This document shows, piece by piece, positions 1 to 47,284 of a stretch of DNA of 47,284 bases. The stretch spans positions 1 through 47,284 of the IMG/VR virus record IMGVR_UViG_3300044957_000305. One strand, 5' to 3'. The number at the start of each line of letters is the position of its first letter. Position 1 is the first letter of the stretch. The notes under the pieces were generated by a model that was not told where the DNA came from, made no database searches, and saw only the letters and a list, made by a program, of their open reading frames with translations. The DNA comes from a virus. The translations under genes were made by a program, and so were the position numbers.

Positions 1-3000
1 ATGCTGCTTTATTCACTGGTCTTGGTGGTAGTGTAAGCCAAGGAACAAGAATATTTGGAGATTTTAGTAAGGCATTTTTTGAAAGCGGTCTCACTGAAAA
101 TCTTAGGCAGATGGGGTATACCAGTAAGGATTTAAATGAACTTTTAGCAGTACAGATAGGATTTCAAAAATCTAGTACAGATAATACTGTTGAAGGTCAG
201 GCACGTACAGCTAAGGCTGCTGCTGAACTTGGTGCAGAAATGGATATGGTAGCCAAGTTAACAGGTGTTAGTCGTAGAGAGCAGGAAGAAAAACTTAAAA
301 AAGCAGCAGTTGATGGACAGGTAGAAAGTAAATTTAGATTAATTGCTGCAGAGCAAGGTTTTGAGGCAGAAAAAAAGGCACGTGAGGCCTATGCTCAACA
401 ACTACTACAAGCAGAAGCAATAGGTCAAGGGCAACTATTTAAAGAATTTTTTGCCACAGGCACAGCCACCAGTAAGGATGCACAGATGCAATTGGCTTTA
501 TTTGGCGATGCATCAATGAAAACAGCAGAAAGTGCTAAAGAATTAAGTTATGCAAATATTGAAGCATCTAAAAGTGCTATGGAAAATGCCAAGCAGGCTA
601 ATATGGCTAATCAAAGTAATAGGGCATTATTAACATTAGGGGCTATAGGAGTTGGTGATGCAGCTAAAGCAGTGGCTAAAAATGTAGAAGTAAATGATGC
701 AGCCTATCAAGGCTTGAAAACATTTATGAAAGGCACAGATGATGTCGCTGAAGCAATGAAGAAACAACGTGATGCTATTTTAGAGGAACAAAAAAAACGT
801 GCTGGATTAACTCAAGTTATGATTACAGCACAAGCAAGAATGCAAGATTTTGAAGCAGGTCTAACAAGTATAATAGGTACTTTTATTAAAAATAGTGAAC
901 AGAGTAGAGATCCTAAAACAGGTAAGGCTACAGGGTCATTATCAGCATTAGGTGATCTAACACAAAAAGTACCAGGTGGTACAGGTGGAAAAACTAATGA
1001 CCAGTTGGCTAAGGAGTATGTTGAAAGCAAAGGTCAAGGAAAAAATCTAGCACCTATGCTGGTTAAGGGATTCGAGAAAGCTGGGGGTTTTGAGGCGGCC
1101 AAAAAAATCGATACAAAGATTGTCACTACGGTTGAAACAGGGATAGAATGGTTATCTAAAATATATCAAGGGATTAAGGAAATAAGAGATATTAGAAACG
1201 AAAAGCCAATAAAACGTGAAGGCGGCAGTATCGAAGCAGCTGGTAAACTGTTTGAAGATTGGGGTAAAGGAACACTTGCTGAACTACATGGATTAGAAGC
1301 TGTAATTAAACCAGATCAGATGATGAATTTTGCCAAAGGTATGGGTCAGGAAGGTGCAAGTATAGCCTTTAATAACATAAAAGGAATGTTAACTGGTCAA
1401 GAAAAAGGCAAGGGTATTGATATATCTAAAATTGGCAATGAAATAAAAACAACAGTCAGTAAGGTAGAAATTCTAAATTGGCCCAAAGATATTTTTAGTA
1501 ATGTAAAAATTACTGGTTTACCTTCTAAATCTACTGAATCTGCATCAGCTGATACTAAAAAAAGTGAAGCACAAAATAAAACCGAAAAAGCACAACAAGC
1601 TATAAAAGAAAGTGGTGATACATTACCTAAACAAGAAAAAGCACGTACAGAAGCAGAACAGGCTCAGATTAAACAGCAAGAGCAAGAAGCCAAGTTTAGA
1701 CGAATTGGTATAGAAAAAGGCGAAGCAGCAGAGAAAAAGGCTCGTGAGGATTATGCTAGGGAACAGGAACAACAAGTAAAACTTACTAAATGGCGTGAAG
1801 ATGAACTAAAAGCAAGAATTATAGGTATTAGAGAAGGCACTGAAGCTGAAAAGAAATTTAGAGATACATTACCTAACCACGAAAAAGCACGTACAGAAGC
1901 AGAACAGGCTCAGATTAAACAGCAAGAGCAAGAAGCCAAGTTTAGACGTATCAGTATAGAAAAAGGCGAAACAGCAGAGAAAAAGGCTCGTGAGGATTAT
2001 GCTAGGGAACAGGAACAACAAGTAAAACTTACTAAATGGCGTGAAGATGAACTAAAGATACAAACTACAGGTATCCGTGAAGGTGCTGAGGCTGCACAAA
2101 AAATGCGTGACTCAATAGCCAAGCAAGCAGATGTCAAAACCATAAAGACCAGTGAAACCAAAGTTACAGTAGATGGAAAGAATGTAGATCCAAATAGTCC
2201 AGAAGGTCAAGCAGTAATTAAACAAATGGACGCAGTTAAGGCCAACTTAGAAAATAGTATGAGCAGTATGCTTAACTTGACTAAGAATAGTTTTGGTGAT
2301 ATTGCTGAATTAAAAAATGATCAGAGTAAAATTTCAAATACAAAAGTTACAATTAACGGAAAAGATGTAGATCCAAATAGTAAAGAAGGTCAGTCTGTTG
2401 TAAAAGAAATGGAGGAAAGTAAGAACAGATTAGAAAAAATGATGTCTAGTATGATGAGCGGAGTAGTAGAAAAACGCACTGAGCCAAGAGAAAGAGAACA
2501 AGAAAAATTAACTAATGAAGTAGTTAAAGAAAACTTACCAATTCAAGGATTACAAGAAAAATCAGATAACTTAAAATTAAAAGCTGAACAAGACTATAAC
2601 GATCATTGGGTCAAGACTAGAGATGAAGCAACTAAAAAAGTTTTAGCATTAGAAGAAAAAGCTGCTCATCAAAAACTAGACAAATTTGAAAAAAATGAAT
2701 TAGAAAATCAAAAACTTATGAAAGAAGCAGCTGACAGTGAAATCGCTATACGTGCTGCAAATATAGAAAAATATAAAAAGGAAACTGAAGAAACTAAAGT
2801 AGTAAAAAATGATACTACAAATGAAATGTCTAATTTGACAAATTTAACAATGAAAGATCAAAAAAATGAATTAGAAAAACAGGCTGAACCAGTACAAAAT
2901 GTATTTAAGAACATGATTCCTATAAAAGAAATGCAACAACAGCAAAGTCATTTAAAAAGTAAATTGACAGATGAAGAGAAAAAATTTCTAGCAGAGGTCA

Positions 3001-4484
3001 CAAGCCTAAGTAAAGAGCATAAAGAGGAATTGAGGACTAGCTTATGGGAAACTAATAATTTAGATCGTGAAAGTATAGCAAAACATAATGATATTATAAA
3101 AGATTTACAAAAGAAAAAGAATGAACGCGAACTTACAGCAGAAGAAGAGCATCAGTTGTCTGTAAGCACTGCTAGTGCAAAGAATATGCAAGACGATGTG
3201 GAGAAGCGTCAAGAGCAACTTCACCTAATCAGGAACATGAGACGTTATAACGAACAAATAGAACTAGAAACATTAGAAGAACAGGCACGTAAAGAATTAG
3301 AATTAATGAAAGAAGTTGATGCAGAAAAAACTCGTAAAGCAGAGGAATTTAATCAAGAAATAATTAAGGAACAGATTAAGACTGATGATGCTAGATTAGA
3401 TGCTACAAAGCATGCTAACGATTTACTACAAGAACAATTTTTATTAGCTAATGATGCCATACTTGGTAGTGTTGGAGGTATGACAGATGCAGTGATTTCT
3501 GCTCAAGATGTTTTCATGCAGGAAGTTAATGCATTATTTGACATGCCTGTTGATTCTGCCGCAGAAGATCAATTTGAAATGCCTCCTGATTTAGCAGCTA
3601 AAGCACAAGAAACTTTAATGCAGGAAGTTAATGCTAGCCTTATTGGACGTGATTTTGACTCAGATATATCTGAGTTCATTGAAAGTAGAGGAAATGATTC
3701 TGAAGAGTTAAGGGTAGAAGATCCAGTTGATGCTGGTATTAAAGAACGTGATTTTGACTCAGATATATTTGATTTAATTGAAAGTAGAAGAAATGATTCT
3801 AAAGAGTTAGATATGGCAGCAGGCCCAGTTGATATTGGTGTTAATGGACTGGATTTTGACTCAGATATATCTAAGTTAATTACTGGAATGAATTCTAAAG
3901 AGTTAGATATGGCAGCAGGCCCAGTTGATATTGGTGTTAATGGACTGGATTTTGACTCAGATGGAAGTAGAAGAAATGATTCTGAAGAGTTAGATATGGC
4001 AGCAGGTCCAGTTGATACTAGTGCTGCAGGATTAGATGTAACATCAGCAATGAATAATCTTAGTAGGAGTTTACCTCAAGCACAGGAATTAAATAAAGAA
4101 CCCCCTAAATCTGAATCTCAATTTAGCAGAATAGATATGGGAGGATTCACTTTAGGACCAAATGGATTACCTATCCCTAAACCCAAAGCACAAGGACAAG
4201 AAGCAGCTAATGCTGTTAAACAAGAAAAAGAAGCAGACAAGAACAAAGCCACTCAAGCTAGCGTGAGACAAATTGATAATCAAATAGATAAAACAAATAC
4301 TGCAAAAGATTCTGATAAAAAACAAAGCGAAGGCGATAAATCTAAGAAAACTCTAGATGATGTGGTCAAGGTTTTAGAACAGTTAAATATGAGCATAGGA
4401 AGATTAACTAATAAGGTTGAAGAGTCTGGTAAACAACAGGTACAGGCTACTAAGAATTTGAATGGTAATCTCTATAATGTGTAA
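1..4484 (+). CDS. Large coiled-coil virion protein, 5' partial (possible tape-measure-like)
   Basis: The reading frame is open from base 3, so the gene starts upstream of the window. The first ATG, at 111, is probably internal. At least 1493 residues are present. The sequence is rich in Lys, Glu, Gln and Ala, predicted mostly helical, with long stretches of coiled-coil character and no signal peptide. It contains an exact-period internal duplication (82 residues, 1621-2112), a second degenerate pair around a VDPNS motif (about 2158-2460) and four copies of an FDSD-containing acidic repeat (3651-4030). The last 70 residues (TLDDVVKVLEQLNMS and following) form a compact heptad-like tail that I have seen in large structural proteins of marine T4-like phages. 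It lies 10 bases before the portal gene, where T4 has the tail-tube gene. A tape-measure or internal structural role is inferred from size and helicity only; no enzyme motif is visible. Confidence 0.6.
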   Translation, partial: AALFTGLGGSVSQGTRIFGDFSKAFFESGLTENLRQMGYTSKDLNELLAVQIGFQKSSTDNTVEGQARTAKAAAELGAEMDMVAKLTGVSRREQEEKLKKAAVDGQVESKFRLIAAEQGFEAEKKAREAYAQQLLQAEAIGQGQLFKEFFATGTATSKDAQMQLALFGDASMKTAESAKELSYANIEASKSAMENAKQANMANQSNRALLTLGAIGVGDAAKAVAKNVEVNDAAYQGLKTFMKGTDDVAEAMKKQRDAILEEQKKRAGLTQVMITAQARMQDFEAGLTSIIGTFIKNSEQSRDPKTGKATGSLSALGDLTQKVPGGTGGKTNDQLAKEYVESKGQGKNLAPMLVKGFEKAGGFEAAKKIDTKIVTTVETGIEWLSKIYQGIKEIRDIRNEKPIKREGGSIEAAGKLFEDWGKGTLAELHGLEAVIKPDQMMNFAKGMGQEGASIAFNNIKGMLTGQEKGKGIDISKIGNEIKTTVSKVEILNWPKDIFSNVKITGLPSKSTESASADTKKSEAQNKTEKAQQAIKESGDTLPKQEKARTEAEQAQIKQQEQEAKFRRIGIEKGEAAEKKAREDYAREQEQQVKLTKWREDELKARIIGIREGTEAEKKFRDTLPNHEKARTEAEQAQIKQQEQEAKFRRISIEKGETAEKKAREDYAREQEQQVKLTKWREDELKIQTTGIREGAEAAQKMRDSIAKQADVKTIKTSETKVTVDGKNVDPNSPEGQAVIKQMDAVKANLENSMSSMLNLTKNSFGDIAELKNDQSKISNTKVTINGKDVDPNSKEGQSVVKEMEESKNRLEKMMSSMMSGVVEKRTEPREREQEKLTNEVVKENLPIQGLQEKSDNLKLKAEQDYNDHWVKTRDEATKKVLALEEKAAHQKLDKFEKNELENQKLMKEAADSEIAIRAANIEKYKKETEETKVVKNDTTNEMSNLTNLTMKDQKNELEKQAEPVQNVFKNMIPIKEMQQQQSHLKSKLTDEEKKFLAEVTSLSKEHKEELRTSLWETNNLDRESIAKHNDIIKDLQKKKNERELTAEEEHQLSVSTASAKNMQDDVEKRQEQLHLIRNMRRYNEQIELETLEEQARKELELMKEVDAEKTRKAEEFNQEIIKEQIKTDDARLDATKHANDLLQEQFLLANDAILGSVGGMTDAVISAQDVFMQEVNALFDMPVDSAAEDQFEMPPDLAAKAQETLMQEVNASLIGRDFDSDISEFIESRGNDSEELRVEDPVDAGIKERDFDSDIFDLIESRRNDSKELDMAAGPVDIGVNGLDFDSDISKLITGMNSKELDMAAGPVDIGVNGLDFDSDGSRRNDSEELDMAAGPVDTSAAGLDVTSAMNNLSRSLPQAQELNKEPPKSESQFSRIDMGGFTLGPNGLPIPKPKAQGQEAANAVKQEKEADKNKATQASVRQIDNQIDKTNTAKDSDKKQSEGDKSKKTLDDVVKVLEQLNMSIGRLTNKVEESGKQQVQATKNLNGNLYNV
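1621..2112 (+). repeat. Tandem 246-bp duplication (82 codons x 2) inside the coiled-coil gene
   Basis: The stretch beginning cattaccta at 1621 recurs at 1867 with a period of exactly 246 bases, and the two copies are nearly identical in DNA. Each encodes a Glu/Gln/Lys-rich helix block containing EKARTEAEQAQIKQQEQEAK and WREDELK. A diverged earlier version of the same block (EAEKKAREAYAQQ) lies near 366-400, so the family has at least three members. The high identity points to recent expansion. Confidence 0.9.
3651..4030 (+). repeat. Four acidic FDSD repeats near the C-terminus of the coiled-coil protein
   Basis: The 11-mer gattttgactc occurs at 3651, 3750, 3852 and 3948, with spacings of 99, 102 and 96 bases, all multiples of three. 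Each sits in a unit of about 33 residues containing DFDSD and a GPVD(I/T) element. The copies differ by small in-frame indels. Confidence 0.85.
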
Positions 4485-4494
4485 GGCATAATAT

Positions 4495-6234
4495 ATGAGT
4501 TGGCGAAGATATTTCACGCCTGTTAATACGGATGATCAAGGTGGTAATTTAAGTCCATTAACCAATAGAAATGGTAACAGACCTGGACCCGCACGTACAA
4601 ATTATAGTAGTTTTCTTCCTGACATTTATGTAGGAACACCTAATCGTATTGAAAGATATATGCAGTATGACACTATGGATATGGATCCAGAAATTAATGC
4701 AGCATTAGATATCCTTGCAGAATTTTGTACACAAAAAAATAGAGAAAATAATACAACTTTTAGTCTAAGTTTTAAAGATCGTGCCACAAATACAGAAATT
4801 CGTGTGTTACGTGAATACTTACAACAATGGTTTAAATTACAACAATTTGACACAAGATTTTTTCGTATTGTAAGAAATACTTTTAAATTTGGTGATGCTT
4901 GGTTCATACGTGATCCAGAAACACAAAAATGGTTTAATGTTGACCCCAGCAAGATGGTTAAGATTATTGTCAATGAAAGTGATGGTAAAAAGCCAGAACA
5001 ATATGTAATAAGAGATATTGCTCCCAACTTTAAAAATCTAGTTGCTACACAGGTACAACAAAGTCCACATCAAACTAATAATCGTGGAAGTAATTATATA
5101 GCTGGTGGTGGTATGGCTCGTGGTGCTACAGGTGCTTATCCAACTCAGTATGGCGATCGCTTTAGTTTAAACGAAAATGAGATGGCTATAGATGCTGCTC
5201 ATATTATACATTTAAGTTTAAGTGAAGGATTAGATAATAATTATCCTTTTGGTAATAGCCTACTTGAACAAGTTTTTAAGGTATACAAACAAAAAGAATT
5301 ACTTGAAGATGCTATTTTAATCTATCGTATACAACGTGCTCCAGAACGTAGAATTTTTTATATTGACGTAGGAAATATGCCCAGTCACATGGCTATGAGT
5401 TTTGTTGAGCGTGTTAAAAATGAGATACATCAACGTCGCATACCAAGTCAGAATGGTGGTGGTGTCAATATTATTGATAGTGCCTACAACCCATTAAGTA
5501 TTGGTGAGGACTATTTTTTCCCACAGACAGAAGGTGGCAGAGGTAGTAAGGTAGAAACACTAGCAGGTGGATCAAATTTAGGTGAAATTGATGATTTAAA
5601 ATATTTTACAAATAAATTATTTAGAGCATTACGTATACCTAGCAGTTATTTACCTAGTGGTCCAGATGATGGACAGCAACAATATAATGATGGTCGTGTA
5701 GGTACTGCCTATATTCAAGAACTGCGTTTTAATAATTATTGTATTAGATTACAAAGCCTCTTGACTAGTGTATTCGATGAAGAATTTAAGAGATTTTTAT
5801 ATCATCGTGGTGTAAACATTGATACAGGTTTGTTTGAACTAAAATTTCAATCTCCTCTAAACTTTGCTGCTTATCGTCAAAGTGAGATGGATGGGCAACG
5901 TATTAATACTTACAACACAATACAACAGATTCCATATATTAGTAAGCGTTTTGCTCTTAAGAGATTCCTAGGTTTGAGTGAAGAAGAGATGGCAGAAAAC
6001 GAAAATCTTTGGCGCCAAGAAAAGGGTATGGCACCTATTACTGGTACTGATGCCAGCGGTGAATTACGTAGTGCAGGACTTAGTGCAGCAGGTATTGATA
6101 GTGATCTTGAAATGGCAAGTGATACTACCGCACCAGAGGATATGACAGCAGGTATGCCTGGAAGTATGCCTCCAGGAACTGACACAGGTATGGGAATGAC
6201 ACCACCAGCAGCAGCTAGCCCAGTGCCAATGTAA
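4495..6234 (+). CDS. 20: Portal vertex protein of the head (gp20-like)
   Basis: 579 residues, near the size of T4 gp20 (about 520). The portal is a dodecameric ring at the unique head vertex; it nucleates the prohead, passes DNA during packaging and joins the neck. Family signs are the N-terminal RYMQYDTMDMDPEINAALDI block (about residues 54-73), the FKFGDAWFI segment (about 137-145), the acidic active-crown-like helices and the C-terminal stretch EIDDLKYFTNKLFRALRIP. The last 50 residues are low-complexity Met/Pro/Gly. The start follows a TAAGG that overlaps the preceding stop, with 8-base spacing. Its position directly upstream of the prohead core, gp21, gp22 and gp23 fits T4 gene order. 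Identity is firm. Confidence 0.96.
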   Translation: MSWRRYFTPVNTDDQGGNLSPLTNRNGNRPGPARTNYSSFLPDIYVGTPNRIERYMQYDTMDMDPEINAALDILAEFCTQKNRENNTTFSLSFKDRATNTEIRVLREYLQQWFKLQQFDTRFFRIVRNTFKFGDAWFIRDPETQKWFNVDPSKMVKIIVNESDGKKPEQYVIRDIAPNFKNLVATQVQQSPHQTNNRGSNYIAGGGMARGATGAYPTQYGDRFSLNENEMAIDAAHIIHLSLSEGLDNNYPFGNSLLEQVFKVYKQKELLEDAILIYRIQRAPERRIFYIDVGNMPSHMAMSFVERVKNEIHQRRIPSQNGGGVNIIDSAYNPLSIGEDYFFPQTEGGRGSKVETLAGGSNLGEIDDLKYFTNKLFRALRIPSSYLPSGPDDGQQQYNDGRVGTAYIQELRFNNYCIRLQSLLTSVFDEEFKRFLYHRGVNIDTGLFELKFQSPLNFAAYRQSEMDGQRINTYNTIQQIPYISKRFALKRFLGLSEEEMAENENLWRQEKGMAPITGTDASGELRSAGLSAAGIDSDLEMASDTTAPEDMTAGMPGSMPPGTDTGMGMTPPAAASPVPM

Positions 6235-6241
6235 TAAATAC

Positions 6242-6487
6242 ATGATGATTCTTCGAGAACTATTTTACTTAAATCCTGAGACAAATAGGGTTAGCAATGA
6301 CTTTAGGGTTAATTCAGCACGAAATATTGAAGAACTTATGCGTAGTGACACAAGAAAAACAAGATTAACCTTAAAACAGATAAATGATTTACGTAAGGCA
6401 TCTGAAGCACACATTTTAGAAACAGAAGAAGAAATGCAATTTGTTCAAAAAATGTATGGCACTGATCCAGCTCAACCCGCTGGTTAA
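6242..6487 (+). CDS. Small conserved protein in the gene 67 position
   Basis: 81 residues, starting 7 bases after the portal stop (two adjacent ATG codons; the first was taken). It carries a central DTRKTRLTLKQINDLRKASE segment followed by an acidic helix and a MYGTDP tail. I recognise the RKTRLTL...MYG pattern as a short conserved ORF found next to gp20 in aquatic T4-like phages. In T4 the same slot holds gene 67, an 80-residue prohead core protein, but I see no clear sequence likeness to it. A head-assembly role is therefore inferred from position. No strong Shine-Dalgarno is visible, suggesting translational coupling to the portal gene. Confidence 0.75.
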   Translation: MMILRELFYLNPETNRVSNDFRVNSARNIEELMRSDTRKTRLTLKQINDLRKASEAHILETEEEMQFVQKMYGTDPAQPAG

Positions 6488-6505
6488 ATTTTTTAAAGGA
6501 TAACT

Positions 6506-7111
6506 ATGCAACCATTCGAACACGGTCCAATTGAGGGCTTAATCTGTCAGCAACACAAGGATTTTCAACATCCTTTTCGTAAATTTTTTAATGAAGTAAA
6601 ACCTACAACAGTAATAGAAATTGGTATAGGACAAGGTGCTACAAGTATAGCGTTGAACAGAATTTTGAAAGAAGTTGGTCACCAATATCAAATGATTAGT
6701 TATGAACTGTATCCACAGGGATGGTATTCAATGTTGAGCAATGAGGGCATTCTTGTAAGAATTTGTAACCTTTTCACAGATGATTATCAAAATATTCGAG
6801 AAAGTAACAAGCAAGAAATTGTAGGGAATCTTCAGCGTGAAGGTATTACAGTATTGCTTTGTGATGGCGGTTTAAAGAAAATGGAAGTTAATTTACTTAC
6901 TGATTACTTAAAGCAAGGTGATTTTGTAATGGCACATGATTATGTGAGAAATGTTGAATACTTTGAGCAAGCTATTAATCATCGTATATGGAATTGGTGC
7001 GAAATTACTGATGCTGACATACAAGAAACTATAGATAGAAATAAATTAGAAGATTTTATGCGTGATGAATTTCAAAGTGTAGCTTGGATGTGTCGTCGTA
7101 AACTTTTATGA
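6506..7111 (+). CDS. Class I SAM-dependent methyltransferase-like protein
   Basis: 201 residues with an AAAGGA ribosome site 5-6 bases before the ATG. Residues about 36-48 (VIEIGIGQGATSI) match the glycine-rich motif I that binds S-adenosylmethionine in Rossmann-fold methyltransferases. LLCDGGLKKMEVN (about 118-130) and DFVMAHDYV (about 138-146) occupy later strands, a pattern also seen in the cephalosporin-hydroxylase/methyltransferase group linked to sugar modification. No target-recognition domain is visible, so the substrate is unknown; a sugar or small metabolite is more likely than DNA. The stop codon overlaps the next start (ATGA), so the two genes are translationally coupled and probably act together. 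It is an accessory insertion within the capsid block. Confidence 0.7.
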   Translation: MQPFEHGPIEGLICQQHKDFQHPFRKFFNEVKPTTVIEIGIGQGATSIALNRILKEVGHQYQMISYELYPQGWYSMLSNEGILVRICNLFTDDYQNIRESNKQEIVGNLQREGITVLLCDGGLKKMEVNLLTDYLKQGDFVMAHDYVRNVEYFEQAINHRIWNWCEITDADIQETIDRNKLEDFMRDEFQSVAWMCRRKLL

Positions 7112-7695
7112 GAAGAAATTTCGTGTTTGGTAATGGTAGAACACGATTAAATATAGATTTTCATGAAGTTGAACCATATGGTTTAATCTATGCATGTAAT
7201 GCCGTTTATAGAGTATATGCACCAGATTTTTTAGTGGCAGTTGATCGTAAGATGATAGATGAAATAGCTAAAAGTAATTATCAACTTAGACATGAAGTAT
7301 GGACATATCCTTTTTTTAATAATTCGAATTATAAAAATTTTAATTTTATAGATCCTAATATGGGTTGGAGTAGTGGACCTACTGCTCTTTATCTCTGTAC
7401 TAAACATGAACCTAATGAGATTTATATTTTTGGATTTGATTTTGAAGGTCTAGAAGGCAAATTGAATAATGTATTTGCTGATACAGACAATTATAAGCGC
7501 AGTTTTGACTCAGCAACTTATTACGGTAATTGGTATAAACAAACAGAAACTATTATAAAAGAAAATACAAAAATAAGGTATATAAGAGTAACTATTCCAA
7601 ATTTTTTCTCACCAAAATGGAGTTATGATAACTATTCTGAAATAACTTATGAAAACTTTAAAAAGTTATTATCAGGATGGAGAAAAATACGCTAA
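7108..7695 (+). CDS. GT42/DUF115-like glycosyltransferase-like protein
   Basis: 195 residues, starting in a 4-base ATGA overlap with the methyltransferase-like gene. The N-terminus has FVFGNGRTRLNID (residues 5-17), then YACNAVYR and DFLVAVDRKM. The C-terminal half has WSSGPTALYLCTKHEPNEIY followed by IFGFDFEG. The order Gly-Asn-Gly, Cys-Asn, Ser-Gly-x-x-(A)-x-x-x-Cys and a strand ending G-(F/I)-D-F parallels bacterial CST-type sialyltransferases (GT42) and the related DUF115 fold, where the first motif contacts the nucleotide-sugar. The acceptor is unknown. Related ORFs of this size occur in aquatic T4-like phages, usually annotated hypothetical. The assignment rests on motif order remembered from the family, not an alignment. 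Confidence 0.6.
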   Translation: MRRNFVFGNGRTRLNIDFHEVEPYGLIYACNAVYRVYAPDFLVAVDRKMIDEIAKSNYQLRHEVWTYPFFNNSNYKNFNFIDPNMGWSSGPTALYLCTKHEPNEIYIFGFDFEGLEGKLNNVFADTDNYKRSFDSATYYGNWYKQTETIIKENTKIRYIRVTIPNFFSPKWSYDNYSEITYENFKKLLSGWRKIR

Positions 7696-7730
7696 TTTTC
7701 TACCATTATTCACCTTTTTTTACGAATATT

Positions 7731-7738
7731 TGTAAATA
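7731..7738 (+). promoter_or_regulatory. Possible T4-type late promoter (TGTAAATA)
   Basis: One mismatch to the T4 late octamer TATAAATA, in the 77-base gap before the prohead-core gene. The remainder of that gap is AT-rich with a run of seven T and an AGGAG ribosome site. It would drive the core, protease, scaffold and capsid genes. Weak by itself. Confidence 0.35.
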
Positions 7739-7772
7739 TAATAGTACAGCTCATTACCTATAGGAGACCAAA

Positions 7773-8774
7773 ATGGGAGATCGTTCAAAATTCGAACAGA
7801 TGCTTGAATACCTTATTAATGATGAGGAAAATAAAGCACGAGATTTATTTCATGATATAGTTGTGGCTAAGAGCCGCGAAATCTACGAGAATCTATTAGC
7901 AGAAGATTTTGAAGAAGAAGAGACCGATGAAGGTCGTGATGAGGATGATGAGGATGTAGAAGAGAATATGGGCATGATGCCACCTCCTGAAGAGGAAGGC
8001 ATGATGGGTGTGCAAGATGCAACCGATGATATGATGAATGACGTAGAAGCCAGTGATGATGATATGGCCGACATGGACGGCGATATGGACGACATGGATA
8101 TGGGTAATGATAGTGAAGAAGAAATAGGTGACCGTTTGGACGATCTAGAGTCAGAGCTAGAAGCATTAAGAGACGAATTTGAAAGCCTAATGGGTGATGA
8201 AGGCGGCGAAGAAGATGATGACATGGACTCCATGGACGGCGAGGATGATATTAGTGACGAAGAAGATGATGATGAAATGAAGGATGCCATGGCTTTCGAA
8301 AAGCGTGGCGACGATGATGACGATGATGAAGAACAAACAGATGAAGACTTTATTCGTGAATATGTAGAAAAAGTAGGTGGCGGTAATTATAACACTTGGG
8401 GTAAGATGGGTGATGATGGTGCTAATACAAAAAGTATTATAGACAACATGAAAAATGATATGGGCGGAACAACAGCCAATATTCTAAATGGTGGCGAATA
8501 TAAAGGTAAAGAAGTAGGAGCTGGAAGTACAATTGAAGGCAATGGTGTTTTTAAACAAACCAAACCACAACTACAAGATGGTGGTAATATCAATGTTCCA
8601 GGCGGAAAGGCTGGTAAAACAGCATTTAAGAAGAGAGAGCCTGGTCATGGTCCAGAGAAGAAAGGCCCAGCAGAAGGTCAAGGATTGGGTTCAGGATCAG
8701 GTGGTCCACAGGGTCAAGTAGGTAGTATTAACACTAAGAGTCCAATTAGCGGCGCACCAAAAAGAGCTAAGTAA
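7773..8774 (+). CDS. Acidic prohead core protein (gp67/gp68-type)
   Basis: 333 residues preceded by AGGAG. The first 45 residues (KFEQMLEYLINDEENKARDL and onward) are a helical domain like the N-terminus of T4-type internal prohead core proteins. Residues about 45-195 are extremely acidic, with long Asp/Glu runs mixed with Met and Gly. The C-terminal 100 residues switch to Gly, Lys and Pro-rich basic sequence. Such a charge layout suits a core component that is cleaved and expelled during head maturation. Position immediately before the gp21 protease agrees with T4 genes 67/68. It is much longer than T4 gp68 (about 140 residues), so equivalence is by position and N-terminal character. Confidence 0.7.
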   Translation: MGDRSKFEQMLEYLINDEENKARDLFHDIVVAKSREIYENLLAEDFEEEETDEGRDEDDEDVEENMGMMPPPEEEGMMGVQDATDDMMNDVEASDDDMADMDGDMDDMDMGNDSEEEIGDRLDDLESELEALRDEFESLMGDEGGEEDDDMDSMDGEDDISDEEDDDEMKDAMAFEKRGDDDDDDEEQTDEDFIREYVEKVGGGNYNTWGKMGDDGANTKSIIDNMKNDMGGTTANILNGGEYKGKEVGAGSTIEGNGVFKQTKPQLQDGGNINVPGGKAGKTAFKKREPGHGPEKKGPAEGQGLGSGSGGPQGQVGSINTKSPISGAPKRAK

Positions 8775-8784
8775 CCACATATAG

Positions 8785-9411
8785 ATGAACTACTTACGAG
8801 AAAACTTGAGTTTTGATCAGGCACGTATAGTGGTCGAAAGTCAAGGAGAGAACGGCAAAGACCTTTATATGAAAGGTATTTGTATTCAGGGAGGTATAAA
8901 AAATGCCAACCAAAGAATATATCCTGTAGACGAAATAGAAAGAGCTGTCAAAACTTTGAACGATCAAATCTCAGGAGGATACAGCGTTCTAGGTGAAGTG
9001 GATCATCCTGATGACCTAAAGATTAATTTGGACAGAGTTAGTCACATGATTACAGAAATGTGGATGGACGGTCCAAATGGTTATGGAAAGTTTAAAATAC
9101 TGCCAACACCCATGGGACAATTAGTAAGAACTATGTTAGAAAGTGGAGTTAAGTTGGGAGTAAGTAGTAGAGGGTCAGGCAATGTCAGTGGAAATGGTAC
9201 TGGCAAAGTCAGTGATTTTGAGATTATCACAGTAGATGTGGTAGCTCAACCCAGTGCCCCAGGAGCTTATCCAACACCAATCTATGAACACTTGATGAAT
9301 AATCGTGGTGGTTATAGAGCCTTACGCATAGCGGAGGAAGTGAAGAAAGATCCTAAGGCGCAGAAGTACATTAAAGAGAGCCTATTATCAGTAATAGGCA
9401 AGCTCCGATAA
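8785..9411 (+). CDS. 21: Prohead core protease (gp21-like, peptidase S77)
   Basis: 208 residues, close to T4 gp21 (212). This serine protease resides in the prohead core and cleaves the scaffold, core and capsid proteins after (L/I)-x-Glu, then itself, before DNA packaging. The catalytic His is seen at residue 74 in GEVDHPDDL, and the nucleophile region in LGVSSRGSG (Ser127/Ser128). DFEIITVDVVAQPSAPGA after it is the conserved strand and loop of the family. The start codon has no clear Shine-Dalgarno but lies 10 bases after the core-protein stop, suggesting coupling. Identity is secure. Confidence 0.95.
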   Translation: MNYLRENLSFDQARIVVESQGENGKDLYMKGICIQGGIKNANQRIYPVDEIERAVKTLNDQISGGYSVLGEVDHPDDLKINLDRVSHMITEMWMDGPNGYGKFKILPTPMGQLVRTMLESGVKLGVSSRGSGNVSGNGTGKVSDFEIITVDVVAQPSAPGAYPTPIYEHLMNNRGGYRALRIAEEVKKDPKAQKYIKESLLSVIGKLR

Positions 9412-9427
9412 CAAGAGGAGAATCACA

Positions 9428-10528
9428 ATGTTGGATGTATTAAAAGGCTTATTTGAAAACAATGTGATTAGCGAAAACATTCGAGCTCAAATTGAGGAAG
9501 CATGGGAAGCCCGTGTAGCCGAAAATCGCGAACAACTCAGTCAGCAATTAAGAGAAGAATTTGCTCAACGATATGAGCATGATCGTAGTGTGATGATTGA
9601 AGCCATTGATAGAATGGTAACAGATCAATTGTCACCTGAAATTGCTGAGTTTGCGGAAGATCGTAAACAATTAGCTGAAGCCAAAGCCAAATATGCAATT
9701 AAGATGAAGCAGGATAGTGCTGTATTAAAGGAATTTATTACACGTAGTCTTGCTAAAGAAGTCAAAGAATTGCATGAAGATCAAAAGTTAATGGCAAACA
9801 AATTTTTTAAACTTGAAGAATTTGTGGTAGAAGCACTCGCTAATGAAATTGCAGAATTTTATACAGATAAGAAGGATCTAGCTAAGATTAAGGTTAAGTT
9901 AATTAAAGAAGGTCGTCAACAGCTAGGTAAGATGAAGAAAGAATTTGTTAAGCGTGCCGCAGTAATGGTAGAACAGGTTGTTACAAATAGTTTGAATACA
10001 GAACTTATACAACTTAAAGAGGACATTGAAGCAGCCCGCAGAGCAGATTTTGGTCGTAAAATATTTGAAGCATTTAGCAACGAATACCAGAACAGTTATT
10101 TAAATGAGAAATCAGAAACAAGTAAGTTGCTTAAGGTCATAAACAAGAAGGACTCCGCTATTAACCTAGCTAATACAGTAGCAGTTAAAGCTCAGAGAGT
10201 TATAGAAGGCAAAGACATGCAAATTCGTCGTATGAAAGAAGCAGCACACCGTAAGGAACTTATGGGCGAGTTGTTAGCTCCACTAAGCGCAGAACAAAAG
10301 GGAATTATGAGTGAACTTTTAGAAAGCGTACAAACTAAACGACTAAACGAAAGTTTTAACAAGTATCTACCAACAATTATTGAAGGTAGTACAGGTACAA
10401 CTAAAAAAAGACAGGCACTTGTAGAGGCAAAAGAAATTACGGGTAACAAGGTTACCACACAAAAGACAAACAGCAGCGAACTTGATAGTAACATCTATGA
10501 TATCCGTCGCCTCGCTGGACTTAATTAA
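9428..10528 (+). CDS. 22: Prohead core scaffolding protein (gp22-like)
   Basis: 366 residues with a strong AGAGGAG ribosome site. It is almost entirely helical, rich in Glu, Lys, Ala and Gln, with repeated E-F-x-x-D-(K/R)-K-x-L segments (for example ADEFAEDRKQ-like, HEDQKLM and YTDKKDLA) spaced roughly 45-50 residues apart, and a C-terminal NIYDIRRLAGLN. In T4, gp22 forms the bulk of the inner core around which gp23 assembles and is then digested by gp21. The size (T4 about 270), composition, order and proximity to gp23 all fit. Several L-x-E tripeptides could serve as cleavage sites. Confidence 0.92.
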   Translation: MLDVLKGLFENNVISENIRAQIEEAWEARVAENREQLSQQLREEFAQRYEHDRSVMIEAIDRMVTDQLSPEIAEFAEDRKQLAEAKAKYAIKMKQDSAVLKEFITRSLAKEVKELHEDQKLMANKFFKLEEFVVEALANEIAEFYTDKKDLAKIKVKLIKEGRQQLGKMKKEFVKRAAVMVEQVVTNSLNTELIQLKEDIEAARRADFGRKIFEAFSNEYQNSYLNEKSETSKLLKVINKKDSAINLANTVAVKAQRVIEGKDMQIRRMKEAAHRKELMGELLAPLSAEQKGIMSELLESVQTKRLNESFNKYLPTIIEGSTGTTKKRQALVEAKEITGNKVTTQKTNSSELDSNIYDIRRLAGLN

Positions 10529-10538
10529 GGAGATTAAA

Positions 10539-11717
10539 ATGTCACAACTACTAACAAATCGTTGGCAGGAGACAAAAGAGGCTTTACTTGAAGGCCTCCA
10601 AGGCACAAAAAAATCAGTGATGGGTGTAACTCTTGAGAATACTCGTAGGTATCTCGCAGAAACAGCAAGCGCTGGTACTACTTCTGCTGGCAACGTCGCA
10701 ACATTAAACCGCGTGATCCTTCCAGTGATCCGTCGTGTTATGCCAACCGTTATTGCTAACGAGTTGGTTGGTGTACAACCACTAACTGGACCAGTTGGTC
10801 AAATTCATACTTTACGTGTACGGTACGCTGATTCAGTTGGCGCTAACGGTGACGTTGTTGGAACAACAGCTGGTGAAGAAGCACTAAGTCCATTCAAAAT
10901 TGCTGAGCAGTATTCCGGTGCTAACAACGGTAAGGCTGCAAGTACAGCTACCATGGAAGGTGTTGCTGGTCGTAGAATGAGCATTCAGATCCTCAAGCAA
11001 ACAGTTGAAGCTAAAACTCGTAAGTTAAGCGCTCGCTGGACATTTGAGGCTGCACAAGATGCACAAGCTCAACAAGGTATTGACATAGAAGCAGAAATCA
11101 TGGCTGCTCTTGCGCAAGAAATTACTGCTGAAATTGATCAAGAAATTTTAGCAAGTCTTTCTTCATTGGCTGGCAACGCTTTAGTAACATTTGATCAAGC
11201 TACTGTAAGTGGTACAGCTACATTTGTTGGTGACGAACATGCTGCATTGGCAGTGCTAATTAACCGTGTTGCTAATATTATTGCTCAACGCACACGTCGT
11301 GGTGCTGCTAATTGGGCAGTAGTAAGTCCACTAACATTGACTATTCTACAAAGCGCAACAACAAGTGCATTTGCTCGTACAACAGAAGGTACATTTGAAG
11401 CACCAACTAACACCAAGTTTGTTGGTACATTAAACGGCGCAATGAAAGTATATGTAAATACATATGCAAGTGATGCAGATCCAATTATTGTTGGATACAA
11501 AGGTAGTAGCGAAAGTGATGCTGCTGCATTTTATTGTCCATACATTCCATTGATGAGCAGTGGTGTTGTTCTAGATCCATCAACTTTTGAACCAGTCGTA
11601 TCATTTATGACACGTTATGGTTATGTAGAGTTGACAAATACAGCAAGTTCTCTTGGTAATGCAGCAGATTATCTTGGCAAGGTAGGAATTAATCGTCCTA
11701 ACGTCAAGTTTAGCTAA
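10539..11717 (+). CDS. 23: Major capsid protein (gp23-like)
   Basis: 392 residues. The start at 10539 is chosen over an in-frame upstream ATG at 10482 because AAGGAG sits 6 bases before it and the longer form would overlap gp22. It is an HK97-fold shell subunit. Recognisable stretches are VLP-type residues NRVILPVIRRVMPTVIANEL, GVQPLTGPVGQIHTLRVRY, the (S)ARWTFEAAQDAQAQQGID segment and the C-terminal SFMTRYGYVELTN. It is shorter than T4 gp23 (521) because insertion domains are reduced. A YLAE/T sequence at residues 38-42 matches the gp21 cleavage rule L-x-E and would remove a 41-residue helical propeptide. The codon pattern is richer in C-ending codons than neighbouring genes, consistent with high expression. 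Confidence 0.96.
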   Translation: MSQLLTNRWQETKEALLEGLQGTKKSVMGVTLENTRRYLAETASAGTTSAGNVATLNRVILPVIRRVMPTVIANELVGVQPLTGPVGQIHTLRVRYADSVGANGDVVGTTAGEEALSPFKIAEQYSGANNGKAASTATMEGVAGRRMSIQILKQTVEAKTRKLSARWTFEAAQDAQAQQGIDIEAEIMAALAQEITAEIDQEILASLSSLAGNALVTFDQATVSGTATFVGDEHAALAVLINRVANIIAQRTRRGAANWAVVSPLTLTILQSATTSAFARTTEGTFEAPTNTKFVGTLNGAMKVYVNTYASDADPIIVGYKGSSESDAAAFYCPYIPLMSSGVVLDPSTFEPVVSFMTRYGYVELTNTASSLGNAADYLGKVGINRPNVKFS

Positions 11718-11742
11718 TCTAAACAGGAACTTATGTTATATT

Positions 11743-11768
11743 AAAAGGCACCGTTAAAGGTGCCTTTT
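11743..11768 (+). terminator. Intrinsic terminator after the capsid gene
   Basis: A perfect 10-bp stem (AAAAGGCACC / GGTGCCTTTT) with the six-base loop GTTAAA, ending in a T run. It begins 25 bases after the gp23 stop and closes the head operon. Confidence 0.93.
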
Positions 11769-11801
11769 CTATTAAATATGCTTACTTTTTTAGGAATCTA
11801 T

Positions 11802-12479
11802 ATGGATATAGAGTTGCATATTTTTACAAACAGCACAATACATGCACCAGACACTTGGCACATAGAAAATACATATCGTAGCTTTAAAGAAACTTGGAAA
11901 AAAGATATGCCAGTAACAGTATGGTGTGATCGTAATCCAAATAAAGAACGTTGTGAAGAATATATTGAAGCTTTGCGTAAGTTATTTCCTATTGTTAATA
12001 CAGAGGTAGGTGGACTAAGTCATGGGTATCATCAAGCGGTAAGAGGGTGCGATACAGAATTTTTATTTATGTTAGAACACGACTGGGAATTTTATGCTAA
12101 TCGTATATTTCATAAATTGGATCAAATTTTAGATGGTATGCGTAAAGATAATATTTTACATCTTAGGTTTAATAGAAAACCGGCCAATGAACCTGATGCA
12201 CACGCCAGTTTTGGACATGATATAGAATGGGAAGATTATGAAGGCAGTGTATTTCCCTACGCTATGGTTAAACAGGTAAGTAACAATCCTCATATCATCA
12301 ATAGACAGCGTTGGTTAGATGAAGCAGCACAACACACTCACTATATAAGATTTGGTGGTGAATATGGACTTGAAGAATATTTAACAGCCAGTCCTATTAG
12401 AGGTGCTATATATGGCCCAAGAGGTCACCCACCAACTATCAAACACACTGATGGTAAAGATCCAGAATTTAAAAAGTAA
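11802..12479 (+). CDS. GT-A-like glycosyltransferase
   Basis: 225 residues from the ATG at 11802, which has AGGA 6 bases upstream. A longer frame from a GTG at 11760 is rejected because it would begin inside the terminator stem. The protein opens with a strand (MDIELHIFTNSTI) and has a FLFMLEHDWEFY segment (about residues 88-99). There an acidic E-H-D takes the place of the metal-binding DxD of GT-A enzymes, followed by a hydrophobic strand and a NPHIINRQRW stretch typical of phage glycosyltransferase-2-like proteins. It lacks membrane segments, so a cytosolic enzyme modifying a virion or host glycan is inferred. It is flanked by a terminator and a late promoter, which makes it look like an inserted single-gene unit. 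Confidence 0.65.
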   Translation: MDIELHIFTNSTIHAPDTWHIENTYRSFKETWKKDMPVTVWCDRNPNKERCEEYIEALRKLFPIVNTEVGGLSHGYHQAVRGCDTEFLFMLEHDWEFYANRIFHKLDQILDGMRKDNILHLRFNRKPANEPDAHASFGHDIEWEDYEGSVFPYAMVKQVSNNPHIINRQRWLDEAAQHTHYIRFGGEYGLEEYLTASPIRGAIYGPRGHPPTIKHTDGKDPEFKK

Positions 12480-12485
12480 AATTTA

Positions 12486-12493
12486 TATAAATA
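12486..12493 (+). promoter_or_regulatory. T4-type late promoter TATAAATA
   Basis: An exact match to the T4 late octamer recognised by a gp55-type sigma factor. It lies 66 bases upstream of the ATG at 12559 in a 79-base gap, and would drive the operon beginning there. A small GC-rich hairpin (TACGC/GCGTA, about 12511-12530) follows in the leader, then AAGGAG. Confidence 0.8.
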
Positions 12494-12558
12494 GTTAGTC
12501 AAAAAGACTTACGCCGTACCCGCAGCGTAGACTTAGAACGTCAATAAGGAGAAAAACA

Positions 12559-12954
12559 ATGGGTCGTCCATTAACTAAAGATGTAAATGGTGTTAGAGTC
12601 CTTGGAACATTTGGAACTAACACACCCGGTGATAAAAGTGCAGGAATTAGGGTAAGTGGTAGATTTCAAGATGTTACAAATACTGATTATTTTTTAGTAA
12701 AACAGCGTGGTGCAAAAACTTATATTGTTAGTCGTGATGGATCAACAATGCAATTAGGTATTTTAGCTCCAAGTGTTAATAAAGATGGTGATATTGTTAT
12801 TTTAGGTAGTATACAAGGCGTGACACCCGGTAATATTTCTATTGCTAAATTGACTAAACGTATTGCTACTGATTTTGAAGGCAATCGTTATAAATGGTAC
12901 TTAAGTAACTTTGAAGATAGCAGTGGTGACACACTCGTTTTAATTCCAGTATAA
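12559..12954 (+). CDS. Small virion protein of unknown function (MGRPL family)
   Basis: 131 residues behind an AAGGAG ribosome site, the first gene of the late-promoter operon. It is beta-rich and Gly-containing, with no membrane segment. The N-terminal MGRPLTKDV and the following VLGTFG / GIRVSGRF strands resemble a family of small structural proteins starting MGRPL(N/K)K common in aquatic T4-like phages. The C-terminus WYLSNFEDSSGDTLVLIPV is a plausible strand pair. Position just before the fibre genes suggests a baseplate, neck or fibre-base component; there is no direct evidence for any of these. Confidence 0.7.
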   Translation: MGRPLTKDVNGVRVLGTFGTNTPGDKSAGIRVSGRFQDVTNTDYFLVKQRGAKTYIVSRDGSTMQLGILAPSVNKDGDIVILGSIQGVTPGNISIAKLTKRIATDFEGNRYKWYLSNFEDSSGDTLVLIPV

Positions 12955-12955
12955 T

Positions 12956-14095
12956 ATGTCAAAAGTACTACGTATTTCACAAGGTGGTTACAAGATTATA
13001 ACTGAGCCAGGTAGCGAGATCAAGTTAGATACTGGTCTTGGAATAGGCAAAGTTAAAATTACTGGTGATCTTATTGTGGAAGGTGATAGTACAAAAATAC
13101 AAACAAGTGTTTTAGAAGTTGAAGATAATATAGTTATAATTAATAAAGCAAATACTGTAGCAGCAGCTACTTTTCCAGGTATAGTAAACGGTCAGGCTGG
13201 TATTGAAATTCAAAGAGGCCAAGAGTCGGATGGTGATCCAGATACTCCACATCTAAGATTTGTATATGATGATAGTTTAAGTTATTTTCCACCTAACAAT
13301 GTCAATCTTAATATCGGAGCATTTGTTTTTAAGAGAGTTGATAATAATCAATTAGTTGGTATAACTACCAATTTTATTCAAACACTTAATAGTGATTTGC
13401 ATTTTAACACTGGAGACGCAGGAAAAATATCAATTAGGACTTCAGGTGCAACACCATATGAAGAGCGTTTAAGCGATAATGATGATATACCTAATTTAAA
13501 ATATATAAAATCATATGTTAGAGCTGAAGCAGGTTCAGCTATTATTGAAAAAATTAGTAGATATTATCAAGATGAAGATGATGCTGTATTTGATACAAAA
13601 ACTGGTGTTGAGGCTAGGGATGCTTTGGCTGGTGATTTAAGCACAGGTGTATTTTTTACTGTGGCTTTAGGGCCGCCTGGACCAAATGGTACTTTAGGGG
13701 CGGCCAGACAAGTTTTTCAGGTTGGTAATTTTAATCGTAAAGGATTATTTGTAGGGGATAATTCACCAATTGGTGGATCTAAACCACATTTAAAATTATA
13801 TGTAAATGAACCGCCACCTGGAAATACTATAGATACAAAATATAGTTATATAGAAACTGACAATGGACCATTAGTTTTAAACCCTGAAGATGGATTAGTA
13901 AAATTAAAAAATAAATTAGAAATTGAAAATTTACAGGTAACTGCACCTAATCCCCTTCCTGTTTCAAATACAAATACAATATATAGTAGAATCGACCAAG
14001 GTGCAGGTGGAACTGGGATTTATTTTTCTAATACAGTAACCAGCGGTGAAATTTGTAGTGCTGCTAAGGCACTAGTTTATGGATTAATATTTTAA
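12956..14095 (+). CDS. Tail fibre / baseplate-associated structural protein
   Basis: 379 residues, starting one base after the previous stop. Residues about 34-62 (ITGDLIVEGDSTKIQTSV, then LEVEDNIVIIN) are the fibre motif in which a label strand is followed by a T-x-x-(N/Q)T-x-x-L-x-V-x-D-x-x-I-x-x-N turn. The same motif recurs in the 331-residue protein at 39530. Later parts contain LSDNDDIPNLKYIKSYV and a Gly-Pro-rich loop (ALGPPGPNGTLGAARQVFQV). It is predicted beta-rich and probably trimeric like other T4-superfamily fibre segments. Which fibre it belongs to is unknown. Confidence 0.75.
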   Translation: MSKVLRISQGGYKIITEPGSEIKLDTGLGIGKVKITGDLIVEGDSTKIQTSVLEVEDNIVIINKANTVAAATFPGIVNGQAGIEIQRGQESDGDPDTPHLRFVYDDSLSYFPPNNVNLNIGAFVFKRVDNNQLVGITTNFIQTLNSDLHFNTGDAGKISIRTSGATPYEERLSDNDDIPNLKYIKSYVRAEAGSAIIEKISRYYQDEDDAVFDTKTGVEARDALAGDLSTGVFFTVALGPPGPNGTLGAARQVFQVGNFNRKGLFVGDNSPIGGSKPHLKLYVNEPPPGNTIDTKYSYIETDNGPLVLNPEDGLVKLKNKLEIENLQVTAPNPLPVSNTNTIYSRIDQGAGGTGIYFSNTVTSGEICSAAKALVYGLIF

Positions 14096-14104
14096 GGAAT
14101 ATTC

Positions 14105-14443
14105 ATGGCGTTACTAAGTTCTTCAGTTGGACAGACTGCTACTTTGATATTTGAAGTGAACGGTCCAGGATTTAGAGATGACTATCCTGGAACAAGTTAC
14201 GCCGTTACCAGCATGTTTTTTTGTAATCTCAGCAATAACCCAACTAACTTAACACTATATCTTGTACCAAACGGATCAAGTCCTACAAATAGTAATACTA
14301 TTTTTAAAAATTTAAATATTCAAGGATTAGACACGTTTGCTCTTGACACAGAAAAGGTTATTTTAGATAATGGAGATAGTATCTTTGCAGCAGCAACAAA
14401 TACTGATATGAGTGTTGTATTAAGCATTGTAAGGGTAGCCTAA
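14105..14443 (+). CDS. 112-residue beta-sandwich-like virion protein, copy 1
   Basis: Short beta-rich protein with alternating hydrophobic strands (GQTATLIFEV, LTLYLVPNG, VILDNGDSIFAAATN, SVVLSIVRVA). Its length and strand plan match the 112-residue protein at 39155: an N-terminal leader, a central cross-strand segment, then 'LxxGDSL/I' and a final strand 'xVxLSIxxxA'. Proteins of this plan recur in the fibre regions of aquatic phages and probably decorate or cap a fibre. The upstream GGAATATTC gives a weak ribosome site. The stop overlaps the next start by one base (TAATG), so the next gene is coupled. Confidence 0.75.
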   Translation: MALLSSSVGQTATLIFEVNGPGFRDDYPGTSYAVTSMFFCNLSNNPTNLTLYLVPNGSSPTNSNTIFKNLNIQGLDTFALDTEKVILDNGDSIFAAATNTDMSVVLSIVRVA

Positions 14444-15069
14444 TGAAATTTTATCGTACTTTAAGATTAAACAAACAGCAGGCTAAAGCCACTGAATTAA
14501 CTTATCGTACAGATGGTCAGATTATTATGGATATACCAAATCCTAGTCCAGGGCAACCACGTCCAGCAGGTCTACCTATTCTTAGAGCTCTTAGAATTCC
14601 TACAGGTACTGGTGATCCTGCTTTTACACCAGGTACTCCAGAGAATGAAAGACCCTTAATTCCTTATGATATTAATGGATTATTAAGATATAACACCAGT
14701 CTAAATGCTTTGGAAATTTATAGTAATGCAAAGTGGTTACAATTACGTGCTAAGGAACCTGCTAATATAGTACAGCAAACATTCACTCCCCCTCCACTAG
14801 TGGGCATTGATAACAGTAAAACTTATGTAGATGGTACAGAAATTTATTTTGGCCCATTATTGGGGCCACAAGATCAACCACCATTTACAGAACGTAGTAT
14901 ATTTGTGTATGTAGAAAATGTTCCACAAATTCCAGGAACTAATTATTCTCTTATAGAAAGTACAGATTTTCAAGGCTATAACCCACCTTATCTTACAGGC
15001 GTTTACCTACAATTTAATGAGCCCCCACCCGTAGGCAAAAATATCACAGTAATTCACGGATTTGATTAA
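14443..15069 (+). CDS. Virion structural protein with YNT-fibre-type motif
   Basis: 208 residues. The segment GLLRYNTSLNALEIYSNAKW (about residues 85-104) is the widespread fibre motif G-x-(I/L)-R-Y-N-T-x-x-x-x-x-E-x-Y-x-x-x-x-W. The C-terminal half, with FVYVENVPQIPGTNYSLIES and ITVIHGFD at the end, is a conserved module in aquatic T4-like phages. The middle is rich in Pro and Gly. It is the last gene before a 137-base gap with a late-promoter-like octamer. Probably a fibre- or baseplate-associated subunit; the exact role is unknown. Confidence 0.75.
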   Translation: MKFYRTLRLNKQQAKATELTYRTDGQIIMDIPNPSPGQPRPAGLPILRALRIPTGTGDPAFTPGTPENERPLIPYDINGLLRYNTSLNALEIYSNAKWLQLRAKEPANIVQQTFTPPPLVGIDNSKTYVDGTEIYFGPLLGPQDQPPFTERSIFVYVENVPQIPGTNYSLIESTDFQGYNPPYLTGVYLQFNEPPPVGKNITVIHGFD

Positions 15070-15084
15070 TATTTTTTAGAAATT

Positions 15085-15092
15085 GATAAATA
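15085..15092 (+). promoter_or_regulatory. Late promoter-like octamer GATAAATA with structured leader
   Basis: One mismatch to TATAAATA, 115 bases before the ATG at 15207. The leader between them can form GAACAA/TTGTTC (15099-15104 with 15119-15124) and CCGTG-AAA-CACGG (15179-15191), the latter ending just before the GAGGAG ribosome site. Confidence 0.55.
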
Positions 15093-15206
15093 TTTTTTGA
15101 ACAACTAAGACAACTTAATTGTTCTATCAAACTGTGGTAAACCAGCAAAGAGCCTGAAAAGGATGTGAATTTGGTTAACCGTGAAACACGGGGTTGAGGA
15201 GCGCAA

Positions 15207-17942
15207 ATGGCCATTGGTCGTATATCCGGTCAGCTCTTAAAGGACAATTTACTCAGAGATAGAGTAAATTTGAAATTTGAGAATGATTTGTTATTTTTAT
15301 TTGTCAACAGTAATAATGCTGCGGAACATAGAATTGGTATAAAAACAAATGCTCCAAAACCAAATAGTGCATTAGACGTAAACGGTAAAGCCTGGATCAA
15401 TGAAATTGAAACAGAGATGTTTACTAGTGATAACGTTGAAATAAACGACAATTATATAAGAAGCTCCATAGGTGATCTAGTATTAAGAGCCGCTACCAGT
15501 AATGATGGCATCTTAATTACTAATAATGTAAAAGTAGAAGGAAATCTACATGCAACAGGAAACATTACAGCAGATGGTAGTTTAACACTAGGTGATGCTG
15601 ACACAGATGATATTATTTTTCAAGCAGATATCAATAGTAATATAATTCCAAATATACATCAAACTTATGATTTAGGCAAAGATACAAAGGCTTGGCGTAG
15701 AGTATTTGTTGATGATTTAAGATTAGGAGATCCAGAATTATTAGATGGATATGATTTTGCACAAACTAGTATACCAGGATCTGGAACTCTTCCAGCAAAA
15801 ATTTTTACAGGTATCACTGGTGATAACTATACCAAAATTAATAATAACGTAACAGATGGTCATTTGGCTCTAAGTTCAAACGGTAATGGGCTTATCGAAT
15901 TGGTCAATGATACTAGAGTACATCAAGACCTAAACGTATTAGGTGATATTGCTACAGATAATGCAAATTATATCCTATTAGGAGATCCAGAATATGGTAT
16001 ACTGGATGGTGCAGTAGGAATGACACCACAAACTAGTCTTACAGATGGAGTTGCTCAATTAAATCTAACATTGACTTTATTGGTACCTCCATCACCCCCA
16101 AGTTTTCCAAATGGACAACAATTACCTATAGCAAATTTAGAAATAAGAATTATAAATTTGCCTGCTGCTAATCAATTATTGAATAATAATCCTATTACCG
16201 CTCCTAGCAGAGGTACACAGATTTTAGTTTCAAGAAATAGTAATTTTATTACTAATCCATTACCTTCAACAGGACCAGGTAATAGAGGCACAATCACTGT
16301 AAAAAGAAATCAAGCAACCACGGTTACTAAGTTACTGACTTATGGAAATAGTACGCAGATTATAACAACAGTATTCACAGGTACAACAAATGGCAGTCAG
16401 GAAGTTAAGTATACTCAACCAAGTGCAGGTGTTTTAATTGTTGGTTATTTGATTAGAACAGCTGATGCACAAATTCCATTTGGTGGTTTACAGAATAATC
16501 AAACATATATCATTACTGCTATTAGTAGTAAGGTTATGAAAATATCTATTTATAATGTTGCCACTGGAAGTATTGGAGCTCCTTTTGTTGCCACAAGTAC
16601 TGCTACAGGTTCAATGACTTTTAGTTCAATTGATGATACAGGAGATTATACACTGTTAGATACTAATCTGTACCTAAGCAATAATGTAGCTTATCCATTA
16701 ACTACTCCAGGATTCCACGAAGTGGTTGATTATCAGGTTAATGGTATTAATACTCCAGCAGGATGGAACACTGTACAAATTATTCATAGTGATGCAGGTC
16801 AAACCCCATTCACATTGACAACTGATACAGGAACTAATAGTGGTATTTGGTATTATGATAGCAGTCCAACTCTTACCCCAGTTTTTAGTTCTCTAGTTTT
16901 TAATTTAAAAACACAAAGTCTTAATTATTCAAGCACTATACCACATTATAATAGTAGTACCAAGTACCAGTGTAGTTTTATTTTAACTTGGAATGGCGGT
17001 GAGACTGGTCATGATTCAGTTAATTATCCATTAATTAGAACAAATGATAATGGACCATGGCAAACTGCAGGTAGTAAAACTTATGCGGATTTAGCCTATA
17101 CATATTTGGAACCAACTACTACAGTTTCTAATGGTGTAGGTCCTAATAATACAGATTTTACATTTAATGTAATAACAGGCTTTGGTGCTTGGACTACATT
17201 AACTACAGTTCCAGAATTTAGGGTAGATAATAGTTACTCAAGTGAAGTTACAAGTACATTGCCACCACTTAATGCTATAATTTTATATAAAACTGGAACA
17301 AATGGTAGTGCAAATTTTCTAGAAGAAACTAATATTGCTTTTACATCAGCAGTAGGTGGAAGTACAGCTGGCGCAAGAAGATGTGTAAATCCAGATGCTG
17401 GTGTTGCTGGTCAGGATACTCCAGTATTTACAGCAGGTAGTGAATTGTTTAATAGTCAAAATAGTACATTGTTAGTCACTGATGCAATTGTAGTAGGAAC
17501 ATCGCCAGGTGTCAACAGTTTGAAGCATGACAGAACAAATTATTCTATAGGTTATCTACCAGCTGGCCCAAATCTAAGTGGGCGTAGCGCAACAGAACCT
17601 CAGTATTTTACATTTAGATTTACAAGATCAGGAGTTAGTAAGTTTAGTTTAACATATGCAACAACTACTGGTGTAGCGGCAATTTATTGTGCTATGCCTG
17701 GAGTAGGTGGGACTGTTAGTAGTTTAAATAAGTGGTTAGATTTAAGGATTGATAATAGTTTAGCCAATGGTTGTGCATTAGGTGGTAATATGAATCCTAG
17801 TGCTACAGGCACTTTGACTTATAATTGCAGTTTTGGTATATTAAATTCAACGAATGCAGATGGTGAAGAAATTTGGGTTAGAATTAGATTAAATTCAGGA
17901 CAGAGAATTACAAGATTAACATTAGGTACTAGTACAGTTTAA
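15207..17942 (+). CDS. Tail fibre protein, copy 1 of duplicated cassette
   Basis: 911 residues behind GAGGAG. The N-terminus (MAIGRISGQLLKDNLLR, then LFLFVN and RIGIKTNAP) is a well-known start of T4-like marine fibre proteins. It is followed by VEGNLHATGNITADGSLTLG and the DINSNIIPNIHQTYDLG label used by phage fibres. The C-terminal 350 residues are paralogous to the 704-residue protein at 40664. Shared landmarks are SSxIPHY(N/S)S, EETNIA, LKHD-T-Y-(S)-G(Y/F)LP(A/S)GPN-SG and a final N-GC-(L/I)GG segment with an IRI(R/K)L end. An insert of about 100 residues around 16320-16660 is absent from the paralogue. Beta-structured; probably trimeric and surface-exposed. Confidence 0.85.
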   Translation: MAIGRISGQLLKDNLLRDRVNLKFENDLLFLFVNSNNAAEHRIGIKTNAPKPNSALDVNGKAWINEIETEMFTSDNVEINDNYIRSSIGDLVLRAATSNDGILITNNVKVEGNLHATGNITADGSLTLGDADTDDIIFQADINSNIIPNIHQTYDLGKDTKAWRRVFVDDLRLGDPELLDGYDFAQTSIPGSGTLPAKIFTGITGDNYTKINNNVTDGHLALSSNGNGLIELVNDTRVHQDLNVLGDIATDNANYILLGDPEYGILDGAVGMTPQTSLTDGVAQLNLTLTLLVPPSPPSFPNGQQLPIANLEIRIINLPAANQLLNNNPITAPSRGTQILVSRNSNFITNPLPSTGPGNRGTITVKRNQATTVTKLLTYGNSTQIITTVFTGTTNGSQEVKYTQPSAGVLIVGYLIRTADAQIPFGGLQNNQTYIITAISSKVMKISIYNVATGSIGAPFVATSTATGSMTFSSIDDTGDYTLLDTNLYLSNNVAYPLTTPGFHEVVDYQVNGINTPAGWNTVQIIHSDAGQTPFTLTTDTGTNSGIWYYDSSPTLTPVFSSLVFNLKTQSLNYSSTIPHYNSSTKYQCSFILTWNGGETGHDSVNYPLIRTNDNGPWQTAGSKTYADLAYTYLEPTTTVSNGVGPNNTDFTFNVITGFGAWTTLTTVPEFRVDNSYSSEVTSTLPPLNAIILYKTGTNGSANFLEETNIAFTSAVGGSTAGARRCVNPDAGVAGQDTPVFTAGSELFNSQNSTLLVTDAIVVGTSPGVNSLKHDRTNYSIGYLPAGPNLSGRSATEPQYFTFRFTRSGVSKFSLTYATTTGVAAIYCAMPGVGGTVSSLNKWLDLRIDNSLANGCALGGNMNPSATGTLTYNCSFGILNSTNADGEEIWVRIRLNSGQRITRLTLGTSTV

Positions 17943-17954
17943 TAGGATGATATA

Positions 17955-19934
17955 ATGGCAGTATCAATTGAAACTAAAGTAGATTTACTATTAAAAAAGT
18001 TATCAGGTGTAACTAAAACTGATACACCTGTAAACAAAAGCGTCAGTAATGAGGTAATAGCAAGTCCTAGTCTTAATAGAGGCGATCGTATTTGGCTTAA
18101 TAGTTATTTAATTCCTACGACTGCTAATCCAACATTAGGAACTGTTGAAAGTTATTTTCAAAATAATAGAGTTGAATGTGTACCAGATACCACTAGTCAA
18201 AAAGTCAGTAATGTATATCCAACTTGGAAGACTAATTTAACAGATTGGATACCCCCAGAGTTTGACAGTGTAAATATTGTAAACTCTTATAGAGTAAAAG
18301 TATTTTATGGTGAATCAGGCATTGTAGATCCTACAGCAAGTATCTCTAATCAACAAATTTTTGCTGATGGAAATTTAGGTGTAGGTGAATGGAACTTTGA
18401 TTATCAAGCAGGTGTATTGAATTTTTATGGTGGGACCATCCCAAGTAATATGAATTCTTCACACGTAATTTATATTTTAGGTTTTAGATATGTAGGCCCA
18501 ACAGGATTTAATAGTGTATTCAAAGTTGATACACCTATTATGCGTGGTAATTTACTACTACCCACATTGATAACACTGCGTGGTGATACAGTAATAGAAA
18601 AAAATGTAGTAATCAAAGAAGATTTAGAAATACAAGGTGGTGATATCACTACAAATCAAACTGTATTCAATTTGTTGAATACTCAAGCACTTACCGTTAA
18701 CTTTGCTAGGGAAGCAACAAACATTCAAATTGGCAGTAGTGATGGTATTACTAATATTAATAATAATTTAGATGTAGACGGTAACCTAAACATTGGTAGA
18801 GATTTAGATGTGGATGGTGATGTTAACATTGATGGTCAGGATTTAAAAACAACCAGTACAACATTTAATCTACTACCAGATACTGCTCAAATAGTTAATT
18901 TTGCCACAGCAGCCACTGATCTAGTAATTGGTGCAACAAGCGGTACGACACAAATTCGTAATAGTTTAGATGTAGATGGTGACGTCAACGTAGATGGTGA
19001 TTTTCATATTGGTAAAGATTTAGATGTTGATGGCGATTTAAACATTGACGGTGGTGATTTAACAGTAAGCACCTCTATATTTAATTTGGCCAATGCTACT
19101 GCTACAACTATCAACTTTGGTGGTGCAGCCACAGTTATTGAAATTGGTAGTAGTCAAGGTAGTACTAATATTAATAATAATTTAGATGTGGATGGTGATG
19201 TTAACATTGATGGTCAGGATTTAAAAACAACCAGTACATCATTTAATCTACTTCCAGACACTGCTCAAACAGTTAATTTTGCCACAGCGGCTACTGATCT
19301 AGTAGTTGGTGCAACAAGCGGTACTACACAAATTCGTAATAGTTTAGATGTAGATGGTGATGTTAACATTGATGGTGATTTTCATATTGGCAGAAATGTA
19401 GATGTTGATGGCGATTTAAACATTGACGGTGGTGATTTAACTGTAAGTACAGCGCAATTTAATCTTGTTAATGAAAATGCTACAACAATTAACTTTGGCG
19501 GTGCAGCTACAATTATAGAAATCGGAAGCCAAGAAGGTATTACCAATGTTAACAATAATCTTGACATTGATGGTGATGTCAACATTGATGGTGGTGACTT
19601 AACTGTAAGCACAGAAACATTTAATCTTGCAAATACTACAGCAAAAACTGTAAATTTTGCAGGTCAGGCTACAAACATTGAAATAGGCAGCAAGGAAGGT
19701 GATACCAGCGTAAACAATAACCTAAGAGTAGATGGTATTGTTGATGTTAATAATAGTTTGTATGTTGAAGGTCAAGCAAGAGTAAGTAGAAGTTTAGAAG
19801 TTGAAGATAGCGTCAAGGTACAAAGGGAATTAGAAGTTGAGGGAGATACACAAATTACAAGAGACTTGTCCGTAGGAGGTTACATCAAAGCGGGCATGTT
19901 GGTTGATACAATGATAGATTGTGGGGAGTACTAA
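17955..19934 (+). CDS. Tail fibre protein with DxDGD beta-helical repeats, copy 1 of duplicated cassette
   Basis: 659 residues. The first 190 residues are paralogous to the N-terminus of the 463-residue protein at 42778 (KVDLLxKKLxGVxKTD, SNEVI-SP-L-RGD-IW, VECVPD-T, W-(P/S)PEF, F-YxxGVLNF, (F/Y)RYVG-type). The rest is a tandem array of short beta-helix units that repeat DVDGDVNIDG, FNL..TA.T(V/I)NF(A/G).AAT and (I)GS/TSGTT elements, typical of intertwined trimeric phage fibre shafts. A 378-base (126-codon) unit is repeated almost exactly. It ends LVDTMIDCGEY, a C-terminus similar to NIVDCGTF of the protein at 40525. The start has a GGATG/ATAT leader only, so coupling with the previous gene (12-base gap) is likely. 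Confidence 0.85.
   Translation: MAVSIETKVDLLLKKLSGVTKTDTPVNKSVSNEVIASPSLNRGDRIWLNSYLIPTTANPTLGTVESYFQNNRVECVPDTTSQKVSNVYPTWKTNLTDWIPPEFDSVNIVNSYRVKVFYGESGIVDPTASISNQQIFADGNLGVGEWNFDYQAGVLNFYGGTIPSNMNSSHVIYILGFRYVGPTGFNSVFKVDTPIMRGNLLLPTLITLRGDTVIEKNVVIKEDLEIQGGDITTNQTVFNLLNTQALTVNFAREATNIQIGSSDGITNINNNLDVDGNLNIGRDLDVDGDVNIDGQDLKTTSTTFNLLPDTAQIVNFATAATDLVIGATSGTTQIRNSLDVDGDVNVDGDFHIGKDLDVDGDLNIDGGDLTVSTSIFNLANATATTINFGGAATVIEIGSSQGSTNINNNLDVDGDVNIDGQDLKTTSTSFNLLPDTAQTVNFATAATDLVVGATSGTTQIRNSLDVDGDVNIDGDFHIGRNVDVDGDLNIDGGDLTVSTAQFNLVNENATTINFGGAATIIEIGSQEGITNVNNNLDIDGDVNIDGGDLTVSTETFNLANTTAKTVNFAGQATNIEIGSKEGDTSVNNNLRVDGIVDVNNSLYVEGQARVSRSLEVEDSVKVQRELEVEGDTQITRDLSVGGYIKAGMLVDTMIDCGEY
18840..19595 (+). 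repeat. 378-bp in-frame tandem repeat in the fibre gene
   Basis: The sequence gatttaaaaacaaccagtac at 18840 recurs at 19218, a period of exactly 378 bases (126 codons). The copies differ mostly at third codon positions. A third, diverged unit follows. Nested within each are shorter DVDGD(V/L)N(I/V)DG units. Confidence 0.88.
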
Positions 19935-19955
19935 AGTACTATTTTAAGAAATTTT

Positions 19956-19963
19956 AATAAATA
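19956..19963 (+). promoter_or_regulatory. Late promoter-like octamer AATAAATA before the giant gene
   Basis: One mismatch to TATAAATA, 34 bases before the ATG at 19998 in a 63-base gap. An AAGGAA ribosome site lies 6 bases before the ATG. It could give the giant gene its own late transcript. Confidence 0.5.
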
Positions 19964-19997
19964 AGTGAGTATGAATTTTTATTCAAAAGGAACATAA

Positions 19998-22900
19998 ATG
20001 AGCACAAATATTAGATTTAAACGCAGTGATATACCTGGTAAAATACCATCACTTGATAGCATTGACCTAGGTGAATTAGCAATTAACACCGCTGATGGTA
20101 AACTTTTCACAAAGCAAGAAGTAAAAGCAGGAGCAGGTGTAGCAGCTATTCAAAAAATTATTGAGATTGGAGCTTCTGAAGTACCTAACGTACTCTATGT
20201 TGCCAAGAACGGTGATGATAGTAATAGTGGAAGGACTTTAGGTCAAGCTTTTTTAACTCTAAAGAAAGCCTTAAGCATATCGACTCCTGGGACAACTATT
20301 TTCTTAAAGAGTGGGGAGTATATTGAAGACAATCCTCTACGTGTTCCAGCTCGTGTGTCAATTGTTGGTGACAATTTGCGTAATACCACTGTTCGTCCTA
20401 AGAATGTAACTAAGGATATATTTTGGGTATACAACGGTGCTTATATATTCTGTATGAATTTTAAAGGACATATTGCCCCAAGTGCGGCAGTATGTTTTCC
20501 ACCAGATGGTAGTGCTGGTGAGATAGTAACCAGTCCATATACTCAAGCTGTTACAAGTATTACAACTACTGGTACAGGTATGCGTGTTGATGGCGCAGTG
20601 ACAACAGGTCTACGTTCAATGGTTTGTGATGCGTTTACACAGTACAATCAAGGTGGTATCGGTATTTACATGTTGAACAGAGGTAATACTCAGCTTGTAT
20701 CTATCTTTACAATTTGCTGTGACATTAGCTTTATGTGTGAGAACGGTGGTTTCTGTTCAGTTAACTTATCAAATAGCTCATTTGGTAATTTTGGTTTAGT
20801 AAGTCGTGGCGCAAGTGAACCTCTATATAGAGGTGTTGTTAAGAAAAGTGCTGGTCGCCAGATAACATTTAAGAATTTAGCTAAGCGTCCAAATATTGGT
20901 GATGGCGTACTTTTTGCTGATTATAATCAAGTTACATGTAACAGAGACAATGGTCTAGTAGTGGATGGTCTAGCATTTGATTTATTATATGAAGGTACTA
21001 CTCAAAGTACATTTGCTGGCCTACGTTATTGGAAAAAAGACAATTTAATAACTCCAATAGAGCAGTTAGCCCCAACAGTTGCAGCTATTAAACGTGCTCA
21101 AATAGTTGCTAAGGGTGTAATTGCTGGTACAAACGGTACAATTGCAGGTCAAGTTTTACCTGGTACTTTAAGTATTCAACCTGGCAATTCAACAGCTCAA
21201 CGTCTAGCTGGCGAAGCCTTTGGGATTGTTGCTGCGATTGTGGAAAATGGCCCAACCAGTCCAAGCCTAATTGTAGGCCCAGATTTGGACGCAGCGGAAC
21301 CAGAATATAAAACTTTAAGAGAAACAGTATTAGATAGACAAAGTCAAATTGTTGATCAAACTATTGACTTTTTAACAAAGAATTATCCAAGATTACCTTA
21401 TAGTAAATCAAAATGTATGAGAGATTTATCACTTGTTATCAGTGCCATAGCAGATGATATGATCTTGGGTACTAATTATAGAACAATTAAGGCAGCTCTT
21501 TCTTATCTAAGTTCAACTACAAGCCTTGGTTACACTATTCCAAGTGATCAACGAGATGCAACAAGAGAAGCTTTTAAGTTTGCTAGAGATAAAATTGTAC
21601 CAATTATACAAGAGGATGCGACCTTATTAGCAAGAGTACAAGCTAATTTTACCATTATTGATGAAACATTAGTTCGTGGTGCAAGTTATATTACTGATAT
21701 TACATCTGTTGGCAGTAGTGATGACAACAAATTATCTTATCCAATTTTACAAGATACAGATTTAACAGTTAAAAATCTTGTTAATAATTTACAAGCTAAC
21801 AAAGACTTTATAAAGGCCGAAGTCAACGATTATGTTAAGAAAAACTGGCCAGCAGTTGTAGCTTATGGCTATAATGAGGAGACATGCAAGCGTGATATTG
21901 GCTTTGCACTTGATGCCATATGCTATGACATATTATATGGTGGCAATAGTCAAACATTGGATGCAGCTAAGAGATACTTTAATTATGCTAGCGGATTAAC
22001 AGAACTACGTAGCAGTGAAGAAGTTCCAGCTACGGTTGATGCTTTTGGTCGTGTGCAATTATTAAGTCAGCGTGTGGTAATTTTAGATCCCATTGTGAAA
22101 CAACAAGTGGAAGTATTTCAAGTGTTCGACAATTTAATAGCAACTACTCAAACGCAAGTTAATAGATTAGGTGGATTGTTTAGTATATTCCTAAAACAAC
22201 TTGAAACAGATATTGTTGCTACAAGTGACTTTATTCAACCAAATGGTTCACGTACAGATGATAATAATTTAGAATATGCTTATACATTATTACAAGCCAA
22301 TAAAGCTGCTATTAAGACAGATGTTATCAATTATCTAGCAAGGGCTTTCCCTGCATTTAATTATGATAAAGTTAAATGTGCTCGCGATGTAGGTTATATT
22401 GTTGATAGTGTGTGTTTTGATCTAGTGCACGGTGGTAATCGTCAAAGCGTACAAGCTGGTATTTACTATTATGATTTTAATGAAGAAAGTAATGTTTTAA
22501 AATCAGTATTGCCAAATCAAATAAAACAAACTGTAAATGCTTATAAGTATATGAAAGAGGTATTACGTGATGTTTTAACTTGTAGCCCTGTTCCAAATCC
22601 ATGGCAAGGTGTAGTACCACAGCGTATTGATTTACCAGCAGCTACAGGTAGTGAAGTAGTAGCAGTTAGTAATTTAATTGATATTATTAATGAAATACTT
22701 ATTGAGGGTCCAAATAATACTGAAGATAGTATTCAAAGAATTAAACAACCAATTGCACTAACAGCCAGTGGTGATATTAATAAACAACGTGCTTTTAATC
22801 TATTAATGGCTAATCGTCAGTTTATTCAAGCTGAAATGTTGGCCTTTATAAATCAAAATTGGTTTGTAATCAGTGATGGTGATACAAGTTTTGCTCGTGT

Positions 22901-25900
22901 TAATACTGCTACTGAACTAACCTTAGGAACAACTACAACAGGTTTTCCAACGGTAACATATCAGCCAGCAAGTTTAAAGGCTATTCGTGATGCAGTATTA
23001 GCAGCAAAAGAAGAAATTAAGGCTGAAACAATTAAGTTTATGGCTAATAGCTTTTTTGATAACTTTAGTTTTAATAAACCAAAATGTTATAGAGATGTAG
23101 GTTTAATTCTTGATGCAATTTTAAGTGATATGGTATTTGATAGTAATTATAAAACAATTACTGCTGCTATCAGTTACCTACGTGCATATTCAAGCGAAGT
23201 ATTAGGTGCACAGAAAGTGCAAACTATAGCTGCATTAGAAGCAGCTAAAAAAATAACATTAGCAAGAATTGTAACACCCGCCGCGAAAACAGAAATAAGT
23301 ACAAGATTTGATATCATTCTTGATATTCTTGAAAAGGAAACAGGTGACGGCTACACAGTAACATTCCCAATACCAGCAAAAAATAGTGAAGAAGATATTG
23401 ATCATTATACAGCAGTTAATATTTTGCGTGACAATATAGACTTCATTAAGAAAGAAATTGTAGCTTATATTGATGCAAACTTTACTTTAAATGAATTTGA
23501 TAGAGAAAAATGTAATCGTGATACAGGTCTTATAATTGATGCATTGGGTTACGACCTAATGTTTATTAGTAATTTCCGTAGTATCAGTGCAGGTCGTGCA
23601 TATTTAAGAGCAAATGCTAAAACAGTTCAAGGTAGTCAAAAATTAGCTACACTTGGTGCATTTAGACATCTAAAGAAACTAGCTGTGGCCATCGTTAAAT
23701 CAAATAGCCTTGCAGTTAATAGTATTCAAAGCAATATGGACATAATCCTAGATATCCTTGATAAGGGTGAGAGTGCAGTACCTAAGTTTATGATTCCATT
23801 TCCAGAAAAAGGTCGTAGCATAGGATTTAAACGTGCCCGTGATTTAGTACAAAAAAATAGAGAATTTATTGTAGATGAAGTACTTACCTATGTAAATACT
23901 CCAGGTTTAGAATTACTAAGAGGTACAGTCACTCATCAAATAAATCCTATTACAAATCAATTTTTTACTGATGGTAGTTTTTATCAAGAAGTAGCAACAA
24001 ATGCAAATTTAAATACTTTAGTAGTAGGTGATCTTGTTAGAATTAGTGGGAAGTTATTTGGAACAAGTACAATTGGAGGATACGCAAATCCATCAACATA
24101 TAAAGTATCAGTTGTAACTACGGGCACTGGTCCAGGTGTTCAATTCCAAAAATTTAAACTTGTCAACTTAGACGGAACTGCTCTTGTTACAACACCAGGT
24201 ACAACTGGAAAAACAACAAGTATGAGATTTGAAGTTATCAAAACAGGTACATACGCTGTGCCAACAGGTTTTGATTTTGATAAATGCCGTCGTGACCTAA
24301 ATCTAATTTTAGATGCTGTATTCTATGATACAACTTATGGTGGTACATTAGAAAGTGTAATTGCTGCTAAAAGTTATTTTGTAGGTGCAGTAAGTCAACT
24401 TAATCCTAGCGGTAATGCTGAAGACGAAGTTGCTGCTACTATTAGAGCTTATGAATTACTAAGAACAGTTATTAAAGAAGTTGCAGAAGATAATCTTTGG
24501 GTACCAACAGTAGGCAATACAACATCTCAGGTACGTAGCCCAAATGGTAGTGATGGTAGTGAAGAAGCTGCACGTGAAATGGGTACATGTATTGATTTTA
24601 TTCTAAATGTACTACGTGATGATTCAACAATTGAGGTAAATCTAGATACACAAGCTACACAACCAGATATCAGTTGGGTTGATCCAAAGGCAAGAGCAGC
24701 ATATGATGCATTACAAGCAGTAAAATTTGATACAGAAGAAGCTGTATCAGATTTTGTAGATGAAAATTATGTATTATTTGGTTATGATCGTGCTAAATGT
24801 GCTCGTGATGTTGGTAATGTTATTGAAGCTGTACGTTTTGACATGATGTTTAACAGCAATTTCCGTAGTATTGTAGCTGGTCGCAGCTACTATCGTGCTG
24901 TTGCTAGTACAGTTGTTAAGGATCAAAAACCAGCTACATTAGCCAGTTTTCAATTCTTGAAAGGAAAACTACTTGAAATAGTTAAAGCAGTTGATCCAGA
25001 TAATCCAACAGCAGATGAAAGCGCAAGTATTCAGCGTGTAAGTCGTAGCATGGATATAATATTAGACATTTTAGAAAATGGTTTAACAGCAGAGCCAGCA
25101 TTTATACGTCCAGAGGCAACAGGTACTGGTGTAAGATCACAAGCAGTATTGACATTGCGTAATAATATTGAAAGTAAGCGTGATGATATAGAAGATGATT
25201 TGATCGAATGGATTGATGATCAAATTGAGAATAATCCAGCTTATGAAGATGTTGAATATGATGAAACAGCTTGCCGTAGAGATGTTGAGTATATCTTAGA
25301 TGCACTATACTATGATCTAACCTATGGTGGTAATTTAGAGACAAGAGTGGCTGCTCAAGCATATTATGCTGCCGCAGATGATAACATTCCTTTAGCACTT
25401 GGATCTGATGAAATACAACTAACACTTGCTGCTTACGCTCAACTTAAGGTAATTATTGATGGATATACAGATGCCCCAGTTGTCCCAAGTAATACCCTTA
25501 TTGACCTTATAATTGACTATATTAATACTGGTATTTTAGATGCTCAAGATATTCCTGACATTAGTTGGGTAAATTTAGGTATTAGAACATTTAATACAAA
25601 ACTAAGCGAAGCAAGCGTAGTTTCAAGACTTAAGCAACAAGTAACAGACTTTGTAGACTTAAATTTTGCCTATAATAAAGAGAAATGTGCTCGTGATGTA
25701 GGTTTCTTAATTGATGCTCTATGCTATGACATATTATATGGTGGAAACGTAGAAACTACACAGGCTGCTACTGCATATTTTGATGGTGCAGTAACTCCAA
25801 AAAGTACTATTCCAAAGCAAATTATTCAAACAGTGGCCGCTTATGAGAGACTGAAGGATGTTGTGTCTAACGTAGTACAATTGAAAGATGTACTGCCAAG

Positions 25901-28900
25901 CACAAATAGTTTTACAGCCAAACAGCGTTTGGAAAGTAGTATGGATCTAATTATTGATATAGTTGCGAATGGTGAGAAAAACACTCCACCAAGACCATAT
26001 ATTATGCCTCTACCAACCGTTGTCCCTAATGTTACAAATAATGCCAGCGTGCGAGGTTATCTAAATGCACGTAATAATATCAGTGCTAATAGAGAATTTA
26101 TAAAGGCAGAAACTATTGATCATATTGATAGTCAAGTAAACCCACCAAACTATAATAAAGTTAAGTGTGAGCGTGATATTGATCTACTTCTTGATGCAAT
26201 ATTATATGACTTAACTTATGGTGGTAATGCTGCTACAAGAATAGCCAGTGCTGCTTACTATGATGCAAGTGAAACATTAGGTACAGGTGAAGTTGTTGCA
26301 ACTACAGATGCTTATACAGTAATGGCTAATATCATTGAGTCAGTTGCTTTAGGAGAATTAATTGCTCCAACTAAACAAAATCGTGTTGTACAGGTAGTTG
26401 GAAATAGCGTTGAGGTTGAGACTTCTGGAGCTCATACTACTGCTAAGAATCTTGTACTAGAAATTGTAGTGAGAACAGTTGACGTAAAAAATTCAACAGA
26501 ATTGCAGACGGGATCAAGCTTTACAATTGTAGCTTTAGGTACAAATGTTAATTGGAATGCTGCAGGTGTAGGTGTTACTCCAGCAGTTGGAACAGTATTT
26601 ACAGCCACAGGGTCAACAACTACAGGTAGTGGTGGTAAAGTTATTAGAACTGTACAAGCGGCAGTAGCTCCATCAACACTTTGGGTAGATACAACATTAA
26701 CAGAGATCAATGCGTTTATTAATGCAGCTTGGATTGCAGAAGTTAAGAATAAAGTTAATTTAATCTTTAATCCAACTGCACCAGGTGCAGTCAATCAGTT
26801 TCCGTCTATTAATTATACTGGTGCATTAAGAAGTAGTTGTGAAGAAGATATTGATGATATAATTCTTGCTGTACGTTTTGATATGTTGTTTGGTAGTAAC
26901 TTTAGAAGTCAGGTAGCTGGTCGTGCATATTTCCGTGCAATAACTGGTGCTCAAAATGTATTAGCTACGCAAAAGGATGCAAGTCTTGCTGTATTTCAAT
27001 TAGTTAAAGATCAATTTGCTGATCTTGTAGCAACTGCTGTTCCTGAACAGGTCAAGGCAGGCAAAGCAGGTAATGTTACTGCTGCCGCTGCTGCTGCTGC
27101 CCTAGTTCAAAATATTATTGCTTTTATTGATAATGATTTAGATGATCCAAACGAAGTAGAAGCAAACACAGCATGGGTTGATCCAGATCTTGTTGTATTA
27201 AGTACAACTCTGGAAGATAGTAAGAATGGTGAAAATGGTGTAGCTAATATACCAGTAAGTATTACAACATATATTAATGATCGTTTTCCAGAGTTAGATT
27301 ATAGTAGAGATGATTGTCAAGAAGATATCCGTAGTATCACAGATGCGGTACGTTTTGATATGATGTTTGGTGGTAATTTCCGTACAATAAGTGCTGCTCG
27401 TGCATATTTCCGCGCAGTGGCGGCAAAAGCAGTAGGTGTACAAAAAATTGCTACATTGGAATCATTTAGATTACTCAAAGAAAAATTAACTGATTTTGTC
27501 AAGACTAATGCTACTGCCCTCGACAGAGTATCAGCCAGTATGGATCTATTAATTAGGATAGTTGACAAAGGTCCAAAAGCTATTCCTCAATTTGTTGTTC
27601 CAAGTCCAAGTAATTATAATGGTACATTCTTGCACACATTTGGATATGCTCGTAATCTAATTGAAACAAACCGAGATTTTTTAAAGAATGAAGTTCTAAA
27701 ATGGATTTCAGTAAATAGGCCAACATTAGATTTTAAAGAAGATAAGTGTTTACAAGATTTAGATTTTATTTTAGACGCTATATATTATGATATGACTTAT
27801 GGCGGCAATATGGAAACAATAATTGCTGGTGGTGCATATTACAGAGGTAGTCGTGCAAACGATTTAAGCCTACCACAAAGGCCTACAATTGATGGTGACG
27901 ATGTTGAAGCTACAATTGCCGCTTATGGCTACTTGAAGGAATTAATAGAAAAAGTTGCACAGGGTCAGGATGTAAGTCAATTACAAATTGTTATTAAACA
28001 AGTTGGTGGTGAGCCAGGTAGTATTGGTGGTGCTCAAACTGCTAAGAATCTTGCTTATGTTGTTAGAAACTTAATTAACAACACAGGAACATATGCAGTT
28101 CAAGCTCCAACATTTGTAGTTCCTGATATAAGTTGGGTAGAATTAGAGCTTAAGACTCCAAATGACCTAATTGAGTTATATAAGACCAGTGATGCTGGAA
28201 GTGGTGGTTATTTGGGTAGGAGTAGTGTACAAAGTAAATTGACACAATGGATTACTATACAACAAGAATTAGCTGATCCAATTGCCCCAACAGCGTCTAC
28301 ACTGGTTCAGACTGGTCCACTTGCTGGAACCACAGTACTAAGAGTAGGTAGTTTTACGGATTGGTATAAGGTTAATAATAATAGTCTAGTAGTAGTAAAT
28401 GCTACACAGTTGACAGTTGGCAAGAAATATAAAATATTATCCGCAAATGGCAGTGCATTTACATCAGTAGGTGCTGCTTCAAATAATATTGGCGTGGTAT
28501 TTACTGCTACAGGTGCAAGTGCAGGTGGTACAGGTACTGTACACGAAATGTATACCTATAATGTAGATAAGTGTGAGCGCGATATAGGTCTTGTAATGGA
28601 TGCTGTACGTTATGATATGATGTTTGGTACAAACTTTAGAACTAGAACAGCAGCAATTAGTTACTGGAGACAGCAGGCTAATAATGCCCTATTTTCAGGA
28701 AGTACAGAAAACAGTACATATCCACAGAAGAACGTTTCAAAATTCTTGTTTACTTATATGAAAGAATTATTACAGACTCTTCCAACCACTGTACCTAAAG
28801 CTGGAGCTCCATCTATTCCAGGCATTAGCCCAGGTACAGCACGGACAAGAATTGGTGCATTGATGGATTTGGTTATTGGTATGTTTGATTCATCTGTGGA

Positions 28901-31900
28901 AAACTTTGCACAAGCAACCGAAACTTTACCAGCTAAGCCATACAGCTTACCATTACCTAGTGGTGGTACAAATAATAGTCGTGATCTTGGATTCCGTGCT
29001 GCTCGTGATTTAATTGAAATAAATCGAGATTTTATCAAAGCAGAAGTTCTAAGTTGGATTGATGACCAGAAGCGTGAAAACAGAGATGGTTTTGTAACTC
29101 CATTCAACTTTAATAGAACAGAATGTGCAGAAGACTTAGATCTAATCCTTGATGCAGTATATTATGATATGACCTATGGTGGTAACATGGAAAGTTACAC
29201 AGCAGGTCTTGCATATTATAGTGGTGTTACAAGTGTAAATGCAAGTCTTGGTCAAGATGAGCGTGAAGCTACAATTCGTGCTTACAATTATATGGGACAA
29301 CTATTGTTCAATGTAGCAAGAAGTATTCTTAATAAGAGTTACCAGGTAGCTATAGAGCAGGTTAAAGGTACAAGTGGTAGTGCTGAAACTGCTAAAAAAC
29401 TAGGTGAACTTGTTGACATTGTTATTAATGTAGTCAAAGGTGGAACAAAGCAACTTCCACCAAAAATAGATCCAGACTTCTTATCAGGTGATGAAACTCT
29501 TGCTTATGTTCGTATTGCTGTACAAGAGCAAAAGTTTGAGTTACAGGCTCGTATTGCAGACTACATTGATGCATTTATTCTACAATATAACACAGAAAAA
29601 TGCGCTCGTGACGTAGGATTAATTCTTGATGCTGCTATGTTTGACTTAGTATTAAACAGTAACTTCCAAAGTATTACAGCAGGTAGTGTATACTTACAGA
29701 AGGCTGCTCAAGTTGTAACTAGCACACAGATTGGTCCACAACTACAGGCTATTAAATTTATTCGTGATCAAGTAATCGCAATAAGTCAGAAGCCACCATT
29801 AGTGAAGAATGAACAGGCTATTGGTCGTATAACAAACTTATTTGATGTAATGTTTGATATAATTGATAAAGGTGTTGAGGTAGCTCCAGAGATTGTAAAT
29901 GTTCCACCTCAAGGTGCTGCATTTAATCAATTTGCCATAAATGCTGCTAATAGCATTATTGCTAATAAGGAATTCTTAAAAGAAGAAGCTGTAGCATATA
30001 TTACAGCAAACTATAAGACCTATGATCAAAGTCGTTGCACTAGAGATGTTGGTTTAATAATAGATGCAGTATTATATGATTTATTATTAGATACAAATTA
30101 TAATAGTGTTAAGGCAGGCATTTCTTATCGTCGTGCTACAAGTAGCTTGGTTATAACAGATCAACTGCAAGAAACATTGGGTGCTATTGATTTTGTCAAA
30201 AAGAAGGTCGTTGATCTTATTGATGATGCAAATGCTATAGCTAGTGTTACACGTAGCTTTGAATTAATAAGTAGTATCATTGGTGGAGGCTCAGTTCCAA
30301 CAACAAATATTCCATCTCCAGGTGGTAGTGTATATGCTCTACCACGTCCAAGTGGTATTCTTGTACGTGATAAGGCTTTCCAGGTTGCTGCTGCCAAACT
30401 ACTTGAAAGTGCTGAGCAAACAGAAATTAAAGGTCTTGTAAGAGATTGGATTCTTTCACAAATAAGCGACGCATCAGAAGGTAGTATTTGGGATGGATTT
30501 ACTTATACAGGTGACCGTCAGACTGCGTGCGAAGAAGATATTGGATTCGTTCTTAATGCAGTTGCTTATGATTTAACCTATGGTGGCAATATGGAAACAG
30601 TGTCAGCGGGTCGTGCATACTATGCAGGTGCTGCTAACGCAAGTTTACAAGAGGCAGCCGAAATTCCAACAACACTTGCTACATATACCTATTTGTCTGA
30701 ATTAGTTAAGGCTAGATTAGAACAAGCAGGCGTAACAGCACAGGTACAAACTGAAGCTGAAAATTTAGTTCTTCAAGTTAGAAACCTTGTTGATAGTGCA
30801 GCAAATAGTGTTGCAAGAGTGCGTTTACCAGATCAAAGTTGGGCAGATCCATTAACACAAGAAATCAGTGCATTCCTAGTTGATGATAAGCCAAGACTAC
30901 AGGATGTAATTATTGATTACGTAAACAATATTGCTACATATACAGATAACGAGCTACAAACCCCAGCTAATTATGATCAGGATAAATGCCGTAGAGATGT
31001 AGGTCTTGTATTAGATGCAGTTAGATATGATTTGATGTTTGGTACAAATTTCCGTACAATTAGTGCAGGACGCAGTTATGCTCGTAGTTTTGCTGAAGTT
31101 ATTACTACAAGTCAACAGGCAGCCAATAGGAATGCATTCGTTGAGTTGAAAGAAAGAGTATTAGGCAAGAAATTAACTGGTGTAAAACGTGGTGCTAATA
31201 ATGGTACCTTCACATGTGATGACCCATTCACAATTGATACAACTCCATTATTTGTTGGTCAATCGGTACGTGTAAGTGGCGTATATGGTGTTGGTAATAC
31301 AGTAACATTGGGAAATTACGCTAATTTAGCAAGTCAGCCAAAGACTTATTTTATCGTAGATACAAACGATAGAACAACATTTACTCTAAGTGAAACAGTT
31401 GATGGTCTACCAATTGCAACAACTGGTGCTGAAGATGCTGTTCCATTAGGATTAACATTTGAAATAAGACCAAGTGTTGAACCTTTAGATACAGTAATTA
31501 CACAAGGTCTATTAGATGTAGTAACTTTAACAGCTAATAATCAAAATACGCCTCTAGTTGTTGGTCGTGAATATAAGATAAAGAGCACTGGCACACAAAC
31601 TGTAACAGCTGGTGGATTTATTATTGGTGGCAGATATAAAATTACTGCTGTTAACAGCACAAACTTTACAAACGTGGGTGCTGAGGAAAATACTATTGGC
31701 GTGGAATTTACTGCTACCGGTGCAGGTACTGGTACTGGTACAGCTACATTTATAACAGATTATAGCTTATACGGTGCTGCTGATAATACAGTTGGTACAG
31801 TGTTTAGAGCAACACAGACCACTATTGCTACAACTAAACTAACAGCAGCCGCAAGTGACCAGGCTACAGAGTTAACCGTTGATAGCACTGCTCAATTCCC

Positions 31901-34900
31901 AGCAACAGGTAGCTTTATAATTCAAGGTGAAGTTATTAGTTATAGTGGTAAGGAGGCGACCAAGTTTACTGGTTGTGTAAGGTCACTGACTAATGCTGTA
32001 GATCTACCTGTAGACGCGGAAATAAAAAGTTTAACAGCAGGTACTGGTCAAGTTGAGACAATTAGTATTCGTGAAAGTGCTGAAAGACTATTTAACTTGT
32101 TTAATCTCATTCTTGAGACGCAGGGTAATGTTCCTGTTAAACAAGGTGGTAGCGGTACATTCTATAATATTACTCCTCCAAGTGCAGGAACAGGTAATGC
32201 ATTTACAGCAGAGATCAAAACAGCTAGAGATAATATCAATAAAGCAAGACAAAGTCTTGAAGATGACTTAATTGATTGGATCACTGCAGAGGTAGGTAAT
32301 GAAAATGGTAATTTTGGTCCACCCTTTAGTTTTGTTGAAGCCTCATGCAGAAATGATATTAAATTAATCTTAGATGCTGTTACTTATGATTTGACGTTTG
32401 GTGGAAATCAGGAAACTATTGTCGCTGGTAAGGCATATTATGATGGTACAGCTTTACAGGATGATGAAAAACTTGCTACAATTGATTCTTATAAAAAATT
32501 AAGAGAGCTAATCACAACTGTAGCCGGAGCAGATGGTGGTAATACTGGTATTGTACAAACATTGATCGATGAATTAATCACATATATTGATCAAAATAGT
32601 GATGATCCAATTGAAATTGAAGCTGATACAAGTTGGGTTGATAGTGAATTGTATGTGTTTAGTGACAAGTTAAAGGCAGAAGCCAATAATGTTGCAGTGA
32701 ACACAACAACATATATTAATGCTAATTATCCAGGTCTTGATTATAATGTAGCTACTTGCCAACGTGATGTCAAATTGATTATTGAAGCTGTCCGTTGGGA
32801 TTTAATGTTTGATAGTAATTTCCGTACTGTAACTGCTGCTCGTAGTTACTATAGAGCGCAAGCATCAACAGTGATAGGTGCTCAGAAAGAAGCTACAATT
32901 GATGCATTTAGGGTAGTTAAAGTAACATTGGATGAGTTCGTTAAGAGTGATAATGTTGCTCAAACTCGTGTAGCAGCATTAATGGATATAGTAGTCAATA
33001 CTTTAGTTGGAGGTGTTGGAGTATTACCAGAATTAAGCTTACCATATGGTGCTACCCCAAATGCTACAGATATTGGATTTTTAAATGCTCGTGATCGAAT
33101 AGAAGAAAATAGACATTTTATTCTTGAAGATATGAGATCATATTTAGAAAACTCAGTAGTTGATGGTGGCCTAGGATTAGGCGATGGGACATCCTTTGAT
33201 GGCAACTTTACTACAGACGAGTGTTTACGTGATGTTAGTTTAATATTAGATGCTGTACGTTATGACCTAACATACGGTGGTAATTTGGAAAGTGTAGTTG
33301 CTGGAAGAGCATATTATGCAGGTACAGTGTTACGTGATACACCAACAAATCAAGCTCATATTGAAGCTACAGAAGCTGCATATACACGTTTAGCAACTGT
33401 TTTAGAATCAGTGGCTACGAATAGTAGTAGGTCAACTCTCCCTGGTTACTCAGGCCCATCTCAAGTTAGATCAAATACAGCAGGTAGCGTTGAAGCTGCT
33501 GCACAAGCTAAGGCTCTTGTAGATACAGTCAAGAGCTATGTTGGTACAAATCTTGATGATGATGTAGCTGAAATAAGACCAAGCACAAGTTGGGTAGATA
33601 ATAATCTTGCACTAATTGCTAGTACAATGCTTGATCGTAAAGCAGAAAGCTTGCCATTACAAGTTACTGATTATATTGACGCTCAATTTCCAGCATTAGT
33701 TTATAATAAAGATACATGTAAGCGTGATATTCAATATGTAGTAGATGCTGTACGTTTTGATATGATGTTTAATACAAATTTCCGTAGTTGGACAGCAGGT
33801 AAAGCCTACTATAGAAATATGACTAGTGCTGCTGTAGTTACAACTACTCAGAAAGTCGCTACATTGGCATCATTTAGATATCTAAAAACTCTTCTTATAG
33901 AGATTGCTGGTAATAATGTTACAGCCGTTAATAGAGTAAAAGGTGCAATGAATGTTGTAATTGATACTCTTGAACAAGGTGAAACAACACGTAATGCTAA
34001 TAATCCTAAGATTGCAGCAGCAGTTGAAGTTATTACAGCTAATAAAGACGTATTGTTAGCCAATATGGAGACATGGTTAGAAGGGCAAGGAACGAGTTTC
34101 ACGGGTTATAACCTTGGTACATGTTTACGTGATCTTGGATACTTAATTGATGCAATATTATATGACTTAACCTATGGTGGTAATATGGAATCATGGGTGG
34201 CTGGTAAAAGTTATTATGGTGGCGCTGTATTAGGAAGTAACGATGATGAGCATGTGGCGTTGACCAAGGCGGCCTTTACAGAATTAGGAAATAAAATTAA
34301 GGATCTAAGTGGAGTTGATTTGTTTGCAGTTGGTCCACGTGTCGATACTTTAATTGCCAATGTCAATGCTCTAATTGATGATGAATCAGTTGCAGAGGTT
34401 TATGCTGATGCAAGTTGGACAGAAGTTGGTCTACAGGAAGTTGCCGTAACAGTAAGAGCACAAACTAACACAATTAAGACACAGGTAACAAATTACATTA
34501 ATACAAACTTCCCAACATTAGTTTATAATCAAGATACTTGCCAACGTGACGTAGGCTTAGTCATTGATGCAGTACGTTGGGATATGTTGTTTAATAGTAA
34601 TTTCCGTAGTATTACTGCGGGACGTAGTTATTGGAGAAGCGTAGCCAATGAAGGTCTGTCACAAGTCGACACTCTTGGTCAAACAGCTAATCAAAAGATT
34701 GCAAGTATCGCAGCATTTACATATCTAAAAGATCTGTTATTGGCTGTTGCCGCAGGTAACAAGCTTGCCCAAGAACGTATTACAAATAATATAGACATCG
34801 TTCTACAAATTCTTGAGACTGGCCTCAGTGACCAAGAAAACCCAACGATTACATACCCAACACCTGTACGTTCAGAAAATGCTAGAAAAGCTAAAGATAT

Positions 34901-37900
34901 ATTATTAGCCAACAAAGCTTTCATTCAAGATGAAATTATAAATTACATTAATAGTAACTTTAATGCTGTATTCTATGATGAAGAAAAATGTGCTCGTGAT
35001 GTGGAATTAATTTCTACAGCAATCGCTTATGATATGGTACAGGATGGTAACTTTAATACAATTAGAGCAGCACAAGGTTATCTCCGTGCTAATGCAAGTA
35101 ATGTATTAACACCACAGCAGAAACATATTACAATATTATCAATGAAATATTTGAAGAATCTACTGACAAATTATGTTGGTGGAAATCCTATTGCTAAGAC
35201 AAGAGTGAAAGAGCTGATTGAAATTGTAATTAATACAATAAACAAGGCGGCTTTAAGTGTAACAGAAATAGACTATGGTACAGCACCAGTTCCAGAGAAG
35301 TGGGATGCTACAAATATTGCAGGTGATTATACTAATGATAGTGTAATTAAGACAATTATTGATGATGTAATATCTTATGTAGAAACACCTGCTGATGGTT
35401 ACACAGTGCCAAATGAATATAACCAAATTAAGTGTAAGCGTGACCTACAGTTTATTTTAGAAGGTCTACGTTATGACTTAACACATGGTGGTAATTGGGC
35501 AAGTGTAGTAAGCGCCCGCAGTTACTATGTAGGTACAGAAAATCAACTTGGTAATAATAGTGGTGAAGTAGCAGCTACACTACGTGCATTTGAATACTTG
35601 AAGACACAGCCAAATCTATTAGCAAGTATTGAGGGTGAGGTAGACGTTGGTACAGTAAATGTTCCTAATATTGTAACAGCAGAAGAGAGAGTAGCGGACC
35701 TAATTGAAATTATTAGGACAGTAATTCAAGATAAAAATGCTATACCAGCAATTGACTATCCAGAGTTATTAGGTAGTGATAATGAACTTGAAGCCGCAAG
35801 AAATGTATTGATCAGTAATGTTGAAAATGCAAAAGCAAAAGTAATTCGTTATACAAATGATCGTGCATATTTTGTTTATGATCCAATTAAGTGTGAGCGT
35901 GATCTAGAATTAATCTTAGATGCTATACACACTGATATTGTTACAAATAGTAATTTCTTAAGTATTCAAGCAGGTCGTTCTTACTTACGCGCAAGTGCAG
36001 AGGATGCCCTTAAAGCAGCGCAGAAGTGGGCAATACTTTCTGGTCTAACACATGCCAAGAGTGTATTAAGTGCTCGAGTTAGCACAAATGCTGAAATGGT
36101 ATCAAGAATCCGTAATAGACTAAGCAATATTATTGATATTATTAATGATGAATCTGACAGCAATGTAGCACTAATTTTGACAAATAGTACAACAACTTAT
36201 TCAGCAGTTAGTGATCGTCAAAATAGTGCTGCTGCTATACAATCAGCAAAGGCTACACTAATTGACGATGTTATAACTAGCGTTGCGGATGTCTTAACAG
36301 ACCCAAATGATGAAAATGCTTGCAGACGTGACCTCAGTTACATCATAGATGCTTTAAGTCACGATGTGTTATACGGTGGTAATTGGGGAGTTACAGTAGC
36401 AGCCAAAGCATATTGGGAAAATGGGCAACTAGCCCTTGGTCCTATCGATAATGAAAGAGTAGCTACACTTGAAGCTCTAGATACCTTAAAAAACTTGATC
36501 AATGCTCTACCTAGTGTAAATTCAGATGCTGAGATTACAGCCCTAATCAGCAGAATTAAAGCAGTTCTTGATAATGCAGATACTGATGGATTTGATGGCG
36601 AGACAGATCTAGAAGAAGCTAATGCTCTAACAATCACAGCCCCAACGCTAACTGGTGCCACACAAGCACATATTGATGCCAATACAACTCTAGTAGCAGC
36701 TAAGGATGCTAGCACATACGATATATTAGATTATATCAATAGCAGAACATATTTAGAATATGATAGTGATAAGTGTCAGCGTGATATAGGAATAATACTT
36801 GATGCACTACGGTTTGATCAAGTAAAAAATAGTAATTTCAAGAGTATTAAAGCAGGTCAGGCATACTTGAGAAGTTATAGTAAAACTGTTATTGAGGAGC
36901 AAAAGCAGGCTACAATTGGGGCTCTGTATTTTGTTAAGAAACAGGTTTCAGAAAACTTATTACAAGCTAATGTTCCTACTGCGGATATTAATTATGTTCG
37001 TAGCTTAATGAATATTATTATTGATATTCTAGATCGCGGTGAAACTGCCATACCAGAAGCAGTTATACCAGCTGAAGGTACAGGATCAACTGCTACAATT
37101 CTTAATAACAAAGACTTCATTAAAGCTGAAGTACGTGCTTATATTGAAATTAACTATCCAGAGTTAGATTATAATAAGATAACATGTGAAAGAGATGTTG
37201 CTTATATCTTAGATGCACTACGTTATGATTTAGCAGTTGGTGGAAATAGTGAAACTATAGAAGCTGGACTAAGTTATTGGGAAGGCAATGCCTTAACATT
37301 AGGTACTGGTACAACAGTGACAAGTACTCTTGTAACAGCTGGTAACTTTGTAATTGGTCAAAAGTATCAAATAGCGACTCTAAGTAGCGGTGGTATCCCA
37401 GTTGATACAGACTTTACGCTGATTGGTGCAAGTAGTAACACGGTTGGAGTAGTGTTTACTGCTACAGGTAATGGTGAAAGCAATGGTAATGGTCAGGCAT
37501 TTTTAGTAGTTGGAGTTGAAGAACAAAAATTAGCAACAGTGGGTGCATATGCATTCTTAGCTGATCTTGTTAAGTCTCTCTTAGACAATAATTATTCTGT
37601 ACAACAGCAAAGCGTAGTTAAGAAAGGTGTTTATGTTGGTACCCCAGATAGTCTATCATTAACAGCTAAGACATTAATAACTAATATTAAGAATATAGTT
37701 AATAGTGAAAATTTTGCTGCTGCTCAAGCACTTGCTAATAATACTATTGGCATAGTCTTACCTGGAATAGGTACAAGTTTAGTTAATACTACAATTGTTG
37801 CTGCTACAACCAATTTACCAGGTGAAACAACAACTGAGATTAACAAGGCTTTCATCAATTCAAGTACAGGATTATTTGTTGCTGGTAGTGCTGATAATGT

Positions 37901-39086
37901 TCAGTTCTTCGTATATAATCAAGATAAGTGCTCACGTGATGTTGGTTTTGTGATAGATGCTCTAGCATTTGATTTATTCTTCGGTGGTAATAAGGAAACT
38001 AGAGAAGCAGCACTACAGTATGCATACAAGGGCGGTCTAGTGATTCCTTTAGCAACTAAGGTACCAACTGTTGGTGGCTTTACAAGACTTAAGAATATTA
38101 TGGTTCCTATAGTTACAGGACAGGCTATTACACGTTCAATCGGTTTCGATGAAGATTTAGACCAAGAGACAGAAGGACCATCAAATACTGAGTTTGGTAA
38201 TGACGCACGAAATAAGGTACAGATTGTAATTGATGTACTAAATGGTAAAGGTGCTCCAGTGCTAGTTGAGCCAGATGCAATAGCTAACAAGACTGCTGAT
38301 CTGGAGTATTTGGCAATTCGTGAACTTGTTAAAGATAGTGTTTCAACTATTGCTAGCCAGACAATCAAATTCATAAATGAAACTTATGCAGGATTTGGTT
38401 ACGAACAAGATACTTGTAAGCGTGATATAGGTTTAACATTAGATGCTGTAGCTTATGACTTGATCTATGGTGGTAATAGTAGAACTAAGTTTGCTGCTGA
38501 ACAGTATTATAGTGGTGGTCGATTCCAGATTCCAGCAGATAGTAAGAGTGCTACAGTGGCTTGCTTTGTTTACTTGGATGCTCTAATTAGAAAAGTAATT
38601 AAGAATGAACCTATTGTAACATTCCAAAATTATGTAGATCAAAATAAGAGTAATCAACAAGCTACAGATAGTGAAGTGTTAAATGTTGCAAGTCTAATGG
38701 ATGCATATACTGATATTTTATCAAATGGTTATATCAGTGTACTACAACTTGATGCAACATTTAATGGTAGTGTAGATGATAATACGTTTGCTACGTTCCA
38801 CCAAGTTAGTACAATTACTACAACTGGTCACACATTGGAGTGGGTTGGAACTGGTATTGATGTAGATAGTGCTTTACCATACAACGGCGGTGTGCCAAAA
38901 CCAGAGAATCAATTGGTTAGTGAAAGAGGAGGATTTATCAACTTCACTAGTACAGATGAAAAAGGTGACTTTAGAATTGGTCCAGACTTAACAATTAAGC
39001 GTGACTCAGGTAGTATTGTAGGTAGAGCATTTAATAAGAGCTTGTTAGGAGTAATTACACCATACATCCTAGCACTCCAAGGTTAA
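19998..39086 (+). CDS. Giant tail-fibre-like protein, 6362 residues, beta-helix plus about 34 C-RD repeats
   Basis: A single uninterrupted frame of 19,089 bases. The N-terminus (IRFKRSDIPGKIPSLDSIDL, then GELAINTADGKLFTK) is a standard phage-fibre head domain. Residues about 65-300 form a pectate-lyase-like beta-helix with VLYVAKNGDDSNSGRT, RVSIVGDNLRNTTVRP and YNQGGIGIYMLNRGNTQLVS, a module conserved in marine T4-like fibres. From about residue 314 to 6170 there are 34 copies of a mostly helical unit with consensus (K/T)C-x-RD-(V/I)G-x-x-(L/I)-DA-x-x-(Y/F)D, then either YGGN-x-(E)T or (F)NSNFRS, and an AT-x-(A/S)(F/Y)-x-x-LK helix. Inserted small beta domains break the array at several points. 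The C-terminus (HTLEWVGTGIDVDSALPYNG, FTSTDEKGDFRIGPD, FNKSLLGVITPYILALQG) matches the conserved end of shorter marine fibre proteins, so the gene is complete. No enzyme site seen. Confidence 0.88.
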   Translation: MSTNIRFKRSDIPGKIPSLDSIDLGELAINTADGKLFTKQEVKAGAGVAAIQKIIEIGASEVPNVLYVAKNGDDSNSGRTLGQAFLTLKKALSISTPGTTIFLKSGEYIEDNPLRVPARVSIVGDNLRNTTVRPKNVTKDIFWVYNGAYIFCMNFKGHIAPSAAVCFPPDGSAGEIVTSPYTQAVTSITTTGTGMRVDGAVTTGLRSMVCDAFTQYNQGGIGIYMLNRGNTQLVSIFTICCDISFMCENGGFCSVNLSNSSFGNFGLVSRGASEPLYRGVVKKSAGRQITFKNLAKRPNIGDGVLFADYNQVTCNRDNGLVVDGLAFDLLYEGTTQSTFAGLRYWKKDNLITPIEQLAPTVAAIKRAQIVAKGVIAGTNGTIAGQVLPGTLSIQPGNSTAQRLAGEAFGIVAAIVENGPTSPSLIVGPDLDAAEPEYKTLRETVLDRQSQIVDQTIDFLTKNYPRLPYSKSKCMRDLSLVISAIADDMILGTNYRTIKAALSYLSSTTSLGYTIPSDQRDATREAFKFARDKIVPIIQEDATLLARVQANFTIIDETLVRGASYITDITSVGSSDDNKLSYPILQDTDLTVKNLVNNLQANKDFIKAEVNDYVKKNWPAVVAYGYNEETCKRDIGFALDAICYDILYGGNSQTLDAAKRYFNYASGLTELRSSEEVPATVDAFGRVQLLSQRVVILDPIVKQQVEVFQVFDNLIATTQTQVNRLGGLFSIFLKQLETDIVATSDFIQPNGSRTDDNNLEYAYTLLQANKAAIKTDVINYLARAFPAFNYDKVKCARDVGYIVDSVCFDLVHGGNRQSVQAGIYYYDFNEESNVLKSVLPNQIKQTVNAYKYMKEVLRDVLTCSPVPNPWQGVVPQRIDLPAATGSEVVAVSNLIDIINEILIEGPNNTEDSIQRIKQPIALTASGDINKQRAFNLLMANRQFIQAEMLAFINQNWFVISDGDTSFARVNTATELTLGTTTTGFPTVTYQPASLKAIRDAVLAAKEEIKAETIKFMANSFFDNFSFNKPKCYRDVGLILDAILSDMVFDSNYKTITAAISYLRAYSSEVLGAQKVQTIAALEAAKKITLARIVTPAAKTEISTRFDIILDILEKETGDGYTVTFPIPAKNSEEDIDHYTAVNILRDNIDFIKKEIVAYIDANFTLNEFDREKCNRDTGLIIDALGYDLMFISNFRSISAGRAYLRANAKTVQGSQKLATLGAFRHLKKLAVAIVKSNSLAVNSIQSNMDIILDILDKGESAVPKFMIPFPEKGRSIGFKRARDLVQKNREFIVDEVLTYVNTPGLELLRGTVTHQINPITNQFFTDGSFYQEVATNANLNTLVVGDLVRISGKLFGTSTIGGYANPSTYKVSVVTTGTGPGVQFQKFKLVNLDGTALVTTPGTTGKTTSMRFEVIKTGTYAVPTGFDFDKCRRDLNLILDAVFYDTTYGGTLESVIAAKSYFVGAVSQLNPSGNAEDEVAATIRAYELLRTVIKEVAEDNLWVPTVGNTTSQVRSPNGSDGSEEAAREMGTCIDFILNVLRDDSTIEVNLDTQATQPDISWVDPKARAAYDALQAVKFDTEEAVSDFVDENYVLFGYDRAKCARDVGNVIEAVRFDMMFNSNFRSIVAGRSYYRAVASTVVKDQKPATLASFQFLKGKLLEIVKAVDPDNPTADESASIQRVSRSMDIILDILENGLTAEPAFIRPEATGTGVRSQAVLTLRNNIESKRDDIEDDLIEWIDDQIENNPAYEDVEYDETACRRDVEYILDALYYDLTYGGNLETRVAAQAYYAAADDNIPLALGSDEIQLTLAAYAQLKVIIDGYTDAPVVPSNTLIDLIIDYINTGILDAQDIPDISWVNLGIRTFNTKLSEASVVSRLKQQVTDFVDLNFAYNKEKCARDVGFLIDALCYDILYGGNVETTQAATAYFDGAVTPKSTIPKQIIQTVAAYERLKDVVSNVVQLKDVLPSTNSFTAKQRLESSMDLIIDIVANGEKNTPPRPYIMPLPTVVPNVTNNASVRGYLNARNNISANREFIKAETIDHIDSQVNPPNYNKVKCERDIDLLLDAILYDLTYGGNAATRIASAAYYDASETLGTGEVVATTDAYTVMANIIESVALGELIAPTKQNRVVQVVGNSVEVETSGAHTTAKNLVLEIVVRTVDVKNSTELQTGSSFTIVALGTNVNWNAAGVGVTPAVGTVFTATGSTTTGSGGKVIRTVQAAVAPSTLWVDTTLTEINAFINAAWIAEVKNKVNLIFNPTAPGAVNQFPSINYTGALRSSCEEDIDDIILAVRFDMLFGSNFRSQVAGRAYFRAITGAQNVLATQKDASLAVFQLVKDQFADLVATAVPEQVKAGKAGNVTAAAAAAALVQNIIAFIDNDLDDPNEVEANTAWVDPDLVVLSTTLEDSKNGENGVANIPVSITTYINDRFPELDYSRDDCQEDIRSITDAVRFDMMFGGNFRTISAARAYFRAVAAKAVGVQKIATLESFRLLKEKLTDFVKTNATALDRVSASMDLLIRIVDKGPKAIPQFVVPSPSNYNGTFLHTFGYARNLIETNRDFLKNEVLKWISVNRPTLDFKEDKCLQDLDFILDAIYYDMTYGGNMETIIAGGAYYRGSRANDLSLPQRPTIDGDDVEATIAAYGYLKELIEKVAQGQDVSQLQIVIKQVGGEPGSIGGAQTAKNLAYVVRNLINNTGTYAVQAPTFVVPDISWVELELKTPNDLIELYKTSDAGSGGYLGRSSVQSKLTQWITIQQELADPIAPTASTLVQTGPLAGTTVLRVGSFTDWYKVNNNSLVVVNATQLTVGKKYKILSANGSAFTSVGAASNNIGVVFTATGASAGGTGTVHEMYTYNVDKCERDIGLVMDAVRYDMMFGTNFRTRTAAISYWRQQANNALFSGSTENSTYPQKNVSKFLFTYMKELLQTLPTTVPKAGAPSIPGISPGTARTRIGALMDLVIGMFDSSVENFAQATETLPAKPYSLPLPSGGTNNSRDLGFRAARDLIEINRDFIKAEVLSWIDDQKRENRDGFVTPFNFNRTECAEDLDLILDAVYYDMTYGGNMESYTAGLAYYSGVTSVNASLGQDEREATIRAYNYMGQLLFNVARSILNKSYQVAIEQVKGTSGSAETAKKLGELVDIVINVVKGGTKQLPPKIDPDFLSGDETLAYVRIAVQEQKFELQARIADYIDAFILQYNTEKCARDVGLILDAAMFDLVLNSNFQSITAGSVYLQKAAQVVTSTQIGPQLQAIKFIRDQVIAISQKPPLVKNEQAIGRITNLFDVMFDIIDKGVEVAPEIVNVPPQGAAFNQFAINAANSIIANKEFLKEEAVAYITANYKTYDQSRCTRDVGLIIDAVLYDLLLDTNYNSVKAGISYRRATSSLVITDQLQETLGAIDFVKKKVVDLIDDANAIASVTRSFELISSIIGGGSVPTTNIPSPGGSVYALPRPSGILVRDKAFQVAAAKLLESAEQTEIKGLVRDWILSQISDASEGSIWDGFTYTGDRQTACEEDIGFVLNAVAYDLTYGGNMETVSAGRAYYAGAANASLQEAAEIPTTLATYTYLSELVKARLEQAGVTAQVQTEAENLVLQVRNLVDSAANSVARVRLPDQSWADPLTQEISAFLVDDKPRLQDVIIDYVNNIATYTDNELQTPANYDQDKCRRDVGLVLDAVRYDLMFGTNFRTISAGRSYARSFAEVITTSQQAANRNAFVELKERVLGKKLTGVKRGANNGTFTCDDPFTIDTTPLFVGQSVRVSGVYGVGNTVTLGNYANLASQPKTYFIVDTNDRTTFTLSETVDGLPIATTGAEDAVPLGLTFEIRPSVEPLDTVITQGLLDVVTLTANNQNTPLVVGREYKIKSTGTQTVTAGGFIIGGRYKITAVNSTNFTNVGAEENTIGVEFTATGAGTGTGTATFITDYSLYGAADNTVGTVFRATQTTIATTKLTAAASDQATELTVDSTAQFPATGSFIIQGEVISYSGKEATKFTGCVRSLTNAVDLPVDAEIKSLTAGTGQVETISIRESAERLFNLFNLILETQGNVPVKQGGSGTFYNITPPSAGTGNAFTAEIKTARDNINKARQSLEDDLIDWITAEVGNENGNFGPPFSFVEASCRNDIKLILDAVTYDLTFGGNQETIVAGKAYYDGTALQDDEKLATIDSYKKLRELITTVAGADGGNTGIVQTLIDELITYIDQNSDDPIEIEADTSWVDSELYVFSDKLKAEANNVAVNTTTYINANYPGLDYNVATCQRDVKLIIEAVRWDLMFDSNFRTVTAARSYYRAQASTVIGAQKEATIDAFRVVKVTLDEFVKSDNVAQTRVAALMDIVVNTLVGGVGVLPELSLPYGATPNATDIGFLNARDRIEENRHFILEDMRSYLENSVVDGGLGLGDGTSFDGNFTTDECLRDVSLILDAVRYDLTYGGNLESVVAGRAYYAGTVLRDTPTNQAHIEATEAAYTRLATVLESVATNSSRSTLPGYSGPSQVRSNTAGSVEAAAQAKALVDTVKSYVGTNLDDDVAEIRPSTSWVDNNLALIASTMLDRKAESLPLQVTDYIDAQFPALVYNKDTCKRDIQYVVDAVRFDMMFNTNFRSWTAGKAYYRNMTSAAVVTTTQKVATLASFRYLKTLLIEIAGNNVTAVNRVKGAMNVVIDTLEQGETTRNANNPKIAAAVEVITANKDVLLANMETWLEGQGTSFTGYNLGTCLRDLGYLIDAILYDLTYGGNMESWVAGKSYYGGAVLGSNDDEHVALTKAAFTELGNKIKDLSGVDLFAVGPRVDTLIANVNALIDDESVAEVYADASWTEVGLQEVAVTVRAQTNTIKTQVTNYINTNFPTLVYNQDTCQRDVGLVIDAVRWDMLFNSNFRSITAGRSYWRSVANEGLSQVDTLGQTANQKIASIAAFTYLKDLLLAVAAGNKLAQERITNNIDIVLQILETGLSDQENPTITYPTPVRSENARKAKDILLANKAFIQDEIINYINSNFNAVFYDEEKCARDVELISTAIAYDMVQDGNFNTIRAAQGYLRANASNVLTPQQKHITILSMKYLKNLLTNYVGGNPIAKTRVKELIEIVINTINKAALSVTEIDYGTAPVPEKWDATNIAGDYTNDSVIKTIIDDVISYVETPADGYTVPNEYNQIKCKRDLQFILEGLRYDLTHGGNWASVVSARSYYVGTENQLGNNSGEVAATLRAFEYLKTQPNLLASIEGEVDVGTVNVPNIVTAEERVADLIEIIRTVIQDKNAIPAIDYPELLGSDNELEAARNVLISNVENAKAKVIRYTNDRAYFVYDPIKCERDLELILDAIHTDIVTNSNFLSIQAGRSYLRASAEDALKAAQKWAILSGLTHAKSVLSARVSTNAEMVSRIRNRLSNIIDIINDESDSNVALILTNSTTTYSAVSDRQNSAAAIQSAKATLIDDVITSVADVLTDPNDENACRRDLSYIIDALSHDVLYGGNWGVTVAAKAYWENGQLALGPIDNERVATLEALDTLKNLINALPSVNSDAEITALISRIKAVLDNADTDGFDGETDLEEANALTITAPTLTGATQAHIDANTTLVAAKDASTYDILDYINSRTYLEYDSDKCQRDIGIILDALRFDQVKNSNFKSIKAGQAYLRSYSKTVIEEQKQATIGALYFVKKQVSENLLQANVPTADINYVRSLMNIIIDILDRGETAIPEAVIPAEGTGSTATILNNKDFIKAEVRAYIEINYPELDYNKITCERDVAYILDALRYDLAVGGNSETIEAGLSYWEGNALTLGTGTTVTSTLVTAGNFVIGQKYQIATLSSGGIPVDTDFTLIGASSNTVGVVFTATGNGESNGNGQAFLVVGVEEQKLATVGAYAFLADLVKSLLDNNYSVQQQSVVKKGVYVGTPDSLSLTAKTLITNIKNIVNSENFAAAQALANNTIGIVLPGIGTSLVNTTIVAATTNLPGETTTEINKAFINSSTGLFVAGSADNVQFFVYNQDKCSRDVGFVIDALAFDLFFGGNKETREAALQYAYKGGLVIPLATKVPTVGGFTRLKNIMVPIVTGQAITRSIGFDEDLDQETEGPSNTEFGNDARNKVQIVIDVLNGKGAPVLVEPDAIANKTADLEYLAIRELVKDSVSTIASQTIKFINETYAGFGYEQDTCKRDIGLTLDAVAYDLIYGGNSRTKFAAEQYYSGGRFQIPADSKSATVACFVYLDALIRKVIKNEPIVTFQNYVDQNKSNQQATDSEVLNVASLMDAYTDILSNGYISVLQLDATFNGSVDDNTFATFHQVSTITTTGHTLEWVGTGIDVDSALPYNGGVPKPENQLVSERGGFINFTSTDEKGDFRIGPDLTIKRDSGSIVGRAFNKSLLGVITPYILALQG
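26509..26640 (+). other. Inserted FTATG domain, copy 1 in the giant gene
   Basis: Encodes SSFTIVALGTNVNWNAAG and VGTVFTATGSTTTGSGG. It is a short beta domain common in aquatic phage fibres, interrupting the spacer between C-RD repeats. Confidence 0.75.
28396..28545 (+). other. Inserted FTATG domain, copy 2 in the giant gene
   Basis: Encodes VNATQLTVGKKYKILSANGS and GVVFTATGASAGGTGTV, directly before a C-RD repeat of the FGTNFRT type. Confidence 0.78.
31540..31815 (+). other. Inserted FTATG domains, copies 3 and 3b in the giant gene
   Basis: Encodes a partial first copy (LVVGREYKIKSTGTQ) nested around a full one (GGFIIGGRYKITAVNSTNF, GVEFTATGAGTGTGTA), followed by a remnant tail (NTVGTVFRATQ). 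The arrangement looks as if one domain was inserted inside another. Confidence 0.72.
37336..37515 (+). other. Inserted FTATG domain, copy 4 in the giant gene
   Basis: Encodes TAGNFVIGQKYQIATLSSGG and GASSNTVGVVFTATGNGE. It lengthens the spacing between two C-RD units from the usual 400-490 bases to about 745. Confidence 0.78.
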
Positions 39087-39098
39087 TAGGTTGAAAAA

Positions 39099-39130
39099 GT
39101 TACTTACTTGCATATTTGCAGGTAAGTAAC
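39099..39130 (+). terminator. Long intergenic hairpin after the giant gene
   Basis: GTTACTTACTTGCA pairs with TGCAGGTAAGTAAC, a 14-bp stem with one T-G wobble and a TATT loop. No T tract follows, so it may be an mRNA-end protector or weak terminator rather than a classical intrinsic terminator. It sits between the giant gene stop (39086) and the ATG at 39155. Confidence 0.6.
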
Positions 39131-39154
39131 AAATAATAAAGAAAGGATTAATAA

Positions 39155-39493
39155 ATGGCAACAGTACCCTTAAACGCATTTAAAACCGTTACAGCAAGCG
39201 TAACAGCAAGCCCAACTAATATTTACACAACACCAGCTGGTGTAACAGGTATTATACTTGGGACACAAGTAACAAACATCACAGATAATACAAGCGCTAA
39301 TTTTACAGCTTGGCATGTTCGCGGTGTTGTAAGTAGTGAATTAGTCAATGAATTTGAAATTCCTAATAGTGATGCTATTAGCTTTGTAGCAGGAAAGTTG
39401 GTTTTAGAATCAGGTGATAGCCTTCGTTGTCAAGGAAGCAGCAACGGTGCCTTAAAAGTTACACTAAGTATTTTAGAATCAGCTAACGATTGA
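39155..39493 (+). CDS. 112-residue beta-sandwich-like virion protein, copy 2
   Basis: Same length and strand plan as the protein at 14105, though diverged: TVTASVTASPTNIYTTPAGV, then a strand GIILGTQVTNI, a central (F)TAWHVRGVVSSELV, LVLESGDSLRCQGSS and LKVTLSILESA. I recognise this small fold as a frequent companion of fibre genes in aquatic phages (N-terminal 'TPAGVTGIILG', C-terminal 'GDSL'). AAAGGA precedes the ATG by 7 bases. Its position at the start of the second fibre set mirrors copy 1 at the start of the first set, supporting cassette duplication. Function unknown, presumably a fibre-cap or decoration subunit. Confidence 0.78.
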   Translation: MATVPLNAFKTVTASVTASPTNIYTTPAGVTGIILGTQVTNITDNTSANFTAWHVRGVVSSELVNEFEIPNSDAISFVAGKLVLESGDSLRCQGSSNGALKVTLSILESAND

Positions 39494-39529
39494 TAATCAA
39501 GTAATTGATATAGCATAAGGATAGATAAA

Positions 39530-40525
39530 ATGGCAGCACAAAATAAAGTAGAGTTATTTAGTGGTCGTGTAAGGAAAGTCGCAGCCCGAGATATAATGAC
39601 CAAGGGTTTTGGCTCAGGGAATTCACGCTACGAAGTACGTACACCAGGGGAACCCGTTAAAAACGGCTTCCTAAAATTAAGTGAAGCAGAACCAAACCTA
39701 TTTGTACCTTGGAGAACAGTAGACCCTGAAACTAACATTGCTCAAGATATTGATCCAAAAACAAGGGTAAATTTTAGTAGTATTGTATACCCAATTGTAA
39801 ATGGTGTAAGTACGAGTCCTGATGCTACAGCTCCACTAAAGGCGCTATTAGTTTCAGATCAATTTGGTAACAGAAACTGGACAGATAAGATTGCTATTGA
39901 CGCTGATGATAATATGATCATCAATAGTAACTTGTTTGTAAATGGTACCACAGTGGAAGTTAATACTATACAAACAACTATTGATGACCCAATTATTACT
40001 ATTGGTGGTGATGTTCCACCTACATTTTATGATGGTGGTAAAGATCGTGGTATTGAATTTCGTTACTGGGATCCGGATGCTAATGGTGGTGAGGGTGGTC
40101 CTAAGTTAGGCTTCTTTGGTTTCAAAGCTAGTACAAAAACATTTACATTTATTCCAAGTGGTACTAATGTAAATGAAGTTTTCATTGGTGATTCAGGGGA
40201 AACACAAGGTGCTTTTGAAGTTCCAAATTTGAATACACAAAATATTTTTACACCACTAGATACTAATCTAAGAATTGTGCCAGGTGGTAGTGGCACAGTT
40301 GTTATTGAAAGTTCTATTACACAAGGAACTTGGAATGCCGATGTTATTGATGTTGGATTTGGCGGTACTGGTCGAGTTGAGTTACCAGAAGGCGGTATGC
40401 TATTTGGTAATGGAGACGGCCCAGTAGGTGTTACAAATCCAGCATTGGTTAATGGTAGTATCTTACAAAGTGATAAAGGAGGTAGACCTTATTTTAGTAA
40501 TATAGTAGATTGCGGAACATTCTAA
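39530..40525 (+). CDS. Tail fibre protein with GTWN / GGTG motif
   Basis: 331 residues behind AAGGAT. The N-terminus MAAQNKVELFSGRVRKV and the FLKLSEAEPNL segment are shared with the 704-residue protein downstream (MAAQQRVELFSGRVKKI, FLKLSEAEPDL), so the two have a common attachment domain. Residues about 140-170 (LFVNGTTVEVNTIQTTIDD) are the label-strand fibre motif also present at 12956. Near the end, QGTWNADVIDVGFGGTGRVE and (G)MLFGNGDGPVGV form the widespread fibre motif GTWN-x-x-x-I-x-x-x-x-GGTG. It ends YFSNIVDCGTF. A fibre shaft or tip subunit is inferred. Confidence 0.82.
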   Translation: MAAQNKVELFSGRVRKVAARDIMTKGFGSGNSRYEVRTPGEPVKNGFLKLSEAEPNLFVPWRTVDPETNIAQDIDPKTRVNFSSIVYPIVNGVSTSPDATAPLKALLVSDQFGNRNWTDKIAIDADDNMIINSNLFVNGTTVEVNTIQTTIDDPIITIGGDVPPTFYDGGKDRGIEFRYWDPDANGGEGGPKLGFFGFKASTKTFTFIPSGTNVNEVFIGDSGETQGAFEVPNLNTQNIFTPLDTNLRIVPGGSGTVVIESSITQGTWNADVIDVGFGGTGRVELPEGGMLFGNGDGPVGVTNPALVNGSILQSDKGGRPYFSNIVDCGTF

Positions 40526-40534
40526 CCAAAATTG

Positions 40535-40542
40535 GCTAAATA
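40535..40542 (+). promoter_or_regulatory. Weak late promoter-like octamer GCTAAATA with adjacent hairpin
   Basis: Two mismatches to TATAAATA. It is followed by AGTCT-CTAA-AGACT (40542-40555). The strong promoter at 12486 is followed by the similar AGTC-AAAAA-GACT, so the two leaders begin alike. Tentative. Confidence 0.25.
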
Positions 40543-40600
40543 GTCTCTAAAGACTTTATAAGTTAAAATGAGATGCGATCAATTATCTATTAATCTGAGC

Positions 40601-40632
40601 AAAAAAGGGGTCTGTATAAGGCCCTTTTTTAT
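40601..40632 (+). terminator. Intrinsic terminator in the 138-base gap
   Basis: AAAAAAGGG (40601-40609) pairs with CCCTTTTTT (40622-40630), a nine-pair stem with a 12-base loop that ends in a T run. It ends the transcript of the 39155-40525 genes. The next gene then has an AAAGGAGG ribosome site at 40644-40651. Confidence 0.88.
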
Positions 40633-40663
40633 ATGTATTACAGAAAGGAGGCATAGGTTTTAA

Positions 40664-42778
40664 ATGGCTGCACAACAACGAGTAGAACTCTTTAGTGGCC
40701 GAGTTAAAAAGATTAAGCCTGATAAAGTCAGTGAACACCGCTACGATTTTTTAAAACTAAGTGAAGCAGAACCAGACCTTGGCGTTCCAGAAACAACTGA
40801 TAGTGCAGATGTTAGACGTATACTATTAACTGATAAGAATGGTAAACGCTATTGGAGCGATACTGTACAAATTGATGATAATGGTGATTTACAGAGCAGC
40901 GGTCAAATACAGGCTGATGCGTTTCACACTGACCGTTTAGAAGTAACCGACAATGGAATAAACGCTAGATTTGGCAATGAGGATATAAACTTAACTACAA
41001 ATGGCAACTTACAAACTACAGGACTGGTTAAATTTGATACAGCAATGGGCGTAAAAATAGGTAATCCAGACCAGCCAGGATTGATTAGTAGAGCAGTAGC
41101 AATGAATACAGCCACACCTATATCAAGAGGAATGGCACAAATGAATTTTATATTAGGTAAACTAGTGCCTAAACCACCGCCAAATTTCCCTAAACTTAAA
41201 AATGGCATCAGTCAAATATTAAGTATACAAGGGGTATCAAGTTTTAGGATGTGTGATTTTGTTCAAACTGATAATACTCCTAGTCAAAATAAATCAGTAG
41301 GTGGTGGTACTATTGTTAATGTAGTGCGTAGAAGCAATACTTATACAACAAATACTATTCAAGACTGCGGTCCAGGTGATAGAGGAAGCATTACAGTGTA
41401 TAAAAATGGAGTAGCTAGTGGCAACAAGGAATTAACAAATATTCTACAAGAAAGTGATGATGAAAATAGTCCTTTGTATTTGTTGGGAATAGATAATGGT
41501 ACCTATGATGATTTGGTTATAACCGACGATAAAGATTTTTCTAAAATTGCTGTACCGGCTATAAGCCCATTATTTTGGCAAAGTTTTGATGCATCAGCAA
41601 CTGGAACTGTTTTTTCAGGTTGGAATGAAGTTTATATTGAACATAATAATTTATTTCCAGAAACTGTGCCAGCAACTACAGGTACTACTAATACAGCAGT
41701 TTGGTACTATGATGCAAGTACACCTGGTAGTCCAGTATTCAGTAATGTTACATTTGAACCATCAGATAATGTGACTTTGAGCTATAGTAGTGGGATTCCT
41801 CATTATTCAAGTGCTACAGTTTTTACTTTAGGATTTGATATAGGAAAACTGAGTGGTGATATGTATCCCACTAGTGATACATTCATTACCAGCGTAGGAG
41901 GTGGCGCATTTGGTGTACCTACACCAATTACATACGCAGATGCCAATATAACTACTCCATTGCCACGTAATTATTTGAGCACTACAACTATTTCACTAAC
42001 AACAAGTGTAAGGATAAAAACAGGTGTGGGCAGCAGCTCTGGTAATGTAAGTTTGACTGCACTCAATAGTTATGGATCAACACAACAGGCATTCACACCA
42101 AGTGGTATTGTATTATTTAAAACTGGCACAAGTAATATTAATACTATTGAAGAAACTAATATTGCCGCTGCTGCTACATTTGGTAGTGGAAGCTCAAATG
42201 CTTATCGTATTGTAAGCCTAGGTATTGGAGATACACCTAGCTTTACAAGTAATGCTGTGGCTTTTAATAGTGTATCAAGTAGTATAGAAACTTATGATGC
42301 TGTGGTTGTTGGACAAGGAAATCAAGCAGTGCTTAAGCACGATGCTACAGATTATAGTACAGGATTTTTGCCATCTGGGCCTAATAGAAGTGGTCAAGGA
42401 ACAGATCAATATTTTAATTTTGCCTTAAAAAGAAGTGCTGTAAGTAAATTTAATATAAACATAACAGGAATTTTAAGAGGATTATGGGTGGCAGTTCCTG
42501 GTGGTATAGGAACAAATAATGGATTAAATGGATGGTTAAGAATGGATCAAGCCTATGCTGGTAGCGGTATTCCAGGTGCTGGTACAGGTGGTAATGGATC
42601 AAATGGCTGTAGTATTGGTGGTGTGGTTACATTAGACAGTAATGTTACTCAAAGCAGAACATGTACTTTTGGTACTCTCAGTACAAGTAATACAGTCACT
42701 AACGAAATTTATATAAGAATAAAACTACTGCCAGGTGATGTTATTACAGCTTTAAGTTTATCAGGAGCAACCAACTGA
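40664..42778 (+). CDS. Tail fibre protein, copy 2 of duplicated cassette
   Basis: 704 residues. Its N-terminal domain (MAAQQRVELFSGRVKKI, FLKLSEAEPDL, LLTDKNGKRYWSD) is shared with the 331-residue protein just upstream. From about residue 130 onward it is paralogous to the 911-residue protein at 15207: a KIGNPDQPGL / LGDPEYGIL pair, a GDRGSITV(Y)-K / GNRGTITVK pair, GIPHYSS, EETNIA, LKHDATDYSTGFLPSGPNRS, and a closing NGCSIGGVV with IRIKL. It therefore looks like a chimera: the C-terminal domain of copy 1 joined to a different attachment domain. AAAGGAGG lies 12 bases before the ATG. Its stop shares one base with the next ATG. Confidence 0.85.
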   Translation: MAAQQRVELFSGRVKKIKPDKVSEHRYDFLKLSEAEPDLGVPETTDSADVRRILLTDKNGKRYWSDTVQIDDNGDLQSSGQIQADAFHTDRLEVTDNGINARFGNEDINLTTNGNLQTTGLVKFDTAMGVKIGNPDQPGLISRAVAMNTATPISRGMAQMNFILGKLVPKPPPNFPKLKNGISQILSIQGVSSFRMCDFVQTDNTPSQNKSVGGGTIVNVVRRSNTYTTNTIQDCGPGDRGSITVYKNGVASGNKELTNILQESDDENSPLYLLGIDNGTYDDLVITDDKDFSKIAVPAISPLFWQSFDASATGTVFSGWNEVYIEHNNLFPETVPATTGTTNTAVWYYDASTPGSPVFSNVTFEPSDNVTLSYSSGIPHYSSATVFTLGFDIGKLSGDMYPTSDTFITSVGGGAFGVPTPITYADANITTPLPRNYLSTTTISLTTSVRIKTGVGSSSGNVSLTALNSYGSTQQAFTPSGIVLFKTGTSNINTIEETNIAAAATFGSGSSNAYRIVSLGIGDTPSFTSNAVAFNSVSSSIETYDAVVVGQGNQAVLKHDATDYSTGFLPSGPNRSGQGTDQYFNFALKRSAVSKFNINITGILRGLWVAVPGGIGTNNGLNGWLRMDQAYAGSGIPGAGTGGNGSNGCSIGGVVTLDSNVTQSRTCTFGTLSTSNTVTNEIYIRIKLLPGDVITALSLSGATN

Positions 42779-44169
42779 TGGCAATTGTTGATAAACAAAA
42801 AGTTGATCTATTATATAAGAAGCTTTTTGGTGTATCTAAGACTGACTTCAATACACTTAAGGGCGCTAGTAACGAAGTTATACCAAGTCCCGCATTGATA
42901 CGTGGTGATACAATTTGGACACAGTCAAATCTTATTATACAAGCGCCTGCCGAACCTGCCGCTGTAGATAATATTGTTGAATATATCCTAGTAGAATGTG
43001 TACCAGATAATACCACTACTCCAATTAACGGTGTATTCCCAACGTGGATAGCTAAAACTGTAGAGGACCCTCCTGTAGAATATAAAAATTGGATTTCACC
43101 AGAATTTGGCCCTGGGTATCTAATTGAAGTATATATAGGTGATCCAAATAGTAATGGTATTAGAATATTTGATGCTGGTATAAATGATAAGGGTGCTTAC
43201 TACTTTGACTATATGTCTGGTGTGCTAAACTTTACAAATTATTTAGATAATGGTAATAACAGTAATGTATTACCTAATGAATTAAGTGGCAATAACATTT
43301 GGATAAGAGGTTATAGATATATTGGATTTGTTGGTATCAGTGATCAACAAGATGGCAAATTTGGTAACTTACAGCTCAGTAGAAATACTGTACAAGCTAT
43401 AAACAAAGATATTGACGATAATCCAGTTACTGGTGACGTAATACTTAGACCACAATTAGTAAATGGTGTGGCTCGTATTCAAGGTAGTCAGTTTAGTCAA
43501 CACTTATTTACAAGTGGTATTGCAGAATTTAATACAGCATACGCCAAAACAAGTTTATTGGCTACAAGAGAAACACTTAATGGGACTTGGGAAGAATTAA
43601 CATTAGATGGTTTAGCACCAGGACTTACTAATAGGATCTTTTTAGAGAATAATTATACCTATAAAATTAGAACAGAAATAACAGGTAAGTTAGTTGGCGG
43701 CACAGATAGTGCCATTTGGAATTTACAATTTTTAGCACAAAGAGGAGCAAATGCATCTACTACATCAATAATTGGAAGTACTTTAACAGAAAAAGTTGCA
43801 GGATCCTCACAAACAACAGTTACTATATTAATAGTTAACGCTGGTAATTTTGTAAATGGAAATATCTATAAAATTAAAACATTAGGTAATACAGATTGGG
43901 CTAGTATAGCAGAAAACTATGCTATGGACTTTGAAGTAGGCACTGTTTTTACAGCCACTGGAGAAGGTAGTGGTACTGGGGATGCTTATTTGTACTTGAC
44001 ACCACAACAAAGTTTAGATTTAAGTTGGAGTGTGAAGGCAGAAGCAGATACAACTAACGGTTTAATACAGATTATGGTTAAAGGTCCTGATAAAGTTGAT
44101 CCAGGAGATGCCAATAAAAACATTAAATGGTTTGCAGCGATAAATATATTGGAAATCTACCAGATTTAA
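42778..44169 (+). CDS. Tail fibre protein, copy 2 of the KVDLL family
   Basis: 463 residues, start overlapping the previous stop by one base (TGATG). The first 190 residues match the N-terminus of the protein at 17955 (QKVDLLYKKLFGVSKTDF, SNEVIPSPALIRGDTIW, VECVPDNTT, WISPEFG, YYFDYMSGVLNF, GYRYIGFVG). The DxDGD beta-helix of copy 1 is missing. Instead there is a beta-sandwich-like C-terminal region with LATRETLNGTWEELTL and a single inserted FTATG domain (GNFVNGNIYKIKTLG to VFTATGEGSGTGDAY, about 43831-43990). The end, WFAAINILEIYQI, is a typical closing strand. Together with the 704-residue gene it repeats the order of the 15207/17955 pair. Confidence 0.85.
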   Translation: MAIVDKQKVDLLYKKLFGVSKTDFNTLKGASNEVIPSPALIRGDTIWTQSNLIIQAPAEPAAVDNIVEYILVECVPDNTTTPINGVFPTWIAKTVEDPPVEYKNWISPEFGPGYLIEVYIGDPNSNGIRIFDAGINDKGAYYFDYMSGVLNFTNYLDNGNNSNVLPNELSGNNIWIRGYRYIGFVGISDQQDGKFGNLQLSRNTVQAINKDIDDNPVTGDVILRPQLVNGVARIQGSQFSQHLFTSGIAEFNTAYAKTSLLATRETLNGTWEELTLDGLAPGLTNRIFLENNYTYKIRTEITGKLVGGTDSAIWNLQFLAQRGANASTTSIIGSTLTEKVAGSSQTTVTILIVNAGNFVNGNIYKIKTLGNTDWASIAENYAMDFEVGTVFTATGEGSGTGDAYLYLTPQQSLDLSWSVKAEADTTNGLIQIMVKGPDKVDPGDANKNIKWFAAINILEIYQI

Positions 44170-44178
44170 GGGACAGTA

Positions 44179-44439
44179 ATGGCTTTGGCATTAAACATTG
44201 GTTTTAATACTGAAAACGTAGTTTTTTACTACGTTGATATGCCTACAACTCTTAAATTTGATTATACCAAAAAAATTTTTAAGAATATTTTTTACTGTCA
44301 GCCTGTAAAATTTGATGTCATTAGCAATGTAACCAATTCATCAGCAATTATTAGAAAGCTATTTTCTTCAATGACATATTGGCATAAAGATCATATCCAT
44401 AAAAATTTTTTAGGCCAAAGTTGTAGAAGAAATAAATGA
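44179..44439 (+). CDS. Small protein of unknown function coupled to the collagen-like gene
   Basis: 86 residues, starting 9 bases after the previous stop, with a short AAGGGA before the ATG. The sequence ([20 protein letters not shown] and onward) is rich in Phe, Tyr, Asn and Lys, with no recognised domain; the C-terminal third is basic with three His residues. Its stop codon overlaps the start of the collagen-like gene (ATGA, 44436-44439), a typical translational coupling, which argues that it is real. It could be a fibre chaperone or attachment factor; no evidence chooses. Confidence 0.55.
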
Positions 44440-47284
44440 GCGTATTAAAAAGATATATCCAAGGTGTACAAGGTCTCCAGGATGGATGGCGTGCCATTAT
44501 GGTTGGAGAACGTGGGCTTCAGGGTAGTCAAGGTACTCAAGGCTCCAGTGCCACAGGTGGTAGTTTTGTACATGGTCAAAATATTCCAGCTGATACTTGG
44601 TACGTTAATCACAACTTAGGTATAAAATATGTAACCGTACAAATCTACGACGATAATGATGAAAGTGTAGATTTAGGTAAGCCAGATAGTCCATATATTG
44701 AAGCTGTTGATGCAGGTAATTTAATTGTTTACTGGGGCGCAAATAATCTCCAAACTGGTAAAATTGCTGTAATTAGTGGTGGCGGTATACAAGGTATACA
44801 GGGTATACAGGGTCAACAAGGTATACAAGGTAATTTTGGTCCAATAGGTGTGCAAGGTCGTCTAGGTAATCAAGGTATCCAAGGTATTCAAGGTCTTGGA
44901 TTTAATTGGCGTGGTGACTGGAATGTAGCTACAGAGTATAGGTTTAACGACGTAGTATTCTACGATGGTGGTAGTTGGGTAGCTAAACAGGCTAATCAAG
45001 GACAGGCTGCTCCCGATATAGCTAGTGCTTTTTGGGACTTAATGACAGCCCAAGGTCCACAAGGTATACAAGGTATACAAGGACGTCTAGGACCACAAGG
45101 TACGCAAGGCCCACAAGGTGCACAAGGTGCACAAGGTAATTTAGGTAGTCAAGGTAATCAAGGTACCCAAGGTATTCAAGGCCGTGGTATTATATGGAAA
45201 GGATTTTGGGATGTAGCTACTGAATACTTTATTGGTGATATGGTATACTACAACGGTGGTAGCTGGGTCAGTAAAATTGGTGGCGAAGGCCCAATAAACA
45301 TTGGTAATCGACCTGATTTTGGTAGTGCATATTGGGATCAATCCACCGCCCAAGGTTTACAAGGTGTACAAGGCGTACAAGGTGTACAGGGTGTACAGGG
45401 TGTACAAGGCGTGCAAGGCGTGCAAGGTGTACAGGGTGTACAGGGTGTACAAGGTGTACAGGGTGTCCAAGGCGTACAGGGTGTACAAGGTGTACAAGGT
45501 GTCCAAGGTGTACAAGGTGTACAGGGCGTTCAAGGAGTGCAAGGCGTACAAGGTGTACAGGGTGTACAAGGTGTACAAGGCGTCCAGGGTGTACAAGGGG
45601 TCCAAGGTGTACAAGGGGTTCAAGGCGTACAAGGTGTACAAGGTGTACAAGGTGTACAAGGCGTACAGGGTGTACAGGGTGTACAGGGTGTACAAGGTGT
45701 GCAAGGTGTACAGGGCGTTCAAGGCGTACAGGGTGTACAAGGTGTACAGGGCGTTCAAGGAGTTCAAGGCGTACAAGGTGTACAGGGCGTACAAGGTGTA
45801 CAAGGTATTCAAGGTGTAGGCTTTATTTGGCGTGGTCCTTGGAACTTTAATACACTATATCAAAAAAATCATACTGTTGGGTATGCTGGATTTAGTTTTG
45901 TAAGTTTAGAACATAATAACATTGGAAATGATCCATTTGAAACACTGGGTGTTTGGTGGGATATTATTGCTGCTCAAGGTGTTCAGGGTGTACAAGGCGT
46001 ACAAGGCGTACAGGGTGTACAGGGTGTACAGGGTGTACAAGGTGTGCAAGGTGTACAGGGCGTTCAAGGCGTACAGGGTGTACAAGGTGTACAGGGGGTA
46101 CAAGGTGTACAGGGCGTTCAAGGTGTACAGGGGGTACAGGGTGTACAAGGTGTACAAGGTGTACAAGGTGTACAAGGTGTACAAGGCGTTCAGGGTGTAC
46201 AAGGCGTTCAAGGTGTACAGGGTGTACAGGGTGTACAGGGTGTACAAGGCGTTCAGGGTGTACAAGGCGTTCAGGGTGTACAGGGCGTTCAAGGTGTCCA
46301 GGGTGTCCAGGGTGTACAAGGTGTACAAGGTGTACAGGGTGTACAGGGTGTACAAGGCGTCCAGGGTGTTCAAGGCGTACAAGGTATACAAGGTTTTGGT
46401 ATTATATGGCGTGGAATGTATAATTTTAACACCAGATATTATCAAAATGAGGTAGTTTTTTATAATGGCTCAAGTTGGATAGTAGTCTATACTGGTGTTG
46501 ATGGTGTAACACCTGGGAGAGAAGATCCAACAACTGTACCTGGACCAGAATATAATGACACATATTGGGAATTATTAGCAAGCCAAGGTATTCAAGGTAT
46601 ACAGGGTGTACAAGGCGTACAGGGCGTTCAAGGTGTACAGGGGGTACAGGGTGTACAAGGTGTACAAGGTGTACAAGGCGTTCAGGGTGTACAAGGTGTA
46701 CAAGGTGTACAAGGTGTACAAGGTGTACAGGGAGTACAAGGTGTACAGGGTGTACAAGGTGTACAAGGTGTACAAGGCGTTCAGGGAGTACAGGGAGTAC
46801 AAGGTGTACAGGGAGTACAAGGTGTACAGGGCGTTCAAGGAGTGCAAGGCGTACAAGGTGTACAGGGTGTACAAGGCGTACAAGGCGTTCAAGGTGTACA
46901 AGGCGTACAAGGTGTACAAGGTGTACAGGGTGTACAGGGCGTTCAAGGTGTACAGGGTGTACAAGGTGTTCAAGGTGTACAAGGCGTTCAGGGTGTACAA
47001 GGCGTTCAAGGCGTTCAAGGTGTACAGGGAGTACAAGGTGTACAGGGCGTTCAAGGTGTACAGGGTGTACAGGGTGTACAAGGTGTTCAAGGTGTACAGG
47101 GCGTACAAGGTGTACAAGGCGTTCAGGGTGTACAGGGTGTCCAAGGTGTACAAGGTGTACAAGGGGTACAGGGGCTACAAGGTGTGCAAGGCGTACAGGG
47201 TGTACAAGGTGTGCAAGGTGTGCAAGGTGTACAAGGTGTGCAAGGCGTTCAAGGTGTGCAAGGTGTACAGGGTGTACAAGGTGT
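44436..47284 (+). CDS. Collagen-like GVQ-repeat fibre protein with carbohydrate-binding-like modules, 3' partial
   Basis: The frame beginning [20 protein letters not shown] is open for 949 codons and runs off the window. Residues about 48-115 ([34 protein letters not shown]) form a phage-fibre beta domain. Short mixed Gly-x-Gln stretches follow, then three long arrays of Gly-Val-Gln triplets (45354-45818, 45978-46394, 46587 to the end). Between them lie four similar modules of about 50 residues (44901, 45189, 45822, 46401). They have the plan (I)W(R/K)G-x-(W/Y)-(N/D)-x-x-T-x-Y-x-x-x-(D/E)-x-V-x-(Y)-x-G-x-S(W/F) and a closing (Y/W)W(D/E)L, as in CBM5/12-type chitin-binding folds. The role inferred is an extended trimeric adhesin whose rods carry sugar-binding beads. 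Open frames in other phases of the array are artefacts of its 9-base period. Confidence 0.88.
45354..45818 (+). repeat. GVQ array 1 (about 51 triplets, 9-bp period)
   Basis: Units of the form GGN-GTN-CA(A/G), nearly all Gly-Val-Gln, with one Leu at the first unit and one Ile near the end. Codons for all three residues vary from unit to unit. It contains a 98-base stretch (45654-45751) identical to 45999-46096 in array 2. Confidence 0.95.
45978..46394 (+). repeat. GVQ array 2 (about 46 triplets, 9-bp period)
   Basis: Same unit as array 1, ending with one Gly-Ile-Gln before the FGIIWRG module. It shares 98 exact bases with array 1 (offset 345), and 46107-46168 equals 46617-46678 in array 3 (offset 510). 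Confidence 0.95.
46587..47284 (+). repeat. GVQ array 3 (at least 77 triplets, continues past the window)
   Basis: Begins with two Gly-Ile-Gln units and then Gly-Val-Gln, with a single Leu near 47172. It is the longest array and is cut by the end of the window. Confidence 0.95.

What the first reader, a model, noticed from the sequence alone, without database searches (positions are those of the whole stretch)
6506..7695. Coupled methyltransferase-like and sugar-transferase-like genes inside the capsid operon
Two overlapping accessory genes sit between the portal and prohead core. One has a SAM-binding motif, the other the GNG...CN...SSG...FGFDF order of GT42/DUF115 proteins. Coexpression with head genes at late times suggests glycan modification of virion or released host surface, not a general metabolic role.
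Basis: partly seen in the sequence, partly recalled or inferred. Interest (0 to 1): 0.5.

Follow-up and report, generated by a model that had tools for sequence, protein, structure and literature searches.

The report
Sugar-transfer genes in phage head operon
A virus of bacteria, related to giant T4-like phages, carries between its shell-building genes a gene for a sugar-transferring enzyme and, in its own branch, a partner methyl-transfer gene, which suggests that it decorates its own particle with sugar; this has not been tested in the laboratory.

Summary
MT (6506-7111) and GT (7108-7695) overlap by ATGA between gp20/orf81 and the putative prohead-core gene. GT: a confident AlphaFold2 model (pLDDT 92, pTM 0.90) matches Maf flagellin glycosyltransferase (Z 13.4) and Cst-II sialyltransferase (Z 10.5), but the conserved histidine expected of a GT42 catalytic base is missing, so it is GT42/Maf-like, not a filed GT42 member. 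MT: a class I methyltransferase by sequence only, below the curated cut-off. GT occupies one fixed slot (66 of 66 testable collapsed loci) and co-diverges with the head genes (r 0.87), yet is absent in 38 of 64 loci of a sample drawn by gp21; the tree needs 6 gains or losses. MT occurs only with GT (20 of 20). Two additions: a GT-A glycosyltransferase, orf239, follows gp23 and tracks MT perfectly (10 of 10; 0 of 37 without MT); and all 4 long relatives with MT+GT+orf239 encode KDO-8-phosphate synthase. Best reading: late, cytosolic, Maf-like decoration of a virion protein, plausibly from CMP-Kdo, then methylated. Enzyme class is well supported; target and donor are inferred.

The parts
4495..6234 (+). 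gp20 portal protein, upstream neighbour
   Evidence: Portal_T4 E 2e-106; phrog_213 portal 7e-110
6242..6487 (+). orf81, small gene between portal and MT; at the position of T4 gene 67 (recalled)
   Evidence: phrog_13986 unknown function 1.7e-6; conserved in the same place in relatives and, weakly, in the jumbo isolates Phosso, GAP32 and PAC2
6506..7111 (+). MT: class I SAM methyltransferase-like protein, 201 aa; motif I EIGIGQGATS, later motifs CDGG and AHDY
   Evidence: Methyltransf_24 E 2e-4 over profile 1-105 of 105, below the cut-off; 9 of 9 members match; 19-sequence alignment keeps E38, G40, G44, D120-G121-G122 and H144-D145-Y146 in every row
7108..7695 (+). GT: Maf/GT42/DUF115-fold putative glycosyltransferase, 195 aa; start codon inside the MT stop (ATGA)
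   Evidence: AlphaFold2 pLDDT 92.1, pTM 0.90; VIA-align Maf 5mu5 Z 13.4, Cst-II 1ro7 Z 10.5, MjHPPK 8sd5 Z 9.7; Pfam CST-I hit by 10 of 41 members (best 1.7e-4) and MptE-like by 14 of 41 (best 0.0042); phrog_30607 6.9e-28
7773..8774 (+). acidic putative prohead core protein, right border of the slot
   Evidence: position before gp21 and conservation across contigs; no family match better than E 0.14
8785..9411 (+). gp21 prohead protease
   Evidence: Peptidase_S77 1.3e-25; phrog_207 3e-57
9428..10528 (+). gp22-like scaffold, by position
   Evidence: phrog_10922 unknown function 7.6e-78
10482..11717 (+). gp23 major capsid protein (ORF as listed; the real start is probably the ATG at 10539)
   Evidence: Gp23 1.7e-97
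11760..12479 (+). orf239: GT-A-fold putative glycosyltransferase directly after gp23; acidic motif E94-H95-D96-W97
   Evidence: AlphaFold2 pLDDT 78, pTM 0.82; Foldseek 5ggf POMGNT1 3.6e-7; VIA-align Z 14.6, 184 aligned; co-occurs with MT 10 of 10, 0 of 37 without MT

Best explanation
GT is a CMP-sugar-type glycosyltransferase of the Maf/GT42 fold that is made together with the head proteins and puts an acidic keto-sugar on Ser/Thr of a virion protein (most likely a head protein) in the cytosol while the head assembles, in the way Maf enzymes decorate flagellin. In the window's branch, MT methylates that sugar (or the acceptor) and the GT-A enzyme orf239, encoded after gp23, adds a further sugar. 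The donor could be CMP-Kdo, which Gram-negative hosts make and whose sugar supply these phages boost with their own KDO-8-phosphate synthase. Shown by computation: the folds, the fixed slot, the ATGA overlap, the linkage of MT with GT and of orf239 with MT, and kdsA in long relatives. Inferred: late expression, activity, acceptor, donor, and the order of the steps.
For: Fold: (Maf Z 13.4 over 173 residues; Cst-II 10.5; other sialyltransferases 6.8-10.3). Sequence: Pfam CST-I and MptE-like matched by 10 and 14 of 41 members. GT lies between orf81 and the core gene in 66 of 66 testable collapsed loci. GT distances follow head-protein distances (r 0.874, 0 of 2000 permutations as high). MT occurs only with GT (20 of 20) and orf239 with MT (10 of 10, against 0 of 37). 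orf239 fold. KdsA over the curated cut-offs NF003543 and TIGR01362 in 4 of 4 long MT+ contigs; kdsA plus a KdsB-like gene in a fifth, GT-only contig. Maf of C. botulinum uses CMP-Neu5Ac and CMP-KDO on flagellin Ser/Thr (PMC11339370, abstract and passages). NeuB was found in 0 of 13 phage records, so a phage-made sialic-type sugar has no support. Purifying selection.
Against: No His is conserved after the GFD motif (best 12 of 41 at residue 139), whereas Cst-II uses His188 as base (PMC4202792, passages); GT could be inactive or use another base. Foldseek alone gives no hit under E 0.001 in the PDB (best 1.2e-3). MT was not folded and is below every curated cut-off. The kdsA cluster lies about 50-70 kb from the head genes, beside tail-fibre-like genes, with transferases of its own, so kdsA may serve those. 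The window itself (47 kb) holds no kdsA region. GT is missing in 38 of 64 related loci, so it is not needed for head assembly. NeuB absence says nothing about host-made CMP-sugars.
Confidence: 0.5

Rival explanations
1. The enzymes act on the host surface: late in infection they cap or methylate LPS/O-chain so that released virions are not trapped on debris or so that rival phages cannot adsorb.
For: Phage glycosyltransferases near tail-fibre regions are usually read this way (PMC7029224 and PMC7824862, passages). A kdsA-centred glycan cluster beside fibre-like genes exists in 4 of 4 long relatives. GT relatives in HTVC008M lie near carbamoyltransferase and 2OG-Fe(II) oxygenase genes.
Against: It does not explain why GT sits always in one slot between head genes and co-diverges with them.
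Confidence: 0.27
2. GT is a catalytically dead or non-transferase Rossmann protein with a role in head assembly (for instance a nucleotide-sensing or scaffold-binding factor), and MT modifies a head protein directly.
For: No conserved His after the GFD motif; 14 of 41 members carry a mostly basic N-terminal extension beginning [MN]xKxDK; MjHPPK and thiamine pyrophosphokinases are also structural neighbours (Z 8.0-9.7).
Against: About 50 positions at 95% identity or more, clustered on the GNG, CN, SSGP, GFD and NN/NY/GNW motifs typical of an active site; repeated loss without loss of the head operon.
Confidence: 0.13
3. The genes hypermodify phage DNA (base methylation and glycosylation) as anti-restriction.
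For: Phage glycosyltransferases on DNA are a known kind (cited in PMC12619734, section 12).
Against: The GT fold is of CMP-sugar or flagellin/oligosaccharide transferases, not DNA glucosyltransferases (no DNA glucosyltransferase among the rows shown); position among late head genes. Nucleoside content could not be tested.
Confidence: 0.05
4. The genes are auxiliary passengers with a metabolic role and no special link to the head.
For: Patchy presence (26 of 64 loci).
Against: Slot 66 of 66; co-divergence with head proteins; ATGA overlap in the window and MT ending in ATGA in 15 of 20 loci.
Confidence: 0.05

Closest known systems
Maf flagellin glycosyltransferases (structure 5mu5, Magnetospirillum)
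   Same: Best structural neighbour (Z 13.4, 173 of 195 residues); class acts in the cytosol on Ser/Thr of a self-assembling structural protein, with CMP-nonulosonates and, for CbMaf, CMP-KDO (PMC11339370).
   Different: 195 aa single domain against a 632-residue chain; 14% identity; phage head operon; no flagellin; Pfam MptE-like not reached at cut-off.
GT42 sialyltransferases Cst-I/Cst-II
   Same: Fold (Z 10.1-10.5), order GNG, CN, SSG, GFD; Pfam CST-I weakly matched by 10 of 41 members.
   Different: No conserved His after the GFD motif; donor and acceptor unknown.
MptE/DUF115 (archaeal 6-hydroxymethylpterin diphosphokinase, 8sd5)
   Same: Fold (Z 9.7 over 134 residues); Pfam MptE-like weakly matched by 14 of 41.
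   Different: Shorter alignment than to the transferases; no pterin or folate context seen.
TylF/CmcI/rhamnosyl O-methyltransferase-type class I methyltransferases (Methyltransf_24, RMNT_CmcI)
   Same: Weak sequence matches of MT (2e-4 and 0.023); sub-significant profile match to CmcI 2bm8 (E 0.73).
   Different: Below all curated cut-offs; substrate unknown.
GnT-I/POMGNT1-like GT-A transferases
   Same: orf239 model matches 5ggf at Z 14.6; its E-H-D resembles the E-D-D metal motif of GnT-I (recalled).
   Different: 13% identity; low-confidence stretches; no family match by sequence.
Mycobacteriophage virion glycosylation (Freeman et al. 2023, not held; seen as cited in PMC12619734)
   Same: Phage glycosyltransferases put glycans on capsid and tail tube.
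   Different: Unrelated phages and hosts; no relation to this GT tested.

Membership tests
GT42 (Cst-like sialyltransferases) | GT42 fold | tested here: met
   VIA-align Z 10.5 to 1ro7, 176 aligned, rmsd 4.0, on a model of pLDDT 92
GT42 (Cst-like sialyltransferases) | conserved catalytic histidine (His188 in Cst-II; PMC4202792) | tested here: not met
   In 41 sequences no His column after the GFD motif exceeds 12 of 41; the only strongly conserved His, residue 100 (35 of 41), lies at the end of the helix before that motif. Tested on the sequence alignment, not by superposing atoms.
GT42 (Cst-like sialyltransferases) | Pfam CST-I at curated cut-off | tested here: not met
   Window protein not matched at E<=1; 10 of 41 members at E<=0.1, best 1.7e-4
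Maf/DUF115 (PF01973) | fold of the central transferase domain | tested here: met
   5mu5 Z 13.4, 173 aligned
Maf/DUF115 (PF01973) | Pfam MptE-like at curated cut-off | tested here: not met
   Window 11.8 bits against 34.6; 14 of 41 members at E<=0.1, best 0.0042
Maf/DUF115 (PF01973) | transfer of a CMP-nonulosonate to a structural protein | not testable with these tools
   needs enzyme assay and mass spectrometry
Class I SAM methyltransferase (Methyltransf_24-like) | SAM motif I and post-motifs kept in relatives | tested here: met
   E38, G40 and G44 of the motif-I stretch, D120-G121-G122 and H144-D145-Y146 in 19 of 19
Class I SAM methyltransferase (Methyltransf_24-like) | Pfam Methyltransf_24 at curated cut-off | tested here: not met
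   22.7 against 26.3 bits; 9 of 9 members match at E<=0.1, best 6.7e-5
Class I SAM methyltransferase (Methyltransf_24-like) | fold | not tested
GT-A glycosyltransferase (orf239) | GT-A fold | tested here: met
   Foldseek 5ggf 3.6e-7, 257 matches under 0.001; VIA-align Z 14.6; the top rows are GT-A transferases, with nucleotidyltransferases of related fold (2x5s, KdsB) among the rows

The most novel reading that the evidence does not exclude
Many T4-like jumbo-type phages of fresh and marine waters carry a head-operon enzyme that O-glycosylates the growing capsid with a keto-acid sugar (Kdo or a relative) from CMP-Kdo, a Maf-like system for viral capsids, with phage-made KDO-8-phosphate feeding it and a methyl cap (MT) and second sugar (orf239) added in one branch; its repeated loss reflects selection by hosts or predators that read the capsid surface.
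Probability: 0.22. Interest if true: 0.75.

Novelty: new variant of a known kind. Interest (0 to 1): 0.52.

Why it matters
Virion glycosylation is known in few phages. A slot-fixed, head-linked transferase of Maf/GT42 fold in a widespread group of uncultured phages would show that sugar-coated heads are common in aquatic T4-like viruses, would give a new minimal (195 aa) CMP-sugar transferase with an unusual active site, and would make a clean test possible: related phages with and without the gene in the same slot already exist in the data.

Tried and rejected
A tblastn search of MT and of orf239 in the 50,697 phage records gave no match, so there is no annotated isolate for either. Sequence profiles of GT and orf239 against PDB sequences gave nothing at E<=10. 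MT against PDB sequences: best E 0.095, not significant. A phage-made sialic-type donor was looked for through NeuB: 0 of 13 records; most of these records are fragments. CTP_transf_3: over the cut-off in 1 of 13 records, a second weak hit (G001, 1e-4, below the cut-off) is a sugar nucleotidyltransferase-like protein, not KdsB. KdsA: 5 of 22 records, 0 of 5 complete isolates (three jumbo phages and two pelagiphages); the 17 records without it are mostly fragments of 36-187 kb, so no correlation with GT can be claimed.

A cellular relative of MT was sought in genome contigs: one hit (Opitutia MAG, 38% identity); its neighbours show no glycan operon and gave no clue. T4 late-promoter octamers were sought: one exact hit, before 12559, and only one-mismatch sites near MT/GT, some inside genes; inconclusive. 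The moraphage paper (PMC12619734, sections 11 and 12 read) describes aquatic jumbo phages with four core putative glycosyltransferase families; whether the window belongs to that lineage was not tested. Literature: no paper was found that describes a sialyltransferase-like gene between portal and protease (search) or kdsA in phages; only open-licence PMC papers were searched and, apart from the papers named here and in the report, only listings were seen.

Biases: the loci used for the slot count were mostly found through GT or MT itself. The gp21-based sample is the 80 best of at least 599 stretches, plus three isolates; of those 83 loci, 61 span gp20 to gp21 (25 with GT) and 64 span orf81 to gp21 (26 with GT, 3 with MT). 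Rows dropped: loci with gp20 fragments under 250 aa, and the three long-branch isolates. The first tree (quick, with isolates) needed 7 changes, the careful one without them 6. In the collapse, 199 loci became 119 by sharing identical 300-mers, which may also merge close relatives.

Full report
What is there. The window is a fragment of a T4-like phage head module followed by large fibre-like genes. By portal protein its nearest annotated records are jumbo phages: Sinorhizobium phage Phosso (469 kb, 48.5% identity), then the XaC1, PBECO4/121Q, GAP32 and PA5oct types. Gene order is gp20 (4495-6234), orf81 (6242-6487), MT (6506-7111), GT (7108-7695), an acidic putative core gene (7773-8774), gp21 protease (8785-9411), a gp22-like gene, gp23, orf239. 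MT and GT overlap by ATGA. No clear Shine-Dalgarno stretch precedes the GT start, so coupled translation is likely (my reading).

GT. PHROGs gives phrog_30607 (unknown function, 6.9e-28) and a weak alpha-2,3-sialyltransferase family (0.0071). An alignment of 41 sequences gave a model of pLDDT 92.1 and pTM 0.90. Foldseek against the PDB puts a Pasteurella sialyltransferase first at E 1.2e-3, with no match under 0.001. The VIA-align second look gives Maf glycosyltransferase 5mu5 at Z 13.4 (rmsd 3.8, 173 aligned), Cst-II at 10.5 (176 aligned), Cst-I at 10.1, MjHPPK at 9.7 (134 aligned) and human sialyltransferases at 6.8-7.5. Against predicted viral structures the top matches are uncharacterised phage proteins, with DUF115 and MptE-like names further down and a GT29 name below E 0.001 significance. 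Scanning all 41 members, CST-I is matched by 10 (best 1.7e-4) and MptE-like by 14 (best 0.0042). Against simple membership: Cst-II uses His188 as base (PMC4202792, passages), and no His is conserved after GFD in this family. Conserved instead are N120-N121, N128-Y129 and N141-W142..Q145-T146.

MT. The evidence is by sequence only: Methyltransf_24 at 2e-4 over the whole profile but under the cut-off, in 9 of 9 members, with weaker hits to FtsJ and to rhamnosyl O-methyltransferase/CmcI. Its fold was not predicted. One cellular relative was found, in an Opitutia MAG (38%).

Distribution. After collapsing 199 loci to 119, 74 have GT and 20 have MT. All 20 with MT have GT. GT lies between orf81 and the core gene in 66 of 66 loci where both borders are seen. 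MT ends in ATGA in 15 of 20. Most of these loci were found through GT or MT, so this does not measure how common GT is. A sample drawn by gp21 (80 contigs and 3 isolates) gives 64 loci spanning orf81 to gp21, 26 with GT and 38 without. Of the 37 GT-less loci where a core gene was recognised, 36 have 68-175 bp between orf81 and the core gene, and Phosso has 501. On a careful tree of gp20+gp21 (53 rows: 20 with GT, 33 without) presence needs 6 changes, at least 5 forced by well-supported branches; distances of GT and head proteins correlate at r 0.874, with 0 of 2000 permutations as high. The simplest story is an old member of the head module, inherited with it and lost several times; the count cannot tell gain from loss. 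Complete isolates Phosso, GAP32 and PAC2 have no GT anywhere; HTVC008M and Mosig have distant relatives, in HTVC008M not in the head operon but near carbamoyltransferase and 2OG-Fe(II) oxygenase genes.

orf239. This gene after gp23 has no family match. Its model (pLDDT 78, pTM 0.82, with weak stretches) is a GT-A fold: POMGNT1 5ggf at Foldseek 3.6e-7 and Z 14.6, then B4GALNT1, Mimivirus R699 and GnT-I. Among 47 collapsed loci that reach at least 900 bp past gp23, 10 have MT and orf239, and 37 have neither (28 with GT, 9 without). In long records MT and orf239 are in G001-G004 and in none of G005-G008. These belong to one branch, so shared descent alone could explain the link.

Sugar supply. 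Five of 22 contigs encode a DAHP/KDO8P-type synthase. In G001-G004, the four longest contigs (122-400 kb) with MT+GT+orf239, it passes the curated KDO-8-phosphate synthase cut-offs (NF003543, TIGR01362) and lies about 50-70 kb from GT. Its neighbours include a Glyco_transf_8-like protein (4.3e-4, under cut-off), a Methyltransf_11 protein, and in G003 a cytidylyltransferase/heptose-adenylyltransferase-like protein, beside fibre-like genes. G006 (330 kb, GT only) has kdsA and a KdsB-like gene (KdsB subfamily hits down to 2.3e-53, under their cut-offs; CTP_transf_3 over cut-off). NeuB was found in 0 of 13. KdsA is absent from 5 of 5 complete comparison phages. CbMaf accepts CMP-KDO as well as CMP-Neu5Ac on flagellin (PMC11339370). 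This makes CMP-Kdo a reasonable donor for GT, but the kdsA cluster has transferases of its own, and the link is indirect.

Mechanism. Most likely GT acts on a virion protein in the cytosol during head assembly. The slot, the overlap and the co-divergence support the head link; fold and conserved pocket-type motifs support nucleotide-sugar chemistry; the Maf analogy supplies the way a structural protein is decorated before or during assembly. Acceptor, donor, activity and timing are not shown. Host-surface modification is the main rival and is the usual reading for phage LPS genes (PMC7029224, PMC7824862, passages).

Verdict. Observation confirmed; interpretation partly supported; a new variant of a known kind (phage glycan-modifying enzymes). 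The unusual points are the fixed head-operon slot, the missing GT42 histidine, and the three-enzyme set with phage KDO synthesis.

Noticed in passing
window 19998-39086: One open frame of 6362 aa, with recurring motifs of the type CxRDVGxxxDAxxYD, an enormous fibre-like or structural protein.
   Followed up: no
window 44436-47284: Collagen-like G-V-Q repeats, running off the end of the window.
   Followed up: no
L221 (G001), L222 (G002), L223 (G003), L224 (G004): Conserved kdsA-centred glycan cluster next to fibre-like genes and a gene resembling T4 uvsW (by eye) in all four long relatives of the window's branch.
   Followed up: partly
L225/L203 (G006: 200261-202148): kdsA, a Pal/OmpA-like lipoprotein (by eye) and a kdsB-like gene in a row in a 330-kb phage contig.
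   Followed up: partly
14 of 41 GT sequences in A4, e.g. L065, L084, L083: N-terminal extension of about 38-55 aa, mostly basic, beginning [MN]xKxDK, absent from the window's GT; a possible head-targeting or scaffold-binding peptide.
   Followed up: partly
L215 (G005: 183952-184434): A second, diverged GT-like gene (2e-26) far from the head operon in a 187-kb contig.
   Followed up: no
L204 (G001: 281584-284883): A cluster with a sugar nucleotidyltransferase-like protein and two related 249/256-aa proteins beginning ..VxVTGHLR.., probably glycan genes.
   Followed up: no
L153 and L155: gp23 occurs in inverted copies facing each other, probably an assembly artefact.
   Followed up: no
L181: The core gene is split into two frames; a frameshift or insertion was not examined.
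   Followed up: no

Follow-up and report, generated by a model that had tools for sequence, protein, structure and literature searches.

An array of 34 predicted phycobiliprotein-fold domains in a giant, probably virion-borne protein of a T4-like phage

The body of the giant fibre-like protein encoded in the window (the whole stretch of DNA analysed, 47,284 nucleotides) consists of 34 repeat units, each of which is almost certainly a domain of the phycobiliprotein (bilin-globin) fold. This identity of the repeat unit, the main point absent from the initial annotation, shifts the view of the gene from that of a 'big fibre' to that of a phycobiliprotein-like domain forming the body of a virion appendage; fold and appendage, taken jointly, are judged likely. 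The units keep the Cys that holds the pigment in phycobiliproteins and large relatives of the phage carry pigment-making genes, so the virus particles may be coloured.

The giant frame and its ends

The gene is a single open frame with an ATG start and zero internal stops. Portal, prohead protease and capsid all mark the phage of the window as T4-like. The principal features outside the repeat array are as follows.

19998-39086, + strand: giant fibre gene, 6362 aa (open frame; homologous giants; dN/dS)
19998-20117, + strand: N-terminal 'KRS-PGK-PS-GE-N-DGKLF' domain, also present on long tail fibre proteins and probably the part that attaches to the virion (residues 3-42 match PHROGs families of long tail fibre distal subunits; first 200 aa 88-94% identical in relatives)
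20169-20852, + strand: beta-helix-type head, DUF1565-like, also on many shorter marine and freshwater fibres (PF07602 above cut-off, residues 71-127; 88 IMG/VR relatives)
38700-39086, + strand: conserved C-terminal cap, last residues ITPYILALQG (86-96% identity across eight relatives)
4495-6234, + strand: T4-like portal protein, gp20 (PF07230, E=2e-106)
10482-11717, + strand: T4-like major capsid protein (phrog_138, E=4e-98)

Both ends of the giant also occur on much shorter proteins in IMG/VR, as the initial annotation had proposed: the first 283 residues matched 88 candidate stretches, with 89-95% matches at eleven loci that include contigs of 400, 183 and 160 kb, and the last 128 residues matched 13. 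The fibre N-terminal domain, the C-terminal cap and the T4-like virion gene setting, which together served as the test for a T4-like cyanophage fibre, are all found for the giant. From these features we infer that the protein is probably a virion appendage, either a tail fibre or a baseplate-attached adhesin. Its size, earlier described as exceptional for a phage, is paralleled by annotated virion structural proteins, P-SSM4 gp7 with 7312 aa (57144-79082) and S-H38 gp097 with 5512 aa.

An array of 34 divergent units

The motif C-x-x-D, followed after ten residues by a further Asp, occurs 34 times in the giant and takes the strict form C-x-R-D in 28 of these occurrences, so that the previous estimate of about 34 internal units accounting for the extra length proved exact. 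All 34 aligned units share Cys(0), Asp(+3), Asp(+14) and Tyr(+30) without exception. With an HMM of the units, 34 domains score strongly (47-127 bits) and three further fragments weakly. The giant contains 49 cysteines, 34 being the motif residues.

20793-38693, + strand: array of 34 C-x-x-D units with predicted phycobiliprotein (bilin-globin) fold (motif search, unit HMM, profile searches)
Motif Cys of units 1-17 (aa): 314, 473, 630, 794, 1030, 1172, 1430, 1601, 1759, 1897, 2057, 2281, 2440, 2584, 2859, 3043, 3202
Motif Cys of units 18-34 (aa): 3347, 3511, 3664, 4117, 4254, 4409, 4574, 4709, 4848, 4998, 5146, 5299, 5442, 5593, 5730, 5978, 6140
26460-26642, + strand: inserted small 'FTATG' module between units (motif at aa 2201)
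31575-31874, + strand: longest of the inserts, separating unit 20 from unit 21 at a spacing of 453 aa (two FTATG-like motifs, at aa 3904 and aa 3936)

Inside the frame TRF detects one short array only (31709-31747), and the repeat is thus visible in the protein and not in the DNA. The nearest sibling of a unit within the giant has a median best identity of 40%. The units fall into two sub-types, the alternation of which, as an alpha/beta-like pairing, is weak only: 23 of the 33 transitions in the window (P about 0.03), with P values of 0.01-0.11 among non-independent relatives. A small G-x-x-Y-x-I ... F-T-A-T-G module, possibly a surface beta domain, recurs as an inter-unit insert at 26460-26642, 28365-28547, 31575-31874 and 37320-37502, the further copies of its FTATG motif lying near aa 2835, 3904, 3936 and 5820.

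Sequence profiles relate the units to phycobiliproteins

The Pfam family PF00502 (Phycobilisome) scores above its curated cut-off in residues 1-1401 of the giant (26.4 versus 22.2 bits); the fibre encoded by cyanophage DSL-LC03 also exceeds it, at 27.6 bits.

22899-23342, + strand: unit 5 region, PF00502 match, best stretch aa 1027-1109 (the score above cut-off is that of the whole 1401-aa piece)

Taken singly, only two of the 34 units match PF00502 at E<=1, the best at 0.078 and below the family cut-off. As single units mostly fall below significance, profiles were used, and in searches against all PDB chains phycobiliproteins dominated the matches. They made up 30 of the 31 matches at E<=10 for A1, the profile of the window's own 34 units (best E 0.0026), 31 of 33 for A3, built from 100 units of the window's phage and related phages, and 54 of 56 for A4, whose cyanophage and more distant units were picked for the Cys motif, a choice that favours this profile (best E 1.1e-6). 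Profile searches, a check of the kind suggested in the initial annotation, point to this family. In the PDB alignments the K-C-x-R-D of the units falls on the K-C-x-R-D of phycocyanin alpha, the bilin-holding motif, whose Cys is conventionally numbered Cys84.

When A3 was compared, profile against profile, with a set of 211 phycobiliprotein sequences, the score was 44.4 (P 3.8e-7) with 102-128 columns aligned, while the controls reached at most 16.9 over 30 column-permuted profiles and 8.1 for the reversed family. The similarity is strongest over helices B-E. Matches to A3 at E<=1 were obtained in 33 of 36 cyanobacterial genomes, and the top match lay at the phycocyanin locus in every cyanobacterial genome compared, those loci having served to fetch the genomes. 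The Cys is retained in 601 of 609 counted units, a set that includes overlapping loci. A short-peptide search of GTDB genomes returned no close cellular homologues of the units, and no part of the A1 alignment was conserved enough to serve for scanning the collection.

Predicted structure of the units

34395-34817, + strand: unit 26, single domain modelled (AlphaFold2 pLDDT 92.7, pTM 0.87; Foldseek matches are phycobiliproteins)
33495-34832, + strand: three consecutive units (B-A-B) modelled jointly (pLDDT 85, pTM 0.75)

The model of unit 26 comprises six helices and displays no counterpart of the X-Y N-terminal helices through which phycobiliproteins assemble into alpha-beta trimers and hexamers. 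Nearly all of the 50 Foldseek matches listed against the PDB are phycobiliproteins, at probability 1.00 and with TM scores mostly of 0.5-0.7; E values range from 0.0047 to 0.08, never below 0.001, and identity from 10 to 18%. In the viral library the matches are tail proteins of uncultured phages and cyanophages, including S-PM2 and S-CAM1. A joint model of consecutive units had also been proposed in the initial annotation; run with three, it matched smURFP (TM 0.76 on target), phycocyanins, the bilin domain of ApcE and the globin of DosC, every one of them with an E value above 0.09. From profiles and models together, the units are predicted with high confidence to adopt the phycobiliprotein (bilin-globin) fold and to be homologous to the family.

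The array is old and conserved in related phages

Six IMG/VR relatives fetched for comparison encode the same giant, with lengths of 6682, 6653, 6653, 6792, 6204 and 6904 aa; five contain 34 units and one contains 36. As two of the relatives, G002 and G003, have the same sequence, these amount to five independent comparisons rather than six. The ends of the window's giant are 78-94% identical to those of its relatives and the middle mostly 40-65%. A stretch at aa 3201-3400 (window 29598-30197, around units 17-18) is 79-90% conserved among the giants, its flanks less so. In each of G001, G002, G004 and G006, the best match of a unit is the one bearing its own number in 31-33 cases out of 34, and in the 36-unit relative the best-match register is shifted by two from about unit 21 on. 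Codon comparison of the giants yields dN/dS of 0.24-0.27 with dS near 1; the giant is under purifying selection, and the earlier reading of one intact, selected frame holds over 6362 codons without a stop. Shared unit number, largely the same order and dN/dS indicate that the array is old, ordered and selected. The picture of a simple expansion of one repeat is not supported: the units are ancient, stand at about 40% identity to their nearest siblings, form two sub-types and have largely kept their order in four relatives.

Three alternative accounts of the array were weighed. A metagenomic contig with repeats is the usual setting for assembly errors, and the giant's length could on that ground be ascribed to an assembly artefact or to recent tandem duplication. 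Relatives from other assemblies, however, share the unit number and order, the units are too divergent for collapse or expansion during assembly, and TRF finds next to nothing within the frame; the same array in six relatives is neither an artefact nor a recent expansion, and this account can be ruled out for practical purposes. Convergence would make the unit an unrelated helical bundle, one helix of which carries C-x-R-D and resembles phycobiliprotein helix E by chance, in keeping with the low overall identity and the concentration of similarity over helices B-E. It is very improbable given the span of the profile-profile alignment, the far lower controls and the return of the phycobiliprotein family by structure prediction. 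The presence of the DosC globin among the Foldseek matches raises a third account, in which the units would be globins of the usual heme-binding or sensor kind, but the giant has only 20 His in 6362 aa, none of them conserved, and any His at all occurs in just 12 of the 34 unit windows. Lacking a conserved proximal His, the units are hardly credible as heme globins, and that assignment was rejected.

Relation to known systems

The phage units resemble phycobiliproteins (PF00502; phycocyanin alpha, the ApcE bilin domain, smURFP) in their predicted globin-like helical fold, in a C-x-R-D in register with Cys84 and in their PDB and Pfam profile matches. In contrast to phycobiliproteins, they are strung as 34 beads along a single chain of a viral fibre, are without X-Y helices, share only 10-18% identity with the family, have a putative pigment and occur in phages that may infect hosts devoid of phycobilisomes. 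The bilin biosynthesis-associated globins (BBAGs) belong to the same bilin-globin superfamily; many phycobiliproteins, and BBAG-1/3 too, carry their bilin Cys within a CXRD motif, and those BBAGs need no lyase to bind bilin (Rockwell et al., PMC10151467). The units share with them the CXRD of BBAG-1/3 and an occurrence in genomes that also encode a heme oxygenase and a bilin reductase, whereas the phage domains are arranged in tandem in a fibre and not in an enzyme gene cluster. The distant cyanobacterial globins that were fetched mostly lack CXRD and scored 29, versus 44 for phycobiliproteins.

The same unit is present in cyanophage fibre or structural proteins encoded in a T4-like tail/baseplate cluster (S-PM2p091, S-MbCM7_083, S-H38 gp097, P-SSM4 gp7; PHROGs 5342, 4527 and 701), and in S-PM2 and S-MbCM7 the unit-bearing homologues lie a few genes upstream of gp13-gp16. 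Unlike the giant, the cyanophage fibre proteins examined have two to five units each; five Cys-bearing units occur in S-PM2p091 and five in the B23 fibre. These proteins are annotated merely as fibre or structural, the fold being unnamed in the annotations and in searchable papers. A tblastn search with the units of S-PM2, reportedly one of the cyanomyoviruses tested for light-dependent adsorption, identified 349 phage records in INPHARED, named as Synechococcus phage, cyanophage, Prochlorococcus phage and one marine virus, with no Pelagibacter phage among them. A phycobiliprotein-like appendage domain would thus be common to hundreds of cyanophages and to a set of lake jumbo phages. The units are not a feature of all T4-like relatives: two records, of 199 kb (G009) and 111 kb (G010), have neither units nor reductase. 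No description of a phycobiliprotein fold in a virion was found in the open-access literature, most subscription journals lying outside the scope of the search.

Bilin genes in the jumbo relatives

Adjacent genes for a heme oxygenase and a ferredoxin-dependent bilin reductase are present in three jumbo relatives of 370-400 kb (G001, G007 and G013); the window, at 47 kb, does not include bilin genes. The genes lie in a conserved block of hsp20-like, ClpS-like, heme oxygenase and bilin reductase genes (L117 7688-11650 in G001, L118 6882-10896 in G013, L119 6943-8972 in G007); a dnaK-like gene stands beside the block in G001 and G013, and ClpS is confirmed by Pfam in G013. In G001 the giant occupies 103-123 kb, far from the enzyme genes at 340 kb; they share a genome but lack the clustering typical of BBAGs. 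All ten reductase-bearing contigs of at least 128 kb also carry units; the ten were sampled with the G001 reductase and comprise related phages and fragments, and the co-occurrence is for that reason suggestive and not a test. No CpeT lyase-like gene was detected in the jumbo relatives.

A cyanobacterial host for these jumbo phages was rejected: psbA was found in none of G001, G007 and G013, G001 has a Gram-negative porin gene, and G013 contains pmoC (249671-250387, E=3e-122), which implies a methanotroph as host of G013. As pmoC occurs in only one of 17 records, a methanotroph host is not supported for all relatives. The G013 record also holds curlin repeat and CsgG genes (L118 1196-4500).

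The coupling of units to reductase is not strict. The isolated Pelagibacter phage Mosig encodes both enzymes beside its fibre genes, yet none of the units, and P-SSM4 carries pcyA together with units that lack the Cys. Cyanophages bearing psbA have units and no reductase. In Mosig (L124 1-11526) the stretch that separates the fibre genes from the neck genes contains the heme oxygenase, the bilin reductase, a ferrochelatase and several oxygenases of the 2OG-Fe(II) type.

Pigmented or bare beads

The giant would form a very large appendage on the virion of a T4-like freshwater (lake) jumbo phage, anchored by its N-terminal fibre-type domain, with the beta-helix next, a body of 34 phycobiliprotein-fold beads with occasional small inserts and the conserved cap at the end. 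A linear tetrapyrrole may sit at the motif Cys of at least some beads, supplied in jumbo phages by the phage heme oxygenase and ferredoxin-dependent bilin reductase and in cyanophages by the host. Such a putative bilin, covalently or non-covalently bound, is proposed tentatively, at somewhat less than even odds. Close to an even chance is the account in which the fold was co-opted as a bare building block of the fibre, C-x-R-D being kept for helix packing and the phage bilin genes serving host phycobilisomes, iron release or signalling. In phages with the reductase, some units retain the Arg-Asp with W, T or S replacing the Cys, so the motif may also be structural; Mosig and P-SSM4, which uncouple the enzymes from Cys-bearing units, and the many unit-bearing cyanophages without reductase are likewise consistent with bare beads. 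Packing alone is nevertheless hard to credit for a near-invariant single Cys at the bilin site, kept across dozens of divergent units of a Cys-poor protein, and units and bilin enzymes are both retained in the large jumbo relatives that could be assessed, one of which has pmoC. Bare and pigmented beads are, on balance, about equally likely.

Bilin on the beads would bear on the open question of how bilins made by phages, including those of non-phototrophs, are used. The same pair of phage auxiliary genes, heme oxygenase and PcyA/PcyX, has been described in a study of phage Shemin-pathway genes, where the purpose of heme oxygenase and PcyA in phages of non-phototrophs was termed 'enigmatic' and a bilin-binding globin was mentioned as one possibility (PMC11480375). 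That study names no phage bilin acceptor, a role for which the units of the fibre are candidates. Should bilin be present on the beads, they would constitute a class of pigmented virus particle for which no report was found, and a possible basis of light-dependent adsorption, which has been reported for several marine cyanomyoviruses (review, PMC2984593). A virion with dozens of bilins per fibre, made by the phage even where the host, for instance a methanotroph, has no phycobilisomes, and with a coloured appendage that might perceive light or react to it, for example by gating adsorption, is possible and on the doubtful side; a light-related role of the beads is speculative and improbable.

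Other fibre-like genes

In G001 two further large unit-bearing frames encode 4122 aa (L304, 359.5-366 kb) and 2381 aa (L305, 251-254.5 kb), the units of the latter being without Cys. In the window the gene families phrog_1276, phrog_8578 and phrog_9417 recur on either side of the giant (14105-19934 and 39155-44169), each set being succeeded by a fibre gene, first the giant and then a collagen-like gene, an arrangement that looks like a duplicated fibre cassette. The second of these fibre genes, at 44436-47282, combines collagen-type G-x-Q repeats with a CBM_5_12 carbohydrate-binding module and runs off the window end.

What the first reader, a model, noticed from the sequence alone, without database searches (positions are those of the whole stretch)
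45354..47284. Almost pure, proline-free Gly-Val-Gln collagen-like arrays
More than 170 triplets are visible and nearly every one is GVQ, with no Pro at all. Classical collagen-like phage fibres use Pro and mixed residues. Codons vary freely (GGT/GGC/GGG/GGA, GTA/GTT/GTG/GTC, CAA/CAG), so the amino-acid pattern is held by selection, not merely by fresh DNA slippage. A proline-free G-x-y rod may form a collagen triplex stabilised by Gln, or a polyglycine-II bundle.
Basis: partly seen in the sequence, partly recalled or inferred. Interest (0 to 1): 0.72.

Follow-up and report, generated by a model that had tools for sequence, protein, structure and literature searches.

The report
Giant proline-free collagen-like phage fibre
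An uncultured large phage carries the start of a giant fibre gene in which nearly pure Gly-Val-Gln repeats, a collagen-like pattern without collagen's usual proline, alternate with small sugar-binding-type modules; near-complete relatives run to about 6,000 amino acids, which would be about a micrometre long if folded like collagen.

Summary
Window 44436->47284 is one reading frame, cut by the contig end. It holds three arrays (45354-45821, 45978-46400, 46587-end) with 176 triplets, 168 of them GVQ and none with Pro. Codon differences from the commonest codons are 170 synonymous to 9 replacing, against an expected synonymous share of about 30%. Forty-six short GVQ-coding repeats in bacterial genomes do not show this bias. 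So the peptide is under purifying selection, although unit types have also spread by block duplication. The arrays alternate with ~50-60-residue CBM5/12-type (chitin-binding fold) modules. Full-length relatives in IMG/VR are 6,003-6,482 aa with ~30 collagen-like blocks and 1,190-1,440 triplets, nominally 1.0-1.2 micrometres as a triple helix. Across eight records, 5,049 in-array triplets depart from consensus 0 times at Gly, 1,187 at X and 8 at Y (Gln). Best explanation: a giant beads-on-a-string homotrimeric virion fibre of a jumbo T4-superfamily phage, with Pro-free Gly-X-Gln rods and glycan-binding beads. Collagen-like fibres and CBM modules are each known in phages; the composition and scale are an unusual variant. 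The triple helix and sugar binding are inferred, not shown.

The parts
44436..47284 (+). Giant collagen-like fibre gene, 5' part only (949 codons; open at the contig end)
   Evidence: ORF list; PF01391 Collagen E 7e-94; PHROG 5073 tail fibre E 1e-31; orthologues 66% identical over residues 1-305
44436..44504 (+). Conserved N-terminal leader MSVLKRY(I/F)QGVQG.QDGWR, likely attachment end
   Evidence: Invariant or near-invariant in orthologues
44505..44549 (+). Short collagen-like block of 5 triplets
   Evidence: Same length in the five orthologues with an N-terminus (WIN, G001, G002, G003, G007)
44550..44783 (+). N-terminal beta domain (W.(I/V).HNLG type)
   Evidence: AlphaFold2 pLDDT about 90 over residues 41-110; similar stretch in other phage fibre-like ORFs; Foldseek hits to phage fibres weak and not significant
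44784..44900 (+). Mixed collagen-like block, 13 triplets
   Evidence: Length 13 in the five orthologues with an N-terminus
44901..45053 (+). CBM5/12-type module 1
   Evidence: Pfam PF02839; profile of 43 modules hits chitinase A1 chitin-binding domain 1ED7 E 2.5e-5; AlphaFold2 pLDDT 87.7, Foldseek prob 1.0 to CBM5/12 domains
45054..45188 (+). Mixed collagen-like block, 15 triplets
   Evidence: Length 15 in the five orthologues with an N-terminus
45189..45353 (+). CBM5/12-type module 2
   Evidence: PF02839 weak match; aligned with module 1
45354..45821 (+). GVQ array 1, 52 triplets, 49 GVQ
45822..45977 (+). CBM5/12-type module 3 (divergent)
   Evidence: Alignment of 43 modules; weak PHROG 5073 hit
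45978..46400 (+). GVQ array 2, 47 triplets, 45 GVQ
46401..46586 (+). CBM5/12-type module 4
   Evidence: Alignment; PHROG 5073 E 9e-9
46587..47284 (+). GVQ array 3, 77 complete triplets to the contig end, 74 GVQ; continues beyond the window
42778..44169 (+). Upstream structural gene (PHROG 9417; related to genes annotated as tail protein in Caulobacter jumbo phages)

Best explanation
This is the N-terminal ~15% of a giant beads-on-a-string virion fibre (most likely a tail or host-recognition fibre) of a jumbo T4-superfamily phage. Three identical chains are proposed to form collagen-like triple-helical rods from nearly pure Gly-Val-Gln, interrupted every 10-130 triplets by a small CBM5/12-fold module. 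The rods are spacers: Gly at every third position allows tight packing, Val and occasionally Ile/Leu fill X, and an almost invariant Gln at Y replaces Pro or hydroxyproline as the helix-supporting residue (probably through side-chain to backbone hydrogen bonds), helped by rod length and cool habitat. The modules act as hinges and as many weak glycan-binding sites, giving a very long flexible line that can catch host surface or extracellular polysaccharide by avidity before the baseplate engages. In full-length relatives the C-terminus changes to ordinary collagen-like triplets with Pro and Thr plus a short conserved tail, a plausible site for chain registration. Array lengths drift by unequal recombination or slippage in whole triplets while selection holds the peptide. 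Shown: gene structure, selection, module fold family, relatives and their length. Inferred: trimer, triple helix, sugar binding, tail location, habitat temperature, function.
For: Collagen Pfam match E 7e-94. 5,049 in-array triplets from eight records depart 0 times at Gly, 1,187 at X, 8 at Y, with a scoring rule in which any one position could fail equally. Synonymous:replacement codon differences 170:9; near-neutral bacterial control. CBM5/12: 35 of 43 modules match PF02839, 1ED7 E 2.5e-5, AlphaFold2 pLDDT 87.7, Foldseek to chitin-binding domains at 1.2 A rmsd and to cyanophage A-1(L) tail fibre 8kec at TM 0.74. Full-length relatives of 6,249, 6,003 and 6,482 aa with 29, 30 and 32 collagen blocks. 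The assemblies agree between metagenomes: 9,576 bases identical except two 36-base indels, and a separate 3,747-base overlap fully identical. Setting: portal gene at 4495, prohead protease at 8785, capsid gene at 10482; in relatives the fibre gene is followed within about 10 kb by a head-tail adaptor gene, which resembles the host recognition cluster described in pelagimyophages (PMC7029224).
Against: No structure or biochemistry of any (GVQ)n peptide was found. Val at X and the absence of imino acids should lower triple-helix stability (general knowledge), so a partly disordered chain is possible. A fibre of 1 micrometre would be several times longer than a virion. Array lengths come from metagenome assemblies and may be collapsed or expanded. 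Sugar binding is not shown; in phage A-1(L) a neck-fibre carbohydrate-binding module did not bind the host (PMC10966104). All four window modules fall below the PF02839 cut-off when searched alone (two weak, two undetected); only the whole ORF passes it, narrowly.
Confidence: 0.62

Rival explanations
1. The GVQ arrays are not triple helices but bundles of polyglycine-II (PPII) helices, as in the Salmonella phage S16 long tail fibre adhesin or springtail antifreeze proteins.
For: Gly at every third residue is compatible with PPII bundles. Non-twisting PPII helices, including S16 6F45 and snow flea antifreeze 2PNE, are discussed together with collagen in PMC11869133. Gln side chains could make inter-helix ladders.
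Against: Unbroken arrays of up to 130 triplets with no turn or cap residues give no place for an antiparallel bundle to fold back. The arrays join directly to mixed collagen-like blocks and to Pro-containing collagen-like C-termini. Family matches are to collagen.
Confidence: 0.13
2. The arrays are flexible, largely disordered elastomeric or entropic linkers between glycan-binding modules.
For: No Pro, a beta-branched X residue, and array lengths that vary freely between relatives, as expected of spacers.
Against: Selection allows X to vary in 24% of triplets but never Gly (0 of 5,049) and almost never Gln (8 of 5,049). A linker would tolerate Gly and Gln changes.
Confidence: 0.2
3. The arrays are minisatellite expansions carried by DNA slippage, with no protein-level function for the GVQ motif.
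For: Period-9 DNA arrays; shared runs of identical units; 36-base indels between otherwise identical records. Short GVQ-coding 9-base repeats exist in many bacterial genomes.
Against: Synonymous excess 170:9, unlike the bacterial minisatellites (149:107). Long open frames of about 18 kb, with array lengths that differ between relatives but stay in frame.
Confidence: 0.03
4. The contig-end array is an assembly artefact (collapsed or chimeric repeat).
For: The contig ends inside the array, a typical assembly break.
Against: Relatives from other metagenomes continue through many such arrays in one frame and agree base for base.
Confidence: 0.02

Closest known systems
Phage and prophage collagen-like fibre proteins (e.g. 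EPclPs of E. coli O157 prophages, PMC3368898)
   Same: Gly-X-Y repeats in virion fibre genes, Pfam PF01391
   Different: EPclPs have 48% Pro at X and 31% Lys/Arg at Y, with Gln 14.5% at Y; here Pro at X is 0.6% and Gln at Y 96% (G001), and the chain is about 6,000 residues
CBM5/12 (type-3 chitin-binding domain; chitinase A1 1ED7, S. griseus ChiC 2D49)
   Same: Sequence profile and predicted fold
   Different: Present as 20-30 beads inside a collagen-like fibre; ligand unknown
Anabaena myophage A-1(L) tail fibre (8ke9/8kec)
   Same: A phage tail fibre containing the same module fold
   Different: 258-274 A fibres, no collagen mentioned
Salmonella phage S16 long tail fibre adhesin (6F45), polyglycine-II sandwich
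   Same: Gly-rich PPII helices in a phage fibre (PMC11869133)
   Different: Described as a polyglycine-rich host-recognition domain; no long array of fixed G-X-Q triplets is known to me there, and no family link was found here
Host recognition cluster of pelagimyophages and cyanomyophages
   Same: Fibre genes with collagen repeats and glycosyltransferases close to neck genes (PMC7029224)
   Different: No GVQ giant found in the passages read; the capsid here is nearest to Phosso / Vibrio 2.275.O / PA5oct jumbo phages

Membership tests
Collagen-like (PF01391) phage fibre | Uninterrupted Gly-X-Y periodicity | tested here: met
   0 Gly departures in 5,049 triplets
Collagen-like (PF01391) phage fibre | Pfam score above gathering cut-off | tested here: met
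   308 bits against 27.2
Collagen-like (PF01391) phage fibre | Lies in virion structural gene cluster | tested here: met
   Portal, prohead protease, capsid upstream; head-tail adaptor downstream in relatives
Collagen-like (PF01391) phage fibre | Imino-acid-rich (typical, not strictly defining) | tested here: not met
   No Pro in the window GVQ arrays; 4 of 209 X positions over the whole ORF
Collagen-like (PF01391) phage fibre | Trimeric triple helix | not testable with these tools
   Only monomer prediction was available; no solved Pro-free (GVQ)n structure stood out among the PDB sequence matches
CBM5/12 | Sequence profile | tested here: met
   Whole ORF 27.5 bits against cut-off 26.2, single window modules below it; 35 of 43 modules match at E <= 0.01
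CBM5/12 | Three-dimensional fold | tested here: met
   AlphaFold2 model; Foldseek prob 1.0, 1.2 A rmsd over 42-44 residues to chitin-binding domains, though E-values are 0.01-0.1 for so small a domain
CBM5/12 | Carbohydrate binding | not testable with these tools
   No ligand data
Polyglycine-II bundle (S16 adhesin type) | Several Gly-rich PPII strands with turns or caps folded against each other | tested here: inconclusive
   No turn residues inside arrays of up to 130 triplets, but the fold was not determined
Legionella Lcl / streptococcal Scl adhesins (NCBIfam) | Score above family cut-off | tested here: not met
   NF046116 373 against 500 and NF038329 263 against 325: composition only

The most novel reading that the evidence does not exclude
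Aquatic jumbo phages use a proline-independent collagen code, Gly-(Val/Ile/X)-Gln with Gln virtually fixed at Y, to build micrometre-long homotrimeric fibres studded with dozens of glycan-binding modules: the longest and least proline-dependent collagen-like rods known in any virus.
Probability: 0.45. Interest if true: 0.8.

Novelty: new variant of a known kind. Interest (0 to 1): 0.6.

Why it matters
If these arrays form triple helices, they show that a natural collagen can dispense with proline almost completely, using Gln at Y, length and modest temperature. That makes a long-standing question (what besides imino acids stabilises bacterial and viral collagens) testable with one short, chemically simple repeat. 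It would also mean that some uncultured jumbo phages carry fibres far longer than their own virions, which would change ideas about how such phages find hosts. Proline-free, hydroxylation-free collagen is also of interest as a recombinant biomaterial.

Tried and rejected
tblastn of the non-repeat part against 50,697 phage records found nothing at 1e-5 and nothing convincing for the N-terminal domain at E<=1, so no cultured phage with this gene was found; low-complexity filtering hides the arrays themselves. The cultured phages nearest by capsid protein (Phosso, Vibrio 2.275.O) were read downstream of the capsid gene and carry no such gene there. A search for phage-encoded Gln/Val/Gly tRNAs as a sign of translational demand: G002 has a broad tRNA set including them, and none was found in the first 80 kb of G001, so no specific link. 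A possible 9-triplet step in array lengths was seen by eye in distal arrays and not pursued: the proximal arrays do not follow it. Structure of the N-terminal domain: good local confidence, no significant PDB match. An iterated profile of the N-terminus drifted into collagen repeats and was used only to pick orthologues. Literature searches for proline-free or Gly-X-Gln collagens and for giant collagen phage fibres gave nothing direct. PDB 8zxl/9ius 'spindlefibril', the best sequence match to the array, is a Pro-containing GAPGSQGAPGLQ repeat and was set aside.

Full report
What is there. The window is a 47,284-base virus record with no end repeats. It carries a T4-type structural cluster: portal (PHROG 213), prohead protease (PF03420) and a major capsid protein whose nearest cultured relatives are the jumbo phages Phosso (71%), Vibrio 2.275.O and PA5oct. 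The finding lies in the last gene, ORF 44436->47284, which runs off the contig end. The ORF is continuous through three 9-base arrays and the modules between them. In the arrays 168 of 176 triplets are GVQ, and away from array ends 163 of 164 are.

Is the pattern selected? Against the commonest codons, 170 codon differences are synonymous and 9 change the residue. Random single changes would be synonymous 27-35% of the time, depending on transition bias (P below 1e-65). These differences are not independent, because unit types have been copied: GGC is linked to GTT, and arrays 1 and 2 share a run of 10 identical units. A conservative count of distinct unit types (21 coding GVQ, 7 not) still gives P between 4e-7 and 3e-5. 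An external control supports this. A scan of 84,980 bacterial and archaeal genomes for six GVQ codons in a row gives 47 stretches. All but one (46 arrays) are short repeats in unrelated contexts, in which third-position and first-plus-second-position differences are 149:107; in the window they are 174:10 (Fisher P 1e-19). The control is itself biased towards third-position changes, because six exact GVQ units were demanded, so the contrast is conservative.

The larger object. Relatives in IMG/VR carry the same N-terminus and architecture. Reading the frames in contigs of 183, 400 and 160 kb gives proteins of 6,249, 6,003 and 6,482 residues (stop-to-stop frames, a few residues before the start Met included) with 29, 30 and 32 collagen-like blocks and 1,438, 1,199 and 1,192 triplets. 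At 0.286 nm per residue (textbook collagen rise) these would be 1.23, 1.03 and 1.02 micrometres of triple helix. The first three block lengths (5, 13, 15 triplets) are the same in the five orthologues whose N-terminus was read (WIN, G001, G002, G003, G007), while the GVQ blocks vary freely. Proximal blocks are nearly pure GVQ; distal ones mix GIQ, GGQ, GQQ, GTQ and GDQ but keep Gln. The C-terminus turns into ordinary collagen-like triplets with Pro and Thr (GLPGPQGATG...) and ends in a short conserved tail. In 5,049 in-array triplets from eight records there are 0 departures at Gly, 1,187 at X and 8 at Y. Two records from different metagenomes agree over 9,576 bases except for two 36-base indels, and another pair over 3,747 bases without a difference, so the arrays are not assembly noise, although exact lengths may be off.

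The beads. The 50-65-residue segments between blocks (W(R/K)G.W....Y..ND.V.YNG.S......P....YW....SQ) align. Of 43 scanned, 35 match CBM_5_12. A profile of them finds the chitin-binding domain of chitinase A1, chitin deacetylases, an Anabaena contractile injection system protein and the tail fibre of cyanophage A-1(L). AlphaFold2 gives pLDDT 87.7, and Foldseek returns the same set with probability 1.0, though with E-values of 0.01-0.1 for so small a domain. Distal parts of relatives also hold 120-160-residue insertions of other kinds. An N-terminal beta domain (residues 41-116) is predicted with good confidence but matches nothing solved at a significant level.

Surroundings. In G001 and G002 the fibre gene is followed by an 840-946-aa structural gene, then by a DUF4422 protein, a TPR protein and a family-2 glycosyltransferase, and then by sheath-stabiliser and head-tail adaptor genes. 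This resembles the host recognition cluster described for pelagimyophages and cyanomyophages, which holds fibres and glycosyltransferases next to a neck gene (PMC7029224). Fibre glycosylation is possible but untested.

How it most likely works. Shown: the gene structure, purifying selection on Gly and Gln, the CBM5/12 fold family of the beads, giant full-length relatives and their place among virion genes. Inferred: three chains wind into collagen-like rods; Gln at Y substitutes for imino acids; the beads act as hinges and weak sugar-binding sites; and the whole works as a long line that catches polysaccharide-coated hosts. The main rivals are a polyglycine-II bundle and a disordered spacer. 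The strict asymmetry between positions (Gly never lost, X free, Gln nearly fixed) argues against a mere spacer. The absence of turns in arrays of up to 130 triplets, and the direct joining to ordinary collagen-like sequence, argue against a folded-back bundle. None of this shows a triple helix.

Compared with what is known. Collagen-like phage fibres and CBM modules in phage fibres are both known. Published viral collagens average about 22% Pro at X and 13% Gln at Y (PMC3368898 Table 4); G001 has 0.6% and 96%. Among 79 IMG/VR relatives the median is 2.4% Pro at X and 77% Gln at Y, so low proline with Gln at Y is a habit of this wider group, with GVQ as its extreme. That set was collected with query patterns that partly contain Gln, so the median may be biased. 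No paper describing such a code or fibre length was found in the library searched, which lacks most subscription journals. The verdict is a new variant of a known kind, with interest resting on the untested but simple question of whether a proline-free (GVQ)n triple helix exists.

Noticed in passing
window 19998-39086: A 6,362-aa ORF just upstream, with a DUF1565 (pectin-lyase-like) hit near the N-terminus and many ~100-aa repeats of the type 'KC.RD.g.i.dA...D...g.n..t..a...Y'. The same C-terminal region is upstream of the fibre gene in G006 and G009, so these phages carry two giant genes almost side by side.
   Followed up: partly
window 18802-19736: A 378-base tandem duplication inside ORF 17955-19934 (repeats of DVDGDVNIDG type).
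   Followed up: no
window 3640-3962: A 96-base repeat, 3.3 copies, in a 1,493-aa coiled-coil-like ORF open at the left contig end.
   Followed up: no
L167:4773-7551 (-) and L133:9425-12200 (+): In both long relatives the fibre gene is followed by a DUF4422 protein, a TPR protein whose second half looks like a FkbM-type methyltransferase by eye, and a family-2 glycosyltransferase: possibly fibre glycosylation.
   Followed up: partly
L133:6532-9372 and L167:7604-10126: The gene directly after the giant fibre codes an 840-946-aa virion protein whose last ~150 residues look C1q/TNF-like by eye; Pfam finds nothing.
   Followed up: no
L190 (RFSW01000116.1): A contig binned as a Betaproteobacteria MAG is a piece of this phage fibre gene (147 GVQ, four CBM-like modules): probably phage DNA placed in the bin.
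   Followed up: partly
L184-L230: Short 9-base minisatellites that happen to code GVQ occur in many bacterial genomes (46 arrays, 461 units), often within or beside unrelated genes; a useful neutral control.
   Followed up: yes
G012 (L159-L160): A different 5,850-aa protein with 1,097 Gly-X-Y triplets (GVQ, GTQ, GAQ, GTT), another N-terminus, and no module of this kind seen in the parts read: giant Pro-poor collagen-like proteins may have arisen more than once.
   Followed up: partly
distal arrays of G001, G002, G005, G011: Array lengths near 15-16, 24-25, 33-34, 42-43 and 51-53 triplets recur, as if stepping by 9 triplets; two records differ by 4-triplet (36-base) indels.
   Followed up: no
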